DNA of 64,000 nucleotides, taken from Betaproteobacteria bacterium Ga0077540. GTDB lineage: Bacteria; Pseudomonadota; Gammaproteobacteria; Burkholderiales; Methylophilaceae. Below, in pieces: positions 1 through 64,000 of the stretch (position 1 is the stretch's first letter; every line of letters starts with the position of its first letter). The notes beneath the pieces were generated by a model. It was not told the origin of the DNA. It did no database searches and saw nothing but the letters and a program-made list of their open reading frames with translations. The stretch covers positions 124,001-188,000 of the forward strand of contig LNEP01000011.1 in assembly GCA_001464125.1 (NCBI GenBank), read 5' to 3'. A program made the position numbers and the translations under genes.

Positions 1-471
1 GTGCCTAGGGCGGGTAGGCGCACCAAACATCAGCACCATCAGTTGCCACAAAATCAGGCTGGTAATCACCGGCCAGAAATATGACAAACCAGGGTTGTCA
101 TAGTCAGCGAACAGTTTCAGCATTAGCACAATCGCGCGCTCAGCTATCAGCAGTGCGAAAATATAGATAGTCAACTGCCAGCGATTAAACAAGACTAGGC
201 GTCGCTGGTATAACAATGCTAAAAAAGCGGCAAATCCAAATGCCAGTGCGTGTTGACCGAGCAAACTACCTGTAGATAAGTCCACAATCAAGCCGGCAAA
301 CCATGACAATCCCACGTTGACTAAATATGGCGCACGAATCACCCAATATAGCGTGACGACTAGCAAAAAGTCGGGCCTGAGAATGACGCCTTGACCAGAC
401 CATGGATATAGCTGAAAGGTTAGCGCGACTATCAGCGTAAGTAATACTGTAGTGATATTAACGGGGCGCAT
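1..471 (-). CDS. mreD: Rod shape-determining protein MreD (partial, 3' end beyond window)
   Basis: An open frame runs leftwards from an ATG at 469-471 to the window edge without a stop, giving 157 codons. The product starts MRPVNITTVLLTLIVALTF and is almost wholly hydrophobic with several membrane segments, as expected of MreD (usually about 160-170 aa, so only a few residues are missing). MreD is the inner-membrane partner of MreC in the elongasome that guides lateral wall synthesis. The start overlaps the last 14 bases of mreC, so translation is probably coupled. Identification rests on hydropathy, length and position after mreB-mreC. Confidence 0.88.
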   Translation of the reverse strand, partial: MRPVNITTVLLTLIVALTFQLYPWSGQGVILRPDFLLVVTLYWVIRAPYLVNVGLSWFAGLIVDLSTGSLLGQHALAFGFAAFLALLYQRRLVLFNRWQLTIYIFALLIAERAIVLMLKLFADYDNPGLSYFWPVITSLILWQLMVLMFGAPTRPRH

Positions 472-1435
472 TTGGTTTTAATTTGGGCTTAGCCACAAGT
501 TTGGGGTCGGGTTTGGTAACAACTGGTGGTGTTGCTGGAGCGCTAGGGGGATTCTCCTCCTCAATAGTCATTTCAGGCTCAGGCAAGCTAAGTATCAGTA
601 ACTGCAAGTGATTGTTGACTCCTGCAATCGGAGTGCTGACGATTTTAGCAAAAGGAGAGTCGGGGCTTTGGCGCACTTGCGTCACTTTTGCAACGGCTAG
701 TCCTGCTGGATACACCCCATCAATGCCAGAGGTGACTAACTTATCTCCCACTTTAATGTCTACGCTAGTCGGTAAAAAGGGTAAGTCGATGGTGTTACTT
801 TTGCCCTCGCCAAAAGCGATAGCACGTAACTGGTTGCGTTCCACTTGAATGGGAATAGAAAGATTGTCATCTGTGATTAACGTGACCTCCGCGCTAAATG
901 GGAAAGCGCGTGTTACTTGACCAACAACTCCTTCTGCATCCACAACTGCTTGTCCGGCCTTGACTCCATGCTGAGTACCACGGTTTATCACAATAACATT
1001 GCTGAAAGGATCACGACCCATGTGTAGGATTTCTCCCAAAATCGCTTTAGGAATCAGCGGAGCATTACCTTTTAGCAGCGTCTTTAGGTGGGAGTTCTCT
1101 AGTTCGATGGTTGAAAGTCTTTGCAGCATGACTTTGTGCTCGACGGCCTGCTGTTTAAGCTGCTGATTTTCAACAAGCAACCGATTGTGTGAGGTGAAAT
1201 ACTGGCGGATATTCATACCCCATTCGCTAGGGGCATTCGCTACCATTTCTAACGGATGCAAGGCGGCAATAAAAGTTTGGCGAAACTGTGCAAGGTAGTT
1301 GAGGCGCGAATCCACTGCCATCAGCACGATAGACAATGCACAGAAAAACATCATGCGTGAAAAAGGGCTGGGGCCACGAACAAAAAACGCTACTGATTCT
1401 TGCGGTTCTAGTTTCTGGTGTACACCCTTAAGCAT
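458..1435 (-). CDS. mreC: Rod shape-determining protein MreC
   Basis: A 325-residue bitopic protein. It has a short cytoplasmic N-terminus, one membrane segment at about residues 27-44, a coiled-coil stretch (about 65-120) and the beta-rich MreC core containing GRDPFSNVIVINRGTQHGV and the VGDKLVTSGIDGVYPAGL loop. The C-terminal 40 residues form a Pro/Lys-rich, probably disordered tail, which varies between species. MreC links cytoplasmic MreB filaments with MreD, RodA and PBP2 in the periplasm. It lies 55 bp downstream of mreB and overlaps mreD, the usual mreBCD order. Confidence 0.96.
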   Translation of the reverse strand: MLKGVHQKLEPQESVAFFVRGPSPFSRMMFFCALSIVLMAVDSRLNYLAQFRQTFIAALHPLEMVANAPSEWGMNIRQYFTSHNRLLVENQQLKQQAVEHKVMLQRLSTIELENSHLKTLLKGNAPLIPKAILGEILHMGRDPFSNVIVINRGTQHGVKAGQAVVDAEGVVGQVTRAFPFSAEVTLITDDNLSIPIQVERNQLRAIAFGEGKSNTIDLPFLPTSVDIKVGDKLVTSGIDGVYPAGLAVAKVTQVRQSPDSPFAKIVSTPIAGVNNHLQLLILSLPEPEMTIEEENPPSAPATPPVVTKPDPKLVAKPKLKPNAPR

Positions 1436-1490
1436 GCCAATTTAGTGCTGAATAAGTTACGAGTAATGATCAATAAAAATCGACTAACGA

Positions 1491-2537
<1,047 letters not shown>

Positions 2538-2620
2538 TTATCCCGATATTGACAAATGGTATCCCACGACTGATATCGATTTAATCGATTTGCTCTTAAA
2601 GGCGTGAGGTGAAATCAAGG

Positions 2621-2626
2621 TATAAT
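2621..2626 (+). promoter_or_regulatory. Candidate -10 element for gatCAB
   Basis: A perfect TATAAT lies 67 bp upstream of the gatC start in the mreB/gatC divergent spacer. No good -35 hexamer sits 16-18 bp upstream, so it is offered as a -10 element only. No strong ribosome binding site precedes gatC. Confidence 0.45.
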
Positions 2627-2692
2627 AGCTTAAATCACATCTAAGTTTAAGATGTTATTACAGATTGTTACAAACAAACGACAGAAAATTGT

Positions 2693-2980
2693 ATGGCACT
2701 CAACATAGAAGATATTCAGCGAATTGCATACTTGGCGCGCATAGAAATTAACGAACAGGAAGCCGCAACTACGCTCACCAAACTCTCCGGTATTTTAGGG
2801 CTGATTGAGCAAATGCAGGCAGTGAATACCGAAGGCATTGCACCCATGTCGCACTCTCAAGACCTGACGCAACGCTTGCGTGAAGATGTAGTGACGCAGA
2901 CCAATCAGCGCGAAGCGTTTCAAGCGATTGCACCTCTGACTGAGAGCGGCTTGTATCTAGTGCCTAAAGTCATTGAATAG
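2693..2980 (+). CDS. gatC: Asp-tRNA(Asn)/Glu-tRNA(Gln) amidotransferase subunit C
   Basis: A 95-residue protein of the normal GatC length, beginning [19 protein letters not shown] and carrying the typical C-terminal LREDVVTQ...[16 protein letters not shown]. GatC wraps around GatA and GatB and stabilises the heterotrimer that converts Glu-tRNA(Gln) and/or Asp-tRNA(Asn) to the cognate amide form. First gene of gatCAB; gatA follows after 46 bp. Confidence 0.96.
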
Positions 2981-3026
2981 CTGCACAGCGTGTGGACTCA
3001 TCGAATAACGAACACAGAACTGAATT

Positions 3027-4508
3027 ATGACTAACAGTATAATCAATGCTAGCTTAGCCCAGCTTAGCCAGATGTTGGCAAGCAAGCAAGTATCTAGCGT
3101 GGAACTCACGCAAGCTTTCTTAACGCGCATTCAACAACACAATCCCACTATCAACGCTTACATAGCCTTAGATAACGAAAAAACGCTGGCACAAGCGCAG
3201 GCGGCCGATGCCAGAATTGCAGCTGGTGATGCAGAGGCATTGACCGGTATTCCTTTTGCCCAAAAAGATATTTTTTGTGCCAAGGGCTGGAAAACTACTT
3301 GCGGCTCAAAAATGTTGGCGAATTTTGTGGCGCCTTATGATGCGCACGTGATTAGCCAATTTGATGCAGTGGGTGCGGTGAATTTGGGTAAAACCAATAT
3401 GGATGAGTTTGCCATGGGTTCATCCAACGAGACCAGCTATTTTGGTGGGGTTAAAAACCCATGGGATTTTGACCGTGTCCCTGGCGGCAGTTCAGGCGGC
3501 TCTGCCGCTGCAGTTGCTGCGCGCTTATGTGCAGCCGCAACAGGTACCGATACCGGTGGCTCTATCCGACAACCGGCTAGCCTGTGTGGGTTTACCGGCT
3601 TAAAACCTACGTATGGCTTAGTGTCACGTTACGGCATGATTGCTTTTGCTTCCAGCTTGGACCAAGCAGGGCCAATGGCGAAATCGGCAGAAGACTGTGC
3701 GCTGATGATGAATGTGATGGCTGGCTTTGATGCACGTGATTCCACCAGTCTGGATCGTCCTAAAGAAGATTACACCCGTGGTTTAAGTGCCGTGACTGGT
3801 TCACAACCATTGAAAGGCTTGCGTGTAGGTTTACCCAAAGAATATTTTGCTACCGGTCTGGATGCTGGGGTGTCAAAAGTGGTGCAGGATGCGATTGCCG
3901 AATACCGCAAGCTTGGTGCTGAAATGGTGGATATTTCATTGCCGAACAGTCAGCTGTCTATCCCTGTCTATTATGTGCTAGCGCCTGCTGAAGCGAGTTC
4001 GAACCTATCACGCTACGATGGTGTGCGTTATGGTCACCGAACAGCAGAATATGACGATTTGCTCGATATGTACATGAAGAGCCGTGCTGAAGGATTTGGC
4101 GCAGAAGTAAAACGACGCATATTGATTGGTACCTATGTGTTGAGTGCTGGCTATTACGACGCCTATTACCTCAAAGCACAGCAAATTCGTCGCTTAATTG
4201 CACAAGACTTTACAGAGGCATTTAAACAATGTGATGTCATCATGGGTCCAACAGCGCCATCCACAGCGTTTAAAGCAGGTGAAAAAGCGGATGATCCGGT
4301 AGCGATGTACTTGCAAGACGTGTATACCATTGCCACCAATTTGGCAGGTTTGCCCGGCATGAGTATTCCGGCTGGGTTTAGTAACGGATTGCCCGTAGGT
4401 TTACAAATTATCGGTAATTACTTTGATGAAGCGCGCATGCTGGATGTCGCGCATGCGTATCAACAAGTCACAGATTGGCATCAAGCCATGCCAAAAGGAA
4501 TTGAATAA
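3027..4508 (+). CDS. gatA: Asp-tRNA(Asn)/Glu-tRNA(Gln) amidotransferase subunit A
   Basis: A 493-residue amidase-signature enzyme that hydrolyses glutamine and passes ammonia to GatB. The Ser-cisSer-Lys triad is visible: Lys80 in FAQKDIFC, Ser155 in the glycine/serine loop [11 protein letters not shown], and the nucleophile Ser179 in [12 protein letters not shown]. Length and motifs are normal. Its stop codon overlaps the gatB ATG (TAATG), so the two subunits are translationally coupled. Confidence 0.98.
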
Positions 4509-5953
4509 TGGAATGGGAAGTTGTGATTGGGTTGGAAACCCACACGCAATTAAAAACAAACACTAAAATTTTTAGTGGCGCATCCACCACTTATGGCGCA
4601 GAACCAAATACACAGGCATGCGAGGTAAGTATTGCCCTGCCCGGTGTGTTGCCCGTCCTAAATAAGCAAGCCGTAGAGTGTGCCATTAAATTTGGCCTAG
4701 CGATTGATGCTGAGATTGCACCGCGCTCAGTATTCGCGCGTAAAAACTATTTCTATCCAGACTTACCCAAGGGCTATCAAATCAGTCAGTACGAATTACC
4801 GGTGGTGGGTAAAGGTAAATTAACGATTCAAGTTCCAGCAACTAAGCATAGCGAAGCCTACGAAAAAACTATTCATATTACCCGCGCCCATTTGGAAGAA
4901 GATGCGGGTAAATCTGTGCATGGTGCTGTTGAGGGAATGTCGGGCATTGATTTGAATCGTGCAGGTACACCTTTGTTGGAAATTGTGACTGAACCGGATA
5001 TGCGCAGTGCGGCTGAGGCGGTGGCGTATGCCAAAAAACTACATGAGCTGGTGCAATGGATTGATATTTGCGATGGCAATATGCAGGAAGGTAGTTTCCG
5101 TTGCGATGTGAACGTGTCTGTGCGACCAAAAGGTTCGGATAAATTGGGCACGCGTCGCGAGATTAAAAATCTCAACTCTTTCAAGTTTATGCAACAAGCG
5201 ATTGAGTATGAAGCCCAATGGCAGATTGATACCTTGGAAGATGGCGGTAAAATTCAACAGGCAACGGTATTGTTCAATCCGGATACCGGCGAAACGCGTG
5301 CCATGCGCTCTAAAGAAGAAGCCAACGATTATCGCTATTTCCCAGACCCGGATTTGCTGCCATTGGCTGTGAGCGAGGCAGACAAGGCGCGTGTAAAAGC
5401 ACTCATGCCTGAATTGCCTGAGGCGATGAAAGCACGCTTTGAAGCACAGCACGGCTTAAGCAGCTATGATGCTGCAACGTTGACCGCCAGCCGTGATACA
5501 GCTGATTATTTCACAGCCGTGGTGCAAGCGGGTGCCGAGGCTAAGCCAGCCGCTAACTGGGTGATGGGTGCCTTATCAGCCAAGCTAAATGCAGAAGAAA
5601 AAACGATACAAGCATCGCCCGTGTCCGCCGTGCAATTGGCGCAATTGTTAAAACGCATTCAAGACAACACCATCTCTAACAATGCTGCCAAGCAGGTGTT
5701 TGATGCCTTATGGGCAGCTGAAGGTGATGTGGATGCGATTATCGCAGCAAAAGGCTTGAAACAAGAATCTGATAGCGGCGCCATTGAAGCGATTGTTGAC
5801 GAAGTGCTGGCAGCCAACCCTGCCATGGTCGAAGAGTTTAAAGCAGGTAAAGAAAAAGCATTTAACGCGTTGGTCGGGCAGGCGATGAAAGCATCAAAAG
5901 GCAAGGCAAACCCTGCACAAGTCAACGAAATATTGAAGAAAAAGCTTAGTTAG
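4508..5953 (+). CDS. gatB: Asp-tRNA(Asn)/Glu-tRNA(Gln) amidotransferase subunit B
   Basis: A 481-residue protein with the N-terminal GatB kinase-like catalytic domain ([13 protein letters not shown] at the start, [25 protein letters not shown]-like [20 protein letters not shown]) and a C-terminal helical YqeY-like tRNA-binding domain ending in [12 protein letters not shown]. It phosphorylates and then amidates the mischarged tRNA using ammonia channelled from GatA. Last gene of gatCAB. A 51-bp spacer with no clear terminator separates it from the convergent DUF4124 gene. Confidence 0.98.
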
Positions 5954-6004
5954 TTCATTTAAAAGACACTGGCGGTAGCTCGTTATTATCAGCCATTGGC
6001 TAAA

Positions 6005-6844
6005 CTATTGTGCACCACTCAGGGTTTGTTCATTTTTCTTAATGAGTGCTTTAGCCTCTGCGATTTCGTTGTCAGCACGCGCTACCTCTTCGGTTGACGA
6101 TAAAAATCCATCCGAAATGTCTGTGGGGAGCGCAACCCCTCTGCGTTTATAGCGCACCATTTCGTTTTTGTAATATTCTACTCGCCGTTGCGCATCTGCC
6201 CGCCATGCCTCTAACTCAATAATCGAGCGCTTTTTACTTTTGATTTCTGTAAGAGCACCCATTTTAGGTTTTAGCTGGGCGTAGCGTATTTTATCCTGCT
6301 CAAAACGTTCATTTGTGTTTGCGATGTCTTGTTTTTTTGCAGTGATTTGGCGTTCCGTTTCCGCGATGTCGATGACAAATCTCTCTTTTTCTTTCAATAG
6401 TTGTGGTGGTACCTGACGCTTGGATTTGTGTAGATTGGCAATTTGCGTACTATTTTTTTGTTGATATTCTTTTAGGTTGGTTCGTTTTTGGTACAAGCTT
6501 TCCAAGGAAAACTCGTCCATTTTTGTATTGCGTTCACGCGCAATATCAATTTCTTCTATGGAGTTGTAAGAAGCAAGTAAGGCGGAATCGCGACGGGATT
6601 GTTCTGTAGCAACTTTGTCAGTTGATTGATGCTGTGTTGACGTTTGGTCTATTTTTTTGACAGTGATGCCGTCCTTATTCAACACGCTCGACTTGCTGGT
6701 GTCTGCAGGCATCGGCGGCTTGTCGCCATAATGCGTCACGCCGTCTTTATCGACCCATTTGACAATACGATTACCTTCGGCGAGCGCCATTGAAATACTA
6801 CAAATTAGGGTAATGCAACATACAACAGCTTTAATTATATTCAT
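6005..6844 (-). CDS. DUF4124-domain periplasmic coiled-coil protein
   Basis: A 279-residue protein with a Sec signal peptide (about 1-22, ending SISMALAEG). A DUF4124 module follows (IVKWVDKDGVTHYGDKPP, about 25-45), and then about 200 residues rich in charged residues that look like coiled coil (EKERFVIDIAETERQITAKKQ). DUF4124 proteins are common in betaproteobacteria and have no assigned function. It starts 14 bp after the pyrE stop on the same strand, so it is probably co-transcribed with pyrE. Confidence 0.75.
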   Translation of the reverse strand: MNIIKAVVCCITLICSISMALAEGNRIVKWVDKDGVTHYGDKPPMPADTSKSSVLNKDGITVKKIDQTSTQHQSTDKVATEQSRRDSALLASYNSIEEIDIARERNTKMDEFSLESLYQKRTNLKEYQQKNSTQIANLHKSKRQVPPQLLKEKERFVIDIAETERQITAKKQDIANTNERFEQDKIRYAQLKPKMGALTEIKSKKRSIIELEAWRADAQRRVEYYKNEMVRYKRRGVALPTDISDGFLSSTEEVARADNEIAEAKALIKKNEQTLSGAQ

Positions 6845-6858
6845 AGTCGCCAGAGATG

Positions 6859-7497
6859 TTAGACACAGTATTGTTGTCGATAGTCATCGACTTTATGCAA
6901 ATACTGTGCCAAATCAAGGCTGTTTTCAATATATTTAAGTAGGTCTGAGAGCTTGGCAATGCTAGAAACTGGGATGTTGTTGTTTTTTTCCACCTCTTGA
7001 ACCGCAGATAATTCGGTGAGGCCCTTTTCTTGGCGATCCAGCGCTATACTGACGCCGCATGGCGTCGCCTGTTGCTGCAAAATAAGCTCAACCGACTCGC
7101 GAATTGAGGTGCCTGCAGAGATAACGTCATCAATAATCAAGACTCTACCTTGCACCGGCGCACCAACCAAAGTGCCGCCTTCGCCGTGGTCTTTGGCTTC
7201 CTTACGATTATAGGCATATGGGTAGTTTTTACCCTCCCGTGCAAAAGCAATGCTAATAGCGGATACTAGCGGGATACCCTTATAAGCAGGGCCAAACAGC
7301 ATGTCAAATTGAATGCCTGAAGCCTGAATACTTTTGGCGTAAAATTCACCCAGCTTAAGTAAACTCTCGCCATCGTTAAACAGCCCAGCATTGAAGAAAT
7401 AGGGGCTCAAGCGACCTGCTTTGGTTTTAAATTCACCAAATCTTAACACCTGTTTTTTAACAGAAAACGCGATAAACTCTTGGCTTAAGTCACTCAT
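6859..7497 (-). CDS. pyrE: Orotate phosphoribosyltransferase
   Basis: PyrE, about 212 residues, type I PRTase fold. Visible are FGEFKTKAGRLSPYFFNAGLF at the N-terminus, KDHGEGG in the catalytic loop and the PRPP motif VLIIDDVISAGTS. It makes orotidine 5'-phosphate from orotate and PRPP in pyrimidine synthesis. The ATG at 7495-7497 is chosen because it gives the family-typical N-terminus MSDLSQEFIAF; an in-frame TTG lies three codons further upstream. Only 24 bp separate this start from the divergent xthA start. Confidence 0.96.
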   Translation of the reverse strand: MSDLSQEFIAFSVKKQVLRFGEFKTKAGRLSPYFFNAGLFNDGESLLKLGEFYAKSIQASGIQFDMLFGPAYKGIPLVSAISIAFAREGKNYPYAYNRKEAKDHGEGGTLVGAPVQGRVLIIDDVISAGTSIRESVELILQQQATPCGVSIALDRQEKGLTELSAVQEVEKNNNIPVSSIAKLSDLLKYIENSLDLAQYLHKVDDYRQQYCV

Positions 7498-7521
7498 GGA
7501 AATCAATAAGAAAGTAAATAA

Positions 7522-8325
7522 ATGCGCATTATAACGTTGAATTTAAATGGAATCCGCTCCGCAGCAAATAAAGGCTTTTTCACATGGCTACAACAGATGC
7601 AGCCTGACATTATCTGTATGCAAGAAGTGAAAGCACAAGCTGCGGATATGTCAGCAGAAATGCTGGCACCGACTGGATACCACGGCTACTTTCATTATGC
7701 TGAAAAGAAAGGTTACAGCGGCGTAGGTATTTACAGCAAGCAAAAACCAAATGCTGTAATTGAAGGCTTGGCCAATGCCCATTTGGCGGATATGCCGCAC
7801 GAAGTCACAGACATTGATGCGGAAGGCCGTTACTTGGAGTGCCGTTTTGGTCACTTATGTGTCATTTCTTTGTACCTACCAAGTGGGTCTAGTGGCGAAG
7901 AACGGCAGCAATTCAAGTTCAGTGTAATGGCACGCTTCATGCTTCATTTAGAAAGGCTCATCAGTCAGGGCTATGACGTAGTCATTTGTGGTGACTGGAA
8001 TATTGCACACCAAGAAATTGATTTAAAAAATTACAAGGGTAACAAGAAAAATTCTGGATTTTTGCCGGAAGAGCGCGCTTGGATGACGGATTTATTCAGT
8101 CGCGTAGGATGGGTAGATGTGTATCGCAGCTTGCACCCGGATACCACGGATACAAGTTACACCTGGTGGAGTAATCGTGGTCAGGCTTGGGCGAAAAATG
8201 TGGGTTGGAGGATTGATTATCAAATTGCAACGCCTGCATTTGCAGCCAAAGCCATAGAAGCCAATATTTATAAAGCAGAACGATTTAGCGATCATGCACC
8301 ACTCATCATTGATTACCGAGACTAG
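7522..8325 (+). CDS. xthA: Exodeoxyribonuclease III
   Basis: A 267-residue ExoIII/AP endonuclease of the EEP superfamily. Catalytic motifs are seen in order: LNLNGIRSA (Asn), IICMQEVKAQ (metal-binding Glu), GDWNIAH (Asp/Asn), DYQIATP and the C-terminal FSDHAPLIID (catalytic His). It cleaves at abasic sites and degrades 3' ends in base excision repair. It diverges from pyrE at a distance of 24 bp, so its promoter must lie within pyrE coding DNA. An M48-like gene follows after 59 bp. Confidence 0.96.
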   Translation: MRIITLNLNGIRSAANKGFFTWLQQMQPDIICMQEVKAQAADMSAEMLAPTGYHGYFHYAEKKGYSGVGIYSKQKPNAVIEGLANAHLADMPHEVTDIDAEGRYLECRFGHLCVISLYLPSGSSGEERQQFKFSVMARFMLHLERLISQGYDVVICGDWNIAHQEIDLKNYKGNKKNSGFLPEERAWMTDLFSRVGWVDVYRSLHPDTTDTSYTWWSNRGQAWAKNVGWRIDYQIATPAFAAKAIEANIYKAERFSDHAPLIIDYRD

Positions 8326-8384
8326 AGACTGTTGAGAACGGCACTGCCGAGATTGACGGGTGCTAGCGGTGGAAAGGGGTTGCA

Positions 8385-9221
8385 ATGATAGAGATTTTAT
8401 TGAAAGCATTAGCGATTTTCATCATGTTGACATTGTCACCGTTTGCATTGGGGATTGCCAATGCGGAAGGCAATGGCTTGACGCACAGTATTAGCGCAGC
8501 GTATTCGGATGTTGATATGCAGTTGGGCTTAATTACGCAGAAAAACGCGCGAGCCTGTATAGAAGATGAGTGTATTGCACAACAACAGTTTGATGAGCGC
8601 GTGCTGGTATTGGGTGAGCGCCTAGCCTTGGCGGCGTATGCTGTATATCCAGATTTGAAGAAACGCATTCCTTCTTTTGAGTTTAAAGTGATAAATAAAG
8701 TAGCGGCGGCCACCACCTCTACAGCCAATGGGCGTATTGTAGTGTATCGCGGATTACAGCAGCTAGCATTGGCCGATGAAGCCTTAAGCTATGTATTGGC
8801 ACGCGAGATGGGCCATGTGATTGGTCAACATCACACGCAAAACTTTGCTACTAAACTTATCATTACCGCGATTGCCAGTGTGGCTTTTCCGGCGTTGGCG
8901 ATTGTCAGTGCATCATCCACAGCGGCTCAAGCTTCTACTGCCACCACCGCTATCACCAGTGCTGCTTCTTCCTTAACCAGTTTTGTTGGGACGGAAGTCG
9001 CCATCAAAAAAGCCAAACCCAATCAATTGGCCGAATCGGATCGTATTGCATTGAATCTGATGGTGTATCAAGGTTATGACATGGAAATGGTATTGGCTGG
9101 TTTGCCAGCGGCAGATGAAACTACAACCACTGCGTGGCTGAAAGAATTGCAAACAAGTAGCATGAATTTGGAAAAAGTCATTCACAGCCAAGTCTTTGAT
9201 TTAGCACAAGCACCTATCTAG
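8385..9221 (+). CDS. M48-family metalloprotease-like protein with altered HExxH motif
   Basis: A 278-residue secreted or membrane-anchored protein with an N-terminal hydrophobic segment (about 1-24). The fold region resembles M48 peptidases of the YcaL/LoiP/BepA group, including a VYRGLQQLALADEALSYVLA helix and a downstream AESDRIALNLMVYQGYDMEM segment matching the ExxAD third-ligand helix. The zinc motif reads REMGH: Arg140 (CGC) replaces the first histidine, whereas Glu141 and His144 are kept and a second pair of histidines follows (GQHH). A central Ala/Ser/Thr-rich hydrophobic stretch (about 165-205) could be a membrane loop. Proteolytic activity is therefore doubtful. Confidence 0.7.
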   Translation: MIEILLKALAIFIMLTLSPFALGIANAEGNGLTHSISAAYSDVDMQLGLITQKNARACIEDECIAQQQFDERVLVLGERLALAAYAVYPDLKKRIPSFEFKVINKVAAATTSTANGRIVVYRGLQQLALADEALSYVLAREMGHVIGQHHTQNFATKLIITAIASVAFPALAIVSASSTAAQASTATTAITSAASSLTSFVGTEVAIKKAKPNQLAESDRIALNLMVYQGYDMEMVLAGLPAADETTTTAWLKELQTSSMNLEKVIHSQVFDLAQAPI

Positions 9222-9236
9222 ACGCACTTGCGCTAA

Positions 9237-10013
9237 CTATTCCTCTTGGCAAAACTGGAGCGCCAAACTTTGTAAAACCGCTCCGGTTTGCCTGTCCTGT
9301 ACAAACATCACAGCGCCAGCATCGCGTTTTTGCCAAGCTGAGGTTAGGTTAAATTGTTTATTAAATGCGTTCAGTGTATGCATCGGGTATGCCCCAAATA
9401 ACTCACGCACTACGTAGTCGTGGTGTAGTTCGCTACCATTGTTTTCGCCGGCATTCACTTTGCTGACAAGCTTATTCTCATAGAGTGCTACAAATACATC
9501 AGCACGCTTAGCAATCGCGCTATCTTGGATATTAGCTATGGCTTTGAGTGTTATTTCCCCAGTACTTAATGACTCAGCAGCTAGTTGTAGATTTGCGGCT
9601 GCAGGAAGCGCGTGAATCCTATCGGTAGCTTGTGTCAAGCGCGTGCTATTCCAAGCTCTGAAATCTTTGCCGTTTAATACAAATTGTGGCGTATAAACAA
9701 AGCCTACCGCATTGGTAGCCAGTTTGCGTTGTCGGCTGCTGTATTCTGCTTTTGAGAAGCGGTCTTGCCAGCCAATGTAATTCCAATAATCTACATGAAA
9801 TGCTAAAGGTGTCACCTTGGTAGACTCTGTATTCAAGTTGCTCAACCATTTGTCAGCGGGCGGGCAACTGCTACACCCTTCAGAAGTATAGAGTTCTAAT
9901 AGAGGCACAATATATGGTTTGCTTTGGGCGCTGCATCCCTCGGCTTGGGCTTGGCTAATATTAATAAGCAATAAAGATAGCGCGAAGTAATAGGCTGGTG
10001 AGCGTTGCATCAT
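9237..10013 (-). CDS. DUF1223-domain secreted thioredoxin-like protein
   Basis: A 258-residue protein with a signal peptide (about 1-24) and the DUF1223 hallmark LLELYTSEGCSSCPPADKWL, which holds a Cys-x-x-Cys pair in a thioredoxin-like fold, followed by FHVDYWNYIGWQDRF and YTPQFVLNG. The family is periplasmic and of unknown function; a redox role is inferred only from the CxxC. It lies 48 bp downstream of the ampG-like gene and may be the last gene of the metX-metW-ampG unit. Confidence 0.8.
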   Translation of the reverse strand: MMQRSPAYYFALSLLLINISQAQAEGCSAQSKPYIVPLLELYTSEGCSSCPPADKWLSNLNTESTKVTPLAFHVDYWNYIGWQDRFSKAEYSSRQRKLATNAVGFVYTPQFVLNGKDFRAWNSTRLTQATDRIHALPAAANLQLAAESLSTGEITLKAIANIQDSAIAKRADVFVALYENKLVSKVNAGENNGSELHHDYVVRELFGAYPMHTLNAFNKQFNLTSAWQKRDAGAVMFVQDRQTGAVLQSLALQFCQEE

Positions 10014-10061
10014 GTTTATCCTGACAAGATAAAGTCATTAGTCGGATATACATGTGCTAAC

Positions 10062-11315
10062 TTACAAAGGTGTTTCGTTTTCTTTCATGGTGTTCCATGG
10101 CGCGATTTTGTAAAGAAGTAACATGCCAGGAATCGCCAATAAAAAGCAAACAATGTAAAAATTAAACCAGCCTAGTCTTTCTACCATAAAGCCGGTGCCA
10201 GCATTGGCAACAGTCCTCGGTACAGCTGCCAAACTGGTAAACAGTGCAAACTGCGTTGCGGTGTAGAGTGGGTGTGTGGTTTGTGCAATATATGCAACAA
10301 AAGCGGCGGTACCTAAGCCTACGCCAAATGCCTCAAAGCCAATCACCAGGGCCAACACCAGTACATCATGACCAACCAATGCCAGCCATGCAAAGCCCAA
10401 AATCGCCACCATTTGCACAATGCCAAATAACCAAAGTGCGCGATTGATGCCAAGTTGTATCATCCAAATGCCACCTAAAATACCCCCCGCTACGCTAGAC
10501 CAAAGCCCTGCGTTTTTGGCCACTAAACCAATTTCGGTTTTACTAAAGCCCATGTCCAAATAAAACGGAGTAGCCAAGGCGGTAGCCATGCTGTCACCTA
10601 ATTTATACAGAAAAATAAATGCCAATATGACGAGCGCTGTGCGCATGCCGTTACGCGATATAAACTCATGAAACGGTTCTACGACGGCTTGCCGTAGCGT
10701 TTTTGGCGCTCCAAGTTTGAGTGCCGGTTCATCAACGACGATGGTCATGAATAATCCTGGCAACATAAATAACGCGGTAATGATAAACACGCTTTGCCAA
10801 GGTAAGTGGTCAGCCAAAATGAGTGAGAGTGACCCCGGCACCAGCCCAGCGATTTTATAGGCATTGACATGGATAACATTACCCAGCCCTAACTCGATGT
10901 CCGGCAATATTTCACGGCGATAAGCATCTAGCACGATATCCTGACTGGCGCTAAAAAATGCGACTACAGCCGCCAAATACGCAACTGTCCAAAGATCCAA
11001 TTGCGCATGTAGGTAGCCAAAAGCAGGGATGCTGAATAACAGCGCCAATTGCGTAATCAGCAACCAGCCACGTCTGCGGCCTAAAGGTGGGGTGTATCTG
11101 TCAAATAATGGCGCCCAGATAAATTTCCAAGTAAATGGCAGGCTAATGAGGGAAAACAAGCCAATCGCTTTGAGATCCACGCCCTCTGAACGCAGCCAAG
11201 CTGGCAAAAGGCTAATTAAAATGTACAGGGGTAGGCCTGAACTAAAGCCGGTGAATACACATATCAGCATGCGTTTGTTGAAGATGATGTCCTTCATGGC
11301 TTGCTTAGTGGCCAT
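10062..11315 (-). CDS. ampG: AmpG-like MFS transporter (muropeptide permease family)
   Basis: A 417-residue major facilitator protein with about 12 predicted membrane helices. The family pattern is clear: GFSSGLPLYILISLLPAWLR near the start, TWKFIWAPLFDRYTPPLGRRRGW after helix 2 and SASQDIVLDAYRREIL in helix 4. AmpG proteins import anhydro-muropeptides for wall recycling. This shorter form lacks the two extra C-terminal helices of E. coli AmpG, so the exact substrate is inferred. It sits 31 bp after metW; no functional link to methionine synthesis is evident. Confidence 0.82.
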   Translation of the reverse strand: MATKQAMKDIIFNKRMLICVFTGFSSGLPLYILISLLPAWLRSEGVDLKAIGLFSLISLPFTWKFIWAPLFDRYTPPLGRRRGWLLITQLALLFSIPAFGYLHAQLDLWTVAYLAAVVAFFSASQDIVLDAYRREILPDIELGLGNVIHVNAYKIAGLVPGSLSLILADHLPWQSVFIITALFMLPGLFMTIVVDEPALKLGAPKTLRQAVVEPFHEFISRNGMRTALVILAFIFLYKLGDSMATALATPFYLDMGFSKTEIGLVAKNAGLWSSVAGGILGGIWMIQLGINRALWLFGIVQMVAILGFAWLALVGHDVLVLALVIGFEAFGVGLGTAAFVAYIAQTTHPLYTATQFALFTSLAAVPRTVANAGTGFMVERLGWFNFYIVCFLLAIPGMLLLYKIAPWNTMKENETPL

Positions 11316-11346
11316 TCATCATCTCCTTTTGGCGCTGGTGGTGAAT

Positions 11347-11964
11347 TTAGGCAATTTTTAAACGATACATGGCTAAATTGCCAAGAAAATTGGGTAGGAA
11401 TTGAACATCTTGCCCACCAGTGATGACTTTGCGTTCAATCACTACAATATTGTGGTTGCGGCAAAAGGTATCAAAATCATGAATGGTGCATAAGTGCACA
11501 TTAGGGGTGTCGTACCATTGGTAAGGTAAGGTTTTGGATACTGGCATTTGGCCCAACAGAATTTGGATGCGATTTCGCCAATAACCAAAATTAGGAAAGG
11601 TCACAATCGCTTCGCGGCCCACCCGCAGCATTTCCTTCACAATGCCCTCGGTATTGTGCATGGCTTGCAAGGTTTGCGAGAGAATCACGGTATCAAAAGA
11701 GAGATCTTCAAAACCAGAGAGCCCAGACTCCAAGTCCATCTGTAACACATCGACGCCATTTTCCATGGCGGTTAACCAGTTTTTGTCATCCTTCTCAATA
11801 CCGTAGCCACGAATATCATGCTGATGGTGCAAGTGGGTGAGGAGCTCGCCATCGCCACAGCCTAAATCCAGCACCTTTGCGTTGGGTTTTACCCACTGGC
11901 TAATCAAAGCAAAGTCTGGGCGAATCACGGTGTTCTCTGTTGTCATTGGTATGGATTGGCTCAT
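11347..11964 (-). CDS. metW: Methionine biosynthesis protein MetW
   Basis: A 205-residue SAM-dependent methyltransferase fold with motif I VLDLGCGDGELLTHL, the MetW-typical DLESGLSGFEDLSFDTVILSQTLQ and the C-terminal QFLPNFLGNLAMYRL. In proteobacteria MetW is encoded next to MetX and is needed for homoserine acylation. Here it starts 6 bp after the metX stop, so the pair is coupled. A second in-frame ATG lies six codons downstream; the first is kept because of the tight spacing to metX. Confidence 0.94.
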   Translation of the reverse strand: MSQSIPMTTENTVIRPDFALISQWVKPNAKVLDLGCGDGELLTHLHHQHDIRGYGIEKDDKNWLTAMENGVDVLQMDLESGLSGFEDLSFDTVILSQTLQAMHNTEGIVKEMLRVGREAIVTFPNFGYWRNRIQILLGQMPVSKTLPYQWYDTPNVHLCTIHDFDTFCRNHNIVVIERKVITGGQDVQFLPNFLGNLAMYRLKIA

Positions 11965-11970
11965 AGGTGC

Positions 11971-13098
11971 TTACACTTTAATTTTAGCCAAATAGCTACG
12001 CATAATGGCGTGGTAATGGGGGTCAGGCATTAAGAAGGCGTCATGACCATGAGCGGCGGTTACCTCGGCATAACGCACTGAAATTTCATTATCCAGCAAG
12101 GCTTTGACTATTTCTTTTGAGCGTGCAGGCGAGAAGCGCCAATCGCTGGTGAATGACACCACTAGAAATTTGGCTTTAACATGCGCCAGTGCCGCAGATA
12201 GATCGTTTCCATAATTGAGCGCTGGGTCAAAATAATCCAAAGCGCGCGTCATGCGCAGATAGGTATTGGCATCAAACTCGCCGGCAAACTTATCGCCCTG
12301 ATAGCGCAGGTAAGATTCCATTTCAAATTCAACATCAAAGCTGTATTTGATACTGCCATCGCGCAATTTTCGGCCAAATTTGGCACCCATCACGTCATCG
12401 GACAAATAAGTAATATGGCCAAGCATACGCGCTATGCGTAAGCCACGGCGTGGCACCACGCCATGGTTGTAATAATCGCCATCGTGGAACTCAGGGTCGG
12501 TAATAATGGCTTGGCGAGCTACCTCGTTAAACGCCATATTTTGTGCGGTGAGGTTAGGGGCAGAAGCAATCACCAGTGCATGCTTTACTCGGTCAGGGAA
12601 AGCAATGGTCCACTGCAAGGCCTGCATCCCACCCAAGCTGCCACCAATCACTGCTGCCAATTGTTGAATGCCCAAATAATCCATTAAGCGCGCTTGAGAT
12701 TCCACCCAATCTTCTACGGTCACTATCGGGAATGTTGCACTGTAAGGACGGTCTGTGGCCGGATTGGTGTTGGATGGGCCGCTACTGCCGTGACAGCCCC
12801 CCAGATTATTCACGCCAATTACGAAGAATTTATTGGTATCTAAAGGTTTACCAGGACCTACTAAGTTATCCCACCAGCCCGGTGCTTTGTCCGTTTCTTT
12901 GTATTTGCCGGCCACGTGATGATTGCCAGACAGCGCATGACAGATCAGCACCGCATTCGATTTGTCTGCATTTAGTTCGCCATACGTTTCATAAGTGAGG
13001 TGGTATTGCGTTAATACTTCGCCGCTTTTTAGCGGCAATGGAGTATCAAAATGCGCGGATTGTGGGGCAACAAGGCCAACAGAATTATTTTCAGACAT
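11971..13098 (-). CDS. metX: Homoserine O-acyltransferase MetX
   Basis: A 375-residue alpha/beta hydrolase. Features are the oxyanion region [17 protein letters not shown], the nucleophile elbow [12 protein letters not shown], the acid Asp in [10 protein letters not shown] and the catalytic His in [15 protein letters not shown]. It acylates L-homoserine, the first committed step of methionine synthesis. MetX paired with MetW in proteobacteria often uses succinyl-CoA despite the 'acetyltransferase' name; sequence alone does not settle the donor here. Normal length, followed directly by metW. Confidence 0.95.
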
Positions 13099-13154
13099 TT
13101 CGTGATTATACTATGTGATACTTTAAAAATTAACTTCTGCTGCGAAAGGAAAAC

Positions 13155-13691
13155 ATGGGGAATCTTCAGGCATTTCAATCACATGTGCCGCAGCTTGCAG
13201 AGGGTGTTTATGTGCATCCCTCAGCTAACATTATTGGGCAAGTACAGATTGGCGCCCACAGTTCTGTTTGGCCGAGTGTTGCCATTCGCGGTGATGTGAA
13301 CTTTATACGTATCGGGGCAGAGTCTAATATCCAAGAACTGAGTAGCTTGCATGTCAATCATCGTTCACCGCAAGACCCAAAAGGCGCGCCATTGGTGATT
13401 GGTGACCGCGTGACGATAGGCCATATGGTGATTTTGCATGGCTGTACCATTGAGGACGAATCGCTGATTGGCATGGGCAGTATTGTCATGGATAAAGCCG
13501 TGGTGCAGCGTCATGTGTTGCTGGGTGCGGGTAGTTTGGTACCCGAAGGCAAAGTGTTGCAAAGTGGCTATTTGTATATGGGCCGCCCAGCCAAGCAGGT
13601 GCGTATGCTGACCGCAGAGGAAATTAATGAGTTGCGGCAATCTGCGGCGATGTATGTCAAGCTTAAGCAGGCCTATTTAGATCAAGGCTAG
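13155..13691 (+). CDS. Gamma carbonic anhydrase-family hexapeptide protein
   Basis: A 178-residue left-handed beta-helix protein related to gamma carbonic anhydrases (YrdA/PaaY/CaiE type). It opens with VYVHPSANIIGQVQIGAHSSVWPSVAIRGD. Metal-ligand histidines are visible in LHVNHRSP and in IGHMVILHGCTIED. It could hydrate CO2 or act as an acyl-type hexapeptide protein, and sequence does not separate these. The start ATG follows AAAGGAAAAC, a good ribosome site. It is divergent from metX and overlaps the 3' end of the convergent HAD gene by 4 bp. Confidence 0.88.
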   Translation: MGNLQAFQSHVPQLAEGVYVHPSANIIGQVQIGAHSSVWPSVAIRGDVNFIRIGAESNIQELSSLHVNHRSPQDPKGAPLVIGDRVTIGHMVILHGCTIEDESLIGMGSIVMDKAVVQRHVLLGAGSLVPEGKVLQSGYLYMGRPAKQVRMLTAEEINELRQSAAMYVKLKQAYLDQG

Positions 13692-14470
13692 GTTGGCTTA
13701 AGCAGCCCCGGCAAATCTGCAATGCTATTAATCGTGGCGCAAGGGCGGACGGCAGAGCTTTCTGCGTAGGTTTGGCGATATTTGCCCGTACGCACTAATG
13801 CCCCCGCAATACCAGACGCTTGCGCGCCGCCAACATCTGCATCAATATCATCGCCTATCATCAATACCTGCTCTGCTTTTAACTGCATATCGGCTAACAC
13901 GGCAGAAAAAAAGTCTGGAGAGGGTTTGCCAATAATGGTCGCTTTGGTATTCGTCGCATACTCCAAACCGTCGATAAATGCGCCTATGTCCATTTGTAGG
14001 CCTTGCTCAGTTTGCCAAAAACGGTTTTTATGAATGGCAATGATACGTGCGCCACGCATCACGCACTGAAACACCTCATTGAGCATCGTGTAAGTCCACG
14101 CATTGCCAATATCGCCAATCACAATAAATTGTGCCTCAGTGTTAGATTGCGTGAACACGTTGAAGTCTTTTTTCACGTCATCGGCGAGCAATAGGCGGCA
14201 TCTGGGTGACCCTTCCTGCTTGAGTAGATGCAAGGCGGCTTGCGGCGCACTAAAAATTTCAGACTGCGCTACCTCAAACCCCAATCCCAGTAGTTTTTGC
14301 TGCAAGGATTGCAATGACAGTGTGCTGGTGTTGGTGACAAAACGACAGGCATACCCTGCATTGCGCAGGTGGTTAACGGTCTCAATCGCACCTTCCACAG
14401 GGGTGTTACCTACATAGAGCACGCCGTCTAAGTCAAACATAATGCCTTTGATTGCTGAGAAATCGGTCAT
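13688..14470 (-). CDS. HAD-superfamily IIA hydrolase (NagD/HDHD2-like phosphatase)
   Basis: About 260 residues. HAD motif I is IMFDLDGVLYVGNTP, motif II is RFVTNTSTLS (Thr/Ser), motif III includes the Lys in IIGKPSPDFF, and motif IV is LMIGDDIDADVGGA. The C2a cap places it with NagD, LPPase and HDHD2-like phosphatases; the substrate is unknown. The ATG at 14468-14470 is chosen because GGAGAG sits 4 bp upstream of it; the frame stays open for five further codons upstream. It follows prmC by 45 bp on the same strand. Confidence 0.87.
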   Translation of the reverse strand: MTDFSAIKGIMFDLDGVLYVGNTPVEGAIETVNHLRNAGYACRFVTNTSTLSLQSLQQKLLGLGFEVAQSEIFSAPQAALHLLKQEGSPRCRLLLADDVKKDFNVFTQSNTEAQFIVIGDIGNAWTYTMLNEVFQCVMRGARIIAIHKNRFWQTEQGLQMDIGAFIDGLEYATNTKATIIGKPSPDFFSAVLADMQLKAEQVLMIGDDIDADVGGAQASGIAGALVRTGKYRQTYAESSAVRPCATINSIADLPGLLKPT

Positions 14471-14515
14471 AAGACTCTCCATCAATGCAATAGTGTATTA
14501 GAGAAAAATAATAGG

Positions 14516-15367
14516 CTAAACCCTGCCAAAGGTCACGCGCTGAATGCCTGCCAAGTCAAATGCATGACCAATCTCTTTAAAATGGGCTTGTACCAATAAT
14601 TCAGCCACTGCTTGTGCTTGGTCATAGCCATGCTCTAATAATAGCCAGCCATGAGGATTGAGGTGTTGAGGTGCTTGCTCAATGATGTGACGAATATCGT
14701 TAAAGCCATCTGCGCCAGAAGTTAGCGCTGACTTGGGCTCAAAACGAACATCCCCTTGCGACAAGTGCGGGTCATTCTCAGCAATATAAGGCGGGTTGCT
14801 CACGATGACGTCAAAGCGTTTGTTATTCAGCGCGCTAAACCAATGGCTGTGCAAAAAAGTCACGTTGTGAATAGATAAGTGTTTTGCATTTTCACGTGCG
14901 ACATCCAATGCGCTTTCAGAAAAATCGACAGCGGTCACATGCGTCAGCGGACGATTTTTGGCGATGGCTAAGGCAATTGCACCTGTTCCAGTACCTAAAT
15001 CCAGCACTTGATAAGACGATTGTTGCGTGATGATGGCTAATGCTTGCTCTACTAGTGTTTCAGTATCAGGTCTGGGGATTAACGTATCAGGGGTGACTTT
15101 TAAAGGTAGACCAAAAAACTCACGTGTGCCCAAAATATGGGCAATCGGCTCGCTATTCAATCGGCGTTGCAATAGCACTTCAAAAGCATGTTGCTGCGCT
15201 TGCGTGGTTGAATCCTCTGCATGCGAGATAAGCCATGCGCGATTGACCAATAAGGCGTGTTGTAACAATAGATGCACTTCAATTCGCGCATCATTTCTAT
15301 CTAATGCAAGCGTTGATTGTAGTGCGTATAACGCTACCCGTTCTAGTTGAGCAATGGTGGCTGACAA
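14516..15367 (-). CDS. prmC: Peptide chain release factor N5-glutamine methyltransferase PrmC (HemK)
   Basis: A 283-residue enzyme with an N-terminal helical domain, then SEPIAHILGTREFFGLPL and IPRPDTETLVEQAL. SAM motif I is VLDLGTGTGAIALAIA, and the diagnostic substrate loop is NPPY in VSNPPYIAEND. It methylates the glutamine of the GGQ motif of release factors. Translation appears to start at a TTG placed directly after the prfA stop codon (TAATTG), since no ATG occurs before conserved sequence. This couples the modifier to its substrate PrfA. Confidence 0.95.
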   Translation of the reverse strand: MSATIAQLERVALYALQSTLALDRNDARIEVHLLLQHALLVNRAWLISHAEDSTTQAQQHAFEVLLQRRLNSEPIAHILGTREFFGLPLKVTPDTLIPRPDTETLVEQALAIITQQSSYQVLDLGTGTGAIALAIAKNRPLTHVTAVDFSESALDVARENAKHLSIHNVTFLHSHWFSALNNKRFDVIVSNPPYIAENDPHLSQGDVRFEPKSALTSGADGFNDIRHIIEQAPQHLNPHGWLLLEHGYDQAQAVAELLVQAHFKEIGHAFDLAGIQRVTFGRV

Positions 15368-16450
15368 TTAGTTATCGTCACCCAAGGTCGCCAATAAGTC
15401 CGCCTGATGCTCAGTAGCTAACGCATTAATCAGCTCGTCCATATCGCCTTCGGTAATCGCATCAATCTTATACAAGGTAAGATTAATGCGATGGTCAGTA
15501 ATACGGCCTTGCGGGTAGTTGTAAGTACGAATACGTTCGGAACGATCGCCAGAGCCAATCAAGTTGCGGCGCTCGCTGGCGATCTTGCTATTTTGTTCAT
15601 CCACTTGCTTGGCTTTAATCCGTGCTGCCAGCACCATCATGGCTTGTGCTTTGTTGGCATGTTGGCTACGGCCGTCTTGGCATTCCACCACAATGCCTGT
15701 GGGGAAATGCGTAATGCGCACGGCAGAATCAGTTTTGTTGATATGCTGACCGCCTGCGCCAGATGCTCTAAAGGTATCTAGGCGAATGTCGGCAGGGTTA
15801 ATCACCACATCGCTTACTTCATCGGCCTCTGGCAAAATGGCAACAGTACACGCGGAAGTGTGGATGCGCCCCTGCGTTTCGGTGTCTGGCACGCGCTGTA
15901 CGCGATGACCGCCTGATTCGAACTTCATTTTGGAATAAGCGCCATAGCCTTCAATTTTGGCAATGATTTCTTTGTAGCCACCCACTTCGCCTTCGTTGGC
16001 GGAGAGCACTTCTACTTTCCAACGTTGGCGCTCAGCATAGCGGCTATACATGCGGAATAAATCGCCTGCAAATAAGCCGGATTCGTCACCGCCGGTACCC
16101 GCACGAATCTCTAAGATGATATTTTTCTCATCATTTGGGTCTTTAGGCAGTAACAGTTTTTGCAGTTCCAGTGCAATTTCTTCTAGTCTTTTCTTGCCAG
16201 CCTCAATCTCTTCCTGTGCAAACTCTTTCATATCCGGATCGCTGAGCATCGCCTGCGCTTCTTTGATGTCGGACTCGGTTTGCGTATACAAATGGTATTG
16301 CTCAACAATAGGCGTGATTTCAGCGTGCTCGCGCGAAATTTTTCGGTAATTGTCCATGTTGTTGGTGATGTCTTCGGATGACATCAGGCGATTAAGCTCG
16401 TCTAAGCGCTCACTCAGGTTGGCGAGCTTTTGTAATATGGAGGGTTTCAT
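15368..16450 (-). CDS. prfA: Peptide chain release factor 1
   Basis: A 360-residue class I release factor of normal RF1 length. The stop-codon recognition tripeptide of the PxT type appears as PDT in [16 protein letters not shown], and the catalytic GGQ is in [17 protein letters not shown]. It terminates at UAA and UAG. It lies 11 bp after hemA and immediately before prmC, the conserved hemA-prfA-prmC order of proteobacteria. Confidence 0.98.
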
Positions 16451-16461
16451 GCTGATTTCTT

Positions 16462-17721
16462 TTAAGATTTGATATTGTAGAGTTGTCTTAAGACGGATTC
16501 TAAATGGCTGTGTTCTTGCCCATGTGATTGATTTAGCGCATGACTTGGCGCATGCAAAAACTTATTGGTGAGCGCGTTGCTCAGCGTTTCTAATACTTTT
16601 TCTGGGCTCTCGCCTTTTTGAATCAACTTGAGTGCTTTTTCTAGCTCGGCTTGACGCATGGCATCCACTTGGTCACGCAAGGCTTTAATGGTGGGTACAG
16701 ATTCGCGCTTTTTAACCCAATGCATAAAGTGCTCAACACGGGCGGCCACAATCATTTCAGCGTTGACCGCGGCTTCTTGACGGTTGCCCATGCCATCGGC
16801 GACTACTTGTGCTAAGTCATCTACTGTATAAAGAAATACATCGTCTAACTCAGCTACTTCCGGCTCAATGTCACGCGGTACCGCCAAATCCACCATAAAA
16901 ATCGGACGATGGCGGCGCGCTTTAATCGCACGTTCCACCATGCCTAGCCCTACAATCGGCAATTGACTGGCGGTGCTGGTAATCACAATATCAAACTCGG
17001 CAAAGCAATCAGGCAAATCGTTAAGCAAAATGGCGTGCGCGTAGACGCCTTGCGATTGCATCTTTTCTGCCAGTTGCATGCCGCGCTCAATGGTGCGATT
17101 AGCGACAGTGATGGATTTTGGACGCTGCGCAGCAAAATGGTCTGCGCACAATTCAATCATTTCACCTGCACCAATAAACAATACTTTTTGCTGGCTAATA
17201 TCACCAAAAATACGTTGCGCCAGTTTGATTGCTGCAGCTGCCATAGAAATTGAACTGCCGCCAATATCGGTATTAGTGCGCACTTCTTTGGCGACTTCAA
17301 AGGTGCGTTGGAACAGCTTGTGCAATAGCGTGCCTAGTGTGCCGGCTTCTTGTGCAACTTTAATCGATTGCTTGAATTGCCCTAAAATCTGCGGTTCACC
17401 TAAGACCATGCTATCTAAACCTGAGGCTACACGGAATGCGTGTTTAACAGCTTCTTGATTAGAAAATGTATAGGTATAAGGCTGTACTTTGTCCAATGCG
17501 AGTTTGTGATAATTGGCTAGCCAATCAATGACAGGCTCAGGCCGCTCGGATTGCACGTAAATCTCGGTACGGTTGCAGGTAGATAAAATAGCCGCTTCTG
17601 CAGCACTCTGTGCGGTCAGATCGCTCAACGCATGGCGTAATGTTTCGCCGTTGAAGGCAACGTTTTCGCGGATGGCGATAGGGGCGGTGGTGTGATTCAC
17701 ACCAATGGTATAAAGCTGCAT
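16462..17721 (-). CDS. hemA: Glutamyl-tRNA reductase
   Basis: A 419-residue enzyme reducing glutamyl-tRNA to glutamate-1-semialdehyde, the first step of C5-pathway tetrapyrrole synthesis. The catalytic cysteine is in [12 protein letters not shown], the substrate region includes [17 protein letters not shown], and the NADPH domain has [17 protein letters not shown]. The C-terminal dimerisation helix is intact. First gene of hemA-prfA-prmC, divergent from rpe. hemB of the same pathway is 7 kb away in the trp cluster. Confidence 0.97.
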
Positions 17722-18003
17722 GTGGCTATTTTACCAAGGCCTTGATTGAAATAGGAAATACCATCAAAAAAAGATTAATTGTGGGTGCAATGCATACACA
17801 GAAAGGTATTGGGGAATTTAGGCATGCGTAATTTTGAAGGATTGGCTAGCCATAAGCAAGAAGCATGGCAAGAACCATAGGAAAAAACCATAAAATGGCG
17901 TTAAAATAGCGGATTATCTTATAAACCAAAATGGCAGTGCTTATTTTGGATGTGGCTCAAGTTAATGGGCACATGACACACTTGCCATTTACTTATTGAC
18001 GGA
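17722..18003. other. hemA/rpe divergent spacer
   Basis: 282 bp between two divergent start codons. It is AT-rich near the rpe side and contains three CCATA pentamers (about 17850-17891) without regular spacing. No convincing -35/-10 pair, hairpin or small gene was found by eye; promoters for both genes must lie here. Confidence 0.4.
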
Positions 18004-18720
18004 ATGATTAGCATGGACAAAACCTTTAGAATTGCACCGAGTATCCTTTCAGCCAACTTTGCCAAGCTGGGCCAAGAAATTGAAGATGTGATTAAATCTG
18101 GTACGGATATCGTGCACTTTGATGTGATGGATAACCATTACGTGCCTAACTTAACCATCGGCCCATTGGTCTGCGAATCGATTCGTGAAATCTCTAAAAA
18201 TGTGGGTGCGTTGATTGATGTGCATTTGATGGTGAAACCAGTAGACCGCATTATTCCTGACTTTGCTAAAGCGGGTGCCAATATCATCACATTCCACCCA
18301 GAAGCCTCTGAGCATATTGACCGTAGTTTGGCCATGGTGCGTGATTTGGGTTGTAAATCAGGCTTGGTATTTAACCCAGCGACTTCATTAAGCTACCTTG
18401 ACCATGTGATGGACAAAGTGGACATGATTTTGTTGATGTCGGTAAACCCAGGTTTTGGCGGTCAAAAATTCATTCCAGAAACGTTGGAAAAATTAAAATT
18501 GGCGCGTGCACGTATTGATGCTTACTACGAAAAAACTGGCCGTCAAATTTGGTTAGAAGTTGATGGTGGCGTGAATGCAGCGAATATTGCTGAGATTGCC
18601 AAAGCTGGTGCAGATACCTTTGTGGCCGGCAGCGCCATTTTTGGTGCAGGTAAAGATACAGACCCTAACCGTTACGATACAGTGGTGGGTCAAATTCGCG
18701 CTTCATTAGCGACTGTTTAA
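18004..18720 (+). CDS. rpe: Ribulose-phosphate 3-epimerase
   Basis: A 238-residue TIM-barrel epimerase linking ribulose 5-phosphate and xylulose 5-phosphate, needed for the ribulose monophosphate and pentose phosphate cycles. Signature regions are [56 protein letters not shown] and [12 protein letters not shown], with metal-ligand His and Asp residues present. Starts at 18004 and 18013 are both possible; the second ATG has GGA about 9 bp upstream. gph follows after 43 bp. Confidence 0.97.
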
Positions 18721-18763
18721 GTAAGACGTCGTTATCGTTGTTGGGTTAGCAAGGTAGCGTTCA

Positions 18764-19432
18764 ATGTCGCAGTTTAAAGTCAGCGCGTTGATGTTTGATT
18801 TGGACGGTACCTTGCTGAATACGGCACCGCAAATTGCCGAAGCAGCAAATGCAATGTTAGTGGAATTAAGTTTACCAACATTGCCTTATGCGCAAATAAA
18901 AGGATTTATTGGAGAAGGTGCACAAGCACTGATACAACGGTGTTTGGCTGGTGCACTGAATACAGAACCAGACCAAGCAACGTTGACGGCGGCGCAGCCA
19001 TTGTTTTTTGCGCACTATGCGAATAACGCGACCGAAAGTTTACCGTTTGACGGTGTGCAAGATGGTTTAGCTGTTTTAAAGCAGCGCAATATAAAGCTGG
19101 CTTGTGTGACCAATAAACCCGAAAAGTTTACGCGTCCATTATTAGATGCGAGTGGATTGGCAGCATTCTTTGACATCGTAGTATCTGGCGATACGTTGCC
19201 AAAGAAGAAGCCTGACCCTATACAATTGCATCACATTTGTGCAGAATTCAATGTGATGGAGATGGAGGCAATGCTAGTGGGCGATTCCGCCACGGACATT
19301 GCAGCGGCGCAGGCCGCAGGCTGTTTTATTGTGACAGTGCCGTATGGCTATAATCAAGGGAAACCCATTGATGAAAGCCAAGTGGATGCGATGATTCGAG
19401 ATTTAACCGAATTGCCGTCTATATTAATGTGA
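18764..19432 (+). CDS. gph: Phosphoglycolate phosphatase
   Basis: A 222-residue HAD enzyme. Motif I is LMFDLDGTLLNTAPQ, motif II is CVTNKPEKF, the Lys of motif III is in GDTLPKKKPDP, and motif IV is AMLVGDSATDIAAA. It dephosphorylates 2-phosphoglycolate, formed by oxidative DNA repair or Rubisco-type oxygenation. The rpe-gph pairing and proximity to trpE are conserved in many proteobacteria, which supports the name over other HAD phosphatases. Confidence 0.9.
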   Translation: MSQFKVSALMFDLDGTLLNTAPQIAEAANAMLVELSLPTLPYAQIKGFIGEGAQALIQRCLAGALNTEPDQATLTAAQPLFFAHYANNATESLPFDGVQDGLAVLKQRNIKLACVTNKPEKFTRPLLDASGLAAFFDIVVSGDTLPKKKPDPIQLHHICAEFNVMEMEAMLVGDSATDIAAAQAAGCFIVTVPYGYNQGKPIDESQVDAMIRDLTELPSILM

Positions 19433-19633
19433 TTTTTTTAGTTTATTTAACCAACCTAAAGTTAATTGATATGTGTTCTCAACAGCATAATTTTTCATTC
19501 CAGCCTCAAATAAGCTGGCGCAGTTCTTGGCGAAGCTAAGACACGACTTGTTCATGTCTCATTAGCAGACTTTTCCACCGCATGCGATTGTGGTGGGCGA
19601 CCAAATAGAAAATTATGTAGAAAGTGTAGAACC
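19433..19633 (+). promoter_or_regulatory. trpE leader region with short stem-loops
   Basis: 201 bp between gph and trpE. Three short inverted repeats occur in order: CCAGC/GCTGG (19500-19518), AGACA/TGTCT (about 19540-19560) and CCACC/GGTGG (19575-19596). None is followed by a U-run, and no short open frame with adjacent Trp codons is present, so classical attenuation is not supported. A structured leader or simple promoter region remains possible. Confidence 0.3.
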
Positions 19634-21124
19634 ATGTTAACCACGATTTCCCAGTCCGAATTTAATGCCTTATCAGCGCAAGGCTATAATCGCATCCCGC
19701 TGGTGCTTGAAACCTTTGCCGATTTGGATACGCCGTTATCTCTGTATCTGAAATTAGCCAATCAGCCGTTTTCCTACTTATTAGAAAGCGTGCAAGGCGG
19801 CGAACGTTTTGGACGCTATTCCATCATTGGCTTGCCTGCTAAAACGCGCATAGTGGCGCGCGGTCAACAACTGCAAGTGCTGCAGAATGGCATTGCCATT
19901 GAAACGCACGATGACATCAATCCCCTTGATTTCGTGAAAACCTACCAAGCGCGCTTTAAAACACCGCCTTATGAAGGTTTGCCACGCTTTACTGGCGGCT
20001 TAGCCGGCTATTTTGGCTACGAGACCATCCGTTATATTGAGAAACGCTTGGCGCACACGAACAAGCCTGATGTATTGGGCGTCCCAGATGTGTTATTGAT
20101 GGTGTCCGAGGAAATAGCTGTCATCGATAACTTAAGCGGCAAACTTTATTTTATTGTGTATGCCAATCCAGACGAAGCCGATGCTTACGCCAAAGCGCTT
20201 GCACGTATTCAATCCTTGCTGGGGATGTTACGCAAAACAGTCGCGATTCCAGAATCGCTGCCGATGCCCAAAACAGAGGCAAAATCAGAGTTTGGTGAAG
20301 AGTCGTTCAAAGCAGCAGTGAAAAAAGCGCAAGCCTATATTTTGGAAGGCGACATCATGCAGGTGGTGTTGAGCCAACGCATGTCGCAGCCGTTTGCTGC
20401 TCCACCACTCTCACTGTATCGTGCATTGCGTAGCCTCAATCCTTCTCCGTATATGTTCTATTACGATATGGGCGATCACCATGTAGTAGGCGCCTCGCCT
20501 GAAATTTTAGTGCGTTTGGAAGATGATACGGTCACCTCACGCCCGATTGCTGGTACGCGTCCACGTGGCAAAACACGAGAAGCCGATATTGCGCTAGCCG
20601 CTGAGTTGCTGGCAGACCCAAAAGAGCGCGCGGAGCACGTGCAGTTAATGGATTTAGGCCGCAATGATGTGGGTCGTGTGGCGCAAATTGGCTCGGTCAA
20701 AGTCACGGATAATATGATGATTGAGCGCTACTCCCATGTGATGCATATTGTGAGCAATGTAGAAGGCAAGTTGAAACCTGGACTCGATGCTATCGATGTC
20801 CTAAAAGCGACCTTTCCTGCTGGCACAGTCTCTGGTGCGCCAAAGGTACGTGCCATGGAAATCATTGATGAACTAGAACCCAGCAAACGCGGCATTTATG
20901 CGGGCGCAGTGGGTTATTTAGGTTTTAATGGTGATATGGACGTGGCGATTGCCATTCGTACCGCGGTGATTAAAGACAATATGCTTTACGTGCAAGCAGG
21001 TGCGGGAATCGTGGCAGATTCGGTGCCGCAATCCGAATGGGAAGAGACCCAGAATAAAGCGAAAGCAGTGATACGCGCTGCTGAATTAGTGCAAGCAGGA
21101 CTTGATAGCAAAGGTGAACAATAA
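19634..21124 (+). CDS. trpE: Anthranilate synthase component I
   Basis: A 496-residue chorismate-utilising enzyme. Conserved blocks are [46 protein letters not shown], the catalytic-site [16 protein letters not shown] and [13 protein letters not shown]. With TrpG it converts chorismate to anthranilate. The N-terminal domain has [19 protein letters not shown] near the Trp feedback site. It starts the trp operon; trpG begins on the base where trpE ends. Confidence 0.97.
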
Positions 21125-21693
21125 TGTTACTGATGATCGATAACTACGACTCGTTTACCTACAACTTGGTCCAATATTTTGGTGAGCTTGGTCAAGATGT
21201 GCAGGTATACCGTAATGATGAAATTGATTTGGCGACTGTGGCAAAGCTAAAGCCACGTCATATTGTCATCTCTCCTGGCCCATGCACGCCTAACGAGGCC
21301 GGTATTTCGGTGCCGCTCATTCATGAATTCGCTGGCAAGATTCCATTGCTGGGCGTGTGTTTAGGCCACCAAAGTATTGGCCAAGCGTTTGGCGGAAAGA
21401 TTATTAAAGCCAAAACCTTGATGCACGGTAAAACCTCACTGATTCATCATGAGAATGTCGGTGTGTTCCGCAACTTGCCCAACCCCTATACCGCGACCCG
21501 TTACCATTCATTGGTAATTGAGCGTGAGACGATTCCGGATTGTTTAGAAATCACAGCATGGACGGAAGATGATGAGATTATGGGCGTGCGTCACAAAACC
21601 TTGCCGGTAGAAGGCGTGCAATTTCACCCAGAATCTATTTTGACTGAGCATGGTCATGCGTTATTGGATAATTTTCTGAAAGCGTATTCATGA
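21124..21693 (+). CDS. trpG: Anthranilate synthase component II (glutamine amidotransferase)
   Basis: A 189-residue class I glutamine amidotransferase. It starts [19 protein letters not shown], with the nucleophile Cys in [15 protein letters not shown] and the catalytic His/Glu in [13 protein letters not shown]. It supplies ammonia to TrpE and may also serve PabB. It overlaps trpE by one base (TAATG) and trpD by four (21690-21693), showing coupling on both sides. Confidence 0.97.
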
Positions 21694-22715
21694 GCATGAA
21701 CCCAAAAATTGCACTGCAACGCTTGATAGACCATGCCGATTTTTCCCATGAGGAAATGCTGGCGATCATGCAGCAAATCATGGGTGGCGAATTCACACCC
21801 ATACAAATCGCTGGTTTTCTTTGCGCCTTACGCGTAAAAGGTGAAACCGTGACTGAGATAGCGGCCGCGGCACAAGTGATGCGCGAGCTCTCCAGCAAGG
21901 TAGAGGTGACTGATGCACGTCATCTGATTGATACCTGCGGCACTGGTGGCGCCCCCAATAAGGCATTTAATGTGTCTACAGCCTCTGCATTTGTGGCGGC
22001 AGGCGCTGGGGCAAGAATCGCCAAACACGGTGGACGCGCAGCGTCTTCCAAAAGCGGTTCAGCCGATGTGCTGGAAGCATTAGGTGTGAACATCAGCCTT
22101 ACACCAGAGCAAGTCGCACGTTGCGTGAATGAAGCGGGCATTGGTTTTATGTTTGCCCCTAACCACCATGCTGCCATGAAGTATGCGGCACCTGTTCGGC
22201 GTGAGTTGGGCATTCGCACGATGTTTAATTTGCTGGGACCCATGACCAATCCAGCAGGCGCTAAGCGTCAAGTGATGGGGGTGTTCCACCGTGATTTAGT
22301 GCCATTACTGGCGCAGACCCTACAAAAACTGGGTAGTGAGCACGTGATGGTGGTGCATAGCGCCGATGAAATGGATGAAATCTCATTTTCAGCAGATACT
22401 TATGTGGCTGAACTTAAGGATGGCCAAGTGCAAGAATACACGCTTAACCCAACGCAATTCGGCATGCCATTGCATGATATCAATAGTATCCGTGTGGAAA
22501 ATGCGCAGCATTCCAGTGAAATCATTCTTGGCCTTTTGTCTGGCGAAAAAGGCCCTGCGCGTGACATCGTGCTATTGAACGCAGGGGCAGCTATTTATGT
22601 GTCTGGCCTAGCCGCCGACATGCAAGCGGGCATTGCGCAAGCCGCGCTCGCTATTGATTCTGGTGCGGCGCTAAATAAACTGCAACAGCTTAAGGTACTG
22701 AGCCAGCCAGCATGA
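21690..22715 (+). CDS. trpD: Anthranilate phosphoribosyltransferase
   Basis: A 341-residue type III phosphoribosyltransferase. Motifs are [41 protein letters not shown] and [22 protein letters not shown]. It joins anthranilate to PRPP. Length and motifs are normal. Its TGA overlaps the ATG of a DUF3465 lipoprotein gene, an unusual insertion ahead of trpC. Confidence 0.97.
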
Positions 22716-23206
22716 CGCGCTTCACGCTGATTGCACTATCTGTTTGTTTGGTAGCTTGTCTGCAAGCGCCGCAGGAGGATGTAGGGCTCAACCAGCCGCA
22801 ATCGGCAGTAGCGGTTAAAGACACCACGCAAACGCTTGATTTAAAGCCATTAAGTAATCAGTTCAATTTAGATGTAAACCAGACAGTTGTTGATGCATTT
22901 GAACGCAGGCAAAGTGATGTTTGGGTGCAAGGTGCGGGGATTGTGACCAAATTATTGCCAGACGACAACAAAGGCTCGCGTCATCAAAAATTTTTAGTAC
23001 GCATCAACGAAAAGCAGAGTTTGTTATTTGCACACAATATAGATTTATCACCGAGAATTAATGCTTTGAAAGTCGGTGATAGCATCGAGTTTAAAGGTGA
23101 GTACGTGTTCAACCCCAAAGGTGGCGTGATCCATTGGACGCACCATGACCCTAAAGGGCAGCAGCAAGGTGGATGGATTAAACATCAAGGAAACACATTT
23201 GAGTAA
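22712..23206 (+). CDS. DUF3465 lipoprotein inside the trp operon
   Basis: A 164-residue protein with a lipoprotein signal (RFTLIALSVCLVAC, lipobox Cys at about residue 16). After a 45-residue linker comes a DUF3465 domain of small OB-like character: VWVQGAGIVTKLLPDDN, GSRHQKFLVRINEKQSLLFAHNIDL and the C-terminal GGVIHWTHHDPKGQQ. The family has no known function. The gene overlaps trpD by 4 bp (ATGA) and ends 6 bp before trpC, so it is embedded in the trp transcript and translationally coupled. Confidence 0.85.
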   Translation: MTRFTLIALSVCLVACLQAPQEDVGLNQPQSAVAVKDTTQTLDLKPLSNQFNLDVNQTVVDAFERRQSDVWVQGAGIVTKLLPDDNKGSRHQKFLVRINEKQSLLFAHNIDLSPRINALKVGDSIEFKGEYVFNPKGGVIHWTHHDPKGQQQGGWIKHQGNTFE

Positions 23207-23212
23207 GAGAAT

Positions 23213-25007
<1,795 letters not shown>

Positions 25008-25012
25008 TTGTT

Positions 25013-25339
25013 ATGAAAGAAATACTATTCCTCGCAGCGATTTATCTTATTTATGTAAATTTTTTTGGTGAAGAGTCTGGATGTGAAAAGTATGCCTCAA
25101 AATTCTCATGCAAGTATGTAATCGAAAAAGCTGATTTTGATGTTTATTATTGGAAAAAAGTTGCTGATGGCAACCCAGATGATGAGCAACTGATTGGAAG
25201 AGTGAAAGGACTTGTTGAATGTAAAAACAAGGCAATTCAGCACTCGATTTTTATTAATGAAGCCTGGAATGATCGAGCATACATCTGCTTATTAGTTAGG
25301 GATGGAAGCAATTTGGAAAAACACAGGTTACTTAATTAG
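25013..25339 (+). CDS. Small secreted cysteine-containing protein of unknown function
   Basis: A 108-residue protein starting at ATG 25013, 5 bp after the hemB stop. The first 18 residues (MKEILFLAAIYLIYVNFF) are hydrophobic, suggesting a signal peptide or membrane anchor. The rest is charged and holds four cysteines (in ESGCEK, KFSCKY, VECKNK and YICLL), which could form two disulfides. Base composition is more AT-rich than hemB. I recognise no family. A structured repeat begins just after the stop. Confidence 0.5.
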   Translation: MKEILFLAAIYLIYVNFFGEESGCEKYASKFSCKYVIEKADFDVYYWKKVADGNPDDEQLIGRVKGLVECKNKAIQHSIFINEAWNDRAYICLLVRDGSNLEKHRLLN

Positions 25340-25350
25340 CTCTGGATTTT

Positions 25351-25577
25351 TCGCCTCTAGGCGAGTTACTTTACTTTTGCTTGCTCAAAAGAAAGTAACC
25401 AAACAAAAGAGCACCCCGCTGCCGCTTTACCCTTCGGTCTTAGCGCCGCATATGCGTGGTGACTGCGGAACTCGTGCTTTCAGCACTCAAACAGTCCTCG
25501 TCACCTTGCATCTGCCGCTCAAGCCTCAGGCGCGACAGAGGGGGAAGTTAAAAAGCCCGCAAGTGCGGGCTTTTTAA
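25351..25577. repeat. Structured intergenic repeat-like element
   Basis: About 225 bp of sequence unlike its neighbours. It contains TCGCC/GGCGA (25351-25364) and then a strong hairpin whose arms GTTACTTT-a-CTTTTG (25365-25379) and CAAAAGAAAGTAAC (25386-25399) pair over 14 bp with one bulged A. A GC-rich block with partly repeated GTGACTGCGGAACTCGTGCTTTC and CAGTCCTCGTCACC segments follows, ending in a terminator. Similar 'AAAGTAACCAAA...CGCTGCCGC' sequence is, from memory, dispersed between genes in many proteobacterial genomes. An open frame across it (25302-25577) appears spurious. Confidence 0.5.
25550..25575. terminator. Bidirectional intrinsic terminator
   Basis: A perfect 11-bp stem AAAAAGCCCGC / GCGGGCTTTTT with an AAGT loop. 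A and T runs on both sides allow it to act on the plus-strand transcript (hemB and the unknown small gene) and on the minus-strand cytochrome b561 gene that ends at 25600. Confidence 0.9.
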
Positions 25578-25599
25578 TGGGAGCTACCTGGAGAGACAA

Positions 25600-26196
25600 T
25601 CACTTCAAAGTCATGCGCTGCATGGTGGTGTCTTTATCAATAAACTTATGTTTAAGCGCACCAAGGATATGGACGATGATAACCAATAAAATAATCACAC
25701 CGATGATTTCGTGCGCTTCTTTAAATACATCACGTAATCCTTTGTTATCCAAACCCGGCAGAAACTCTAAACCAAACCACTTCACGCCGTATTTACTTGA
25801 CATGGCCATGACAACACCACTTACGGGTAAAGCCACCATCAGCAAATACAATAGATGGTGTGCGCCTGTGGCAAGTTTGCGCTCTATAGCGCTGTAGCTG
25901 CTAAGTAACGAAGGTGGTTTGTGGGTAATACGCCAAAAAATACGGAAGGCGATTAGTGCAAGCAGGGTGATGCCGATAGATTTGTGCAAATTAAAGTAGA
26001 AAGTACGTGGGCTGGCTTCTTCTGCTAATTGCCAGGTGTAAATGCCTAAATCAAATAAATCGTATGCCATTTGTTTGGGTGCTTCTTTGGGGAGTTCACT
26101 CATGTACCAGCCTAATGCAAACATGGCAAAAATAGCGATAGCGATTAACCAGTGAAGCACCACTGCGGTTTTGGTATAACGATTATTTACATTCAT
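25600..26196 (-). CDS. Cytochrome b561 family protein
   Basis: A 198-residue membrane protein with four predicted helices. Haem-ligand histidines fall in AVVLHWLIAIAIF (helix 1), FYFNLHKSIGITLLAL (helix 2), TGAHHLLYLLMVALPVSGVVM (helix 3) and FKEAHEIIGVIILLVIIVHILGALKH (helix 4). The di-haem b561 group oxidises quinol or takes electrons from periplasmic partners. It diverges from a SoxH-like hydrolase across a 134-bp spacer holding a CRP-type palindrome, so both may respond to one regulator. Confidence 0.88.
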   Translation of the reverse strand: MNVNNRYTKTAVVLHWLIAIAIFAMFALGWYMSELPKEAPKQMAYDLFDLGIYTWQLAEEASPRTFYFNLHKSIGITLLALIAFRIFWRITHKPPSLLSSYSAIERKLATGAHHLLYLLMVALPVSGVVMAMSSKYGVKWFGLEFLPGLDNKGLRDVFKEAHEIIGVIILLVIIVHILGALKHKFIDKDTTMQRMTLK

Positions 26197-26234
26197 CCAC
26201 GACTCCTCATATTATTTATAAGCTTATAGTTATG

Positions 26235-26252
26235 GTGTGACAGCCGTCACAC
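26235..26252. promoter_or_regulatory. CRP/FNR-family operator palindrome
   Basis: GTGTGAC-AGCC-GTCACAC is a perfect 7+7 bp inverted repeat that fits TGTGA-N6-TCACA, the consensus of CRP/Vfr-type regulators. It lies 39 bp upstream of the cytochrome b561 start (minus) and 79 bp upstream of the SoxH-like start (plus), a position suited to control of either gene. Which regulator binds is not known. Confidence 0.7.
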
Positions 26253-26330
26253 ACATTTGTTGCTCTTAACGCATAATATTAGCGTATTCTCTGTAATACA
26301 CCGTGTGTAAAATCATTAAAAGGAAAACGC

Positions 26331-27254
26331 ATGCTACGTCTAACCCTATATTTGTTGGCCTTGATTTCAACTGCCTGTGCGCAAGCAGAGGTGGGGCATG
26401 CTGCCTTTAACGTTAAGAAAGTGGCGGAAGGTATTTACGTGCATCATGGCGAGCATTTGGATATTGATACAGGTTACCAAGGCGATATCTGCAACACGAG
26501 TTTTGTCGTGGGTAGCAAAGGCGTGGCGGTCATTGATACTGGCGGCAGCTTAAAGGTGGGTCAGCAGTTGCGTGATGCCATCCGCAAAGTCACTGATAAG
26601 CCTATTCTTTATGTGATCAACACCCATGTGCACCCTGATCATGTCTATGGCAATGCCGCATTTTTGGAAGACAAACCACAGTTTGTTGGGCATGCAAAAC
26701 TCAGCGATATGCTGCAATTACGTAAAGACGCCTATGAAAAGCTAAACAGCAAGTATTTGGGTAGCGATGCCAAGGGTACGGTACAAGTTCTGCCTACACT
26801 AGTGGCCAAAGACAAGACGGTGCTGGATTTGGGAGATACAACACTTACTGTGGTGCCCTACGGTGTTGCACATACCAATACGGATATTTCGGTGATGGAT
26901 AGCAAAACCGCTACATTATTTACGGGCGATTTGTTATTCATTGAGCGCACACCAGTGGTAGAGGGCGATATCAAAGGCTTGATTGCAACGATTGATACCC
27001 TAAAGACGTATCCGGCAAAACAAGTGGTGCCTGGTCATGGCCCAGTGGCGAAAGATTGGATAAAAGCCTTGGAAAATGAACAACGTTATCTCAATGCTGT
27101 GCTCAGCGATGTACGTGCTGCCATCAAAAAAGGCGACAGCATGGAACAGGCGATGGCCACTGCGGCTGCGGGTGAACGCGATAAATGGTTGTTGTTTGAT
27201 ATTGCCAATCGCAGAAATGTGAATACGATTTTTACTGCGCTGGAATGGGAATAA
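26331..27254 (+). CDS. SoxH-like metallo-beta-lactamase-fold hydrolase (quinoprotein relay type)
   Basis: A 307-residue secreted protein with a signal peptide (about 1-20, ends ACAQAEV). The MBL-fold metal motif is INTHVHPDHVYGNAAF (HxHxDH). The other ligands are in YGVAHTNTD (His), FTGDLLFIE (Asp) and VVPGHGPVA (His). It resembles the SoxH-related hydrolases found near PQQ-dependent alcohol oxidation systems in methylotrophs ('quinoprotein relay system zinc metallohydrolase'); this placement is from memory of the family. Ribosome site AAAAGGAAAACGC precedes the ATG. Confidence 0.8.
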   Translation: MLRLTLYLLALISTACAQAEVGHAAFNVKKVAEGIYVHHGEHLDIDTGYQGDICNTSFVVGSKGVAVIDTGGSLKVGQQLRDAIRKVTDKPILYVINTHVHPDHVYGNAAFLEDKPQFVGHAKLSDMLQLRKDAYEKLNSKYLGSDAKGTVQVLPTLVAKDKTVLDLGDTTLTVVPYGVAHTNTDISVMDSKTATLFTGDLLFIERTPVVEGDIKGLIATIDTLKTYPAKQVVPGHGPVAKDWIKALENEQRYLNAVLSDVRAAIKKGDSMEQAMATAAAGERDKWLLFDIANRRNVNTIFTALEWE

Positions 27255-27293
27255 AAAAACAGGTGAGCGCTTAAGCGCACCACCTGTTTTTTA
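27255..27293. terminator. Intrinsic terminator between SoxH-like and doxX genes
   Basis: The AAAAAACAGGTG arm (27255-27266) pairs with CACCTGTTTTTT (27282-27293). An inner self-complementary AGCGCTTAAGCGC forms the apex. The A and T runs make it usable by both convergent genes. Confidence 0.88.
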
Positions 27294-27309
27294 TTAAGAG
27301 TTGAGTCGA

Positions 27310-27690
27310 TTATTTTTTGATGTTATCTAAACTCAATGCGCTTTGCGGGTAAGTGCTGAGTAACAGCATGCCACCAGCAATGCCAAGGTACAAAAAGAAC
27401 ACTTCTGGAAACATGCGGCCAAGCACAACTGCCAAGAACAAGGCCAATACCATCATTACACGTGCGGCAATCTTGGTTTTAAATCCCACAAGCAACGCTA
27501 CACCACCCACCAATTGCACAAGAATTAACAGCGGCGCAAAAATGCCAGGTAAACCAAACTGCCCCAATGTCATTTGATATTGTAAGTAACCATCTGGGTT
27601 AGACGTAATACTGCTTAGGCGTAGCAATACAAGCCCTAAAAATACCAATGCCAGCAACACTCTGGCGATTGTGGTTTGATAACTTTGCAT
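27310..27690 (-). CDS. DoxX family membrane protein
   Basis: A 126-residue protein with four predicted membrane helices and DoxX features: IARVLLALVFLGLVLLRLSS at the N-terminus and FGLPGIFAPLLILVQLVGGVALLVGFKTKIAARVM in the middle. DoxX-like proteins are linked to quinone or thiosulfate oxidation and to oxidative stress membrane complexes, but the role here is unassigned. It converges with the SoxH-like gene across a shared terminator. Confidence 0.82.
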   Translation of the reverse strand: MQSYQTTIARVLLALVFLGLVLLRLSSITSNPDGYLQYQMTLGQFGLPGIFAPLLILVQLVGGVALLVGFKTKIAARVMMVLALFLAVVLGRMFPEVFFLYLGIAGGMLLLSTYPQSALSLDNIKK

Positions 27691-27791
27691 AAAAAACCCT
27701 ATAAAATGTCAACAAAATGTAAGTGTGCATAATGCCTGTATGGCTGATGAATTGCAATCTTAAGCCACCCCAATGACCAAAAGACACAGTG

Positions 27792-28229
27792 ATGACCGCA
27801 AAGTTTAGTATCGAACAAACCACTTGGCAGGGCCCCAAGCAAGGCATGCTAAAGGCCTTACGCCAACAAGTATTTATTGTTGAGCAATCGGTGCCAGAGT
27901 ATATTGAGTGGGATGAATATGACGACACGGCCATTCATTTATTAGCCACGGATGAAACGGGCAAAGCAATCGGATGCGCACGAATTCTGCTTGCGCGTGG
28001 ACGTGTAGGCCGTATGGGGGTGCTACAAGCGTGGCGCGGTCATGGTGTGGGCATGGCGTTGTTGCATGAGGCCATTGTTATTTGCAAGCAACTAGGGTTA
28101 ACGCAACTCCAGTTGTCATCGCAAACCCATGCGATTCAATTTTACGAAAAAGCGGGGTTTGTGGTCACGAGCGATGCCTACATAGACGCCAATATTTGGC
28201 ATAAGGACATGGTGTTGAAATGGGCATGA
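27792..28229 (+). CDS. GNAT family N-acetyltransferase (ElaA-like)
   Basis: A 145-residue GNAT protein. It has LRQQVFIVEQSVPEYIEWDEYDD (ElaA-like N-terminal block), the acetyl-CoA loop VGRMGVLQAWRGHGVGMALL and a C-terminal AIQFYEKAGFVV. The substrate is unknown. The ATG at 27792 is used; a GTG directly precedes it in frame. It stands alone, 101 bp from the divergent doxX gene. Confidence 0.88.
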   Translation: MTAKFSIEQTTWQGPKQGMLKALRQQVFIVEQSVPEYIEWDEYDDTAIHLLATDETGKAIGCARILLARGRVGRMGVLQAWRGHGVGMALLHEAIVICKQLGLTQLQLSSQTHAIQFYEKAGFVVTSDAYIDANIWHKDMVLKWA

Positions 28230-28253
28230 CTTTATGTTGCAAGCCTAAAATTG

Positions 28254-28259
28254 TATAAT
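28254..28259 (+). promoter_or_regulatory. Candidate -10 element for the Fae-family gene
   Basis: TATAAT lies 62 bp upstream of the Fae-family ATG. No matching -35 at 16-18 bp was seen; a TTGCAA lies only 11 bp upstream. The gene has a good ribosome site (AAGGA about 7 bp before ATG). Confidence 0.4.
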
Positions 28260-28320
28260 GTTCGCTCAAACTTTTAGTCATCCTAATCCGCAATATTTCA
28301 TTCTTCATTAAGGAAAAACC

Positions 28321-28863
28321 ATGTCAAAAATCGTTTTAAAAGCAGGCGAAGCCACCGTATTTAGCGAAGGCAAAGACGTCACAGCGGCCATGCCAGAAAT
28401 CGTTATCGGTGCAGTAGATGGCCCAGTAGGTACAGCATTTGCCAACATGATGGCGCAAACCAAAGGCCATACTGCCATGTTTGCCGTGCGCGACATTAAC
28501 CAATTGGTACGTCCTGCTTGCATGATGGTGCCAAAAGTAACGCTTAAAGATTCACTCAACATTGAGTTGTTTGGTGGCGTGGTGCAAGCCGGCGTGGCCG
28601 ATGGTATTTTGGATGCTGTGATTGAAGGCATTATTCCTAAAGACCAAGTGAATGATTTATGCATCATTGCTTTGCTGTGGATTGATCCGGGCTGTGCAAA
28701 AGAAGCTAACTTAGACAAAGCCGACTTGTACAAAAACAACTACGATGCGATTAAATTAGCACTCAAACGTGCATTAAATGATGAGCCTAGCATTGATGAG
28801 TTGATTGCAAACCGTCACAAAATCAAACACTGTATGTGGGAAGATAGCTGGGATCAAAAATAA
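28321..28863 (+). CDS. Formaldehyde-activating enzyme (Fae) family paralogue lacking the conserved active-site His
   Basis: A 180-residue protein homologous to Fae, which condenses formaldehyde with tetrahydromethanopterin in methylotrophs. Alignable blocks are PEIVIGAVDGPVGTAFANMM, MMVPKVTLKD, QAGVADGILDAVIEGIIPKDQVNDL and NYDAIKLALKRALNDEP. The conserved His of classical Fae (in AHIDLIIG of Methylorubrum) is replaced by Met24 (AMPEIVIG). It also has a C-terminal extension (NRHKIKHCMWEDSWDQK) absent from Fae1. It is therefore a Fae-like paralogue whose catalytic role is uncertain. Confidence 0.88.
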   Translation: MSKIVLKAGEATVFSEGKDVTAAMPEIVIGAVDGPVGTAFANMMAQTKGHTAMFAVRDINQLVRPACMMVPKVTLKDSLNIELFGGVVQAGVADGILDAVIEGIIPKDQVNDLCIIALLWIDPGCAKEANLDKADLYKNNYDAIKLALKRALNDEPSIDELIANRHKIKHCMWEDSWDQK

Positions 28864-28938
28864 TCTGATTTTAGAATTCCCCACACGCAAAAAATATTTG
28901 CTATGATGAATATTGTCGTGGGTTGTGGGGAGATTGTT

Positions 28939-29169
28939 ATGTCAGACCGTAATGTATGTATGGAAGCATTTGAGCGTTTATGCGCCGATGTGAATACCGA
29001 TAAAAAATCAGAAATCAATAAAGAAGATTATTGGTTGTTTGAGTTGGGTTTTCGTTCTGCCATTGAAGAATTGTTGAATATTGCAGATACAGGAAGTCAA
29101 ACGCGAGAATTTGTATCGCCGCGTTTTCAAATGCTCGCAGACCGCATTTTGCAATCCAGAATGCATTAA
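28939..29169 (+). CDS. Small hypothetical protein
   Basis: A 76-residue protein, MSDRNVCMEAFERLCADV..., predicted mostly helical and soluble. The ATG at 28939 is chosen because GGGGAG lies 7 bp upstream; the frame is open to an earlier ATG at 28903. I recognise no family. It follows the Fae paralogue by 75 bp and ends at a strong terminator, so it may share that transcript. Confidence 0.55.
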   Translation: MSDRNVCMEAFERLCADVNTDKKSEINKEDYWLFELGFRSAIEELLNIADTGSQTREFVSPRFQMLADRILQSRMH

Positions 29170-29172
29170 ATT

Positions 29173-29200
29173 AAAAAGCCGACTTAGCGTCGGCTTTTTT
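29173..29200. terminator. Intrinsic terminator
   Basis: An 11-bp stem AAAAAGCCGAC / GTCGGCTTTTT with a TTAGC loop and a T6 run. It ends the plus-strand Fae/small-protein unit and, with the A-run, probably also the convergent DUF748 gene ending at 29214. Confidence 0.92.
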
Positions 29201-29213
29201 GTCTTTGAAATGA

Positions 29214-32200
29214 TTATTGTGTTGGTGGTTGCGTTTTGGCTTCACCACCACTCGCTTTTGCCGGTCCTTTACTCACTTCCAGATTAAGCTTGGTTGGTAC
29301 CGATTTTGTTTTGGTGTCGCTAGACTTTTGCGCCACAGCACTATTGATACGAATACGTTGTGCATCAATACCAGCACTAGTGAGCGCATCTCGAATCGCC
29401 TCCCCACGGCGTTGTGCAAGCTGGGTGAGGTCGCTTTCTTTTACTTCTATGCTTTGCGTGAGCTTTTCTTGTGCAGCTTCATAATGCCCGGCTTCTGGCG
29501 TTTCAAATTTCTCTTTTAAACGTTTAAGCAAGCCTTTGTTGGTGAGGTCATCATGCAGGCTATCAATCGCCTTTTGTACTTTGGGATTCGTGAGATCAAT
29601 CGGCCCTGCTTGTTGGCCTGGCTCAAGTGTGATGCCCATTTCATCTGCCACTTGTTGACGTAAGGCCAACTCTTGTAACGCGCGTTTATCTAAAGTGGCG
29701 TCATAACTGGGGCTAATGCTGAGTGCCAAACCAAGACGCTTGCCCAGCGCTTGGCTCATGGACTTCACTTTTTCCTGCTCGGGTGGTGCTAGCTTGGTCT
29801 GGCCTGCATCAAACACGATGGCATCCAGATTTTCTCCACTGCCACCAAACAGCTTGCCTAATGCCCTGAATGGCGCGGTGACAATTTTAGTGAGTACATT
29901 TTTAATAGCTTTCCACACAATACTGCCGTAGCTAAATTGTGGATCATCCAAACTGCCAGATATGGGCAGGTCTAAATCAATCACGCCATCGCTATCCTCT
30001 AAAATGGCAATCGCTAAATCTAATGGCAAATCGGCGGCATCTTTGCTTTCAACGCGTTCACCCAATATCAACTTATTGATGACAAATTTATTTTCACCTG
30101 CTAATTGGCGTTGTTTAATTTTGTATTCCAAATCTACCGATAACTTACCGGAATCAATCCGTCTGCCAGCAAATTTGCCAGAGTATGGGGTCAGTCGATT
30201 CATCTCAAGGTTGGTGAACGCCAGTTTGACATCGGTAAATTGGGTGGCTTGGAACGGTTGTAGCGAACCGCGAATTTTGGCTGCGCCGTATTCATCTACT
30301 TTGCCGTCTAACTCAAGTTGCGCGGTGGCCTGCGGGTTAGTTGAAATGCTGTTAATCACACCGGAGAGGGAGTGCATTTTGGTGCCAAACTGTGGCGTGA
30401 GCGAGAGGTCCGCAAATTCCAATTCTGCATCTTGAATGCGGGTGGTTTCAATATTGACAGGAAACACCTCTTCGTATGCCGTATTGTTGGCAGGTGGCGT
30501 AGGTGCTGGCGCTTGTAGTTTGTCAGTACTTACTTTCACGGATGTGGACGCGGCTTGGGTCAGGCTTGTGTTGCTGGGCGCGCTGCTGGTGCTAGGTTTG
30601 GTTTTTGCAGCTGCTGTAGTGTTGCTCTCAACTGGTGGCGGTGCGTTGTCCGAGCTACGTAATATGCGACTGATGTTGGTGGTTCTATCCTCATAAATAA
30701 TGAATTTACCAGTGGGTTGTTGCAGTTTCAGCGTGCCCAATTGCAGTCGGTTGGGGGATAGCGACATTGCAACATCATCGCTGGCCAACAACTGCCATGT
30801 TAGAAAAGGTGCTTTGGTGGTTTCTTCATTCAGTGCCAATTGCTTCACACTGATACCACCGTTAAAGTTCAGGCCAAATGTTTTTTGCTGCTGCATCGCC
30901 ACTTTACCGCTGACGCTAGCCGAGCCTGACCCTAATTCCAGCTTGGCAAACTGATTGAGGTAAGGGGCAAACGGTTTGAATGCGGCATCGGTCAGCTTGA
31001 GATTGAGTGTGCTTTTAAAAGGCATCGGTGTGACATTCCCTTGCGTCTCAAAGCGGCCACCCTGCTTAATCGCAAAGCTAGCCTTAACCGGTACTGGCTT
31101 GTCGAGATTGAGCGAAATATTGCGCAACTCCAACCCAATTTTGTCTAAATCCAATCGCACAGGCTGGCTTGGGGTTTGGTCTTCAATATGCAACTGACTC
31201 TGACCCAGTGCAAGTTTGTCTACATTCACTGCCCAGCTAGAAGCGGTTTGGTTATTTGCGCTAGGTTGAGCATTGCTCGATTGCGGTGCTTTGTTATCTA
31301 GCAGTGTTTGCCAGTTTAATACACCTTGTTTGGGTTGAATCACTTCGGCATTCAGACCAGTTAGCACAATCGATTGGATATTCACTTGCTGCTGATCAAT
31401 CCCAATATCACCTTCGGATAGTGCTATTTGTTTGAGTGTGGCCACCGGTTTTTTAAAGGCGGCAGAGGTGAGTGTAATTGCATTTAATTGTGTTTGAAGT
31501 TGTTTAATGCTCCATTTGCCCTCTCCATTATTCACGCCAAAGCCAATATCAATGTCTTGCACATCTAGGCTAATGGGGTGGGTAAACGTCTGGTCTTCAA
31601 CATTTAGCGACCAATCTTGTAATTGCACAGCGGCAATATTCACAGCGAACGGCGCGGTTTGTTTTTCAGTCGTTAAAGCAGCTGGTGTTTCAGCCACTGT
31701 TGGTGCGCTCGATGGTGATTCAACATTAGATGTTTCTGATGATGGTGAATCAGGCGCAGAAAATGCAGTTTGCCAATCCACACTGCCATCCTTCGCCCGT
31801 TTTGCGGTGATGGCACCTTGCGCCAATTGAATTTGTGCAATGCTGGCCTGTTGTTTCGCTAAATCTAAAGCGATATTTTGTAAGGCTATGTTCGGTACTT
31901 TTAATAACGCCTGTTCGCCATGTTGCACAAGTAATTGCTGACCATCAATATTTAAGTCTTTAAATGTAAGTTGTGTTTGGTCTTGCTGGGCAAAAGTGAG
32001 TTGTGGAAGTTTGGCGGTGAGTTTTGCCAATCCAATCGATGCGCCTGGCTTGTCTGCCACGTTGCTAGGGCTAAGCGTGAGTGCCAGCCCATCCAAATCC
32101 AATCCAATAGTGCTGAGCACCAAATTGGGCTGATCGTTTGGCAGGGTAAAGTCATAGCCAAAATGCGCTTGCAACTGCCCTTGTTGGAGTTGAAGCGGTA

Positions 32201-32924
32201 GCTGTGAGTCTTTCACAATACGCGATAAACCAGCTACTGCAATATTTTCCAGCGCCACTTCCCCTTTGGATGCCAGCGGATTCACGCCCATATTGCCTTT
32301 CCATTTCAAGGTGCCGCCGTTGTCAGCAAACTTGGCCGCAATCAGGTAATCACCACGGTCTTGCGGTAAGGTAGAAAAGCCTTCCAGCTCAAAGTTAATC
32401 GGGGTGATTTCTGCTTGAAATGGGGTGGCACGGTTTGCATCCTGGTATAACACTTGCCCCTGCACAATGGCCAATTGCGTGATGACTACCCGAGGAATAC
32501 TATCGCTAGGCGGGCTTTTTTCTTCATTGAGTTTGGCAATCAGCGCATCCCAATTTAATCTGCCGTTTCGCTGAATGGCAACTACGGTATGGGGTGCTTG
32601 TAGGCGTATTTCTTTTAGCTTCCATGCCAAGTTGAATATCCCACTAAGCTCTAAATCCACTTTTAGCTGAGCAAAGCTCGCCAAAGGCGCGCCTTGTAAT
32701 GTGTTGAGCTTAAAGTCATCAATCACAGCGCTTAAGTTGAATGGATTAAAACGCACTTGTCCAACGCTGGCTTGGCTGGCTAATTGTTTTTCTGCAATCC
32801 AAGGTACTAATTTTTGCGCGAGTGGATTGATGGCCAATAGGCTAAACAGCACATAAAACCCATATACCCCCAATATAATTTTGGTGGGCTTTTTGGCTAG
32901 CCATTGTTTAAGTGTTTGCAACAT
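29214..32924 (-). CDS. Giant DUF748 (AsmA-like) envelope protein
   Basis: A 1236-residue protein with one N-terminal membrane segment (about 15-33, KIILGVYGFYVLFSLLAINPLA) and a long repetitive beta-rich periplasmic region. The patterns 'VDLELSGIFNLAWKLKEIRLQAPH' and 'PQFSYGSIVWKAIKNVL' are typical of DUF748. Two Ser/Thr/Ala/Pro-rich linkers interrupt it (about 395-425 and 730-790). The C-terminal 200 residues are alpha-helical and charged. AsmA/TamB-like proteins are thought to bridge the periplasm and move phospholipids to the outer membrane; that role is inferred. A second AsmA-type giant is encoded 1.6 kb upstream. Confidence 0.85.
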   Translation of the reverse strand: MLQTLKQWLAKKPTKIILGVYGFYVLFSLLAINPLAQKLVPWIAEKQLASQASVGQVRFNPFNLSAVIDDFKLNTLQGAPLASFAQLKVDLELSGIFNLAWKLKEIRLQAPHTVVAIQRNGRLNWDALIAKLNEEKSPPSDSIPRVVITQLAIVQGQVLYQDANRATPFQAEITPINFELEGFSTLPQDRGDYLIAAKFADNGGTLKWKGNMGVNPLASKGEVALENIAVAGLSRIVKDSQLPLQLQQGQLQAHFGYDFTLPNDQPNLVLSTIGLDLDGLALTLSPSNVADKPGASIGLAKLTAKLPQLTFAQQDQTQLTFKDLNIDGQQLLVQHGEQALLKVPNIALQNIALDLAKQQASIAQIQLAQGAITAKRAKDGSVDWQTAFSAPDSPSSETSNVESPSSAPTVAETPAALTTEKQTAPFAVNIAAVQLQDWSLNVEDQTFTHPISLDVQDIDIGFGVNNGEGKWSIKQLQTQLNAITLTSAAFKKPVATLKQIALSEGDIGIDQQQVNIQSIVLTGLNAEVIQPKQGVLNWQTLLDNKAPQSSNAQPSANNQTASSWAVNVDKLALGQSQLHIEDQTPSQPVRLDLDKIGLELRNISLNLDKPVPVKASFAIKQGGRFETQGNVTPMPFKSTLNLKLTDAAFKPFAPYLNQFAKLELGSGSASVSGKVAMQQQKTFGLNFNGGISVKQLALNEETTKAPFLTWQLLASDDVAMSLSPNRLQLGTLKLQQPTGKFIIYEDRTTNISRILRSSDNAPPPVESNTTAAAKTKPSTSSAPSNTSLTQAASTSVKVSTDKLQAPAPTPPANNTAYEEVFPVNIETTRIQDAELEFADLSLTPQFGTKMHSLSGVINSISTNPQATAQLELDGKVDEYGAAKIRGSLQPFQATQFTDVKLAFTNLEMNRLTPYSGKFAGRRIDSGKLSVDLEYKIKQRQLAGENKFVINKLILGERVESKDAADLPLDLAIAILEDSDGVIDLDLPISGSLDDPQFSYGSIVWKAIKNVLTKIVTAPFRALGKLFGGSGENLDAIVFDAGQTKLAPPEQEKVKSMSQALGKRLGLALSISPSYDATLDKRALQELALRQQVADEMGITLEPGQQAGPIDLTNPKVQKAIDSLHDDLTNKGLLKRLKEKFETPEAGHYEAAQEKLTQSIEVKESDLTQLAQRRGEAIRDALTSAGIDAQRIRINSAVAQKSSDTKTKSVPTKLNLEVSKGPAKASGGEAKTQPPTQ

Positions 32925-32938
32925 AAGGTGTGGTTTGA

Positions 32939-33991
32939 TTAAGCTTTACGCAAGCTTATCAAAATTTTTCTAACTGGTGTGGGTATCGCTGCACCAATAG
33001 CATCTTCTATCGATAGCCAAACGGTGTTGGGGATTGGTGCGCTGGTGGGTTTACTCACTACATCTAGCGGTTGCGGCAGAATATCTAATTTGTAGTGGCT
33101 AAACGCATGTTGCAGCACGTTCATGGGCTCTTGCGTTTCTACCCGCAAGCCAAAGCGTGCCAGTGCCGCTTCGGTTGCAATGGTTTGCATATCAATTTCT
33201 GGCAAGCTCCACAGCCCACCCCAAATGCCTTTGGCGGGTCTTTTCTCCAGCAATACCTCTTGCCCATACTGCAAAATCAGCATGGTAGTAAACTTTTGCG
33301 GGCTGGTTTTTTTGGGTTTGGGCGTAGGCAGCAGATGTACGCGTTGTTGCGCATACGCTAAGCAACTTGTACTGAGTGGGCAAGTGCCACAGGCTGGCTT
33401 GCTGCGCGTACACATAGTTGCACCCAAATCCATCAGCCCTTGTGTGTAGGCCACCATATCGGCTTTGGGTAGCAGAGATTCCGCCAAACTCCACATGGCC
33501 TTTTCAATCTTGGGGGTTCCCGGCCAGCCATCAATGGCAAAATGGCGGGCAAGCACACGTTTAACGTTGCCATCTAAGATGGTTTGTACTTGATGAAAAG
33601 CAAAGGCTGCAATGGCAGCAGCGGTTGAGCGACCAATGCCAGAAAGTGTTTGCATAGCGGCAAAATCTTGCGGAAATTCGCCGTTAAATTCATCGACAAT
33701 GGTTTGTGCAGCATGGTGCAAATTGCGTGCTCTAGAGTAGTAACCTAAGCCACTCCAATGTTGCAGCACTTCTTCTTGCTCTGCAGCGGCTAGGCTTTGA
33801 ATAGTGGGAAATCGCGTCATAAAACGTTGGTAATAGCCAATGACCGCGCTCACTTGCGTTTGTTGCAGCATGATTTCCGACACCCAAATGGCATAAGGGT
33901 TACGTGCTTGGTTAGGCTTAGTTTGCCAAGGCAAGTCATGCCGACCATGCTGCTTTTGCCAGTCGATAATGCGCTGTGCAAAATCAGACAT
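32939..33991 (-). CDS. mutY: Adenine DNA glycosylase MutY
   Basis: About 350 residues. The catalytic Glu is in EIMLQQTQVSAVIGYY, the helix-hairpin-helix is LSGIGRSTAAAIAAFAF and the catalytic Asp is in ILDGNVKRVLARH. The 4Fe-4S cluster is held by C-x6-C-x2-C-x5-C (CTRSKPACGTCPLSTSC), and a C-terminal NUDIX-like domain recognises 8-oxoG (KGIWGGLWSLPE). It removes adenine mispaired with 8-oxoG. The ATG at 33991 is chosen because it overlaps the 3' end of the upstream peroxiredoxin-like gene by 8 bp; a TTG six codons upstream is less likely. Confidence 0.96.
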   Translation of the reverse strand: MSDFAQRIIDWQKQHGRHDLPWQTKPNQARNPYAIWVSEIMLQQTQVSAVIGYYQRFMTRFPTIQSLAAAEQEEVLQHWSGLGYYSRARNLHHAAQTIVDEFNGEFPQDFAAMQTLSGIGRSTAAAIAAFAFHQVQTILDGNVKRVLARHFAIDGWPGTPKIEKAMWSLAESLLPKADMVAYTQGLMDLGATMCTRSKPACGTCPLSTSCLAYAQQRVHLLPTPKPKKTSPQKFTTMLILQYGQEVLLEKRPAKGIWGGLWSLPEIDMQTIATEAALARFGLRVETQEPMNVLQHAFSHYKLDILPQPLDVVSKPTSAPIPNTVWLSIEDAIGAAIPTPVRKILISLRKA

Positions 33992-34544
33992 GCTGAGATA
34001 ACCAATCAATCACTTGCGTCGCATTTTGGTCTGGCGGAAATACAGGGTAAAAGCACTGTTGAATCTTGCCATCAAATGCAATCAGGGTAATTCGTTTGAT
34101 TAAGCGCATGCCTTCTATATTAAACGTGGGGAGTTTGAGTGCATTGGCAAAGTCTAGTTGTGCATCGCTTAATAAAGCAAACGGTAGGTGTAGACGCTCT
34201 GCTGCTTCGGTTTGATAGGTTGTGGTTTGCGTGCTTAAGCCAAATACCTGTGCGCCCACCAATCGTTGCAATTCAGCGTGATGGTCTCTAAAAGCGCAAG
34301 ATTGTGGCGTGCACCCTCTTGCCCCAGGAATACTGTCCCAACCATCGGGTAGTGGTACTCCGGGTGTTCCGGTCATCGGGTAGCAATAAATCACTAACCA
34401 GCCTTTGGGTTGGCTCAAATTGACCAGCGCACCATGTGTGGAGGCAAGAGCAATATCGGGCAACTGCATACCCGCCAGGTGCTGGCATGCGCCATCATCC
34501 TCGGGAACAGGCAAATCTGTAGGAAGCGTTTGATAAGACTGCAT
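33984..34544 (-). CDS. Peroxiredoxin-like (AhpC/TSA, redoxin fold) protein
   Basis: A 186-residue thioredoxin-fold protein. LPDIALASTHGALVNLSQPKG opens the fold, and VIYCYPMTGTPG is followed by an inserted loop and then RGCTPQSCAFRDHHAEL, in which the first Cys sits where the peroxidatic Cys is expected and a second follows four residues later. It then has QVFGLSTQTTTYQTEAAERLHLPFALLSD. It probably reduces peroxides. It precedes mutY with an 8-bp overlap, pairing peroxide removal with 8-oxoG repair. Confidence 0.83.
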   Translation of the reverse strand: MQSYQTLPTDLPVPEDDGACQHLAGMQLPDIALASTHGALVNLSQPKGWLVIYCYPMTGTPGVPLPDGWDSIPGARGCTPQSCAFRDHHAELQRLVGAQVFGLSTQTTTYQTEAAERLHLPFALLSDAQLDFANALKLPTFNIEGMRLIKRITLIAFDGKIQQCFYPVFPPDQNATQVIDWLSQHV

Positions 34545-34561
34545 GCGCTAAATGCCTAGTC

Positions 34562-37500
34562 TTAAAATTTCAGCAATTTCTTAAGGGCTTCCTCTTTGGC
34601 TTGCTCTTTTAACGATTTAGGCTCTTCCTTAGGTGCGGCGTCGGCAGGGGCTGCTTCTTGCGTAGTGCCAGACTCTGTCTTGCTTGCGTCAGTGCTGCCG
34701 CTTTTGGATTTGCTGCCGCCCAAGATATTTTTGAGGGCATCGGCTTTATTCTCGTTACCCAGCAGTTCTTTAACCGCTGCACCTTTTTCGCCACCCACTT
34801 TATCCAATAAGTTAGATTTTGCAATGGCTGCGCCAATCGCGGCAAAGTCCATTCCAAATTTTGGGCTGGCAAATGTGCCCGTAATTTTCACCGGAATAGA
34901 TAAACCGCTGAGTTGGTCTAGGTCAGCTCCGCCTTGGCCTTTAAGCGATTTAACCACCGTTGGTTTGGCCAAATAGTTGATTTTTTCTGCACCAATATCA
35001 ATATCGCCTTTGCTATCGCCCTTGGCTAATCGCAAAATGGGGGCTTTCATCGCCAAGTCTTCATTGTGCGCAACACCGTTTTTGATGACAAAACTCGCGG
35101 TAAGCTCACTGAAATCAGTCTTTTTAGTTTTATCTGCGTCTACTGCGTCTTTGGATTTAAGCAGATTGGCTTTGTTTTTTAAATCACGAATGGTGCCGGC
35201 AATATCAATCCCCTTCACTGCACCATCTGCAAGATTAAGTGATGCGTTGCCGGCCAATGCTTTTTTTAATGCACCTACCGTTGTGCCTTGAGTGGTGATG
35301 TCTACATCCACAGAGCCGGTGCCTGCCAACATGTCGTTATTGATGGCATCGACTAATAGCGGGCCAACCGAGATGTTTTTCATGGCTTGTTTAAACGTAA
35401 TGACTGGAGTGGCGCGCGCATCTACTTTCAGTGCACCATTCATGCTGCCTTGATACAAATTGGCTGCAAATGGCGACACGTTAACGACACCTTGTTGCGC
35501 ATTCAAGCCAATATTCACATTTTGCGTTTTTACGTTGGCAATTTTTAGCCAGCCGATCTTAGCCGAACCGGTGGCATTAAACTTTTTTAATGCACTCAGA
35601 TCAATCGGCGTCTCTGCGCTGGCTTGCGTGGTTTTGGGTGCAGTGCTTACGGCAGCTGGCTCGCTTTTGGTGATATAGCGGTCAGCGTCTAGCTTATCGA
35701 TATCCACATTAAAATTAAACACTGGCTGGCTAAATTGGCTCACACCCAAGTTGGCGTTAATCTGGCTATCATCCACCTTGGCGCTGACTGGGTTAAGGTT
35801 TAATTTCTCGCCGTTGGCATTGAGCTTAATGTTGATATTGCTGGCTTTGGTTTTGCCATATTTCAATTGCCCCACGCGGATGCTGCCATCTGCATTTAAG
35901 GCTTTAAGTGCAGATAAATCCAAAGGTTTGTCGGATTTGCTAGGCGCAGGTGTGCTTGCTTTGCTTGGTGCTGGCGCGCTGCTGGCGTAACGGTCCAAGT
36001 CTACCTGGTCTACATCAATATCAAACGTATATAAGGGTTTGTTGAACTGGCTGATGGCAAAATTGCCTTTAATACGGCTGTCATCCACTTTCACATCCAA
36101 GCCCGTTAGCGCCAGTTTTTGACCATCGCCTTTAATCGCCACATTCAAGCCAGTCACGCGGTAGGGGTCATACACAATGCTGCCGATATTCAACTTGCCA
36201 TCCACCAACAAGGTTTTAAGGGCAGACAAATCAGCAGGCTTGTTGCTGCCTTCTGATTTTTTAGCACTGGTTGCGGGGGCAGTAGAAGCTTTGCCCAATA
36301 ACTGAGTGAGGTTGATTTTGTCAGCCGTCAGGTTAAATTTGATATTCGGTGTTTTAAACCCTGTCACGTCCACATTGCCGTTCAGCTTGGTCTCAGCCAC
36401 GCTCAAATTAAATGTGCTGTCGGCCTTTTCTTGTTTAATATCGGCATGTGCGCCCAAGTTAAACGCGCCTTGAATCGCGCCGTTAGGCAAGCTAGGGTCT
36501 TGAATATTCACCTTGCCTGCCAGTTTGGGAATATCAAATACCAAGGCTTCAATATTGCCTTTAAAGGGAGATGAAAACTGGCTAGTCACCACCCGTTTGC
36601 CTTGCGTCATATTTAAATCGCCGCTAATACCACTACTTTGCAGCGCTTTGGGTGAGCCCTTCATGTCGGCAATCACCATATTTAACTTCAAGTTGGCATC
36701 GGCTTTTTGTTGCGTCACATGCAGCGTGATTTTTTGCGTGCTCACTTCATCTTTTAAAATCTTCAGCGCGGGTGCGTTCAGCTCAACCGTTTGTTTAGCG
36801 CCATCAAAATCGCCGCTGGCCGCCAGTTTTAAACTGTCCACCAAAAATTCCATGTTTTCAGGTTTGGCATCCACATCACCGCTGGCTTTTACCTCTACGT
36901 TTTTGCCATTGAACATATCGCCAGTGATCACGGTATCCAATCCTGCGACCTTGAAGCGTTTGGTTTCAGGGTCCACCAAGAAATTGCCTTTTAAGTTCAC
37001 GTTAGCAGCAATCGCGGGCTGATTAGCATTTACTTTAAAGTCGGTGGTAATGTCCATCGGCTCGGCTAGGGCAATGCGGCCAGAGCTTAAGTTAAACTGG
37101 CTAATCGCATAAGTTGAACCGGTGGCTTCATCGGCGTATTGCACCGCTGAGTTGGTGACTTTCACGCCCTGTACGTCAAATTTAATCTCGGTAGATTCTT
37201 CTTCGTCTTTGCTTAATAAGTCGTCAAAGTTAGTGGTGCCGTCTTTGTATTTGATAATGTTGGCCTTGGCACCATCCACATAAATGGTGTCCACCACCAA
37301 TTCTTTTTTGAGCAAGGGCAATACCGCCAACGCCACTTTTGCGCTGTTCACAGAGGCAAACTCTGCGCTGCCTTTATGCTCAGAAATTGCAATTTTGCCT
37401 AAATCCGCACCAATTTTTGGCCAGAACGATAGCTTAATATCGCCCTCAATGGTCAAGGTGCGTTCTTTTTTCTCTTTCACCAAATCAATGATTTGTTGTT

Positions 37501-37606
37501 TGTAATCATTAGGATTAAAGGTGGCTGCAATCATAGCTACCAAGATTAGCAATAAGGCAACCAAGCCCCCAATGCCATAAAGACTGTATTTGAGATATTT
37601 ATTCAT
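34562..37606 (-). CDS. AsmA family protein
   Basis: A 1014-residue protein with an N-terminal membrane helix (about 6-30) and the AsmA start ATFNPNDYKQQIIDLVKEKKERTLTIEGDIKLSFWP. The periplasmic part contains at least three copies of an 'LDLSALKALxxDGxxxxGxLxY' module (around residues 455, 560 and 660), separated by Ser/Pro/Ala/Lys linkers. A C-terminal AsmA block has PVKITGTFASPKFGMDF, followed by an Ala/Glu/Lys-rich tail. AsmA-type proteins act in outer-membrane lipid homeostasis. No operon partner beyond the peroxiredoxin-like and mutY genes downstream. Confidence 0.9.
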   Translation of the reverse strand: MNKYLKYSLYGIGGLVALLLILVAMIAATFNPNDYKQQIIDLVKEKKERTLTIEGDIKLSFWPKIGADLGKIAISEHKGSAEFASVNSAKVALAVLPLLKKELVVDTIYVDGAKANIIKYKDGTTNFDDLLSKDEEESTEIKFDVQGVKVTNSAVQYADEATGSTYAISQFNLSSGRIALAEPMDITTDFKVNANQPAIAANVNLKGNFLVDPETKRFKVAGLDTVITGDMFNGKNVEVKASGDVDAKPENMEFLVDSLKLAASGDFDGAKQTVELNAPALKILKDEVSTQKITLHVTQQKADANLKLNMVIADMKGSPKALQSSGISGDLNMTQGKRVVTSQFSSPFKGNIEALVFDIPKLAGKVNIQDPSLPNGAIQGAFNLGAHADIKQEKADSTFNLSVAETKLNGNVDVTGFKTPNIKFNLTADKINLTQLLGKASTAPATSAKKSEGSNKPADLSALKTLLVDGKLNIGSIVYDPYRVTGLNVAIKGDGQKLALTGLDVKVDDSRIKGNFAISQFNKPLYTFDIDVDQVDLDRYASSAPAPSKASTPAPSKSDKPLDLSALKALNADGSIRVGQLKYGKTKASNINIKLNANGEKLNLNPVSAKVDDSQINANLGVSQFSQPVFNFNVDIDKLDADRYITKSEPAAVSTAPKTTQASAETPIDLSALKKFNATGSAKIGWLKIANVKTQNVNIGLNAQQGVVNVSPFAANLYQGSMNGALKVDARATPVITFKQAMKNISVGPLLVDAINNDMLAGTGSVDVDITTQGTTVGALKKALAGNASLNLADGAVKGIDIAGTIRDLKNKANLLKSKDAVDADKTKKTDFSELTASFVIKNGVAHNEDLAMKAPILRLAKGDSKGDIDIGAEKINYLAKPTVVKSLKGQGGADLDQLSGLSIPVKITGTFASPKFGMDFAAIGAAIAKSNLLDKVGGEKGAAVKELLGNENKADALKNILGGSKSKSGSTDASKTESGTTQEAAPADAAPKEEPKSLKEQAKEEALKKLLKF

Positions 37607-37634
37607 TGCATCTCCCCAAAATTGATGCCCATTA

Positions 37635-38462
37635 TTATTGTACGGTCCAGTTGACGATGCCTGTGTAAGCCGTCACCAAAACAATCACCCCAAAAGCAAT
37701 GCGGTACCACGCAAAAATCGTAAAGTCATGATGGCTCACGTAACGAATCAGTGCACGCACCGCTATCATCGCGCTGATAAAGGCAAAAATAAACCCGATT
37801 ATCCAAGCGCCCATATCATCCATGCTTAACAATGCGCGGTCTTTATACATGGAATAAACAGAGGCAATGCCTAAGGTTGGGACTGCCAAAAAGAAAGAAA
37901 ATTCGGCCGCGGCCTTGCGCGATAAGCCAAAAAACAAGCCGCCAATGATGGTAGAGCCCGACCTAGACATGCCAGGAATCAGCGCAACCGCCTGTGCAAA
38001 CCCCAGCTTTAACGCATCCATCGGCCGTATATCATCTACCGTTTCTATCGTCACGGTATGCGCTCTTTTTTCTGCCCACAAAATAATCAGCGCACCCACA
38101 ATAAAGGCAATGGCCACCGGTACGGGTTTAAATAGAGCAGCTTTAATCATGTCGCCAAACGTTAAGCCCAATATCGCCAGCGGTAAAAATGCTATCGCCA
38201 AATTGGTAATTAAACGGTGGGCAATTGGATCACGCCCAAGCCCGGCAAAGGTGCTGACAAAACGCTGACGATACTCCCAAACCACTGCCAAAATAGAGCC
38301 TAGTTGAATCGCAATTTCAAACACACTGCGTTTGTCGTGATCCATAAAGTTCATCAAGTCACCCGCTAAAATAAGGTGACCAGTGCTGGAGATAGGCAAA
38401 AATTCAGTGGCGCCTTCCACAACGCCCATGATGGCAGCTTTAAGCAGTAAGAGTATATCCAT
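37635..38462 (-). CDS. uppP: Undecaprenyl-diphosphatase UppP (BacA)
   Basis: A 275-residue integral membrane enzyme with about eight helices. The two active-site motifs are VVEGATEFLPISSTGHLIL near the N-terminus and PGMSRSGSTIIGGLFFGLSRKAA. It recycles undecaprenyl diphosphate for wall and O-antigen synthesis; overexpression gives bacitracin resistance in E. coli. Normal length. 28 bp upstream of the AsmA gene on the same strand. Confidence 0.96.
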   Translation of the reverse strand: MDILLLLKAAIMGVVEGATEFLPISSTGHLILAGDLMNFMDHDKRSVFEIAIQLGSILAVVWEYRQRFVSTFAGLGRDPIAHRLITNLAIAFLPLAILGLTFGDMIKAALFKPVPVAIAFIVGALIILWAEKRAHTVTIETVDDIRPMDALKLGFAQAVALIPGMSRSGSTIIGGLFFGLSRKAAAEFSFFLAVPTLGIASVYSMYKDRALLSMDDMGAWIIGFIFAFISAMIAVRALIRYVSHHDFTIFAWYRIAFGVIVLVTAYTGIVNWTVQ

Positions 38463-38497
38463 GTAGCCTTAGTAAACGTATGTGTTATTAATGAATA

Positions 38498-38516
38498 AAG
38501 GGGCGGTTTGCCCCTT
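38498..38516 (-). terminator. Probable terminator after the YidB-like gene
   Basis: AAGGGGC / GCCCCTT stem with a GGTTT loop, 19 bp past the stop of the YidB-like gene. Read on the minus strand it is followed by TTTATT, a short U-rich run. It would separate that gene from uppP. Confidence 0.55.
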
Positions 38517-38534
38517 GGTAACAGCAAGCATGGC

Positions 38535-38924
38535 TTACTTAAGCATCCCCATTAATACTGATAATAAGTTGCCTGACTCACTAGGCACCTCACCATTTGG
38601 GGTGAGCTTGTCTACAATCGCAGGTAAGTGCTCTGCAATTTGTGCACTTAATGTGTTGGGGTCTATACCAAATTTTGTGGCAATTTCACCTATTTGGCTG
38701 TTGCCTAACACGCTGGCAATTTGGTCTGCTGAGATGGGTAAGTTTTCACCAGTGCCCACCCAAGAGGCCGCTTGTTCCGCCAAACCGCCTTCTTTAAATT
38801 TCTCAAGTACGCCACTTAAGCCGCCGTTTTGGTTAAGCATATCCATCGCCACTTGTGCCATGGCGCCTTTTTCACCCATCACTTTTTCCAACATGCCGCC
38901 GGCCAAACTATCTAACAATCCCAT
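38535..38924 (-). CDS. YidB-like DUF937 protein
   Basis: A 129-residue soluble protein. It starts MGLLDSLAGGMLEKVMGEKG and contains GGLSGVLEKFKEGGLAEQAASWVGTGENLPISADQI and the VLGNSQIGEIATKFGI helix, the layout of YidB/DUF937 proteins. Function is unknown. The convergent side carries a probable terminator. rluB lies 41 bp upstream on the same strand. Confidence 0.85.
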   Translation of the reverse strand: MGLLDSLAGGMLEKVMGEKGAMAQVAMDMLNQNGGLSGVLEKFKEGGLAEQAASWVGTGENLPISADQIASVLGNSQIGEIATKFGIDPNTLSAQIAEHLPAIVDKLTPNGEVPSESGNLLSVLMGMLK

Positions 38925-38965
38925 TTCACATTCCTTAAAATTAAATTATTGTTTGTATTGGTTTT

Positions 38966-40228
38966 TTAAAATCGTTCATCGTCGCGCAAATAACGCCACT
39001 CGCCCACGGGCAGTTTGCCCAGTGTCACACTGCCAATGCGTATGCGCTTTAAGCCCACCACTTTAAGCCCTACCATTTCGCACATGCGTCTAATTTGCCG
39101 CTTTTTGCCTTCTTTCAACACAAAGCGCAGTTGGTCTTCGTTTTGCCAAGAGACTTTTGCAGGCTTAAGTTTCACGCCATCCAAACTTAAACCATAGTTC
39201 AGCTTTGTTAAACCATCATGACTCAGTTCGCCTTCAACGCGCACCAAATATTCTTTTTCTACTTTGGAGTCTTCACCTATCAAATGGCGGGCTATGCGGC
39301 CATCTTGAGTAAGCACTAACAAACCGGTAGAGTCAATATCCAAGCGGCCTGCTGGCGCAAGACCTTTTAAAAAGCCACGTTGAAACATTTTTTGGGTGGT
39401 GTCTTCTTCCCATTGGTTTTCTGGGTGCACCAACACTATCGCTGGCTCGTAGCCATCCTCGGCTTGGCCGCTCACATAGCCCACAGGCTTGTGCAGCAAA
39501 ATCGTCACGTTTTCCGCTTGGTGCTCTTTGGCATAACCGCTAATCACAATCTCTACATCCGGCGCAACGCGTGTGCCAAGTGTATCTACAATCTCGCCAT
39601 TGACCTTCACCCAACCGTTCACAATCCAATCGTCTGCTTCACGGCGTGAGCATAAACCGCGTTCTGCCATTAGCTTAGAAAGACGCGGTAAATCATCATT
39701 TCCAGCACTCGCGGCGGGTTTGTAAGCTGCTTTGGCTGCAGCACCATAAGTCGGTGCGTTGGCATCATACCCGTCGCGTGCTTTACCACCACGCCTCGGC
39801 GCTTGGCGATATTGCGGTTCTTCACGGTTGCCGCGCGGTGTGGTGCGTGTATCTGCATTAGGGGTTCTTGCTGGTCTGGCTTCGGTATTTTCTTGGCTTC
39901 GCGCTGGGCGGGCTGGGCTCTCTTCACGCAAACTACCATCATGTCTGTGGTTGCGTTGGCGTGCGCTGTCTGGTTTTGCTGAGCTAGGTGATTTATTGTT
40001 GCTACTGTAAGGTGTGCTTTTGTTGCTTGGCTTGCTGTCACGTGCTGGCTTATTAGCAGGTACTTTTGCAGTGCTGTTACGTGGTGCTTCTTCGGTCATT
40101 TCAGACCGAATCACTGCCTTAGGTGGGGCTTTTGTTCTATCGCGCTTGGTCGGGTCTGCGCGGCGTACAGGCGCCTTGCCAGTAGATGGCGTATTGATAG
40201 GTTTTTTGCTGAGCTTAATCGTGGTCAA
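38966..40228 (-). CDS. rluB: 23S rRNA pseudouridine synthase RluB/RsuA family with long basic N-terminal extension
   Basis: A 420-residue protein. Residues 1 to about 170 are low-complexity, rich in Arg, Pro, Ser, Thr and Lys, and probably disordered. An S4 RNA-binding domain follows ([33 protein letters not shown]). The RsuA-type catalytic domain has the catalytic Asp in [20 protein letters not shown], plus [15 protein letters not shown] near the end. The family modifies U2605-type positions in 23S rRNA. E. coli RluB is about 290 aa with a C-terminal tail, so the N-terminal extension is the notable feature. Confidence 0.9.
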
Positions 40229-40577
40229 AATTGGGCTAACGCGTTTTGAATAATGCCATTATTTTAACAAAATTAAGCGCTTAGCCCTTAATTAATCGCT
40301 GTTAATTCTGTTAATAGTTTAATTCAGGTTTGGGGAGCCAATCCACCACACAATTCAGTACCATTCACTATTCAATTACAGTTGTTAAAAAAGCTATATT
40401 TGAATTCTTAAAGCTAGCCTGCTAATCTGCGTCATTATGTATTTATAGCCCCCCGTGTTACATGAACGGGAGTGATAGTGAAAGCGCTAGTATTAGTGAA
40501 ATAAGAAAAGAAGAAAAATTAAAGTGCGATTCAAATGATATTATTCAATTGAAATTTATATTGGGATTGATAAGTAT
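40229..40577. other. AT-rich spacer between rluB and the DUF262 gene
   Basis: 349 bp, strongly AT-rich, holding the promoters of two divergent genes. One small hairpin is visible, CCCGT/ACGGG (40452-40470). GC falls from the rluB side towards the DUF262 start. No repeat, tRNA or small gene was recognised. Confidence 0.4.
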
Positions 40578-42656
40578 ATGTATGAGATTAGAGCAGACAA
40601 CATTTTGTCTTTTTTGAACGATAAGACAGTTAGGTTCCCACGTTTTCAAAGGAAACAGACATGGAATGAAACTAAAAATATGGAGCTAGCTGTCAGTGTA
40701 TTTAAGCAATATCCAATTGGTGTAACCATCATAAACAAAGAAGATTACAAAGGTCAAAATACGAGATGGTTGTTGGATGGAAGACAAAGAAGACATGCTC
40801 TAAAACTAATTTTGGAGAATCCAGAAAATATATATAAATGGAGTAAACGTTTTTTAAAAATAAAAGGTAATTCTCAGCTACAGGATATTGAAGAGGAATT
40901 TTGGAAAAAAATTGATGACTATCTTAATCAAGATATAGATGATGAAAATCAAGAGGACAAACTTCAACAGGTAGCACAAATTGAGTATCAGGGGGATTTT
41001 GATGATGATACTGATAATGAGGAAAAACTTGATTCACTAGATAATGATCTCCTAGTTGATGAAATATCAAGTAGATCATATTTAGGGAATTTAGTACATT
41101 TGTTAGAAATAATTAAAACTGTACATCCTTTAAGAAAAAGCAATTCTGGTTTTTCAAAGCCGTTCGACTTTACAGTCCTAACAGAAAGACTTCCATATAT
41201 TGAAAAAGAAGATGGAAATGTTGTCATTTCAGGGAAGAAACTAACGACTTTTATTCAAGAATACTTGAAATATGCCAGAGATGATCAGCTCAATCAATAT
41301 TCGAAAGATTCATTTAAAGATTTTCTTACTCTAAGAGTTGCTATTCCAAATGATAAGGAAAAAAAGCTAGATCAAATTTTGGAAAAGAATTGGGAAGGCA
41401 TTTTACGATCCATTAGAGCAGTTGAAAGTATAGAAAATACGCTATCAGAATCTAGAATTGGCATAATTGAAACTGACAATATATCTGCAACTGATAGCCA
41501 AATGATTTTCAAACTTATCAATGACGCGGGTACAAAATTATCAGCTGTAGAGATTTTATCTGCAAAGCCAACTTGGAATATAAAAGTAAAGAATCCTAAC
41601 GAAACTTTAATAAAACATACTAAACAGCTGTATACAGTCATTGGAGTTGAGTCTAGTGCGGATAGTCCTGTTAGATGGGATTATCCAGCAACATTTTATG
41701 AAAGATTACAAAACTTAGAGTTTATATTTCCTAATTTAAGTTATGAAAAAAAATTAGAAAATAAACTAACACTAGGTTTCAAGCTATTATCAGGGATATA
41801 TGAAAAAGGTATAAAAAAAGAGGACATCTCTAACTTGTCTAAAAGCCCAATTGCTTGGGAGACAGACATCGATAAGCTTGAAATTGAACTCTCTAATATT
41901 GGAAAAATTTTAAAAGATAATGCGTATTTCAGCTTTTTACATTCTTATAATCAATCTCTACTGAGCTTAACTAGCGAGGCAATCGCACTAAATTTTATTT
42001 TTATAATATATTTAGACTACCAAAGAAAAGGAGCTCCAGTTGCTTCAAAAACAAAAGCTTTACAGAAGAATGCTTACATTCTTGTTGACAGACTAATTTA
42101 TGAATATCTAACAAAACGATGGAGAGGCTCTTCTGATTCTCGAGTAGCTCAAAATATTAAGCAATTCCAAAATCAACTTGATATTTTTGATCCTGTTAAA
42201 GAGAATGATTGGAAGGATTTAATTATTGAAATTAATGAAAAATTTACAATTCAGGATGAGGATATTAAATTTAGTTTAATGAAGCCTCTAGTTTTTCATA
42301 TCTACTCGACATGTGGCATCGACGGACCAAATAATCCAAAAATTAACGTAGAGGTTGATCATATTCTCCCCAAAAATATAATAAATAACAGTGTTTTATC
42401 TAGTGAGAACTTTTTAGATTCGCTTTTTAATCTGGCGCCATTTCCAGAAAAAGAGAACATTAAAAAATCTGATGACGCTCTCGATGTAATTAAAGACAAA
42501 TGGCTAATTACACAAATTACAAAATATACTGGAATTGAAAAAGAAGACTTTGAGAAATATTCAGATGCGTCTAACTGGAAAGATTTAAGAGAGTTAAGAA
42601 GTAAGTTCCTTTTGGACCAATTTTTATCCGATAGGCGAACTATTTTAAATAATTAA
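40578..42656 (+). CDS. DUF262/DUF1524 (GmrSD-like) putative nuclease, candidate phage defence gene
   Basis: A 692-residue protein. The N-terminal DUF262 domain (ParB/Srx-like fold) has FPRFQRKQTWNETKNMELAVSVFKQYPIG and RWLLDGRQRRHALKLI, where DGRQR is the DGQQR-type nucleotide motif. An acidic linker spans about 110-150. The C-terminal DUF1524 HNH-like nuclease has VEVDHILPKN (His-x-x-Pro) and FNLAPFPEKENIKKSD. Single-chain GmrSD-type proteins act as type IV restriction or other anti-phage systems; that role is inferred. Codons are far more AT-rich than neighbours, which suggests recent transfer. It stands alone, with no partner gene. Confidence 0.85.
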   Translation: MYEIRADNILSFLNDKTVRFPRFQRKQTWNETKNMELAVSVFKQYPIGVTIINKEDYKGQNTRWLLDGRQRRHALKLILENPENIYKWSKRFLKIKGNSQLQDIEEEFWKKIDDYLNQDIDDENQEDKLQQVAQIEYQGDFDDDTDNEEKLDSLDNDLLVDEISSRSYLGNLVHLLEIIKTVHPLRKSNSGFSKPFDFTVLTERLPYIEKEDGNVVISGKKLTTFIQEYLKYARDDQLNQYSKDSFKDFLTLRVAIPNDKEKKLDQILEKNWEGILRSIRAVESIENTLSESRIGIIETDNISATDSQMIFKLINDAGTKLSAVEILSAKPTWNIKVKNPNETLIKHTKQLYTVIGVESSADSPVRWDYPATFYERLQNLEFIFPNLSYEKKLENKLTLGFKLLSGIYEKGIKKEDISNLSKSPIAWETDIDKLEIELSNIGKILKDNAYFSFLHSYNQSLLSLTSEAIALNFIFIIYLDYQRKGAPVASKTKALQKNAYILVDRLIYEYLTKRWRGSSDSRVAQNIKQFQNQLDIFDPVKENDWKDLIIEINEKFTIQDEDIKFSLMKPLVFHIYSTCGIDGPNNPKINVEVDHILPKNIINNSVLSSENFLDSLFNLAPFPEKENIKKSDDALDVIKDKWLITQITKYTGIEKEDFEKYSDASNWKDLRELRSKFLLDQFLSDRRTILNN

Positions 42657-42752
42657 ATGAAAGTTTTTATACTAAATGATTTATTAAAAAACTATTGAGT
42701 ACGTCCTAAACAATATTAAACACAACATACCAGTTCTCAATATTGTTGCAAC

Positions 42753-42776
42753 TGGTGAACCAGACTGGGCTCGAAC
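42753..42776 (-). repeat. tRNA 3'-end-like remnant
   Basis: Read on the minus strand, 24 bases run GTTCGAGCC...GGTTCACCA, matching a T-loop (TTCGAGC), the 3' half of the T stem, a 7-base acceptor strand, discriminator A and CCA. The 5' half of the T stem does not pair (only two of five pairs), and no tRNA body follows on the expected side. It looks like a duplicated or decayed tRNA end such as integrative elements leave, but chance resemblance is possible. Confidence 0.3.
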
Positions 42777-42781
42777 CCAAT

Positions 42782-42808
42782 AAAAAAGCCAGCATCAGCT
42801 GGCTTTTT
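42782..42808. terminator. Bidirectional intrinsic terminator
   Basis: AAAAAAGCCAGC / GCTGGCTTTTT stem with ATCA loop. It serves the DUF262 gene on the plus strand and/or the GlcG/HbpS-like gene ending at 42831. The 20 bases beginning AACCCAATAAAAAA at 42774 recur identically at 44143. Confidence 0.9.
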
Positions 42809-42830
42809 GCTTATAAAAATTTAACGCTAA

Positions 42831-43265
42831 CTAAGTTCTCCAAGGGTGTTTAGGCATATCGCATTCACCACAGCGTGTTGCGCCAGCCACAGCCACAATA
42901 TGGTCATTCTCAACTGTATCGCCACTCACGCCCACCGCACCAATTAAGTTGCCTGCTTTATCCACTATTGGGACGCCACCGGGGAAGGTAATGAGGCCAT
43001 CGTTAGAATGTTCAATACCGTAAAGTGGCGAGCCGGGCACAGAGAGTTTGCCAATTTCGCCAGAGGGCATGGCAAAGTAGCACGCTGTTTTGGCTTTTTT
43101 AATGGCGATATCGCTACTGCCCACCCAAGCATCGTCCATGCGGGCAAACGCTTTAATGTTGCCGCCAGAATCCAGTACGGCGATACACATTTTTACGCCT
43201 AGTTCGAGTGATTTTTTTACTGCGCTATCGACAATTTGTTGTGCTTCTTCAAAAGATACGTGCAT
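42831..43265 (-). CDS. GlcG/HbpS family haem-binding-like protein
   Basis: A 144-residue protein with the GlcG/HbpS pattern: [44 protein letters not shown], then [11 protein letters not shown], and [29 protein letters not shown]. Family members bind haem or act in glycolate operons, and no role can be fixed here. The C-terminus carries an extra CxxC ([12 protein letters not shown]). The ATG at 43263-43265 is preferred: GGAGA lies 7 bp upstream. Confidence 0.85.
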
Positions 43266-43425
43266 GCAATTCTCCAATGATGTTTTATTAAAACGCGGCT
43301 GAATTCCGCGATAGGTGTTGGCTAAATGAAGCCGATGTGTTGCAAATTCTAGCCAGAGCTTAGCAGGTTTGGTGGCTTAAAGGGTTTGTCTTTAATCAAT
43401 CATTTGATTTTTTGAACGCAGAAAT

Positions 43426-43453
43426 AATAAAAAGCCAGCTACGCTGGCCTTTT
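43426..43453 (-). terminator. Intrinsic terminator after the DUF1269-like gene
   Basis: GCCAGC / GCTGGC stem with a three-base loop. On the minus strand it is followed by CTTTTTATTATT. It lies 52 bp past the stop of the gene ending at 43505 and resembles the terminators at 42782 and 44151. Confidence 0.75.
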
Positions 43454-43504
43454 ATAGATTGCGCATTCTCAATACGTTTTGCTGTGATTTAATTAGGTGA
43501 TTGG

Positions 43505-44020
43505 TTAAGGAAAAATCACATGGTCTGTTGGCCATATTCCTTTATAAGCTGCTTCTGGATGCGTTTTGGCTAACAGGTTGCGGATTTCTGTGAGTCTATA
43601 CATGGGCACAGAAACAATTAGCAACACAGCGCCATTTTCAATGTCTTTCTTAAAGGGTTTTAGTTTGTGGCTGGGCACGCCAGCTGCTAATACACCTGCC
43701 CATGCTGCACAGGCAACAGCGCCCACAATCATGCAATAAGGAATCACTGCCACGGTGACCGGACCAAACCAAGCGGGTGTCATATACGCCAACAAGCCAC
43801 CCAAAATACCAAATATTGCACCACATACCATACCACCCGCCACGCCAAACATGACGTCTGACTTTTCTAATACATTGGCTTTGGGGAGGTTGCCTAAATT
43901 GCGATCCGGCTTGGCATGAAAATGGATATGGCTATCATCAATACGGGCGAGCAATAACTCGTTCATCACCACTTGCGCACTTTTTACATCAGGTAAAACA
44001 AAATAGAGCTTACGTCTCAT
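43505..44020 (-). CDS. DUF1269-like membrane protein
   Basis: A 171-residue protein. The N-terminal soluble half, RRKLYFVLPDVKSAQVVMNELLLARIDDSHIHFHAK, resembles a ferredoxin-like fold. Two Gly/Ala-rich membrane segments follow (VAGGMVCGAIFGILGGLLAYM and VTVAVIPYCMIVGAVACAAWAGVLA), and then a C-terminal domain with GAVLLIVSVPMYRLTEIRNLL. The layout fits DUF1269-type putative stress membrane proteins; function unknown. AGGAGGA lies 4 bp before the ATG, one of the strongest ribosome sites in the window, suggesting high expression. Confidence 0.7.
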   Translation of the reverse strand: MRRKLYFVLPDVKSAQVVMNELLLARIDDSHIHFHAKPDRNLGNLPKANVLEKSDVMFGVAGGMVCGAIFGILGGLLAYMTPAWFGPVTVAVIPYCMIVGAVACAAWAGVLAAGVPSHKLKPFKKDIENGAVLLIVSVPMYRLTEIRNLLAKTHPEAAYKGIWPTDHVIFP

Positions 44021-44150
44021 ATCGTCCTCCTATGTCTGTTGTTGAAGTTCTAGGATGAAGCAGTTACTTTGATTGCTAATACTCACAATAATTCAATTTA
44101 ATGTGGATATAAGTCATTGATTGAAAATGAAAGGTGGTGCTTAACCCAAT

Positions 44151-44176
44151 AAAAAAGCCAGCTTGCGCTGGCTTTT
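44151..44176. terminator. Intrinsic terminator after thiC
   Basis: AAAAGCCAGC / GCTGGCTTTT with a TTGC loop, 17 bp past the thiC stop. Read on the minus strand a U-run follows (TTTTTT). It could also act on any plus-strand read-through. Confidence 0.88.
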
Positions 44177-44192
44177 CTTAGTCAAATAAAGG

Positions 44193-46200
<2,008 letters not shown>

Positions 46201-46358
46201 ATAGGCGAAATGTACGCGAAATGTCTTTGAAAAGCAAGAATTTAGATTAAAGAAGCTGATTAAGACGCCGTAATGAATATGGTGTGGGGTAGATACTTTT
46301 TTATTAAAAAATGATATAAATACAACTGTACAAAAACCGAACATTCAAATTATATTTT
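46201..46358. other. thiC upstream spacer
   Basis: AT-rich 158 bp between the riboswitch and a small open frame. It must contain the thiC promoter on the minus strand. No clear hexamers or repeats could be assigned by eye. Confidence 0.3.
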
Positions 46359-46499
46359 ATGATTTTAATTGCCATCTATTACTTGTTAGCGATTGCTGTG
46401 CTGACACTGCATTTCACCGGCCACTTGGAGCGCTGGGGAATGGAATGGTTGGTGTTTGTATTTGCTGCAACGGTGTTCCCAGCCGTGCTTTACCTCTAA
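46359..46499 (+). CDS. Predicted 46-residue small membrane protein
   Basis: An ATG-to-TAA frame of 47 codons encodes MILIAIYYLLAIAVLTLHF, then TGHLERWGMEW, then LVFVFAATVFPAVLYL. That is two hydrophobic segments joined by a short polar, Trp-containing loop, a plausible small two-helix inner-membrane protein. Codon use resembles the neighbours. No good ribosome binding site is visible, which lowers confidence. It lies between the thiC leader and the 3' end of the SDR gene. Confidence 0.45.
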   Translation: MILIAIYYLLAIAVLTLHFTGHLERWGMEWLVFVFAATVFPAVLYL

Positions 46500-46513
46500 A
46501 CAAACACGCAAAT

Positions 46514-47320
46514 TTAATTTTTTGGTTTTATCAAAAACTCGCGCGCAAGCGCGGTTTGTTTTTTTAGGCCTATATTCACCACCCGCGGGAATATGCCATT
46601 AAGCCAAGCAAAGAAAGTTTGCGGTTGCCCAATAAATAACTCCTGCTTTTCCGCTTCCAGCGCTTGCACAATACATCTGGCAACATGCTCAGCGCTATCA
46701 ACTGCATTACCCGATTTTTTCCACATGGCATCGACATTGGGTGCGTTCATGGGCGTAGCAATGCCTCTGGGGGCAATATAAGTAACGCCAATATTGGTAT
46801 CGACCAACTCCCGTCTTAATGCTTGAGAAAAACCGTGTACAGCAAATTTGGTGGCGCAATAGGTAGCAAAGTGCGGGAAACCCAGTGAGCCGAAAATGGA
46901 GCCAATAAAGACAAAACGCCCTTGGTTGGCTGAAAGAAAATCTGGTAAAAGGGCGCGCGTGAGTTGAATGAGCGCGGTGACATTAGTGTTGACCATCTCG
47001 GCAATACGCGCGTCACTTTGGTCTTGTAACTCGGTAAAATCGAGAACCCCTGCATTGTTAATCAGGATATCGATACCCCCAAGCGCAGCCTTGGCCTCTG
47101 CAATCAGTTTGCTACTGGCGTTGGCAGTGCTTAAATCGGCCACCAGACACACGGCTTGCGTACCAAAGGACTCAACGGTTTGTTTCAAGGCTTGCAATTT
47201 TTGGGCATCGCGACCCACCAAGCCAAGAATAGCGCCTTTTTTTGCTAGCAAGATTGCCACGGCTTGACCTAAGCCGCCTGTCGCACCTGTGAGTAAAATA
47301 CGCTGTTGCTTCAGTTGCAT
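46514..47320 (-). CDS. Short-chain dehydrogenase/reductase, fourth gene of the T_hemolysin-ligase-diiron operon
   Basis: A 268-residue classical SDR. The cofactor motif is LTGATGGLGQAVAILLAKKGA, then NNAGVLDF, a catalytic Ser in IGSIFGSLGF and YCATKFAVHGFSQALRREL (YxxxK). The C-terminus is hydrophobic (FFAWLNGIFPRVVNIGL), suggesting membrane association. GGGAGA precedes the ATG. It starts 18 bp after the TenA-like gene and is the last gene of the operon. The substrate is unknown; a fatty-acyl-derived ketone or aldehyde would fit the context. Confidence 0.9.
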   Translation of the reverse strand: MQLKQQRILLTGATGGLGQAVAILLAKKGAILGLVGRDAQKLQALKQTVESFGTQAVCLVADLSTANASSKLIAEAKAALGGIDILINNAGVLDFTELQDQSDARIAEMVNTNVTALIQLTRALLPDFLSANQGRFVFIGSIFGSLGFPHFATYCATKFAVHGFSQALRRELVDTNIGVTYIAPRGIATPMNAPNVDAMWKKSGNAVDSAEHVARCIVQALEAEKQELFIGQPQTFFAWLNGIFPRVVNIGLKKQTALAREFLIKPKN

Positions 47321-47338
47321 AAGGTTCTCCCTAGTCCA

Positions 47339-48010
47339 TTACATGGTGCGTGCTGATACATCTCTAAACACATCACCATACAGTTTATAAAACATTTTTG
47401 CCGCATGAATCACAATCGCTTGGTCTTTTTCGTCCGTGATTTGGTTCACCAGACTCTCGTAAAACGAAACATGGCTGATGTCTAATGACCCATGTGACAG
47501 CAAATAACTAAAGGCTTTTTTCGGTAAATTTAAGCTTTGCATCAGCTTTTCGCCCGCTTGGGTCGCTACTGCCGTGCTGGTGCCTTCTAGCACCAAGACC
47601 ATGCCAAAAAAGCCTACAGGGTTCACGCGGTAAATCATATCGTAAGCGTAGGCCACCATCAGCTCTGTGGCTTGACTGGCACTGGTGTCAGCGTAGCTTG
47701 AGTTACGCACGGCTTCTTTGTCTGCACCGCATACTTCAATATCATTGAGCACCCACTCCTGATGCCCCATTTCTTCTTCGATATATTCGCCAATGGCCGT
47801 CCGTAGCCACTCATATTGACCGCTTAAACGACCGCCACAAGCCATGAGTAAAGGTGTGGTGTGTTTGACATGATGATACGCCTGTGTGAGAAACGCAACG
47901 TATGTTTGCAGAGAGATATCGCCCGCACCACCACGTTGAATCAGTGGCAGGCTCATGAGCGAATTGCGCTCTTGTTCGGTGGCGGCTAGTAATTGATTGT
48001 AAAAAGCCAT
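47339..48010 (-). CDS. TenA/haem-oxygenase-fold iron-containing redox protein
   Basis: A 223-residue all-helical protein. Likely metal ligands are seen in AYHHVKHTTPLL (His), YIEEEMGHQEWVLND (Glu and His) and HGSLDISHVSFY (His, Asp, His), the pattern of haem-oxygenase-like diiron oxidases, of which UndA-type enzymes decarboxylate fatty acids. TenA thiaminase residues are not evident. The ATG at 48010 is preferred: AAGGAAT precedes it and it is 2 bp from the ligase stop; the frame runs 18 codons further upstream. Substrate inferred only from operon context. Confidence 0.82.
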   Translation of the reverse strand: MAFYNQLLAATEQERNSLMSLPLIQRGGAGDISLQTYVAFLTQAYHHVKHTTPLLMACGGRLSGQYEWLRTAIGEYIEEEMGHQEWVLNDIEVCGADKEAVRNSSYADTSASQATELMVAYAYDMIYRVNPVGFFGMVLVLEGTSTAVATQAGEKLMQSLNLPKKAFSYLLSHGSLDISHVSFYESLVNQITDEKDQAIVIHAAKMFYKLYGDVFRDVSARTM

Positions 48011-48012
48011 GC

Positions 48013-49515
48013 TTATTCCTTTTCTGTATAAAGTGCTTGAATCTGGTGTTGGTATTGTTGCCAAATGGCCTCGCGCTTGAGGCGGCCATTTGGGGTAAGT
48101 TGTCCATTGCTGACGTTAAACGCAGTCTGGCTGGTGAGCCAATGGCGTATTTGTGCGTAATCCGGTAGTTGAGCGTTTACTTGCGCAATGCTTTCCTCCA
48201 CTGTGGTGGGGTCTGATTCCGGATGGGGTGTAATCACGGCCACATTCCACGGTCTGGCTTCGCCAAACACGCAGGCTTGCTGGATGGCGGGTAGGTGCGT
48301 AAGCTCGCGCTCAACCCATTCTGGCGACACATTGCGGCCAAACGAGGTGATGAACATGTTCTTTTTACGCCCTTGTATGTACCAAAAGCCTTCGTCGTCA
48401 CAGCTACCAATATCACCGGTTGGCATCCAGCCATTTTCAGAAAAGTTGGCAGCGTCATGGGTGTAGCCGATAAAATTAGCCCCTTTAATCCATATTTCAT
48501 GGTCTTCCGCCAAACGCATGGCAATATGGGGCAGCGGTTTGCCCACACTGCCAACGCGATGGGCTGAGGGCGTGTTGAGCGTGACTACCGATGCACTCTC
48601 GGAAAGGCCATAGCCTTCGTAGACAGGCAAGCCAACTGCGGCAGCACGTTGCAGTAAAGCTGCGGATACATGCGCACCACCAACCGCGATAAACCGCAAA
48701 TGCGCCAATGCAGATCTGCATGATATGGCCGCATCTGACTCACATAATTGAATCAAAGCATTTAATAGCTCTGGTATTAAAATAACAGTGCTGGCTTGGC
48801 TTAATGCCAAGGTAGAAAAGAGTTTTTTGACATCAAAACTGCTGCCCACAAACCCGACTGTTTCTGAGGGGTAAACATGGATGGTTGCACCAGCCAATAA
48901 GCTTGCATAAACGCCCGCCACATTCTCTAACAGTGTGGATAGAGGCAGCACGCAGGCATGACAATCTTGAGGTGTCAGTTGCACTTGTGTGCTGATGGCT
49001 TGCGCGACATCTTGCATGGCTTTTGCGCTTAAGCATACGCCCTTGGGTGCGCCGGTAGTGCCGGAGGTGTAGGTAATTTTTGCAGTATTTTTTTCTAATA
49101 CTGGTTGTGCAAAATCTAGTCGATATTCTGCCAAGGCCGTGCCTGCAATTAATAGCGTAGATTTAGCCAAGCTATGCGTTTTTACCAGTTGGTCAAAGCG
49201 TACGGTCTGGTCTGTAATGAGTACATTCACCCCAGCATCCTGCATTGCGTGTAGCAATTGGGCATCGGTAAAAAACGCGGGTAGCGGAACGGAAGGCAGG
49301 CCTATTTGCAAGGCTGCAATATCTAACACTATCCAAGCAGGTTGGTTGTGCATGGCCACTGCAATGCGTGTTTGCGCCGGATATTTGGCTAAATGTAAAC
49401 TGGTTTGCACAATCGCATCGTTCAGTTGACTATAAGTGAGCGCGTGCGAAATGCCCTGCAATGCCACTTTGTGTGGGTTGCGCTGTGCATGACGAATGAT
49501 TGAAGAATGAATCAT
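48013..49515 (-). CDS. AMP-dependent acyl-CoA synthetase/ligase
   Basis: About 500 residues of the ANL superfamily. The P-loop is ITYTSGTTGAPKGVCLS, then VGLPVYEGYGLSES (A5), the TGDIGSCDDEGFWYIQGRKKNMFI block (A7-A8) and a shortened C-terminal domain ending NGRLKREAIWQQY, which retains the conserved Lys. It should adenylate a carboxylic, probably fatty, acid. The start at ATG 49515 (MIHSSIIRHAQRNPHKV) fits the family; the frame is open to an ATG at 49614, but the added residues are Cys/Arg-rich and look non-coding. It is 114 bp from the upstream T_hemolysin gene. Confidence 0.9.
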   Translation of the reverse strand: MIHSSIIRHAQRNPHKVALQGISHALTYSQLNDAIVQTSLHLAKYPAQTRIAVAMHNQPAWIVLDIAALQIGLPSVPLPAFFTDAQLLHAMQDAGVNVLITDQTVRFDQLVKTHSLAKSTLLIAGTALAEYRLDFAQPVLEKNTAKITYTSGTTGAPKGVCLSAKAMQDVAQAISTQVQLTPQDCHACVLPLSTLLENVAGVYASLLAGATIHVYPSETVGFVGSSFDVKKLFSTLALSQASTVILIPELLNALIQLCESDAAISCRSALAHLRFIAVGGAHVSAALLQRAAAVGLPVYEGYGLSESASVVTLNTPSAHRVGSVGKPLPHIAMRLAEDHEIWIKGANFIGYTHDAANFSENGWMPTGDIGSCDDEGFWYIQGRKKNMFITSFGRNVSPEWVERELTHLPAIQQACVFGEARPWNVAVITPHPESDPTTVEESIAQVNAQLPDYAQIRHWLTSQTAFNVSNGQLTPNGRLKREAIWQQYQHQIQALYTEKE

Positions 49516-49629
49516 GTGAATGCTAAATGTTCTCGTATGTTGGTTGGACAAGCATGTAATCAATGTGTCGCTAGAATATAGACGACAGCGCCAAAACAAC
49601 AGCGCTGGGTACATGACAAGTTTGCCTAA

Positions 49630-50283
49630 TCAAACTGGAGGCAGCGGTTCAGCAATGCCACGGATAGCCACGATTTGCGGCAAGTGACGGTAATAAGAAC
49701 CCCATTGCTTGAGGGCCTCTGGTGTGAGTCTCGCCGGGTCTGCCGGTGAGAGTGCATAGACATCGCGCCCACCTTTAATCAAGCCATTTTGCAGGCTGTG
49801 ATGCGCTGTAGCGACTGCCCACTCAATACCAATATCCAAGCTGTGTTGAATGACATGGGCAATCAGCACGCCGGCATTGCGTGGGTTGGCCACTGCTAAA
49901 TTGCCGATGCAAGTGATTTCATTGCGAGTGATGGTGCGTCCAAGTTGTTCAGTGAGCAGTTGTTCAATGGGGATATCGATATATTGCTCAAGAAATAAAG
50001 GCTCGCCTGCAGCCGAACGCAACCCAAATGCAGCCATTAAGATGCCGTTGCTATCGCGTAACGCGACTAGGTCTGGCATAAATTGTGTGATGTTTGCGCC
50101 ATACACTTGGGCAAACACAGTTTTAATAAACCCTTCTACTTCTGCACGGCAGGGCGCATCTTTGGCCACCGCATGCGCGGTGATCTCGCTGATTTGGTAG
50201 CGCTTGGTTTGTGCAAATTCTCTCAATTGGTAAGCCGTTTCGGCGGTATATATCGGTTGTGTTGCTACGTTCACTGGTAACAT
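49630..50283 (-). CDS. Thermostable hemolysin (T_hemolysin) family protein, GNAT-like
   Basis: A 217-residue soluble protein of the T_hemolysin family. It has EVEGFIKTVFAQVYGANITQFMPDLVALRD, ILMAAFGLRSAAGEPLFLEQYIDIPIE and the block EITCIGNLAVANPRNAGVLIA. The fold resembles acyltransferases of the GNAT/LuxI type, so despite the family name it more likely moves an acyl group than lyses cells; this is inference. First gene of the operon with the ligase, TenA-like and SDR genes. A sigma-54 promoter lies about 25 bases upstream of its predicted 5' UTR end. Confidence 0.85.
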   Translation of the reverse strand: MLPVNVATQPIYTAETAYQLREFAQTKRYQISEITAHAVAKDAPCRAEVEGFIKTVFAQVYGANITQFMPDLVALRDSNGILMAAFGLRSAAGEPLFLEQYIDIPIEQLLTEQLGRTITRNEITCIGNLAVANPRNAGVLIAHVIQHSLDIGIEWAVATAHHSLQNGLIKGGRDVYALSPADPARLTPEALKQWGSYYRHLPQIVAIRGIAEPLPPV

Positions 50284-50318
50284 TACTTTACTCTCAACAT
50301 GGTGTTGTTATCCATTAT

Positions 50319-50333
50319 GCAAGCCATGTGCCA
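50319..50333 (-). promoter_or_regulatory. Sigma-54 promoter of the T_hemolysin operon
   Basis: On the minus strand TGGCAC-ATGGC-TTGC-AT matches the -24/-12 consensus TGGCAC-N5-TTGCW at every fixed position. A start site about 12 bases past the GC would be near 50307, giving a 24-base leader with GAGAG ahead of the ATG at 50283. Confidence 0.85.
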
Positions 50334-50382
50334 GTTAATTATCTTTATTAAAATCAGCTACTTATCATTATCTGCATTTATT

Positions 50383-50405
50383 ATCCCTGCAAACTTTGCA
50401 GGGAT
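50383..50405. promoter_or_regulatory. Perfect 23-bp palindrome, likely enhancer site for an NtrC-type activator
   Basis: The arms ATCCCTGCAAA and TTTGCAGGGAT flank a single central C with no mismatch. Its centre lies about 87 bp upstream of the minus-strand sigma-54 start and about 209 bp upstream of the plus-strand one, both typical distances for activator sites. A further half-site CCTGCAAA is at 50428. The neighbouring NtrC-family regulator (57311-58678) is the natural candidate to bind it. Confidence 0.7.
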
Positions 50406-50576
50406 GTCACTTAGCAATCTCCATATTCCTGCAAAAAATGTATGGTTTAACGCCGCTTAATGTTGGCTACCTCCTGCCGTTTCTAATTTGAAGCAACCCC
50501 ACAATCATGCTAAGTGATTGTTTATCCAAATTATTTATTCAATTTTTTAATTTTCCCCATCACTTTTTTTACAACT

Positions 50577-50591
50577 TGGCACATCCCTTGC
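50577..50591 (+). promoter_or_regulatory. Sigma-54 promoter of the phosphoethanolamine transferase operon
   Basis: TTGGCAC-ATCCC-TTGC matches TGGCAC-N5-TTGC exactly. The expected start near 50603 leaves a leader of roughly 45-50 bases before the first transferase gene. An AT-rich, probably bendable tract precedes it, as is usual where IHF assists activation. Confidence 0.85.
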
Positions 50592-50653
50592 GAACTTCCT
50601 CCGTCATGTACGCAGATGTTCTGCCTATTTAACAATAAAAGGTTTATGTCATT

Positions 50654-52390
50654 TTGAGTTTCCAACAGCCCTCTATTTCTCATGCCACCACGCAAGCGCC
50701 ACCCCAGCAAACAACAGCAAGTACCATGCTCTGGGCTTATGGCTTGTTTTGGTATTTAACAGCCACCACACCGCTATTGATAGGATTATCGCGCACGGGT
50801 TCATTTGAAGGTTTTAAAGACGCAACTTTTACCGCGTTGTTGTGGCTCATTCCTCTGTTGCTGATGCCCAAGCAGGCCAAAAAAATCGCAGGCATATCCG
50901 CCATCTTGATTTGGTTAATGGCCTTGCCCGGATTTGGTTACTTTTTGGTGTACCGCCAAGAACTGACGCAAAGCTTGATATTTATTATTTTTGAATCCAA
51001 TAAGTCAGAGTCGACTGAGTATTTTCAGAACTACATTTCATGGGGCATTGCATGCGGATTTGTGTTGTTTAGTCTGGTGCCTATTTACCTATGGTCAAAG
51101 ATCAGAGTTATTCACCTAACACGTTCCACTGCTTATGCGTTTGCAGCCACTCTATTGGCGCTGATTTTTGCTTACCCAGCTTACAAAGCCATCAAAGGTA
51201 GCGATATTCAGCTGGCCTATCGTTCTATTGATCAACATTTTGCAGTGGCATCACCATGGCAGTTGGTGCTGGGTTATTGGCATTATCAACATGAACTGGG
51301 TGAGATTGAACGTAATTTGCTTGATTTTAAGAAAATTCCGCCATTAAACCATTTGACCGAGCAAGATAAACCGTTACCCACCACCATCGTGCTGGTGATT
51401 GGTGAATCGACTAATCGTTTGCATATGGGCTTGTATGGATACCACCGTAATACCAATCCTAAGCTCAGCACGCTGCAAAACGAGCTTAAGGTATTTAAAC
51501 AGGTATTTGCGTCTAGACCCAACACCATAGAGAGTTTGGAGCAAGTACTCACTTTCGCCAATCAACAGCACCCAGATTGGTATAAAACCAAACCCTCTAT
51601 TCTGGCGATGATGAAGCAAGCGGGCTACAAAACTTATTGGGTGACCAACCAGCAGACACTCACAGCGCGCAATACCATGCTGACCACCTTTGCAAAGCAG
51701 GCGGACGAGCAAGTGTTTTTGAACACTTCACGCAAGCAAAACGCATATAGCTACGATGAAAAAGTATTGGCGCCCTATGCCGATATGCTGAATCGCCAAG
51801 ATGAGAAAAAGCTGATTGTGGTGCATTTGCTGGGGACGCACATGAAATACACCTACCGCTACCCTGAAAATTTTGATTACTTCCATGATGCCCAAGGGTT
51901 ACCCAAAGGTTTGTCCCAAAAGCAAATTGAAACAGTTAATGCTTATGACAACGCGATACGTTACAACGATACGATAGTGTTCGAGTTGATTCAGCTACTC
52001 AAGCAGCAAAACCAACATAGCTTGTTATTTTACTTTTCAGACCATGGGGACGATGTTTACGACTCCACACCGCATGATTTTCAAGGCAGAAACGAAGGCC
52101 GCCCCACCTATCCCATGTACGCCATTCCTTTTGTGGTTTGGCACTCCCCCAATTGGTTTAATGCAGATTTGCTGCATGCCCCAGAGCTATTGAATCGCCA
52201 ATATGACAATGCCGATTTCATTTATACCTTCTCTGAGTTGCTGGGTTTGCAATATGACGGCTATTTGCCGCATGAAAGTATTGTGAACGCGCACTTTATG
52301 AACGACCCAATTATGGTGGGCAATCCACATCAACACGCGCTGCAGGCATTAGCCGACACTAAGCCGTATCCGCTACATGACATTGATTAA
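50654..52390 (+). CDS. Phosphoethanolamine transferase (CptA/EptC-like)
   Basis: A 578-residue inner-membrane enzyme with five predicted N-terminal helices and a periplasmic sulfatase-fold domain. The catalytic Thr is T253 in VLVIGESTNRLHMGLYGY, and metal ligands lie in YFSDHGDDVYDS. It transfers phosphoethanolamine to a lipid A, LPS core or other envelope acceptor. The start is uncertain: the frame begins at TTG 50654, while an ATG at 50646 with AAAAGG ahead is one base out of frame, reading ATG-TCA-TTT-TGA; the first in-frame ATG is 50726. The second transferase follows after 8 bp. Confidence 0.88.
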   Translation: MSFQQPSISHATTQAPPQQTTASTMLWAYGLFWYLTATTPLLIGLSRTGSFEGFKDATFTALLWLIPLLLMPKQAKKIAGISAILIWLMALPGFGYFLVYRQELTQSLIFIIFESNKSESTEYFQNYISWGIACGFVLFSLVPIYLWSKIRVIHLTRSTAYAFAATLLALIFAYPAYKAIKGSDIQLAYRSIDQHFAVASPWQLVLGYWHYQHELGEIERNLLDFKKIPPLNHLTEQDKPLPTTIVLVIGESTNRLHMGLYGYHRNTNPKLSTLQNELKVFKQVFASRPNTIESLEQVLTFANQQHPDWYKTKPSILAMMKQAGYKTYWVTNQQTLTARNTMLTTFAKQADEQVFLNTSRKQNAYSYDEKVLAPYADMLNRQDEKKLIVVHLLGTHMKYTYRYPENFDYFHDAQGLPKGLSQKQIETVNAYDNAIRYNDTIVFELIQLLKQQNQHSLLFYFSDHGDDVYDSTPHDFQGRNEGRPTYPMYAIPFVVWHSPNWFNADLLHAPELLNRQYDNADFIYTFSELLGLQYDGYLPHESIVNAHFMNDPIMVGNPHQHALQALADTKPYPLHDID

Positions 52391-52398
52391 CGATTGAA

Positions 52399-54036
52399 AT
52401 GACGACGATGACGCAATTATTTACACTTTCATACCCACCATCGCGACTGCAATCACCACATCGAATGACGTTGCTGGTGAGCCTTTTTTTAATGCTGTTT
52501 GCCAATCACGCGCTGTTTAGTCATATCTTGCAGATTTACCCGTTCTCTGCAACAGAATGGCCGTTTCTGGTTTCTATTGCATTGTTTTTTACTGCGCTGA
52601 CTGCGCTTTTTTTGCTGTGGATAACGTATGGGCGGGCCACTCGATGGGTGCTGGCATTAATATTAGTGCTGGCCTCACAAGCTGCGTATTACATGGATAC
52701 CTACGGCGTCATTGTGGATACGGTGATGTTGGACAATATTTTGCATACCAACCCGCAAGAGTTTGCAGGATTGCTGACCTTTAAATTGCTGATGTACACC
52801 GTCTTGATGGGGCTGCTGCCAGCTTGGATAGTGTTGAGATATTCACCCCGCAGCACCATGAGCAAAGCAGTGTTGTTGGGTAAGCTCAAGTTGTCTGGGG
52901 TGTTGCTGATGTTGGTGGTCGCTGCGGTTGCGCCATTTACTGCCCACTACGCATCGTTTATTAGAGAACATAAGGTGGCGCGCATGTATGCCAATCCCAC
53001 CTTTTTTAGTTATTCCATCATCAAATATTTAGCATTGGCCGCTCAAGCCAGCGAGGTAAAAACATTAACGCCGGTTGCGCAGGATGCGGTGGAGGTGGAT
53101 GCGCACAAACACCACGAGCTCATCATTATGGTGGTGGGTGAAACGGCAAGAGCAGATCGATTTTCACTCAATGGTTATCAGCGTTTGACCAATCCGCGTT
53201 TGCAACAAGAAGAGGTGTTGAGTCTCAGTAATGTGTCATCTTGCGGCACCTCGACAGGCGTATCGGTGCCTTGTATGTTCTCTGTGTTGGGGCGTAAAGA
53301 CTTTGATAAAGAAAAAGCCAAACATATGGAAAATGCATTGGATGTGTTGTCCGATAACGGTGTGGAAATCTTGTGGCGTGACAATAACTCGGACTCTAAA
53401 GATGTGGCCACGCGTATGCACTACGAAGATTTTAAAACGCCTACTTTTAATACGGTGTGTGATAGTGAGTGCCGTGACGTGGGTATGCTCAAAGGCCTAG
53501 ATCAGTTTATAGCCTCTCAACAAGACAAAGACATTTTGATTGTGCTGCATCAAATGGGCAATCATGGCCCTGAGTATTACCGACGCTATCCCAAAGCGTT
53601 TGAACAGTTTACGCCCACCTGCAAAAGCGGTGAGTTGAGCACCTGTACCCAGCAAGAAATTGATAACGCTTACGATAACGCGATTTTATATACCGATTAT
53701 TTTTTGTCTGAGGTGATTCGGTTGTTAAAGCAGTATGAAAACAGTTATGAGACTGCCATGCTGTACGTGAGCGATCATGGCGAATCACTAGGTGAGCATG
53801 GCATTTATTTGCACGCGGCACCTTATATGATTGCGCCTAAAGAACAGACGCACGTGCCGGCGATTGTGTGGATGGGCAAACGTTTTGATTACAGCCTGGA
53901 TCAACTCAGGCCGTTTAAAGACTACCCGTTTAGCCATGATGATGTGTTTTGTAGCTTGTTGGTTTCATACGAGCTAGATTCCGAAACCTGTGCAGCCAAA
54001 CGACAAGTGCTGATGGCGAACAAAGACCTAAACTAA
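52399..54036 (+). CDS. eptA: Lipid A phosphoethanolamine transferase (EptA-like)
   Basis: A 545-residue EptA/MCR-family enzyme with five N-terminal membrane helices. The catalytic Thr is T249 in VVGETARADRFSLNGYQR, followed by the EptA-type Cys block VSSCGTSTGVSVPCMFS, and the metal site YVSDHGESLGEHGIYLH. Cysteines in FNTVCDSECRD and FTPTCKSGELSTC match the disulfides of the class. Such enzymes modify lipid A and lower affinity for cationic peptides. It is the second gene of the sigma-54 transcript with the CptA-like gene. Confidence 0.92.
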   Translation: MTTMTQLFTLSYPPSRLQSPHRMTLLVSLFLMLFANHALFSHILQIYPFSATEWPFLVSIALFFTALTALFLLWITYGRATRWVLALILVLASQAAYYMDTYGVIVDTVMLDNILHTNPQEFAGLLTFKLLMYTVLMGLLPAWIVLRYSPRSTMSKAVLLGKLKLSGVLLMLVVAAVAPFTAHYASFIREHKVARMYANPTFFSYSIIKYLALAAQASEVKTLTPVAQDAVEVDAHKHHELIIMVVGETARADRFSLNGYQRLTNPRLQQEEVLSLSNVSSCGTSTGVSVPCMFSVLGRKDFDKEKAKHMENALDVLSDNGVEILWRDNNSDSKDVATRMHYEDFKTPTFNTVCDSECRDVGMLKGLDQFIASQQDKDILIVLHQMGNHGPEYYRRYPKAFEQFTPTCKSGELSTCTQQEIDNAYDNAILYTDYFLSEVIRLLKQYENSYETAMLYVSDHGESLGEHGIYLHAAPYMIAPKEQTHVPAIVWMGKRFDYSLDQLRPFKDYPFSHDDVFCSLLVSYELDSETCAAKRQVLMANKDLN

Positions 54037-54062
54037 GCGGCTAAATTGGAGCCAAGTTGCTT

Positions 54063-54566
54063 TTATTTGCAGTTTAAATGCTCAGGCGCTTCCGTCGAGA
54101 TATGGTCTTTGCTTATCCATAAAATACTCTGCACGCGCTTATCGGTATGGCAGGCATCTACATAACCAATACTGCCTTTGGTATCGGCCACGTAGCGTAG
54201 CATGGCTTCCTCTGATTGCAGACTACGTGGCGGTCTGACACCGTGGAAGTAGCGCTCGTTCCAGTAATCGGTTTGCTCCTTTGGTAGGTTGTTGAGCACC
54301 ACTTTAGAAAACAGCAAGCGCAATGGATGTTCGGCATGCAAATTGGCAGGTTGCATGCGTTGGCCGCCTTGCCAAAACTCTTTTTTGCGCCAATAAATCA
54401 GGCGCAGCTCACTCGCGGCAAGATTGCTCACTGGTGCAATGTCTGCACTGCTGGAGACAATCACTGCAATCACTGGCGACTCCTCGGCATAAACAAGGTT
54501 TAACGACAGCCACCAGCACGTTAGGCTGAACACAATGAAGCGCATGATGCGATAAAGGTGCAGCAT
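54063..54566 (-). CDS. PstS-like periplasmic phosphate-binding-domain protein
   Basis: A 167-residue protein with a signal peptide (about 1-27, ending LNLVYAEES). The sequence ASELRLIYWRKKEFWQGGQRMQPANL followed by RYFHGVRPPRSLQSEEAMLRYVADTKGSIGYVDA is typical of short PBP-like proteins of the PstS superfamily. It is far shorter than true PstS and encodes no transporter, so a sensory role is possible. Its ATG overlaps the stop of the porin-like gene (TAATG). Confidence 0.8.
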   Translation of the reverse strand: MLHLYRIMRFIVFSLTCWWLSLNLVYAEESPVIAVIVSSSADIAPVSNLAASELRLIYWRKKEFWQGGQRMQPANLHAEHPLRLLFSKVVLNNLPKEQTDYWNERYFHGVRPPRSLQSEEAMLRYVADTKGSIGYVDACHTDKRVQSILWISKDHISTEAPEHLNCK

Positions 54567-55558
54567 TAAAACAACACCGCAAATGTACTGATAAAGCCAC
54601 GTGGGGAGTCTGGTAATTCGCCACTGCCCCCCACAAATTCAAACTTTAATAACTGATTGGGTTTGACGCGCTTGGTGGCGCCTATTAACCATCGTTCTGC
54701 ACTGCCAGACTCAGGATGGTCAAAGGTTTCTAGCCTTGTCAGCCAATACCATTCATTGCCCAAGTGATACGCGCTTTGTAAATAGGCGCCACTGCCACCA
54801 TCATTGCCTTTATTAGTGTTGCGGTAAAAGCCTTCGCCACTAAGCTCAAGGTTGCCGATATGGGTGACAAAATCTAAGCCAAATAAACGATAGGTCGGGG
54901 AAAGAGGTCTGTCTTCCTGAAAGCTGGCCAATGTCAGCCCAATATTGATGGGCGCGTTGAGGGTAAAACGTGCGCCATTGACATGCTTGTAGATGATTTC
55001 GTTATCATCGCGGATTTGGTCTTTGAGGCCTTCTGTAAAAAAGGTGTACTCAAACGCATAGTCTTGATAAGGCACACTGCCATACAGCATAAGCCCGTTA
55101 ATCGAGCTCGGGAACAGTAAGCGTGTGGCAATGGGGCGGGTGGAAGTCCAAACCAGTGGCGCTGCATGGATGAGATTCCAGCGGCCTGCCGGCGTTAAAA
55201 AGCGGCCAGCGCGCAAATTCAGCTTTTCGGATAGGTTGTAGTCTAGGTAAAAACGCTCTAAATCTAAGTAGGCATCACGTGTGGTCAGCCCTTGTTGACT
55301 GTTCCATTTAAGTGGTTCTTCTAACTCAAACTCACCAAAAAATTTAAAGCGGCTTTCATTCTCCCAAGTGAGGATTAAACTGATTTCATTGATGAACGCA
55401 TTGGCCTTACTATCTCTTGGAATTTCTACGCCAGCACTGCTATAACCGCCTAAAGCAAAACTATCCCAGAAATTGCTGTTGTCTTCTGCCAACACTGGCT
55501 TGCACAGGCCAAGCAGGCTGGTTACACTGGCAATCACAACTATGAATCGTTTAAACAT
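54566..55558 (-). CDS. Porin-like outer-membrane beta-barrel protein
   Basis: A 330-residue protein with a signal peptide (about 1-24, LLGLCKPVLAED) and alternating amphipathic strands rich in Tyr, Trp and Arg: ISLILTWENESRFKFFGEFELEE, YLDLERFYLDYNLSEKLNLRAGRFLTPAGRWN. It ends in Phe (STFAVLF), the usual barrel insertion signal. Substrate unknown. It is translationally coupled to the PstS-like gene downstream and divergent from the histidine kinase gene, 82 bp away. Confidence 0.8.
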   Translation of the reverse strand: MFKRFIVVIASVTSLLGLCKPVLAEDNSNFWDSFALGGYSSAGVEIPRDSKANAFINEISLILTWENESRFKFFGEFELEEPLKWNSQQGLTTRDAYLDLERFYLDYNLSEKLNLRAGRFLTPAGRWNLIHAAPLVWTSTRPIATRLLFPSSINGLMLYGSVPYQDYAFEYTFFTEGLKDQIRDDNEIIYKHVNGARFTLNAPINIGLTLASFQEDRPLSPTYRLFGLDFVTHIGNLELSGEGFYRNTNKGNDGGSGAYLQSAYHLGNEWYWLTRLETFDHPESGSAERWLIGATKRVKPNQLLKFEFVGGSGELPDSPRGFISTFAVLF

Positions 55559-55640
55559 AAAAAAACCTCATCACTGTGCATCCACACTGCGTTTTATTAC
55601 TGGCTGGATGGCAAGCGCAGATTGTCTCATTTAACCCTTT

Positions 55641-57299
55641 ATGCCAAAAGCACTTTCGATTAAACAACTCCTATTATTGGCTTTTGTGCTGGCTGGTTTG
55701 CTGCCGGCCATGCTGGTGAGTTTTCTGAGCTTTAAGCAAGCGAGTAATGCGCTTAAAACAGAAATTTTGCACGATTTACAAACCTTAAGTGCAACGGTGG
55801 CGGCCGATGTAGAACGCATGATGTTCGAGCGCTTGCAAAATGTGCATTCGTGGAGCCAATTGGGCTTGATGCAAGAAGTGAGCATCGGCGATATTGATAA
55901 GCGTTTGTCCATTTTCTTAAGCGAGTCACAACAAGCTTATCACCAAGAGTATAGGGCATTGTATGTGCTGGATTTAAAACGGCAGGTAGTGGCTTCAAGT
56001 CGCGCTGCTGCCATCGGTAAAACCATGTCACGTCCACCCAATTGGTTCACCGTAAAAGTGGGCGAGCGCTCTCTGGATTTATCAGTGATCCATCAGGATG
56101 TTTTAACCATGACCCAACCGATTCAGGACAGCGATACGCAGCAACCCATCGGCTTTTTGGTGGCAGAATTTAACTGGCAGGTGATTAAAAAATTACTGAA
56201 CGATTCAGCAAACAAACAAGCTTCGATTGGATTGCTAGACCAGCAACAGCGTGTCATCGCAGCCTCAAATAATTGGTCAGAAGAAGGCCATGCGCTCCAC
56301 GTCAGCAATGGCTTGCAAGGCAAGGTCAATTTACCCGGTTGGTCTGTGCGCATTGAGCGTGCACACTCTATAGCCGTAGCGCCAGTGCATCGTCTGGGCT
56401 ATATTTTTCTGGCACTGCTGGCTGCGACCTTGTTATTTTCGTTGGTGTTAGTAAGGCCAATTGGCCGCGCCATTACCCAACCATTAGAGCGGCTCACGCA
56501 ATTTGTGCGTGGTTTTCATCAGCAGAAGCGAGCGGTGCCACCCAAAGAAGGGCCACCGGAACTGCAGGAGCTGACACAAGCTTTTGAGAAAATGATTCAA
56601 GATTTGGAAGTGTCACAAAACAATCTCACACGTGCTGCCAAGTTGGCCGTGGTGGGCGAGATGGCCGCAGCCATGAGTCATGAGGTGCGCACTCCATTGG
56701 GTATCATGCGCTCATCGGCCGATGTGTTATTGCGCGAACCGCAATTGAGCAAAGATGGTCGTGAGGTGCTGGGCTTTATCATTTCTGAAACCGAGCGCCT
56801 TAATAAGCTGGTCAGCACGCTGATTGATGCCGCCAGACCGCGCACCCCAAACTTTAACCCGATTGATTTAACCCAGTTGATTTATCGCGTGATTGCGCTG
56901 TTACAAAGCCAAGCACAAGCCAAACAATTGACCATTATCTTTACTGAGACGGAAATCATGACGGTGTGGGCTGACCAAGACCAAATGACCCAAGTGCTGA
57001 TGAATCTGTTGATGAATGCGATTCAAATTTTGCCGCCACAAGGGAAGGTTGTATTGCATTTGGAGAAGCTTGAAAACAATATGGTGCTAACCGTATCTGA
57101 TAACGGCCCTGGCATTCAAGTGTCTGACCAAGCACAGGTATTTGAGCCATTCTTTACCCAGCGTGCTGGCGGTGTTGGATTGGGGTTGGCGGTGGTGCGA
57201 CAAATCGTACATAGCCACCGCGGTGAAATTACCTATCGCAATAGTGTGATGGGTGGTGCAGAATTTACCCTCGTATTGCCTGTTACCCAGACCAGTTAA
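55641..57299 (+). CDS. Sensor histidine kinase with periplasmic Cache-type domain
   Basis: A 552-residue kinase: membrane helix (9-28), periplasmic Cache-like sensor (about 30-250, with RALYVLDLKRQVVASSRAAAIG and a second half ASIGLLDQQQRVIAAS), membrane helix (about 254-275), HAMP, then HisKA with the phospho-accepting His347 in MAAAMSHEVRTPLGIMR. The ATPase has the N box DQMTQVLMNLLMNAIQ, G1 VSDNGPGIQ and G2 GGVGLGLAVVRQIV. Its partner regulator gene follows after 11 bp. The signal is unknown; the adjacent periplasmic-binding and porin genes suggest an envelope or nutrient cue. Confidence 0.94.
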   Translation: MPKALSIKQLLLLAFVLAGLLPAMLVSFLSFKQASNALKTEILHDLQTLSATVAADVERMMFERLQNVHSWSQLGLMQEVSIGDIDKRLSIFLSESQQAYHQEYRALYVLDLKRQVVASSRAAAIGKTMSRPPNWFTVKVGERSLDLSVIHQDVLTMTQPIQDSDTQQPIGFLVAEFNWQVIKKLLNDSANKQASIGLLDQQQRVIAASNNWSEEGHALHVSNGLQGKVNLPGWSVRIERAHSIAVAPVHRLGYIFLALLAATLLFSLVLVRPIGRAITQPLERLTQFVRGFHQQKRAVPPKEGPPELQELTQAFEKMIQDLEVSQNNLTRAAKLAVVGEMAAAMSHEVRTPLGIMRSSADVLLREPQLSKDGREVLGFIISETERLNKLVSTLIDAARPRTPNFNPIDLTQLIYRVIALLQSQAQAKQLTIIFTETEIMTVWADQDQMTQVLMNLLMNAIQILPPQGKVVLHLEKLENNMVLTVSDNGPGIQVSDQAQVFEPFFTQRAGGVGLGLAVVRQIVHSHRGEITYRNSVMGGAEFTLVLPVTQTS

Positions 57300-57310
57300 G
57301 AAGAATAACT

Positions 57311-58678
57311 ATGGATGCACTCAAAACAGTACTCGCGGTGGATGATGAGCCCAATATGCGCCGCTTATTGGAAATTAGCCTGCGTCAGGCCGGTTACCGA
57401 GCGTTGGTGGCGGAGGATGGTAAACAAGCGTTGCATCTTATTAACACGCAAAATGTAGATTGTGTGGTGAGCGATTTGCACATGCCAGGGATGAATGGGC
57501 TAGCTTTGTTGGGGCAGATTCGTCAAGTATCTGAGCGCCTGCCGTTTATCATGGTCACTGCACAAGGCGAAGTCAAGACCGCGGTAGAGGCCATGAAACT
57601 GGGCGCCTCAGATTACATTCAGCGTCCGTTTGAGTTGGAAACGCTAGAGCTAGCGATTAGTAAAGCGCTCACCAACAATAGAATCGTGCTGGAAAACACT
57701 TTTTTAAAAGCGGACCAACAACCAGCAGAAAATGGATTAATTGGACAAAGTAAAGCCATGCTGGTGTTAAAGCAAATGATTCAACAAGTGGCGCCAGAAA
57801 AAGCCACGGTGCTGATTACTGGTGAAACCGGGACAGGTAAGGAGCTAATCGCCAAAGCTTTACATGCAGCCTCGCCCAGAAAAAACGCATTGTTTGTGGC
57901 AGTCAATTGTGCGGCGATTCCTGCTGATATTTTAGAGTCCGAGTTATTTGGGCACGAAAAGGGCGCCTTTACCGGTGCGGTTAAAGAGCGGGTGGGCAAG
58001 TTTGAGCTGGCTGATGGCGGCACGCTGTTCTTGGATGAGTTGACCGAAATGCCTATCCACCTGCAAGCCAAATTATTGCGCGTTTTGCAAGAGGGCGTGG
58101 TGGAAAAGTTGGGCGGTAATCGCCAAATTGCGCTAGATATCCGCGTGGTTGCTGCCACCAATCGTGACCCACAACAAGCGGTCAAAGATGGCAAATTGCG
58201 TGAGGATTTGTACTATCGCCTAAACGTATTTCAACTTAACTCACCTGCTCTGCGTGACAGAGATGAGGATATTGCATTGCTATCTCAGTATTTTCTGAAT
58301 AAACGCAGCACATCGCTTAGCGCTGAAGCACTCGGCTGTTTAAGCGCATATCGCTGGCCTGGCAATGTGCGAGAACTGGAGAACGTGTTGGAGCGCGCAG
58401 CCATTCTCTCTGGCGGAAAGGCCATTACCCCTGCACATTTGCCTGCCGATATTGTCGGGGCCGCTACACCAGCCATGGCGGCTACCTTTAATGCACTTGA
58501 GCACACAGCAGAGCACGAGCATGCATACTCTATTCCTCATGCCACCGCGCAGCTAGAGCGGCAATTGATAGAGGCCGCATTACGCGAATGTAAAGGCAAC
58601 AAAGCCAAAGCCGCCAAACTGCTGGAAATAAGTGAACGCTCGCTTTGGTATAAGCTAGAACAATACGAAATGAAGTAA
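57311..58678 (+). CDS. NtrC-family sigma-54-dependent response regulator
   Basis: A 455-residue regulator. The receiver domain has VLAVDDEPNMRRLLE, phospho-acceptor Asp55 in VVSDLHMPGMNG and IMVTAQGEVKTAVEAMKLGASDYIQRPF. The AAA+ domain has Walker A ITGETGTGKELIAKALH, the sigma-54 contact loop ESELFGHEKGAFTGA, Walker B GGTLFLDEL and the R-finger region. A Fis-type helix-turn-helix closes it (ALRECKGNKAKAAKLLEISERSLWYKL). It should activate sigma-54 promoters; the two such promoters found here, 7 kb away at 50.3-50.6 kb, are obvious targets. Confidence 0.95.
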   Translation: MDALKTVLAVDDEPNMRRLLEISLRQAGYRALVAEDGKQALHLINTQNVDCVVSDLHMPGMNGLALLGQIRQVSERLPFIMVTAQGEVKTAVEAMKLGASDYIQRPFELETLELAISKALTNNRIVLENTFLKADQQPAENGLIGQSKAMLVLKQMIQQVAPEKATVLITGETGTGKELIAKALHAASPRKNALFVAVNCAAIPADILESELFGHEKGAFTGAVKERVGKFELADGGTLFLDELTEMPIHLQAKLLRVLQEGVVEKLGGNRQIALDIRVVAATNRDPQQAVKDGKLREDLYYRLNVFQLNSPALRDRDEDIALLSQYFLNKRSTSLSAEALGCLSAYRWPGNVRELENVLERAAILSGGKAITPAHLPADIVGAATPAMAATFNALEHTAEHEHAYSIPHATAQLERQLIEAALRECKGNKAKAAKLLEISERSLWYKLEQYEMK

Positions 58679-58691
58679 ACCCATAACATGG

Positions 58692-58731
58692 TTGACAATA
58701 AAAATTAACAGTGTTAAGTTAACGTTGTTAA
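58692..58731 (+). promoter_or_regulatory. Promoter with overlapping TetR-type operator for the RND efflux operon
   Basis: The -35 TTGACA (58692-58697) and a weak -10 TAAGTT (58715-58720) are 17 bp apart. Over the -10 lies a 27-bp dyad with arms TTAACA (58705-58710) and TGTTAA (58726-58731) and an inner GTTAA-G-TTAAC (58713-58723). This is the size and placement expected for an autorepressed TetR-family operator, 26 bp before the regulator's start codon. Confidence 0.75.
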
Positions 58732-58756
58732 TTTAAATAAATATGTATGTAGTCTG

Positions 58757-59392
58757 ATGCCACCCAAACCAAAAACAGAACAAGAACGCGAACAATTTAG
58801 AACGCTGATTATTGATACAGCGCGTGATTTGTTTGTCAGCAAAGGCGTGGAGGCTGTCACCATGCGCGAGATTGCCAAGCGTATTGGGTATTCGGCCACC
58901 AGTATATATTTGCATTTTGCTGATAAAGAGTCTCTGATACGCGCCATTTGTGAGACTGATTTTTTAAAGCTGGCCACCACCTTAAAAGAGATCTTGGCGA
59001 TAGCAGACCCCATTGAGCGCATGATTGCATTTGGCGAGGGCTATGCCCGATTTGCGTTAGCCTTTCCAAACCATTACCGCTTGATGTTTATGACGCCGCA
59101 TTTGCCGAACGTCTCCGAAAATATGGCGTTAGAGAAAAATAACGCGGAGCAAGATGCCTATTTTCAGCTTAAAACCGTGGTGCATGATGTGTACCTTACT
59201 GGTGGATTTAAGCCCGATTTACAAGACTCGGAACTGATTACGCAAACCTTATGGGCTGGGATACACGGGGTATGCGCTTTACAGATTACTATGGCGGATG
59301 ATGATTGGGTAGAATGGCGACCAATCGAGGCTCGCTTAAGCATGATGCAGCAATTAATGCTATCAGGATTATTGAAAGAACAATATGCATAA
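58757..59392 (+). CDS. TetR family transcriptional regulator of the RND efflux operon
   Basis: A 211-residue protein. The N-terminal helix-turn-helix is DTARDLFVSKGVEAVTMREIAKRIGYSATSIYLHFADKESLIRAI. The C-terminal ligand domain is helical and resembles the WHG/TetR_C_33 type (FGEGYARFALAFPNHYRLMF, LWAGIHGVCALQI). It probably represses its own operon until a pump substrate binds. Its stop overlaps the adaptor gene's ATG by 8 bp. Confidence 0.93.
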   Translation: MPPKPKTEQEREQFRTLIIDTARDLFVSKGVEAVTMREIAKRIGYSATSIYLHFADKESLIRAICETDFLKLATTLKEILAIADPIERMIAFGEGYARFALAFPNHYRLMFMTPHLPNVSENMALEKNNAEQDAYFQLKTVVHDVYLTGGFKPDLQDSELITQTLWAGIHGVCALQITMADDDWVEWRPIEARLSMMQQLMLSGLLKEQYA

Positions 59393-60488
59393 AAAAACAT
59401 TTCTACTGCTGTTGCCACTATTGCTCAGTGCGTGCGATAAACCTGTTGAAACGGCACCCCCACCACGCCCTGCGCTGGTGATGAAAGTAGGCCAACATAG
59501 CCATCAAGACAATGAAATGGTGCTGGTGGGCGAGTTGAAATCACGCTATGAATCTAACGTTGGGTTCAGAATCGCAGGCAAAATTACTAAGCGCTTGGTG
59601 GATGTAGGTGCACAAGTTAAAAAAGGCCAAGTACTCGCCACCATTGATGCTAATGATGCCAACTTAAGCGCACAAGCGGCCAATGCCGATATTCAAGCGG
59701 CTGAAGCCAATTATGCACTGGCCAAAGCAGAGCTAGACCGCCAACGCCAGCTATTTGAAAAACAGTTTATTTCTAAATCTGCTTTGGATTTACGCGAGGC
59801 TGAATTTAAAACATCCGTCGCACGTTTAAAACAAGTCAAATCACAATCAGCTGTGACGGGCAACCAATCTAGTTACACCAAGTTAGTTGCAGACCGCGAT
59901 GGGGTCATTGCGCAAATCACAGCAGAGCCAGGTCAAGTGGTAGCTGCGGGCCAGCAGATTGCGCAAATTATTGATTATGGGCATATTGAAGTATTGGTAG
60001 CGGTGCCAGAGTCCAAAATGTCACACCTGCAAGTGGGGCAATCTGTGTTGGTGAAACTCTGGGCAAACACCGAAAAGACCTATCAAGGCAAAGTACGAGA
60101 AATCGCGCCCGCAGCCAATACTGCCACCCGCGCGTTTGATGTGCGCGTAGCGGTAGAAAACCCAGATGCGCAACTCAAAGTGGGTATGACGGCCGGTGTG
60201 GCGTTTGATACACAAGCCAGCCAAAAAATCGTCATCCCCAGTACCGCACTTACCGAACTAAATGGTCAAAAACAGGTGTGGGTGATTGATAAGGGCGGCA
60301 TTGCCAAGCTAAGAACTGTGGAATCTGGCGCATTTAATGAGCAAGGGATTGAAATCACCAGTGGCCTACAGCCAGGCGAGATGGTAGCGATTGCTGGCGT
60401 GCATACCTTGGTCAATGGCCAAAAAGTCATGCCGCAATTATCGGCTTCTGCCATGGCGCATGCGGCAACAGAAAGCGCACAACAATGA
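59385..60488 (+). CDS. RND efflux periplasmic adaptor (membrane fusion) lipoprotein
   Basis: A 367-residue HlyD/AcrA-type adaptor with a lipoprotein signal (TFLLLLPLLLSAC, Cys near residue 17). It has the lipoyl half-motifs VGFRIAGKITKRLVDVGAQVKKGQVLATID and TKLVADRDGVIAQITAEPGQVVAAGQ, a helical hairpin (about 85-145), a beta-barrel domain with VLVKLWANTEKTYQGKVREIAPAAN and a C-terminal membrane-proximal domain. It joins the RND pump to an outer-membrane channel. It overlaps TetR upstream and the pump gene downstream (ATGA). Confidence 0.94.
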   Translation: MHKKTFLLLLPLLLSACDKPVETAPPPRPALVMKVGQHSHQDNEMVLVGELKSRYESNVGFRIAGKITKRLVDVGAQVKKGQVLATIDANDANLSAQAANADIQAAEANYALAKAELDRQRQLFEKQFISKSALDLREAEFKTSVARLKQVKSQSAVTGNQSSYTKLVADRDGVIAQITAEPGQVVAAGQQIAQIIDYGHIEVLVAVPESKMSHLQVGQSVLVKLWANTEKTYQGKVREIAPAANTATRAFDVRVAVENPDAQLKVGMTAGVAFDTQASQKIVIPSTALTELNGQKQVWVIDKGGIAKLRTVESGAFNEQGIEITSGLQPGEMVAIAGVHTLVNGQKVMPQLSASAMAHAATESAQQ

Positions 60489-63400
60489 ATCCGGCTGATC
60501 AACAAGATAGCTCGCCAGACCATCAGCCGGAGAAGTCTAGGTTTAACCTTTCGTCTTGGGCGTTAAATAATCAAGTCATCGTCCTGTATTTCATGTTGCT
60601 GCTCACCTTTGCGGGTATGTTTGCCTACACGCAACTTGGTCAGTCCGAGGACCCGCCTTTTACGTTTAAAGTGATGTTAATACGCACCAGTTGGCCTGGC
60701 GCTAGCGCGGTAGAAGTAGAGCAGCAAATCACCGATAAAATTGAAAAGAAAATTCAAGAAGTTCCGCATTTAGGCTACTCCAGTAGCTATTCTCGCCCCG
60801 GGTTGTCTGTGATTTTTGTGGTGATTAAAGATGACACGTTCTCTGGAGAGATTCCGGAACTATGGTACCAAGTCCGCAAAAAAGTGGGCGATATACGCCA
60901 CACCCTACCCAGCAACATCGAAAGCCTAACTTTTAACGATGAGTTCAGTGATGTCTATGGCAGCATGTACGCGCTGACTGGGGATGGTTTTGATAATTTT
61001 GCGCTCAAGCAGCAGGCAGAGCGTATTCGTGCTGAGTTGCTCAAAATCAAAGACGTGGCCAAAGTGGATTTTTTTGGCGAGCAGAAGCAACGTGTATTTA
61101 TCGAGATATCCAATGCAAAACTCACGACGTTGGGCATCAGTGCAACCCAACTACTACAAACGTTGCAAACACAAAATGCCGTGGTGCGCGGTGGCACATA
61201 CGAGTCTCCGGATGAGCGTATCCGTATCGATGTGACAGGTCGATTCACCACATTGGATGATTTACGCAATTTAGAAATTCGTGCCAGTCAGCAGGCTTTC
61301 AAGTTGGGTGATGTGGCGCGTATCTATCGTGGCTATGAAGACCCACCGCAAGACACTGTGCGTTACAACGGCACAGATACTCTGTTGTTAGGGGTGAGCA
61401 TGGCTGAGGGTGGTGATGTAATTGCCTTGGGTAAACATTTGGATCAAACCATCCAAAAAGTGCAACAGCAATTGCCTGTAGGCTTAACACTCAGCACCGT
61501 CACCTCACAACCCAAAATCGTAGCAAATTCTGTACAAGATTTTGTTAAATCGCTGGTGGAAGCCTTGGTGATTGTGTTGGGCGTGAGCTTGCTATCCCTT
61601 GGATTACGCACAGGTATAGTTGTTGCGATTTCTATTCCTATCGTGATGGCGGCCACGTTTTTGGCCATGCATTATTTTGATATCGGGCTACACAAAATTT
61701 CCTTGGGCGCATTGATATTGGCGTTGGGGTTGCTGGTGGACGATGCCATTATTGCGGTAGAAATGATGTCTTCCAAAATGGAACAAGGATGGGATCGCAT
61801 ACGCTCGGCCTCATTTGCGTATACCTCCACCGCCATGCCTATGCTCACAGGCACCTTGGTTACAGTGGCTGGCTTTTTACCCATTGCCACCGCCGTGTCT
61901 TCCACGGGTGAATACACGCGCTCCATCTTTCAAGTCTCAGCCATTGCACTGATGATTTCATGGGTGGCGGCTGTAGTATTTGTGCCCTACCTTGGTTATC
62001 ACTTGTTGCCGGATTACAGTCAAAAGCCAGCCTCGCCTAAATGGATTGTTTGGATAAAACAGCGTTTAAACCTCAAAGATGCAGACGATGCCGCGCACCA
62101 TCATGACATCTACAATACCGCATTTTATGGTGCTTTCCGTCGCTTGGTTACCGCTTGCGTACGCTATAAAAAAACGGTGATTGTCATCACCATGTTGATG
62201 TTTGTATTGGCATTGGTCGGCTTTAGTAAAGTACAGCAGCAGTTTTTCCCGGACTCTACACGTTTGGAACTGGTGGTGGATTTACGTTTAACTGAAGGGG
62301 CTTCTTACCACGCCACAAACGCCGAGGTAAAACGTTTGGAGCATTGGTTGCAAGCATGGAATAAAGAGCATGCCGCGATAGATAATTTTGTTGCCTACAT
62401 CGGCACCGGTGCGCCACGTTATTATCTACCATTGGATGTGCAGTTGCCGCATCGAGGCTTTGCACAATTTGTCATTCTGACCAAAGATTTGGACATGCGT
62501 GAACGCCTGCGCTCAGATTTATTGCATCTGTTTGAACGTGACTTTCCAAGTTTGCGTGCTTCCGTATTGCGTTTAGAAAATGGTCCGCCGGTCGGGTTTC
62601 CGGTGCAGTTTAGAGTGGATGGCGCAGATATTCCTCAGGTACGCAGCATTGCCCATCAAATTGCAGAAGTGATGCGCGCCAACCCCAACCTCACCAATGT
62701 GCAATTGGGCTGGGAAGAGCCCAGCAAGGTCATGCATGTGAAAATTGACCAAGCTAAAGCCAGGTTGTTAGGGGTCAGTTCCGTTGATATTGCCAATATG
62801 CTTAACGGTGCAATGAGCGAGTTGTATGTGACCGAGTTTAGAGAGGGCAACGAGCGGATTGATATTGTGGCACGTGGGCCGGAAATAGAACGTCAACAAC
62901 TATCGCGTTTACCAGATTTGATGGTGTATACCCAAACCGGTAGAAGTGTGCCATTGTCACAGGTGGCTACCATTACTTCTGATTTTGAAGAGGGCGTGAT
63001 TTGGCGACGCAATCGCGTGCCATCGCTAACCGTGCGAGCACATTTGCGAGGGAACATGCAAGCACCTGTGGTGTCTGCACAAGTGGAAGAAAAAATTAAG
63101 CACCTGCGTGAGACGCTACCCATGGGTGTTACGGTGGAAACTGGCGGTGCGGTAGAAGAGTCTGCCAAGGGCGGCGCCTCCGTTGCCAAGGGTGTGCCGT
63201 TATTCATCGCGGTAGTAGTGACCTTGTTAATCATTCAGCTTCGTAGCTTCTCACGGGTTTTTCTAGTGATGCTCACCGCACCATTAGGGTTGATTGGGGT
63301 GACAGCGGCTTTGTTAATTTTTAATATGCCGTTTGGCTTTGTCGCCATGCTGGGTACCATTGCGCTGTCTGGCATGATTATGCGTAACTCGGTAATTTTG

Positions 63401-63679
63401 GTGGATCAGATTGATCAAGATAAATCCAACGGCTTGGCCGATTGGGAGGCTGTTGTGGAATCGACCATTCGTCGCTTTAGGCCAATTGTACTGACGGCGG
63501 CGGCAGCTATTTTGGCGATGATTCCACTGACACGCAGTGTGTTTTTTGGGCCAATGGCCGTGGCCATTATGGGTGGTCTGACGGCCGCCACCATATTAAC
63601 GGTGCTATTTTTGCCTGCTTTGTATGCGTTTTGGTATGGCATTAAAGTGGACGACCAAACAACAGCGGGTCGCACGTGA
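60485..63679 (+). CDS. RND family multidrug efflux permease (HAE1 type)
   Basis: A 1064-residue pump with 12 predicted helices and two large periplasmic loops, normal for AcrB-like permeases. The start has NNQVIVLYFMLLLTFAGMFAYTQLGQSEDPPFTFK. The proton-relay region of helix 4 is LGALILALGLLVDDAIIAVEMM with adjacent Asp residues. Helix 10-12 motifs include AMLGTIALSGMIMRNSVILVDQID and FRPIVLTAAAAILAMIPL. No outer-membrane channel gene is visible before the window edge. Confidence 0.95.
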   Translation: MNPADQQDSSPDHQPEKSRFNLSSWALNNQVIVLYFMLLLTFAGMFAYTQLGQSEDPPFTFKVMLIRTSWPGASAVEVEQQITDKIEKKIQEVPHLGYSSSYSRPGLSVIFVVIKDDTFSGEIPELWYQVRKKVGDIRHTLPSNIESLTFNDEFSDVYGSMYALTGDGFDNFALKQQAERIRAELLKIKDVAKVDFFGEQKQRVFIEISNAKLTTLGISATQLLQTLQTQNAVVRGGTYESPDERIRIDVTGRFTTLDDLRNLEIRASQQAFKLGDVARIYRGYEDPPQDTVRYNGTDTLLLGVSMAEGGDVIALGKHLDQTIQKVQQQLPVGLTLSTVTSQPKIVANSVQDFVKSLVEALVIVLGVSLLSLGLRTGIVVAISIPIVMAATFLAMHYFDIGLHKISLGALILALGLLVDDAIIAVEMMSSKMEQGWDRIRSASFAYTSTAMPMLTGTLVTVAGFLPIATAVSSTGEYTRSIFQVSAIALMISWVAAVVFVPYLGYHLLPDYSQKPASPKWIVWIKQRLNLKDADDAAHHHDIYNTAFYGAFRRLVTACVRYKKTVIVITMLMFVLALVGFSKVQQQFFPDSTRLELVVDLRLTEGASYHATNAEVKRLEHWLQAWNKEHAAIDNFVAYIGTGAPRYYLPLDVQLPHRGFAQFVILTKDLDMRERLRSDLLHLFERDFPSLRASVLRLENGPPVGFPVQFRVDGADIPQVRSIAHQIAEVMRANPNLTNVQLGWEEPSKVMHVKIDQAKARLLGVSSVDIANMLNGAMSELYVTEFREGNERIDIVARGPEIERQQLSRLPDLMVYTQTGRSVPLSQVATITSDFEEGVIWRRNRVPSLTVRAHLRGNMQAPVVSAQVEEKIKHLRETLPMGVTVETGGAVEESAKGGASVAKGVPLFIAVVVTLLIIQLRSFSRVFLVMLTAPLGLIGVTAALLIFNMPFGFVAMLGTIALSGMIMRNSVILVDQIDQDKSNGLADWEAVVESTIRRFRPIVLTAAAAILAMIPLTRSVFFGPMAVAIMGGLTAATILTVLFLPALYAFWYGIKVDDQTTAGRT

Positions 63680-63695
63680 AGCATGGCAATTCAGT

Positions 63696-63701
63696 TATAA
63701 T
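63696..63701 (+). promoter_or_regulatory. Candidate -10 element for pcm
   Basis: TATAAT lies 28 bp upstream of the pcm ATG, in the short spacer after the RND gene. No clear -35 sits at the right distance. It suggests pcm is not simply part of the efflux operon. Confidence 0.4.
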
Positions 63702-63728
63702 TAAACGATACAAATGAAGAGGTTAAGC

Positions 63729-64000
63729 ATGAACGCAGCAACAGCTAACACTAAGATTGAAACCGCACGATTCAATATGATTGAGCAGCAAATCCGCACA
63801 TGGGATGTGCTAGACCCCACCGTGTTGCAGTTGCTCAACGATGTGCCACGTGAGGCCTTTGTGCCTGTCGCTTATCAAGGACTGGCATTTGCCGATTTGG
63901 AAATTCCGCTAGGGAATGGCCATGTCATGCTGAGCCCTAAGTTGGAAGCACGGATGTTACAAGCACTGAGTGTTAAAAAGACAGACCGAGTATTGCATGT
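63729..64000 (+). CDS. pcm: Protein-L-isoaspartate O-methyltransferase (partial, 3' end beyond window)
   Basis: An ATG at 63729, preceded by GAGG seven bases earlier, opens a frame that runs off the right edge after 90 codons. The product ARFNMIEQQIRTWDVLDP, then VPREAFVPVAYQGLAFADLEIPLG and MLSPKLEARMLQAL, matches the N-terminal region of PIMT family enzymes, which repair isoaspartyl damage or have lost that role in the shorter 'pcm-like' branch. The SAM-binding motif would begin at the cut end (VLHV). Confidence 0.88.
   Translation, partial: MNAATANTKIETARFNMIEQQIRTWDVLDPTVLQLLNDVPREAFVPVAYQGLAFADLEIPLGNGHVMLSPKLEARMLQALSVKKTDRVLH

What the first reader, a model, noticed from the sequence alone, without database searches (positions are those of the whole stretch)
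50284..50653. Back-to-back sigma-54 promoters sharing a perfect 23-bp palindrome
Sequence shows TGGCAC-N5-TTGC on both strands, pointing outwards, with an exact palindrome (arms ATCCCTGCAAA/TTTGCAGGGAT) between them and a nearby half-site. Sigma-54 promoters need a bound NtrC-type activator, and such palindromes 80-200 bp upstream are typical enhancers. Inference: one activator switches on two divergent operons together, an acyl-metabolite operon and lipid A phosphoethanolamine transferases. Joint sigma-54 control of these is, to my knowledge, undescribed.
Basis: partly seen in the sequence, partly recalled or inferred. Interest (0 to 1): 0.85.

Follow-up and report, generated by a model that had tools for sequence, protein, structure and literature searches.

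The report
Sigma-54 switch for bacterial surface remodelling
A short stretch of DNA in a methanol-eating type of bacterium carries two back-to-back switches that probably turn on, together, enzymes that decorate the cell's outer coat and a small pathway making an unknown fatty compound, and the same switch design recurs across its relatives.

Summary
IHF-like sites at fixed distances lie between sites and promoters. Among relatives (family Methylophilaceae by inference) the acyl operon keeps its promoter in 25 of 26 genomes that have the window's NtrC-type regulator and in 0 of 3 that lack it. Where the two operons are unlinked, each keeps its own promoter and site pair. Pair plus promoter also precede 9 of 12 stand-alone eptA genes in 14 regulator-bearing genomes, ArnT-like genes and a porin-like gene. 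Best explanation: a sigma-54-dependent two-component regulon for LPS/lipid A modification, joined to an acyl operon whose first enzyme is predicted to have a GNAT fold nearest to acyl-homoserine-lactone and N-acyl-amino-acid synthases. The architecture is classical; the regulon content was not found described in the papers searched. There are no expression or binding data.

The parts
50319..50333 (-). sigma-54 -24/-12 promoter of the acyl operon (TGGCACATGGCTTGC)
   Evidence: kept in 25 of 29 T_hemolysin loci
50577..50591 (+). divergent sigma-54 promoter of cptA-eptA (TGGCACATCCCTTGC)
   Evidence: kept in 18 of 18 loci with cptA or PAP2 as first divergent gene, 3 of them with one mismatch
50383..50405 (.). 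perfect 11+1+11 palindrome; its core 50387-50401 CTGCAAACTTTGCAG is activator site 1 (UAS1), centre 61 b upstream of the acyl -24 element
50352..50364 (-). IHF-like site (TAAGTAGCTGATT, 1 mismatch to the recalled consensus) between UAS1 and the acyl promoter
   Evidence: same place (30-32 b upstream of TGG) and orientation in 18 of 25 promoters
50537..50549 (+). weaker IHF-like site (ATTCAATTTTTTA, 1 mismatch) 40 b upstream of the divergent promoter; other one-mismatch matches lie nearby
   Evidence: 13 of 19 divergent promoters there have one in this orientation at 40-42 b besides this one
49630..50283 (-). T_hemolysin family protein (PF12261); predicted GNAT/acyl-synthase fold; first gene of the acyl operon
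48013..49614 (-). AMP-forming acyl/acid ligase family protein
47339..48010 (-). haem-oxygenase-like iron enzyme (Haem_oxygenas_2, PF14518); first ATG at 48010, TTG-started ORF to 48064
46514..47320 (-). short-chain dehydrogenase/reductase
50654..52390 (+). CptA-like phosphoethanolamine transferase (ATG also at 50726)
   Evidence: 667 bits, cut-off 404 (NF007933)
52399..54036 (+). EptA-like lipid A phosphoethanolamine transferase
   Evidence: 603.5 bits, cut-off 500 (NF028537); EptA_B_N
54063..54566 (-). small secreted-looking protein conserved with the two-component system; no family match (called PstS-like in my notes on recalled resemblance only)
54566..55558 (-). outer-membrane-porin-like protein (weak Porin_O_P match, below cut-off)
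55641..57299 (+). sensor histidine kinase with a sub-threshold Cache match
57311..58678 (+). NtrC-type sigma-54 response regulator (receiver + AAA+ with GAFTGA + Fis-type HTH), the proposed activator

Best explanation
The intergenic region is a shared enhancer with two divergent sigma-54 promoters. Shown by sequence and comparison: two -24/-12 elements; two CTGCA-N5-TGCAG sites about 3 or 4 helical turns apart; IHF-like sites at fixed distances; conservation and genome-wide recurrence. Inferred: the kinase at 55641-57299, perhaps helped by the adjacent secreted and porin-like proteins, senses an envelope signal and phosphorylates the NtrC-type regulator at 57311-58678. The regulator binds the paired sites, and with IHF bending the DNA it opens sigma-54 polymerase at both promoters. 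One output modifies LPS/lipid A charge (CptA, EptA; in most cptA- or eptA-bearing relatives also a PAP2 phosphatase). The other makes an acyl product through the T_hemolysin-ligase-iron enzyme-reductase operon, whose first enzyme probably transfers an acyl chain as FeeM or LuxI-type synthases do. In several relatives the same regulator would serve further eptA, ArnT-like and outer-membrane genes elsewhere in the genome.
For: Acyl-operon promoter in 25 of 29 T_hemolysin loci: 25 of 26 with the regulator's ortholog, 0 of 3 without (Fisher p 0.0011, species not independent). Held-out loci: 8 of 8 have it, and 7 of 8 have a site pair (2 mismatches or fewer each) 31-33 or 42-43 b apart (read from the output). 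Of 414 ATG-started ORFs of 200 aa or more in 29 loci, 38 have a perfect promoter within 250 b upstream: 22 T_hemolysin, 9 PAP2, 5 cptA, 1 ArnT-like, 1 methyltransferase divergent from T_hemolysin. Site-plus-promoter pattern: 41 matches in 61 genomes, reversed control 0; 20 T_hemolysin promoters, 9 separate eptA, 3 ArnT/PMT-type, 1 porin-like, 1 with no intact gene, 7 inside ORFs. Paired sites at fixed distances in 18 of 25 T_hemolysin promoters against 125 of 116,000 random positions. IHF-like site in 19 of 25 against a shuffle mean of 4.1, maximum 10. RpoN present. A link of the two functions without sigma-54: in G034 an EptA-type gene follows the T_hemolysin-ligase-iron enzyme-reductase genes on the same strand.
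Against: No expression, footprint or mutant data. The window's own UAS2 is degenerate (2 mismatches), and its divergent promoter lies about 33 b further from the sites than in most relatives. G027 has only a weak acyl-side promoter, and the more distant G023, G029, G032 and G026 have no site in the searched range. Of 12 stand-alone eptA genes one has neither element and one has sites without a promoter match. Held-out loci rarely show the IHF-like site (2 of 8) and only 2 of 8 have a pair at 1 mismatch or less. EptA is not confined to regulator-bearing genomes (G034). Six sigma-54 activators exist in this genome, so adjacency does not prove which one binds. Product and signal are unknown.
Confidence: 0.85

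Rival explanations
1. The two promoters are sigma-54 promoters but another of the genome's activators (NtrC, a GlrR-like regulator or an unassigned one) binds the sites; the adjacent regulator controls something else.
For: Six activators in the genome, one a clear NtrC (712 bits, cut-off 558.6). The recalled NtrC site also has TGCA half-sites.
Against: The sites track the adjacent regulator: 20 of 28 genomes with its ortholog have a promoter-type match outside ORFs, 0 of 33 without it (the one match there, G031, is inside an ORF). In G017 and G002 the regulator stays near cptA-PAP2-eptA, which keeps sites and promoter. Half-site spacing differs from the recalled NtrC site. Co-occurrence of the other five activators was not tested.
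Confidence: 0.1
2. Only the acyl-operon promoter is real; the divergent -24/-12 match is chance and cptA-eptA is read from a sigma-70 promoter.
For: In the window clade the divergent promoter lies about 140 and 183 b from the site centres, further than usual, with a poor or no IHF-like site at 40-42 b.
Against: Present in 18 of 18 loci with a divergent cptA or PAP2 gene (3 with one mismatch) and absent in all 6 regulator-bearing T_hemolysin loci without such an operon beside them. cptA-PAP2-eptA has its own sites and promoter where T_hemolysin is elsewhere or absent (G002, G017).
Confidence: 0.07
3. The palindrome is something other than an enhancer (terminator hairpin, repressor operator or mobile-element end) and the promoter matches are coincidental.
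For: A perfect 23-bp palindrome can form a hairpin.
Against: No T-run follows it on either strand. Paired, regularly spaced copies recur upstream of functionally related genes and almost nowhere by chance.
Confidence: 0.03

Closest known systems
PrsK/PrsR PEP-CTERM sigma-54 regulon (Haft 2006, PMC1569441, abstract and passages; PMC9850573, passages)
   Same: NtrC-type two-component system, upstream motif plus -24/-12, many scattered single promoters, control of the cell exterior
   Different: A motif TTTACA led to Haft's upstream element, and it serves PEP-CTERM genes; here CTGCAN5TGCAG and LPS-modification genes; the regulator scores 409 against a PrsR cut-off of 502.6
PmrAB/PhoPQ control of eptA/arnT (review PMC4244539, passages only; details recalled)
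   Same: A two-component system switching on EptA- and ArnT-type LPS modifications
   Different: Those regulators are OmpR-type (recalled) and do not need sigma-54; here AAA+ with Fis-type HTH
NtrC-glnA / NifA-IHF enhancer promoters (recalled)
   Same: Activator sites, IHF site, -24/-12 element in this order
   Different: Different site sequence and targets; two divergent promoters share one enhancer
ZraPSR envelope-stress system (recalled)
   Same: Sigma-54 response regulator with a periplasmic accessory protein
   Different: Regulator scores 363 bits against a ZraR cut-off of 760; targets differ
Sigma-54 as controller of the bacterial exterior (Francke 2011, PMC3162934, abstract and passages)
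   Same: General link of sigma-54 with LPS and envelope genes
   Different: 'lipid A' and 'phosphoethanolamine' do not occur in its held main text

Membership tests
Sigma-54-dependent promoter | -24 GG / -12 GC with consensus TGGCAYRN4TTGC (recalled) | tested here: met
Sigma-54-dependent promoter | RpoN encoded in the genome | tested here: met
   226 bits
Sigma-54-dependent promoter | rpoN-dependent transcription start | not testable with these tools
   no expression data
NtrC-type enhancer-binding response regulator | receiver, AAA+ sigma-54 domain with GAFTGA, Fis-type HTH | tested here: met
NtrC-type enhancer-binding response regulator | binds the palindromes | not testable with these tools
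   only co-occurrence
PrsR (TIGR02915) | score over curated cut-off | tested here: not met
   409.3 < 502.6; none of the 5 other activators passes it either
ZraR (NF007689) | score over curated cut-off | tested here: not met
   362.9 < 760
PmrA/PhoP-type (OmpR family) regulator | OmpR-type winged-helix output domain | tested here: not met
   HTH_8, no Trans_reg_C among the 12 families matched
EptA-type lipid A pEtN transferase (52399-54036) | NF028537 score over cut-off; EptA_B_N + Sulfatase domains | tested here: met
CptA (50654-52390) | score over curated cut-off | tested here: inconclusive
   NF007933 667 > 404 met; NF012179 671 < 900 not met
AHL / N-acyl amino acid synthase (LuxI, FeeM) | GNAT-like acyl-synthase fold | tested here: met
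   model pLDDT 82, pTM 0.76; first 5 PDB matches are 6wns, 2g0b, 1ro5, 2g0b, 3p2h, E 2e-6 to 8e-6, TM 0.47-0.54, rmsd 4.1-6.4, 11-14% identity; general GNAT acetyltransferases follow from E 4e-5
AHL / N-acyl amino acid synthase (LuxI, FeeM) | acyl transfer to an amine substrate | not testable with these tools
   no assay

The most novel reading that the evidence does not exclude
Methylophilaceae run an LPS/lipid A-remodelling regulon (EptA, CptA, PAP2, ArnT-like) through a sigma-54/NtrC-type two-component system with its own CTGCAN5TGCAG enhancer code, and couple it to production of a dedicated, uncharacterised N-acyl lipid or signal made by the T_hemolysin operon, so that one envelope signal triggers both coat modification and a released or membrane-inserted acyl compound.
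Probability: 0.5. Interest if true: 0.75.

Novelty: new variant of a known kind. Interest (0 to 1): 0.62.

Why it matters
The well-known circuits for charge modification of LPS use OmpR-type regulators (recalled). A strictly activator-dependent sigma-54 circuit with a readable enhancer code predicts a regulon from DNA alone, gives the misnamed 'thermostable hemolysin' operon a context (envelope remodelling) and a testable chemistry (acyl transfer), and supplies a concrete case for the proposal that sigma-54 governs the cell exterior.

Tried and rejected
Rejected: chance match; PEP-CTERM/PrsR control (a protein with a PEP-CTERM-like end does occur elsewhere in the genome); the exact 23-bp palindrome as functional unit; a regulon site at G000:C3:292183, which lies inside a long ORF. 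The idea that EptA occurs only with the regulator was dropped: 5 chosen regulator-free family genomes have none, but G034 has one. A structure of the small secreted protein gave pLDDT 64 and pTM 0.51 and was not searched further. The T_hemolysin gene in 18 genomes of other families has no activator site (1 mismatch or less) upstream in 18 of 18 and a -24/-12 match in 1 of 18, so this control looks specific to the Methylophilaceae; a first attempt with an ORF filter left 5 unresolved. Paper searches listed nothing that I recognised as a report of sigma-54 control of eptA/cptA through a dedicated NtrC-type regulator; most listed papers were seen as titles and abstract starts only. The 4-term search and the Methylophilus lipid A search returned 0; one search held 27 papers and listed 25. 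In one search the term T_hemolysin was read without its underscore, so that search was partly wasted. The library is open-licence papers only.

Full report
What is there. Between a T_hemolysin-family gene (49630-50283, minus) and a CptA-like gene (50654-52390, plus) lie two perfect -24/-12 elements pointing outwards and a perfect 11+1+11 palindrome. The pattern TGGCACN5TTGC occurs exactly 4 times in the window and 2 are these; the other 2 lie inside ORFs. The wider form TGGCAYN5TTGC occurs 55 times in the 2.33-Mb assembly against 7 for the reversed pattern, so single matches are weak evidence and comparison is needed.

Genes. Minus side: T_hemolysin (PF12261), AMP-forming acyl ligase, haem-oxygenase-like iron enzyme (PF14518), short-chain reductase, tightly packed. 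Plus side: a CptA-like then an EptA-like phosphoethanolamine transferase 8 b apart. Beyond them, convergent: a small secreted-looking protein and a porin-like protein, then divergently a histidine kinase and an NtrC-type response regulator with receiver, sigma-54 AAA+ and Fis-type HTH. The genome has one rpoN match and six strong sigma-54 activator domains (216-247 bits; 3 more matches of 21-30 bits lie in other AAA+ proteins). Of the other five activators one is NtrC, one GlrR-like below cut-off, and none of the six passes the PrsR cut-off.

Organism. The family is therefore Methylophilaceae by inference.

Conservation of the acyl-side promoter. T_hemolysin occurs in 29 of 61 genomes searched, the window's included. 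A -24/-12 element lies just upstream in 25 of the 29. Orthologs of the regulator (52% identity or more, against 49% or less for the next matches) occur in 28 of 61; in G020 the gene is split over two contigs. Among T_hemolysin genomes, 25 of 26 with the regulator and 0 of 3 without it (G034, G041, G048) have the promoter. The miss, G027, has a weak match. Fisher p is 0.0011, but species are not independent. In 18 genomes of other families 1 of 18 has a -24/-12 match and 0 of 18 an activator site.

Conservation of the divergent promoter. In 18 loci the first divergent gene is cptA or a PAP2 phosphatase gene. All 18 have a divergent promoter, 15 perfect and 3 with CGG for TGG. In the 6 regulator-bearing T_hemolysin loci without this operon beside them there is none (L034, L035, L040, L042, L052, L055), nor in L045, whose divergent gene is another Sulfatase-family protein.

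Independent evidence of joint control. In G002 the acyl operon and cptA-PAP2-eptA lie on different contigs, and each has its own site pair and promoter. G017 has no T_hemolysin match, yet its cptA-PAP2-eptA has the promoter and sites, of which one search shows two, with a 230-b limit, one at 1 mismatch or less. In G030 a second promoter and site pair sits directly before PAP2-eptA. The functions also travel together without sigma-54: in G034, which lacks the regulator and both motifs, T_hemolysin, ligase, iron enzyme, reductase, a TPR protein and an EptA-type gene follow one another on one strand.

The activator site. Aligning 42 sites from 21 acyl-side promoters gives CTGCA-N5-TGCAG with an A/T-rich centre and about 20 bits. 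The matrix is flattered, because sites were chosen by likeness to this core, and 4 of 25 promoters with no site in the searched range were left out. The best site was at 60-62, 93 or 102-108 b from the -24 element, and partner spacings were 31, 33 or 41-44 b in 21 of 21, where 26-50 was allowed. A hand count of 34 promoter pairs among the listed rows gave 31-33 (12) and 41-44 (22); rows in coding regions and of uncertain context were left out, that listing was cut, and two loci also fit 40 through an overlapping third site. Gaps near 3 and 4 helical turns put both sites on one face of the DNA. At the fixed distances both sites (2 mismatches or fewer) are found in 18 of 25 acyl-side promoters and in 125 of 116,000 random positions.

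IHF-like sites. 19 of 25 acyl-side promoters have a site within one mismatch of the recalled IHF consensus in the 55 b before the promoter, against a shuffle mean of 4.1 and maximum 10; 18 share orientation and position 30-32 b upstream of TGG. On the divergent side 14 of 19 promoters, the window's included, have one in the other orientation at 40-42 b. No shuffle control was run for that side. The window clade (4 loci) has longer divergent spacing (about 140 and 183 b against about 107 and 150), a change of about three turns.

Regulon. The pattern TGCAN5TGCA-N36-64-TGGCAYN5TTGC gives 41 matches in 61 genomes, reversed control 0. Classified by reading the neighbourhoods (T_hemolysin promoters by coordinate): 20 T_hemolysin, 9 separate eptA-type genes, 2 ArnT/PMT-like, 1 glycosyltransferase-PMT operon, 1 outer-membrane beta-barrel, 1 with no intact downstream gene (G001:C9), 7 inside ORFs and treated as chance. 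Pfam assignments were made for examples of each kind; 'ArnT-like' is a recalled resemblance for proteins with PMT domains. In 19 genomes that I chose (14 with the regulator, 5 family members without), EptA_B_N genes number 25, all in 13 of the 14 regulator-bearing genomes and none in the 5 others; G034, not among the 19, is regulator-free and has one. Of the 25, 13 sit in the conserved cptA/PAP2/eptA operons. Of 12 stand-alone genes 9 have a perfect promoter with paired sites, 1 a pair and a one-mismatch promoter, 1 a pair only, 1 neither. In the window's own genome this locus holds the only EptA_B_N gene and the only match to the site-plus-promoter pattern. Among 414 ATG-started ORFs of 200 aa or more in the 29 loci, 38 have a perfect promoter within 250 b and all 38 are regulon-type genes or, once, a methyltransferase divergent from T_hemolysin; this control covers only about 19 kb around each locus, less where contigs end.

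Held-out test. Loci found later by searching for the regulator include 8 T_hemolysin loci not used to derive the motif (L128, L131, L135, L142, L144, L153, L154, L156): 8 of 8 have the promoter. 7 of 8 have two sites with at most 2 mismatches spaced 31-33 or 42-43 b, though in 2 of these (L128, L131) the pair sits at other distances from the promoter; only 2 of 8 have a pair at 1 mismatch or less. An IHF-like site was seen in 2 of 8. Some of these loci are close relatives of each other.

What the acyl operon may do. AlphaFold2 on 22 T_hemolysin sequences gives pLDDT 82, pTM 0.76. The first five PDB matches are the acyl-homoserine-lactone synthases MesI, LasI and TofI and the N-acyl amino acid synthase FeeM (E 2e-6 to 8e-6, TM 0.47-0.54, 11-14% identity); general GNAT acetyltransferases follow. 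With an acid-activating ligase next to it, an acyl-transfer product is the best guess; 'hemolysin' is a family label. In Vibrio parahaemolyticus a paper places a thermostable hemolysin (VP1729) and an iron-containing redox enzyme (VP1731) next to the two-component protein VP1735 in a predicted interaction network (PMC10469919, passages), which hints at a wider tie between this operon and two-component control.

Mechanism and certainty. Shown: motifs, positions, conservation, recurrence, co-occurrence. Inferred: that the adjacent regulator binds the sites, that IHF binds, that the signal is an envelope one, that LPS is modified, and what the acyl operon makes.

Known or new. The promoter architecture is textbook sigma-54. 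PrsK/PrsR (PMC1569441, abstract and passages) is the nearest known regulon in form. A review cites an rpoN effect on polymyxin survival in Salmonella independent of pmrA (PMC4244539, passages). Searches listed nothing that I recognised as a report of an NtrC-type system directly controlling eptA/cptA. Of the papers they listed only four were opened, by term search (PMC3162934; PMC9146086; PMC4244539; PMC11980577). I rate it a new variant of a known kind.

Noticed in passing
L062:3405-9274 (G034): In a regulator-free family member T_hemolysin, ligase, iron enzyme, reductase, a TPR protein and an EptA-type gene lie in a row on one strand, without sigma-54 motifs: an independent link of the acyl pathway with lipid A modification.
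   Followed up: partly
L148 and L149 (contig JAGVMP010000011.1): Two copies of the secreted protein-porin-kinase-regulator module lie about 16 kb apart on one contig, near PAP2-type genes, without the T_hemolysin operon in the fetched stretches.
   Followed up: no
54063-55558: The small secreted-looking and porin-like proteins accompany the kinase/regulator even where the fetched stretch shows no T_hemolysin or EptA (L158, 50% regulator identity), suggesting they belong to signal sensing.
   Followed up: partly
L096:2971-3082 (G001:C9): A conserved site pair and sigma-54 promoter stand without an intact eptA downstream, unlike the matching place in G009; possibly a recent gene loss.
   Followed up: no
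L061:9372-10109 (G030): A methyltransferase-domain gene takes the place of cptA/PAP2 as the gene divergent from T_hemolysin and has a sigma-54 promoter match.
   Followed up: partly
L221 (G193): The only one of 18 T_hemolysin loci of other families with a -24/-12 match upstream (TGGCATGGCCCTTGC), without CTGCAN5TGCAG sites; perhaps an independent sigma-54 link.
   Followed up: no
58757-63679: A TetR regulator and RND efflux operon follow the regulator in the window and in a number of relatives.
   Followed up: no
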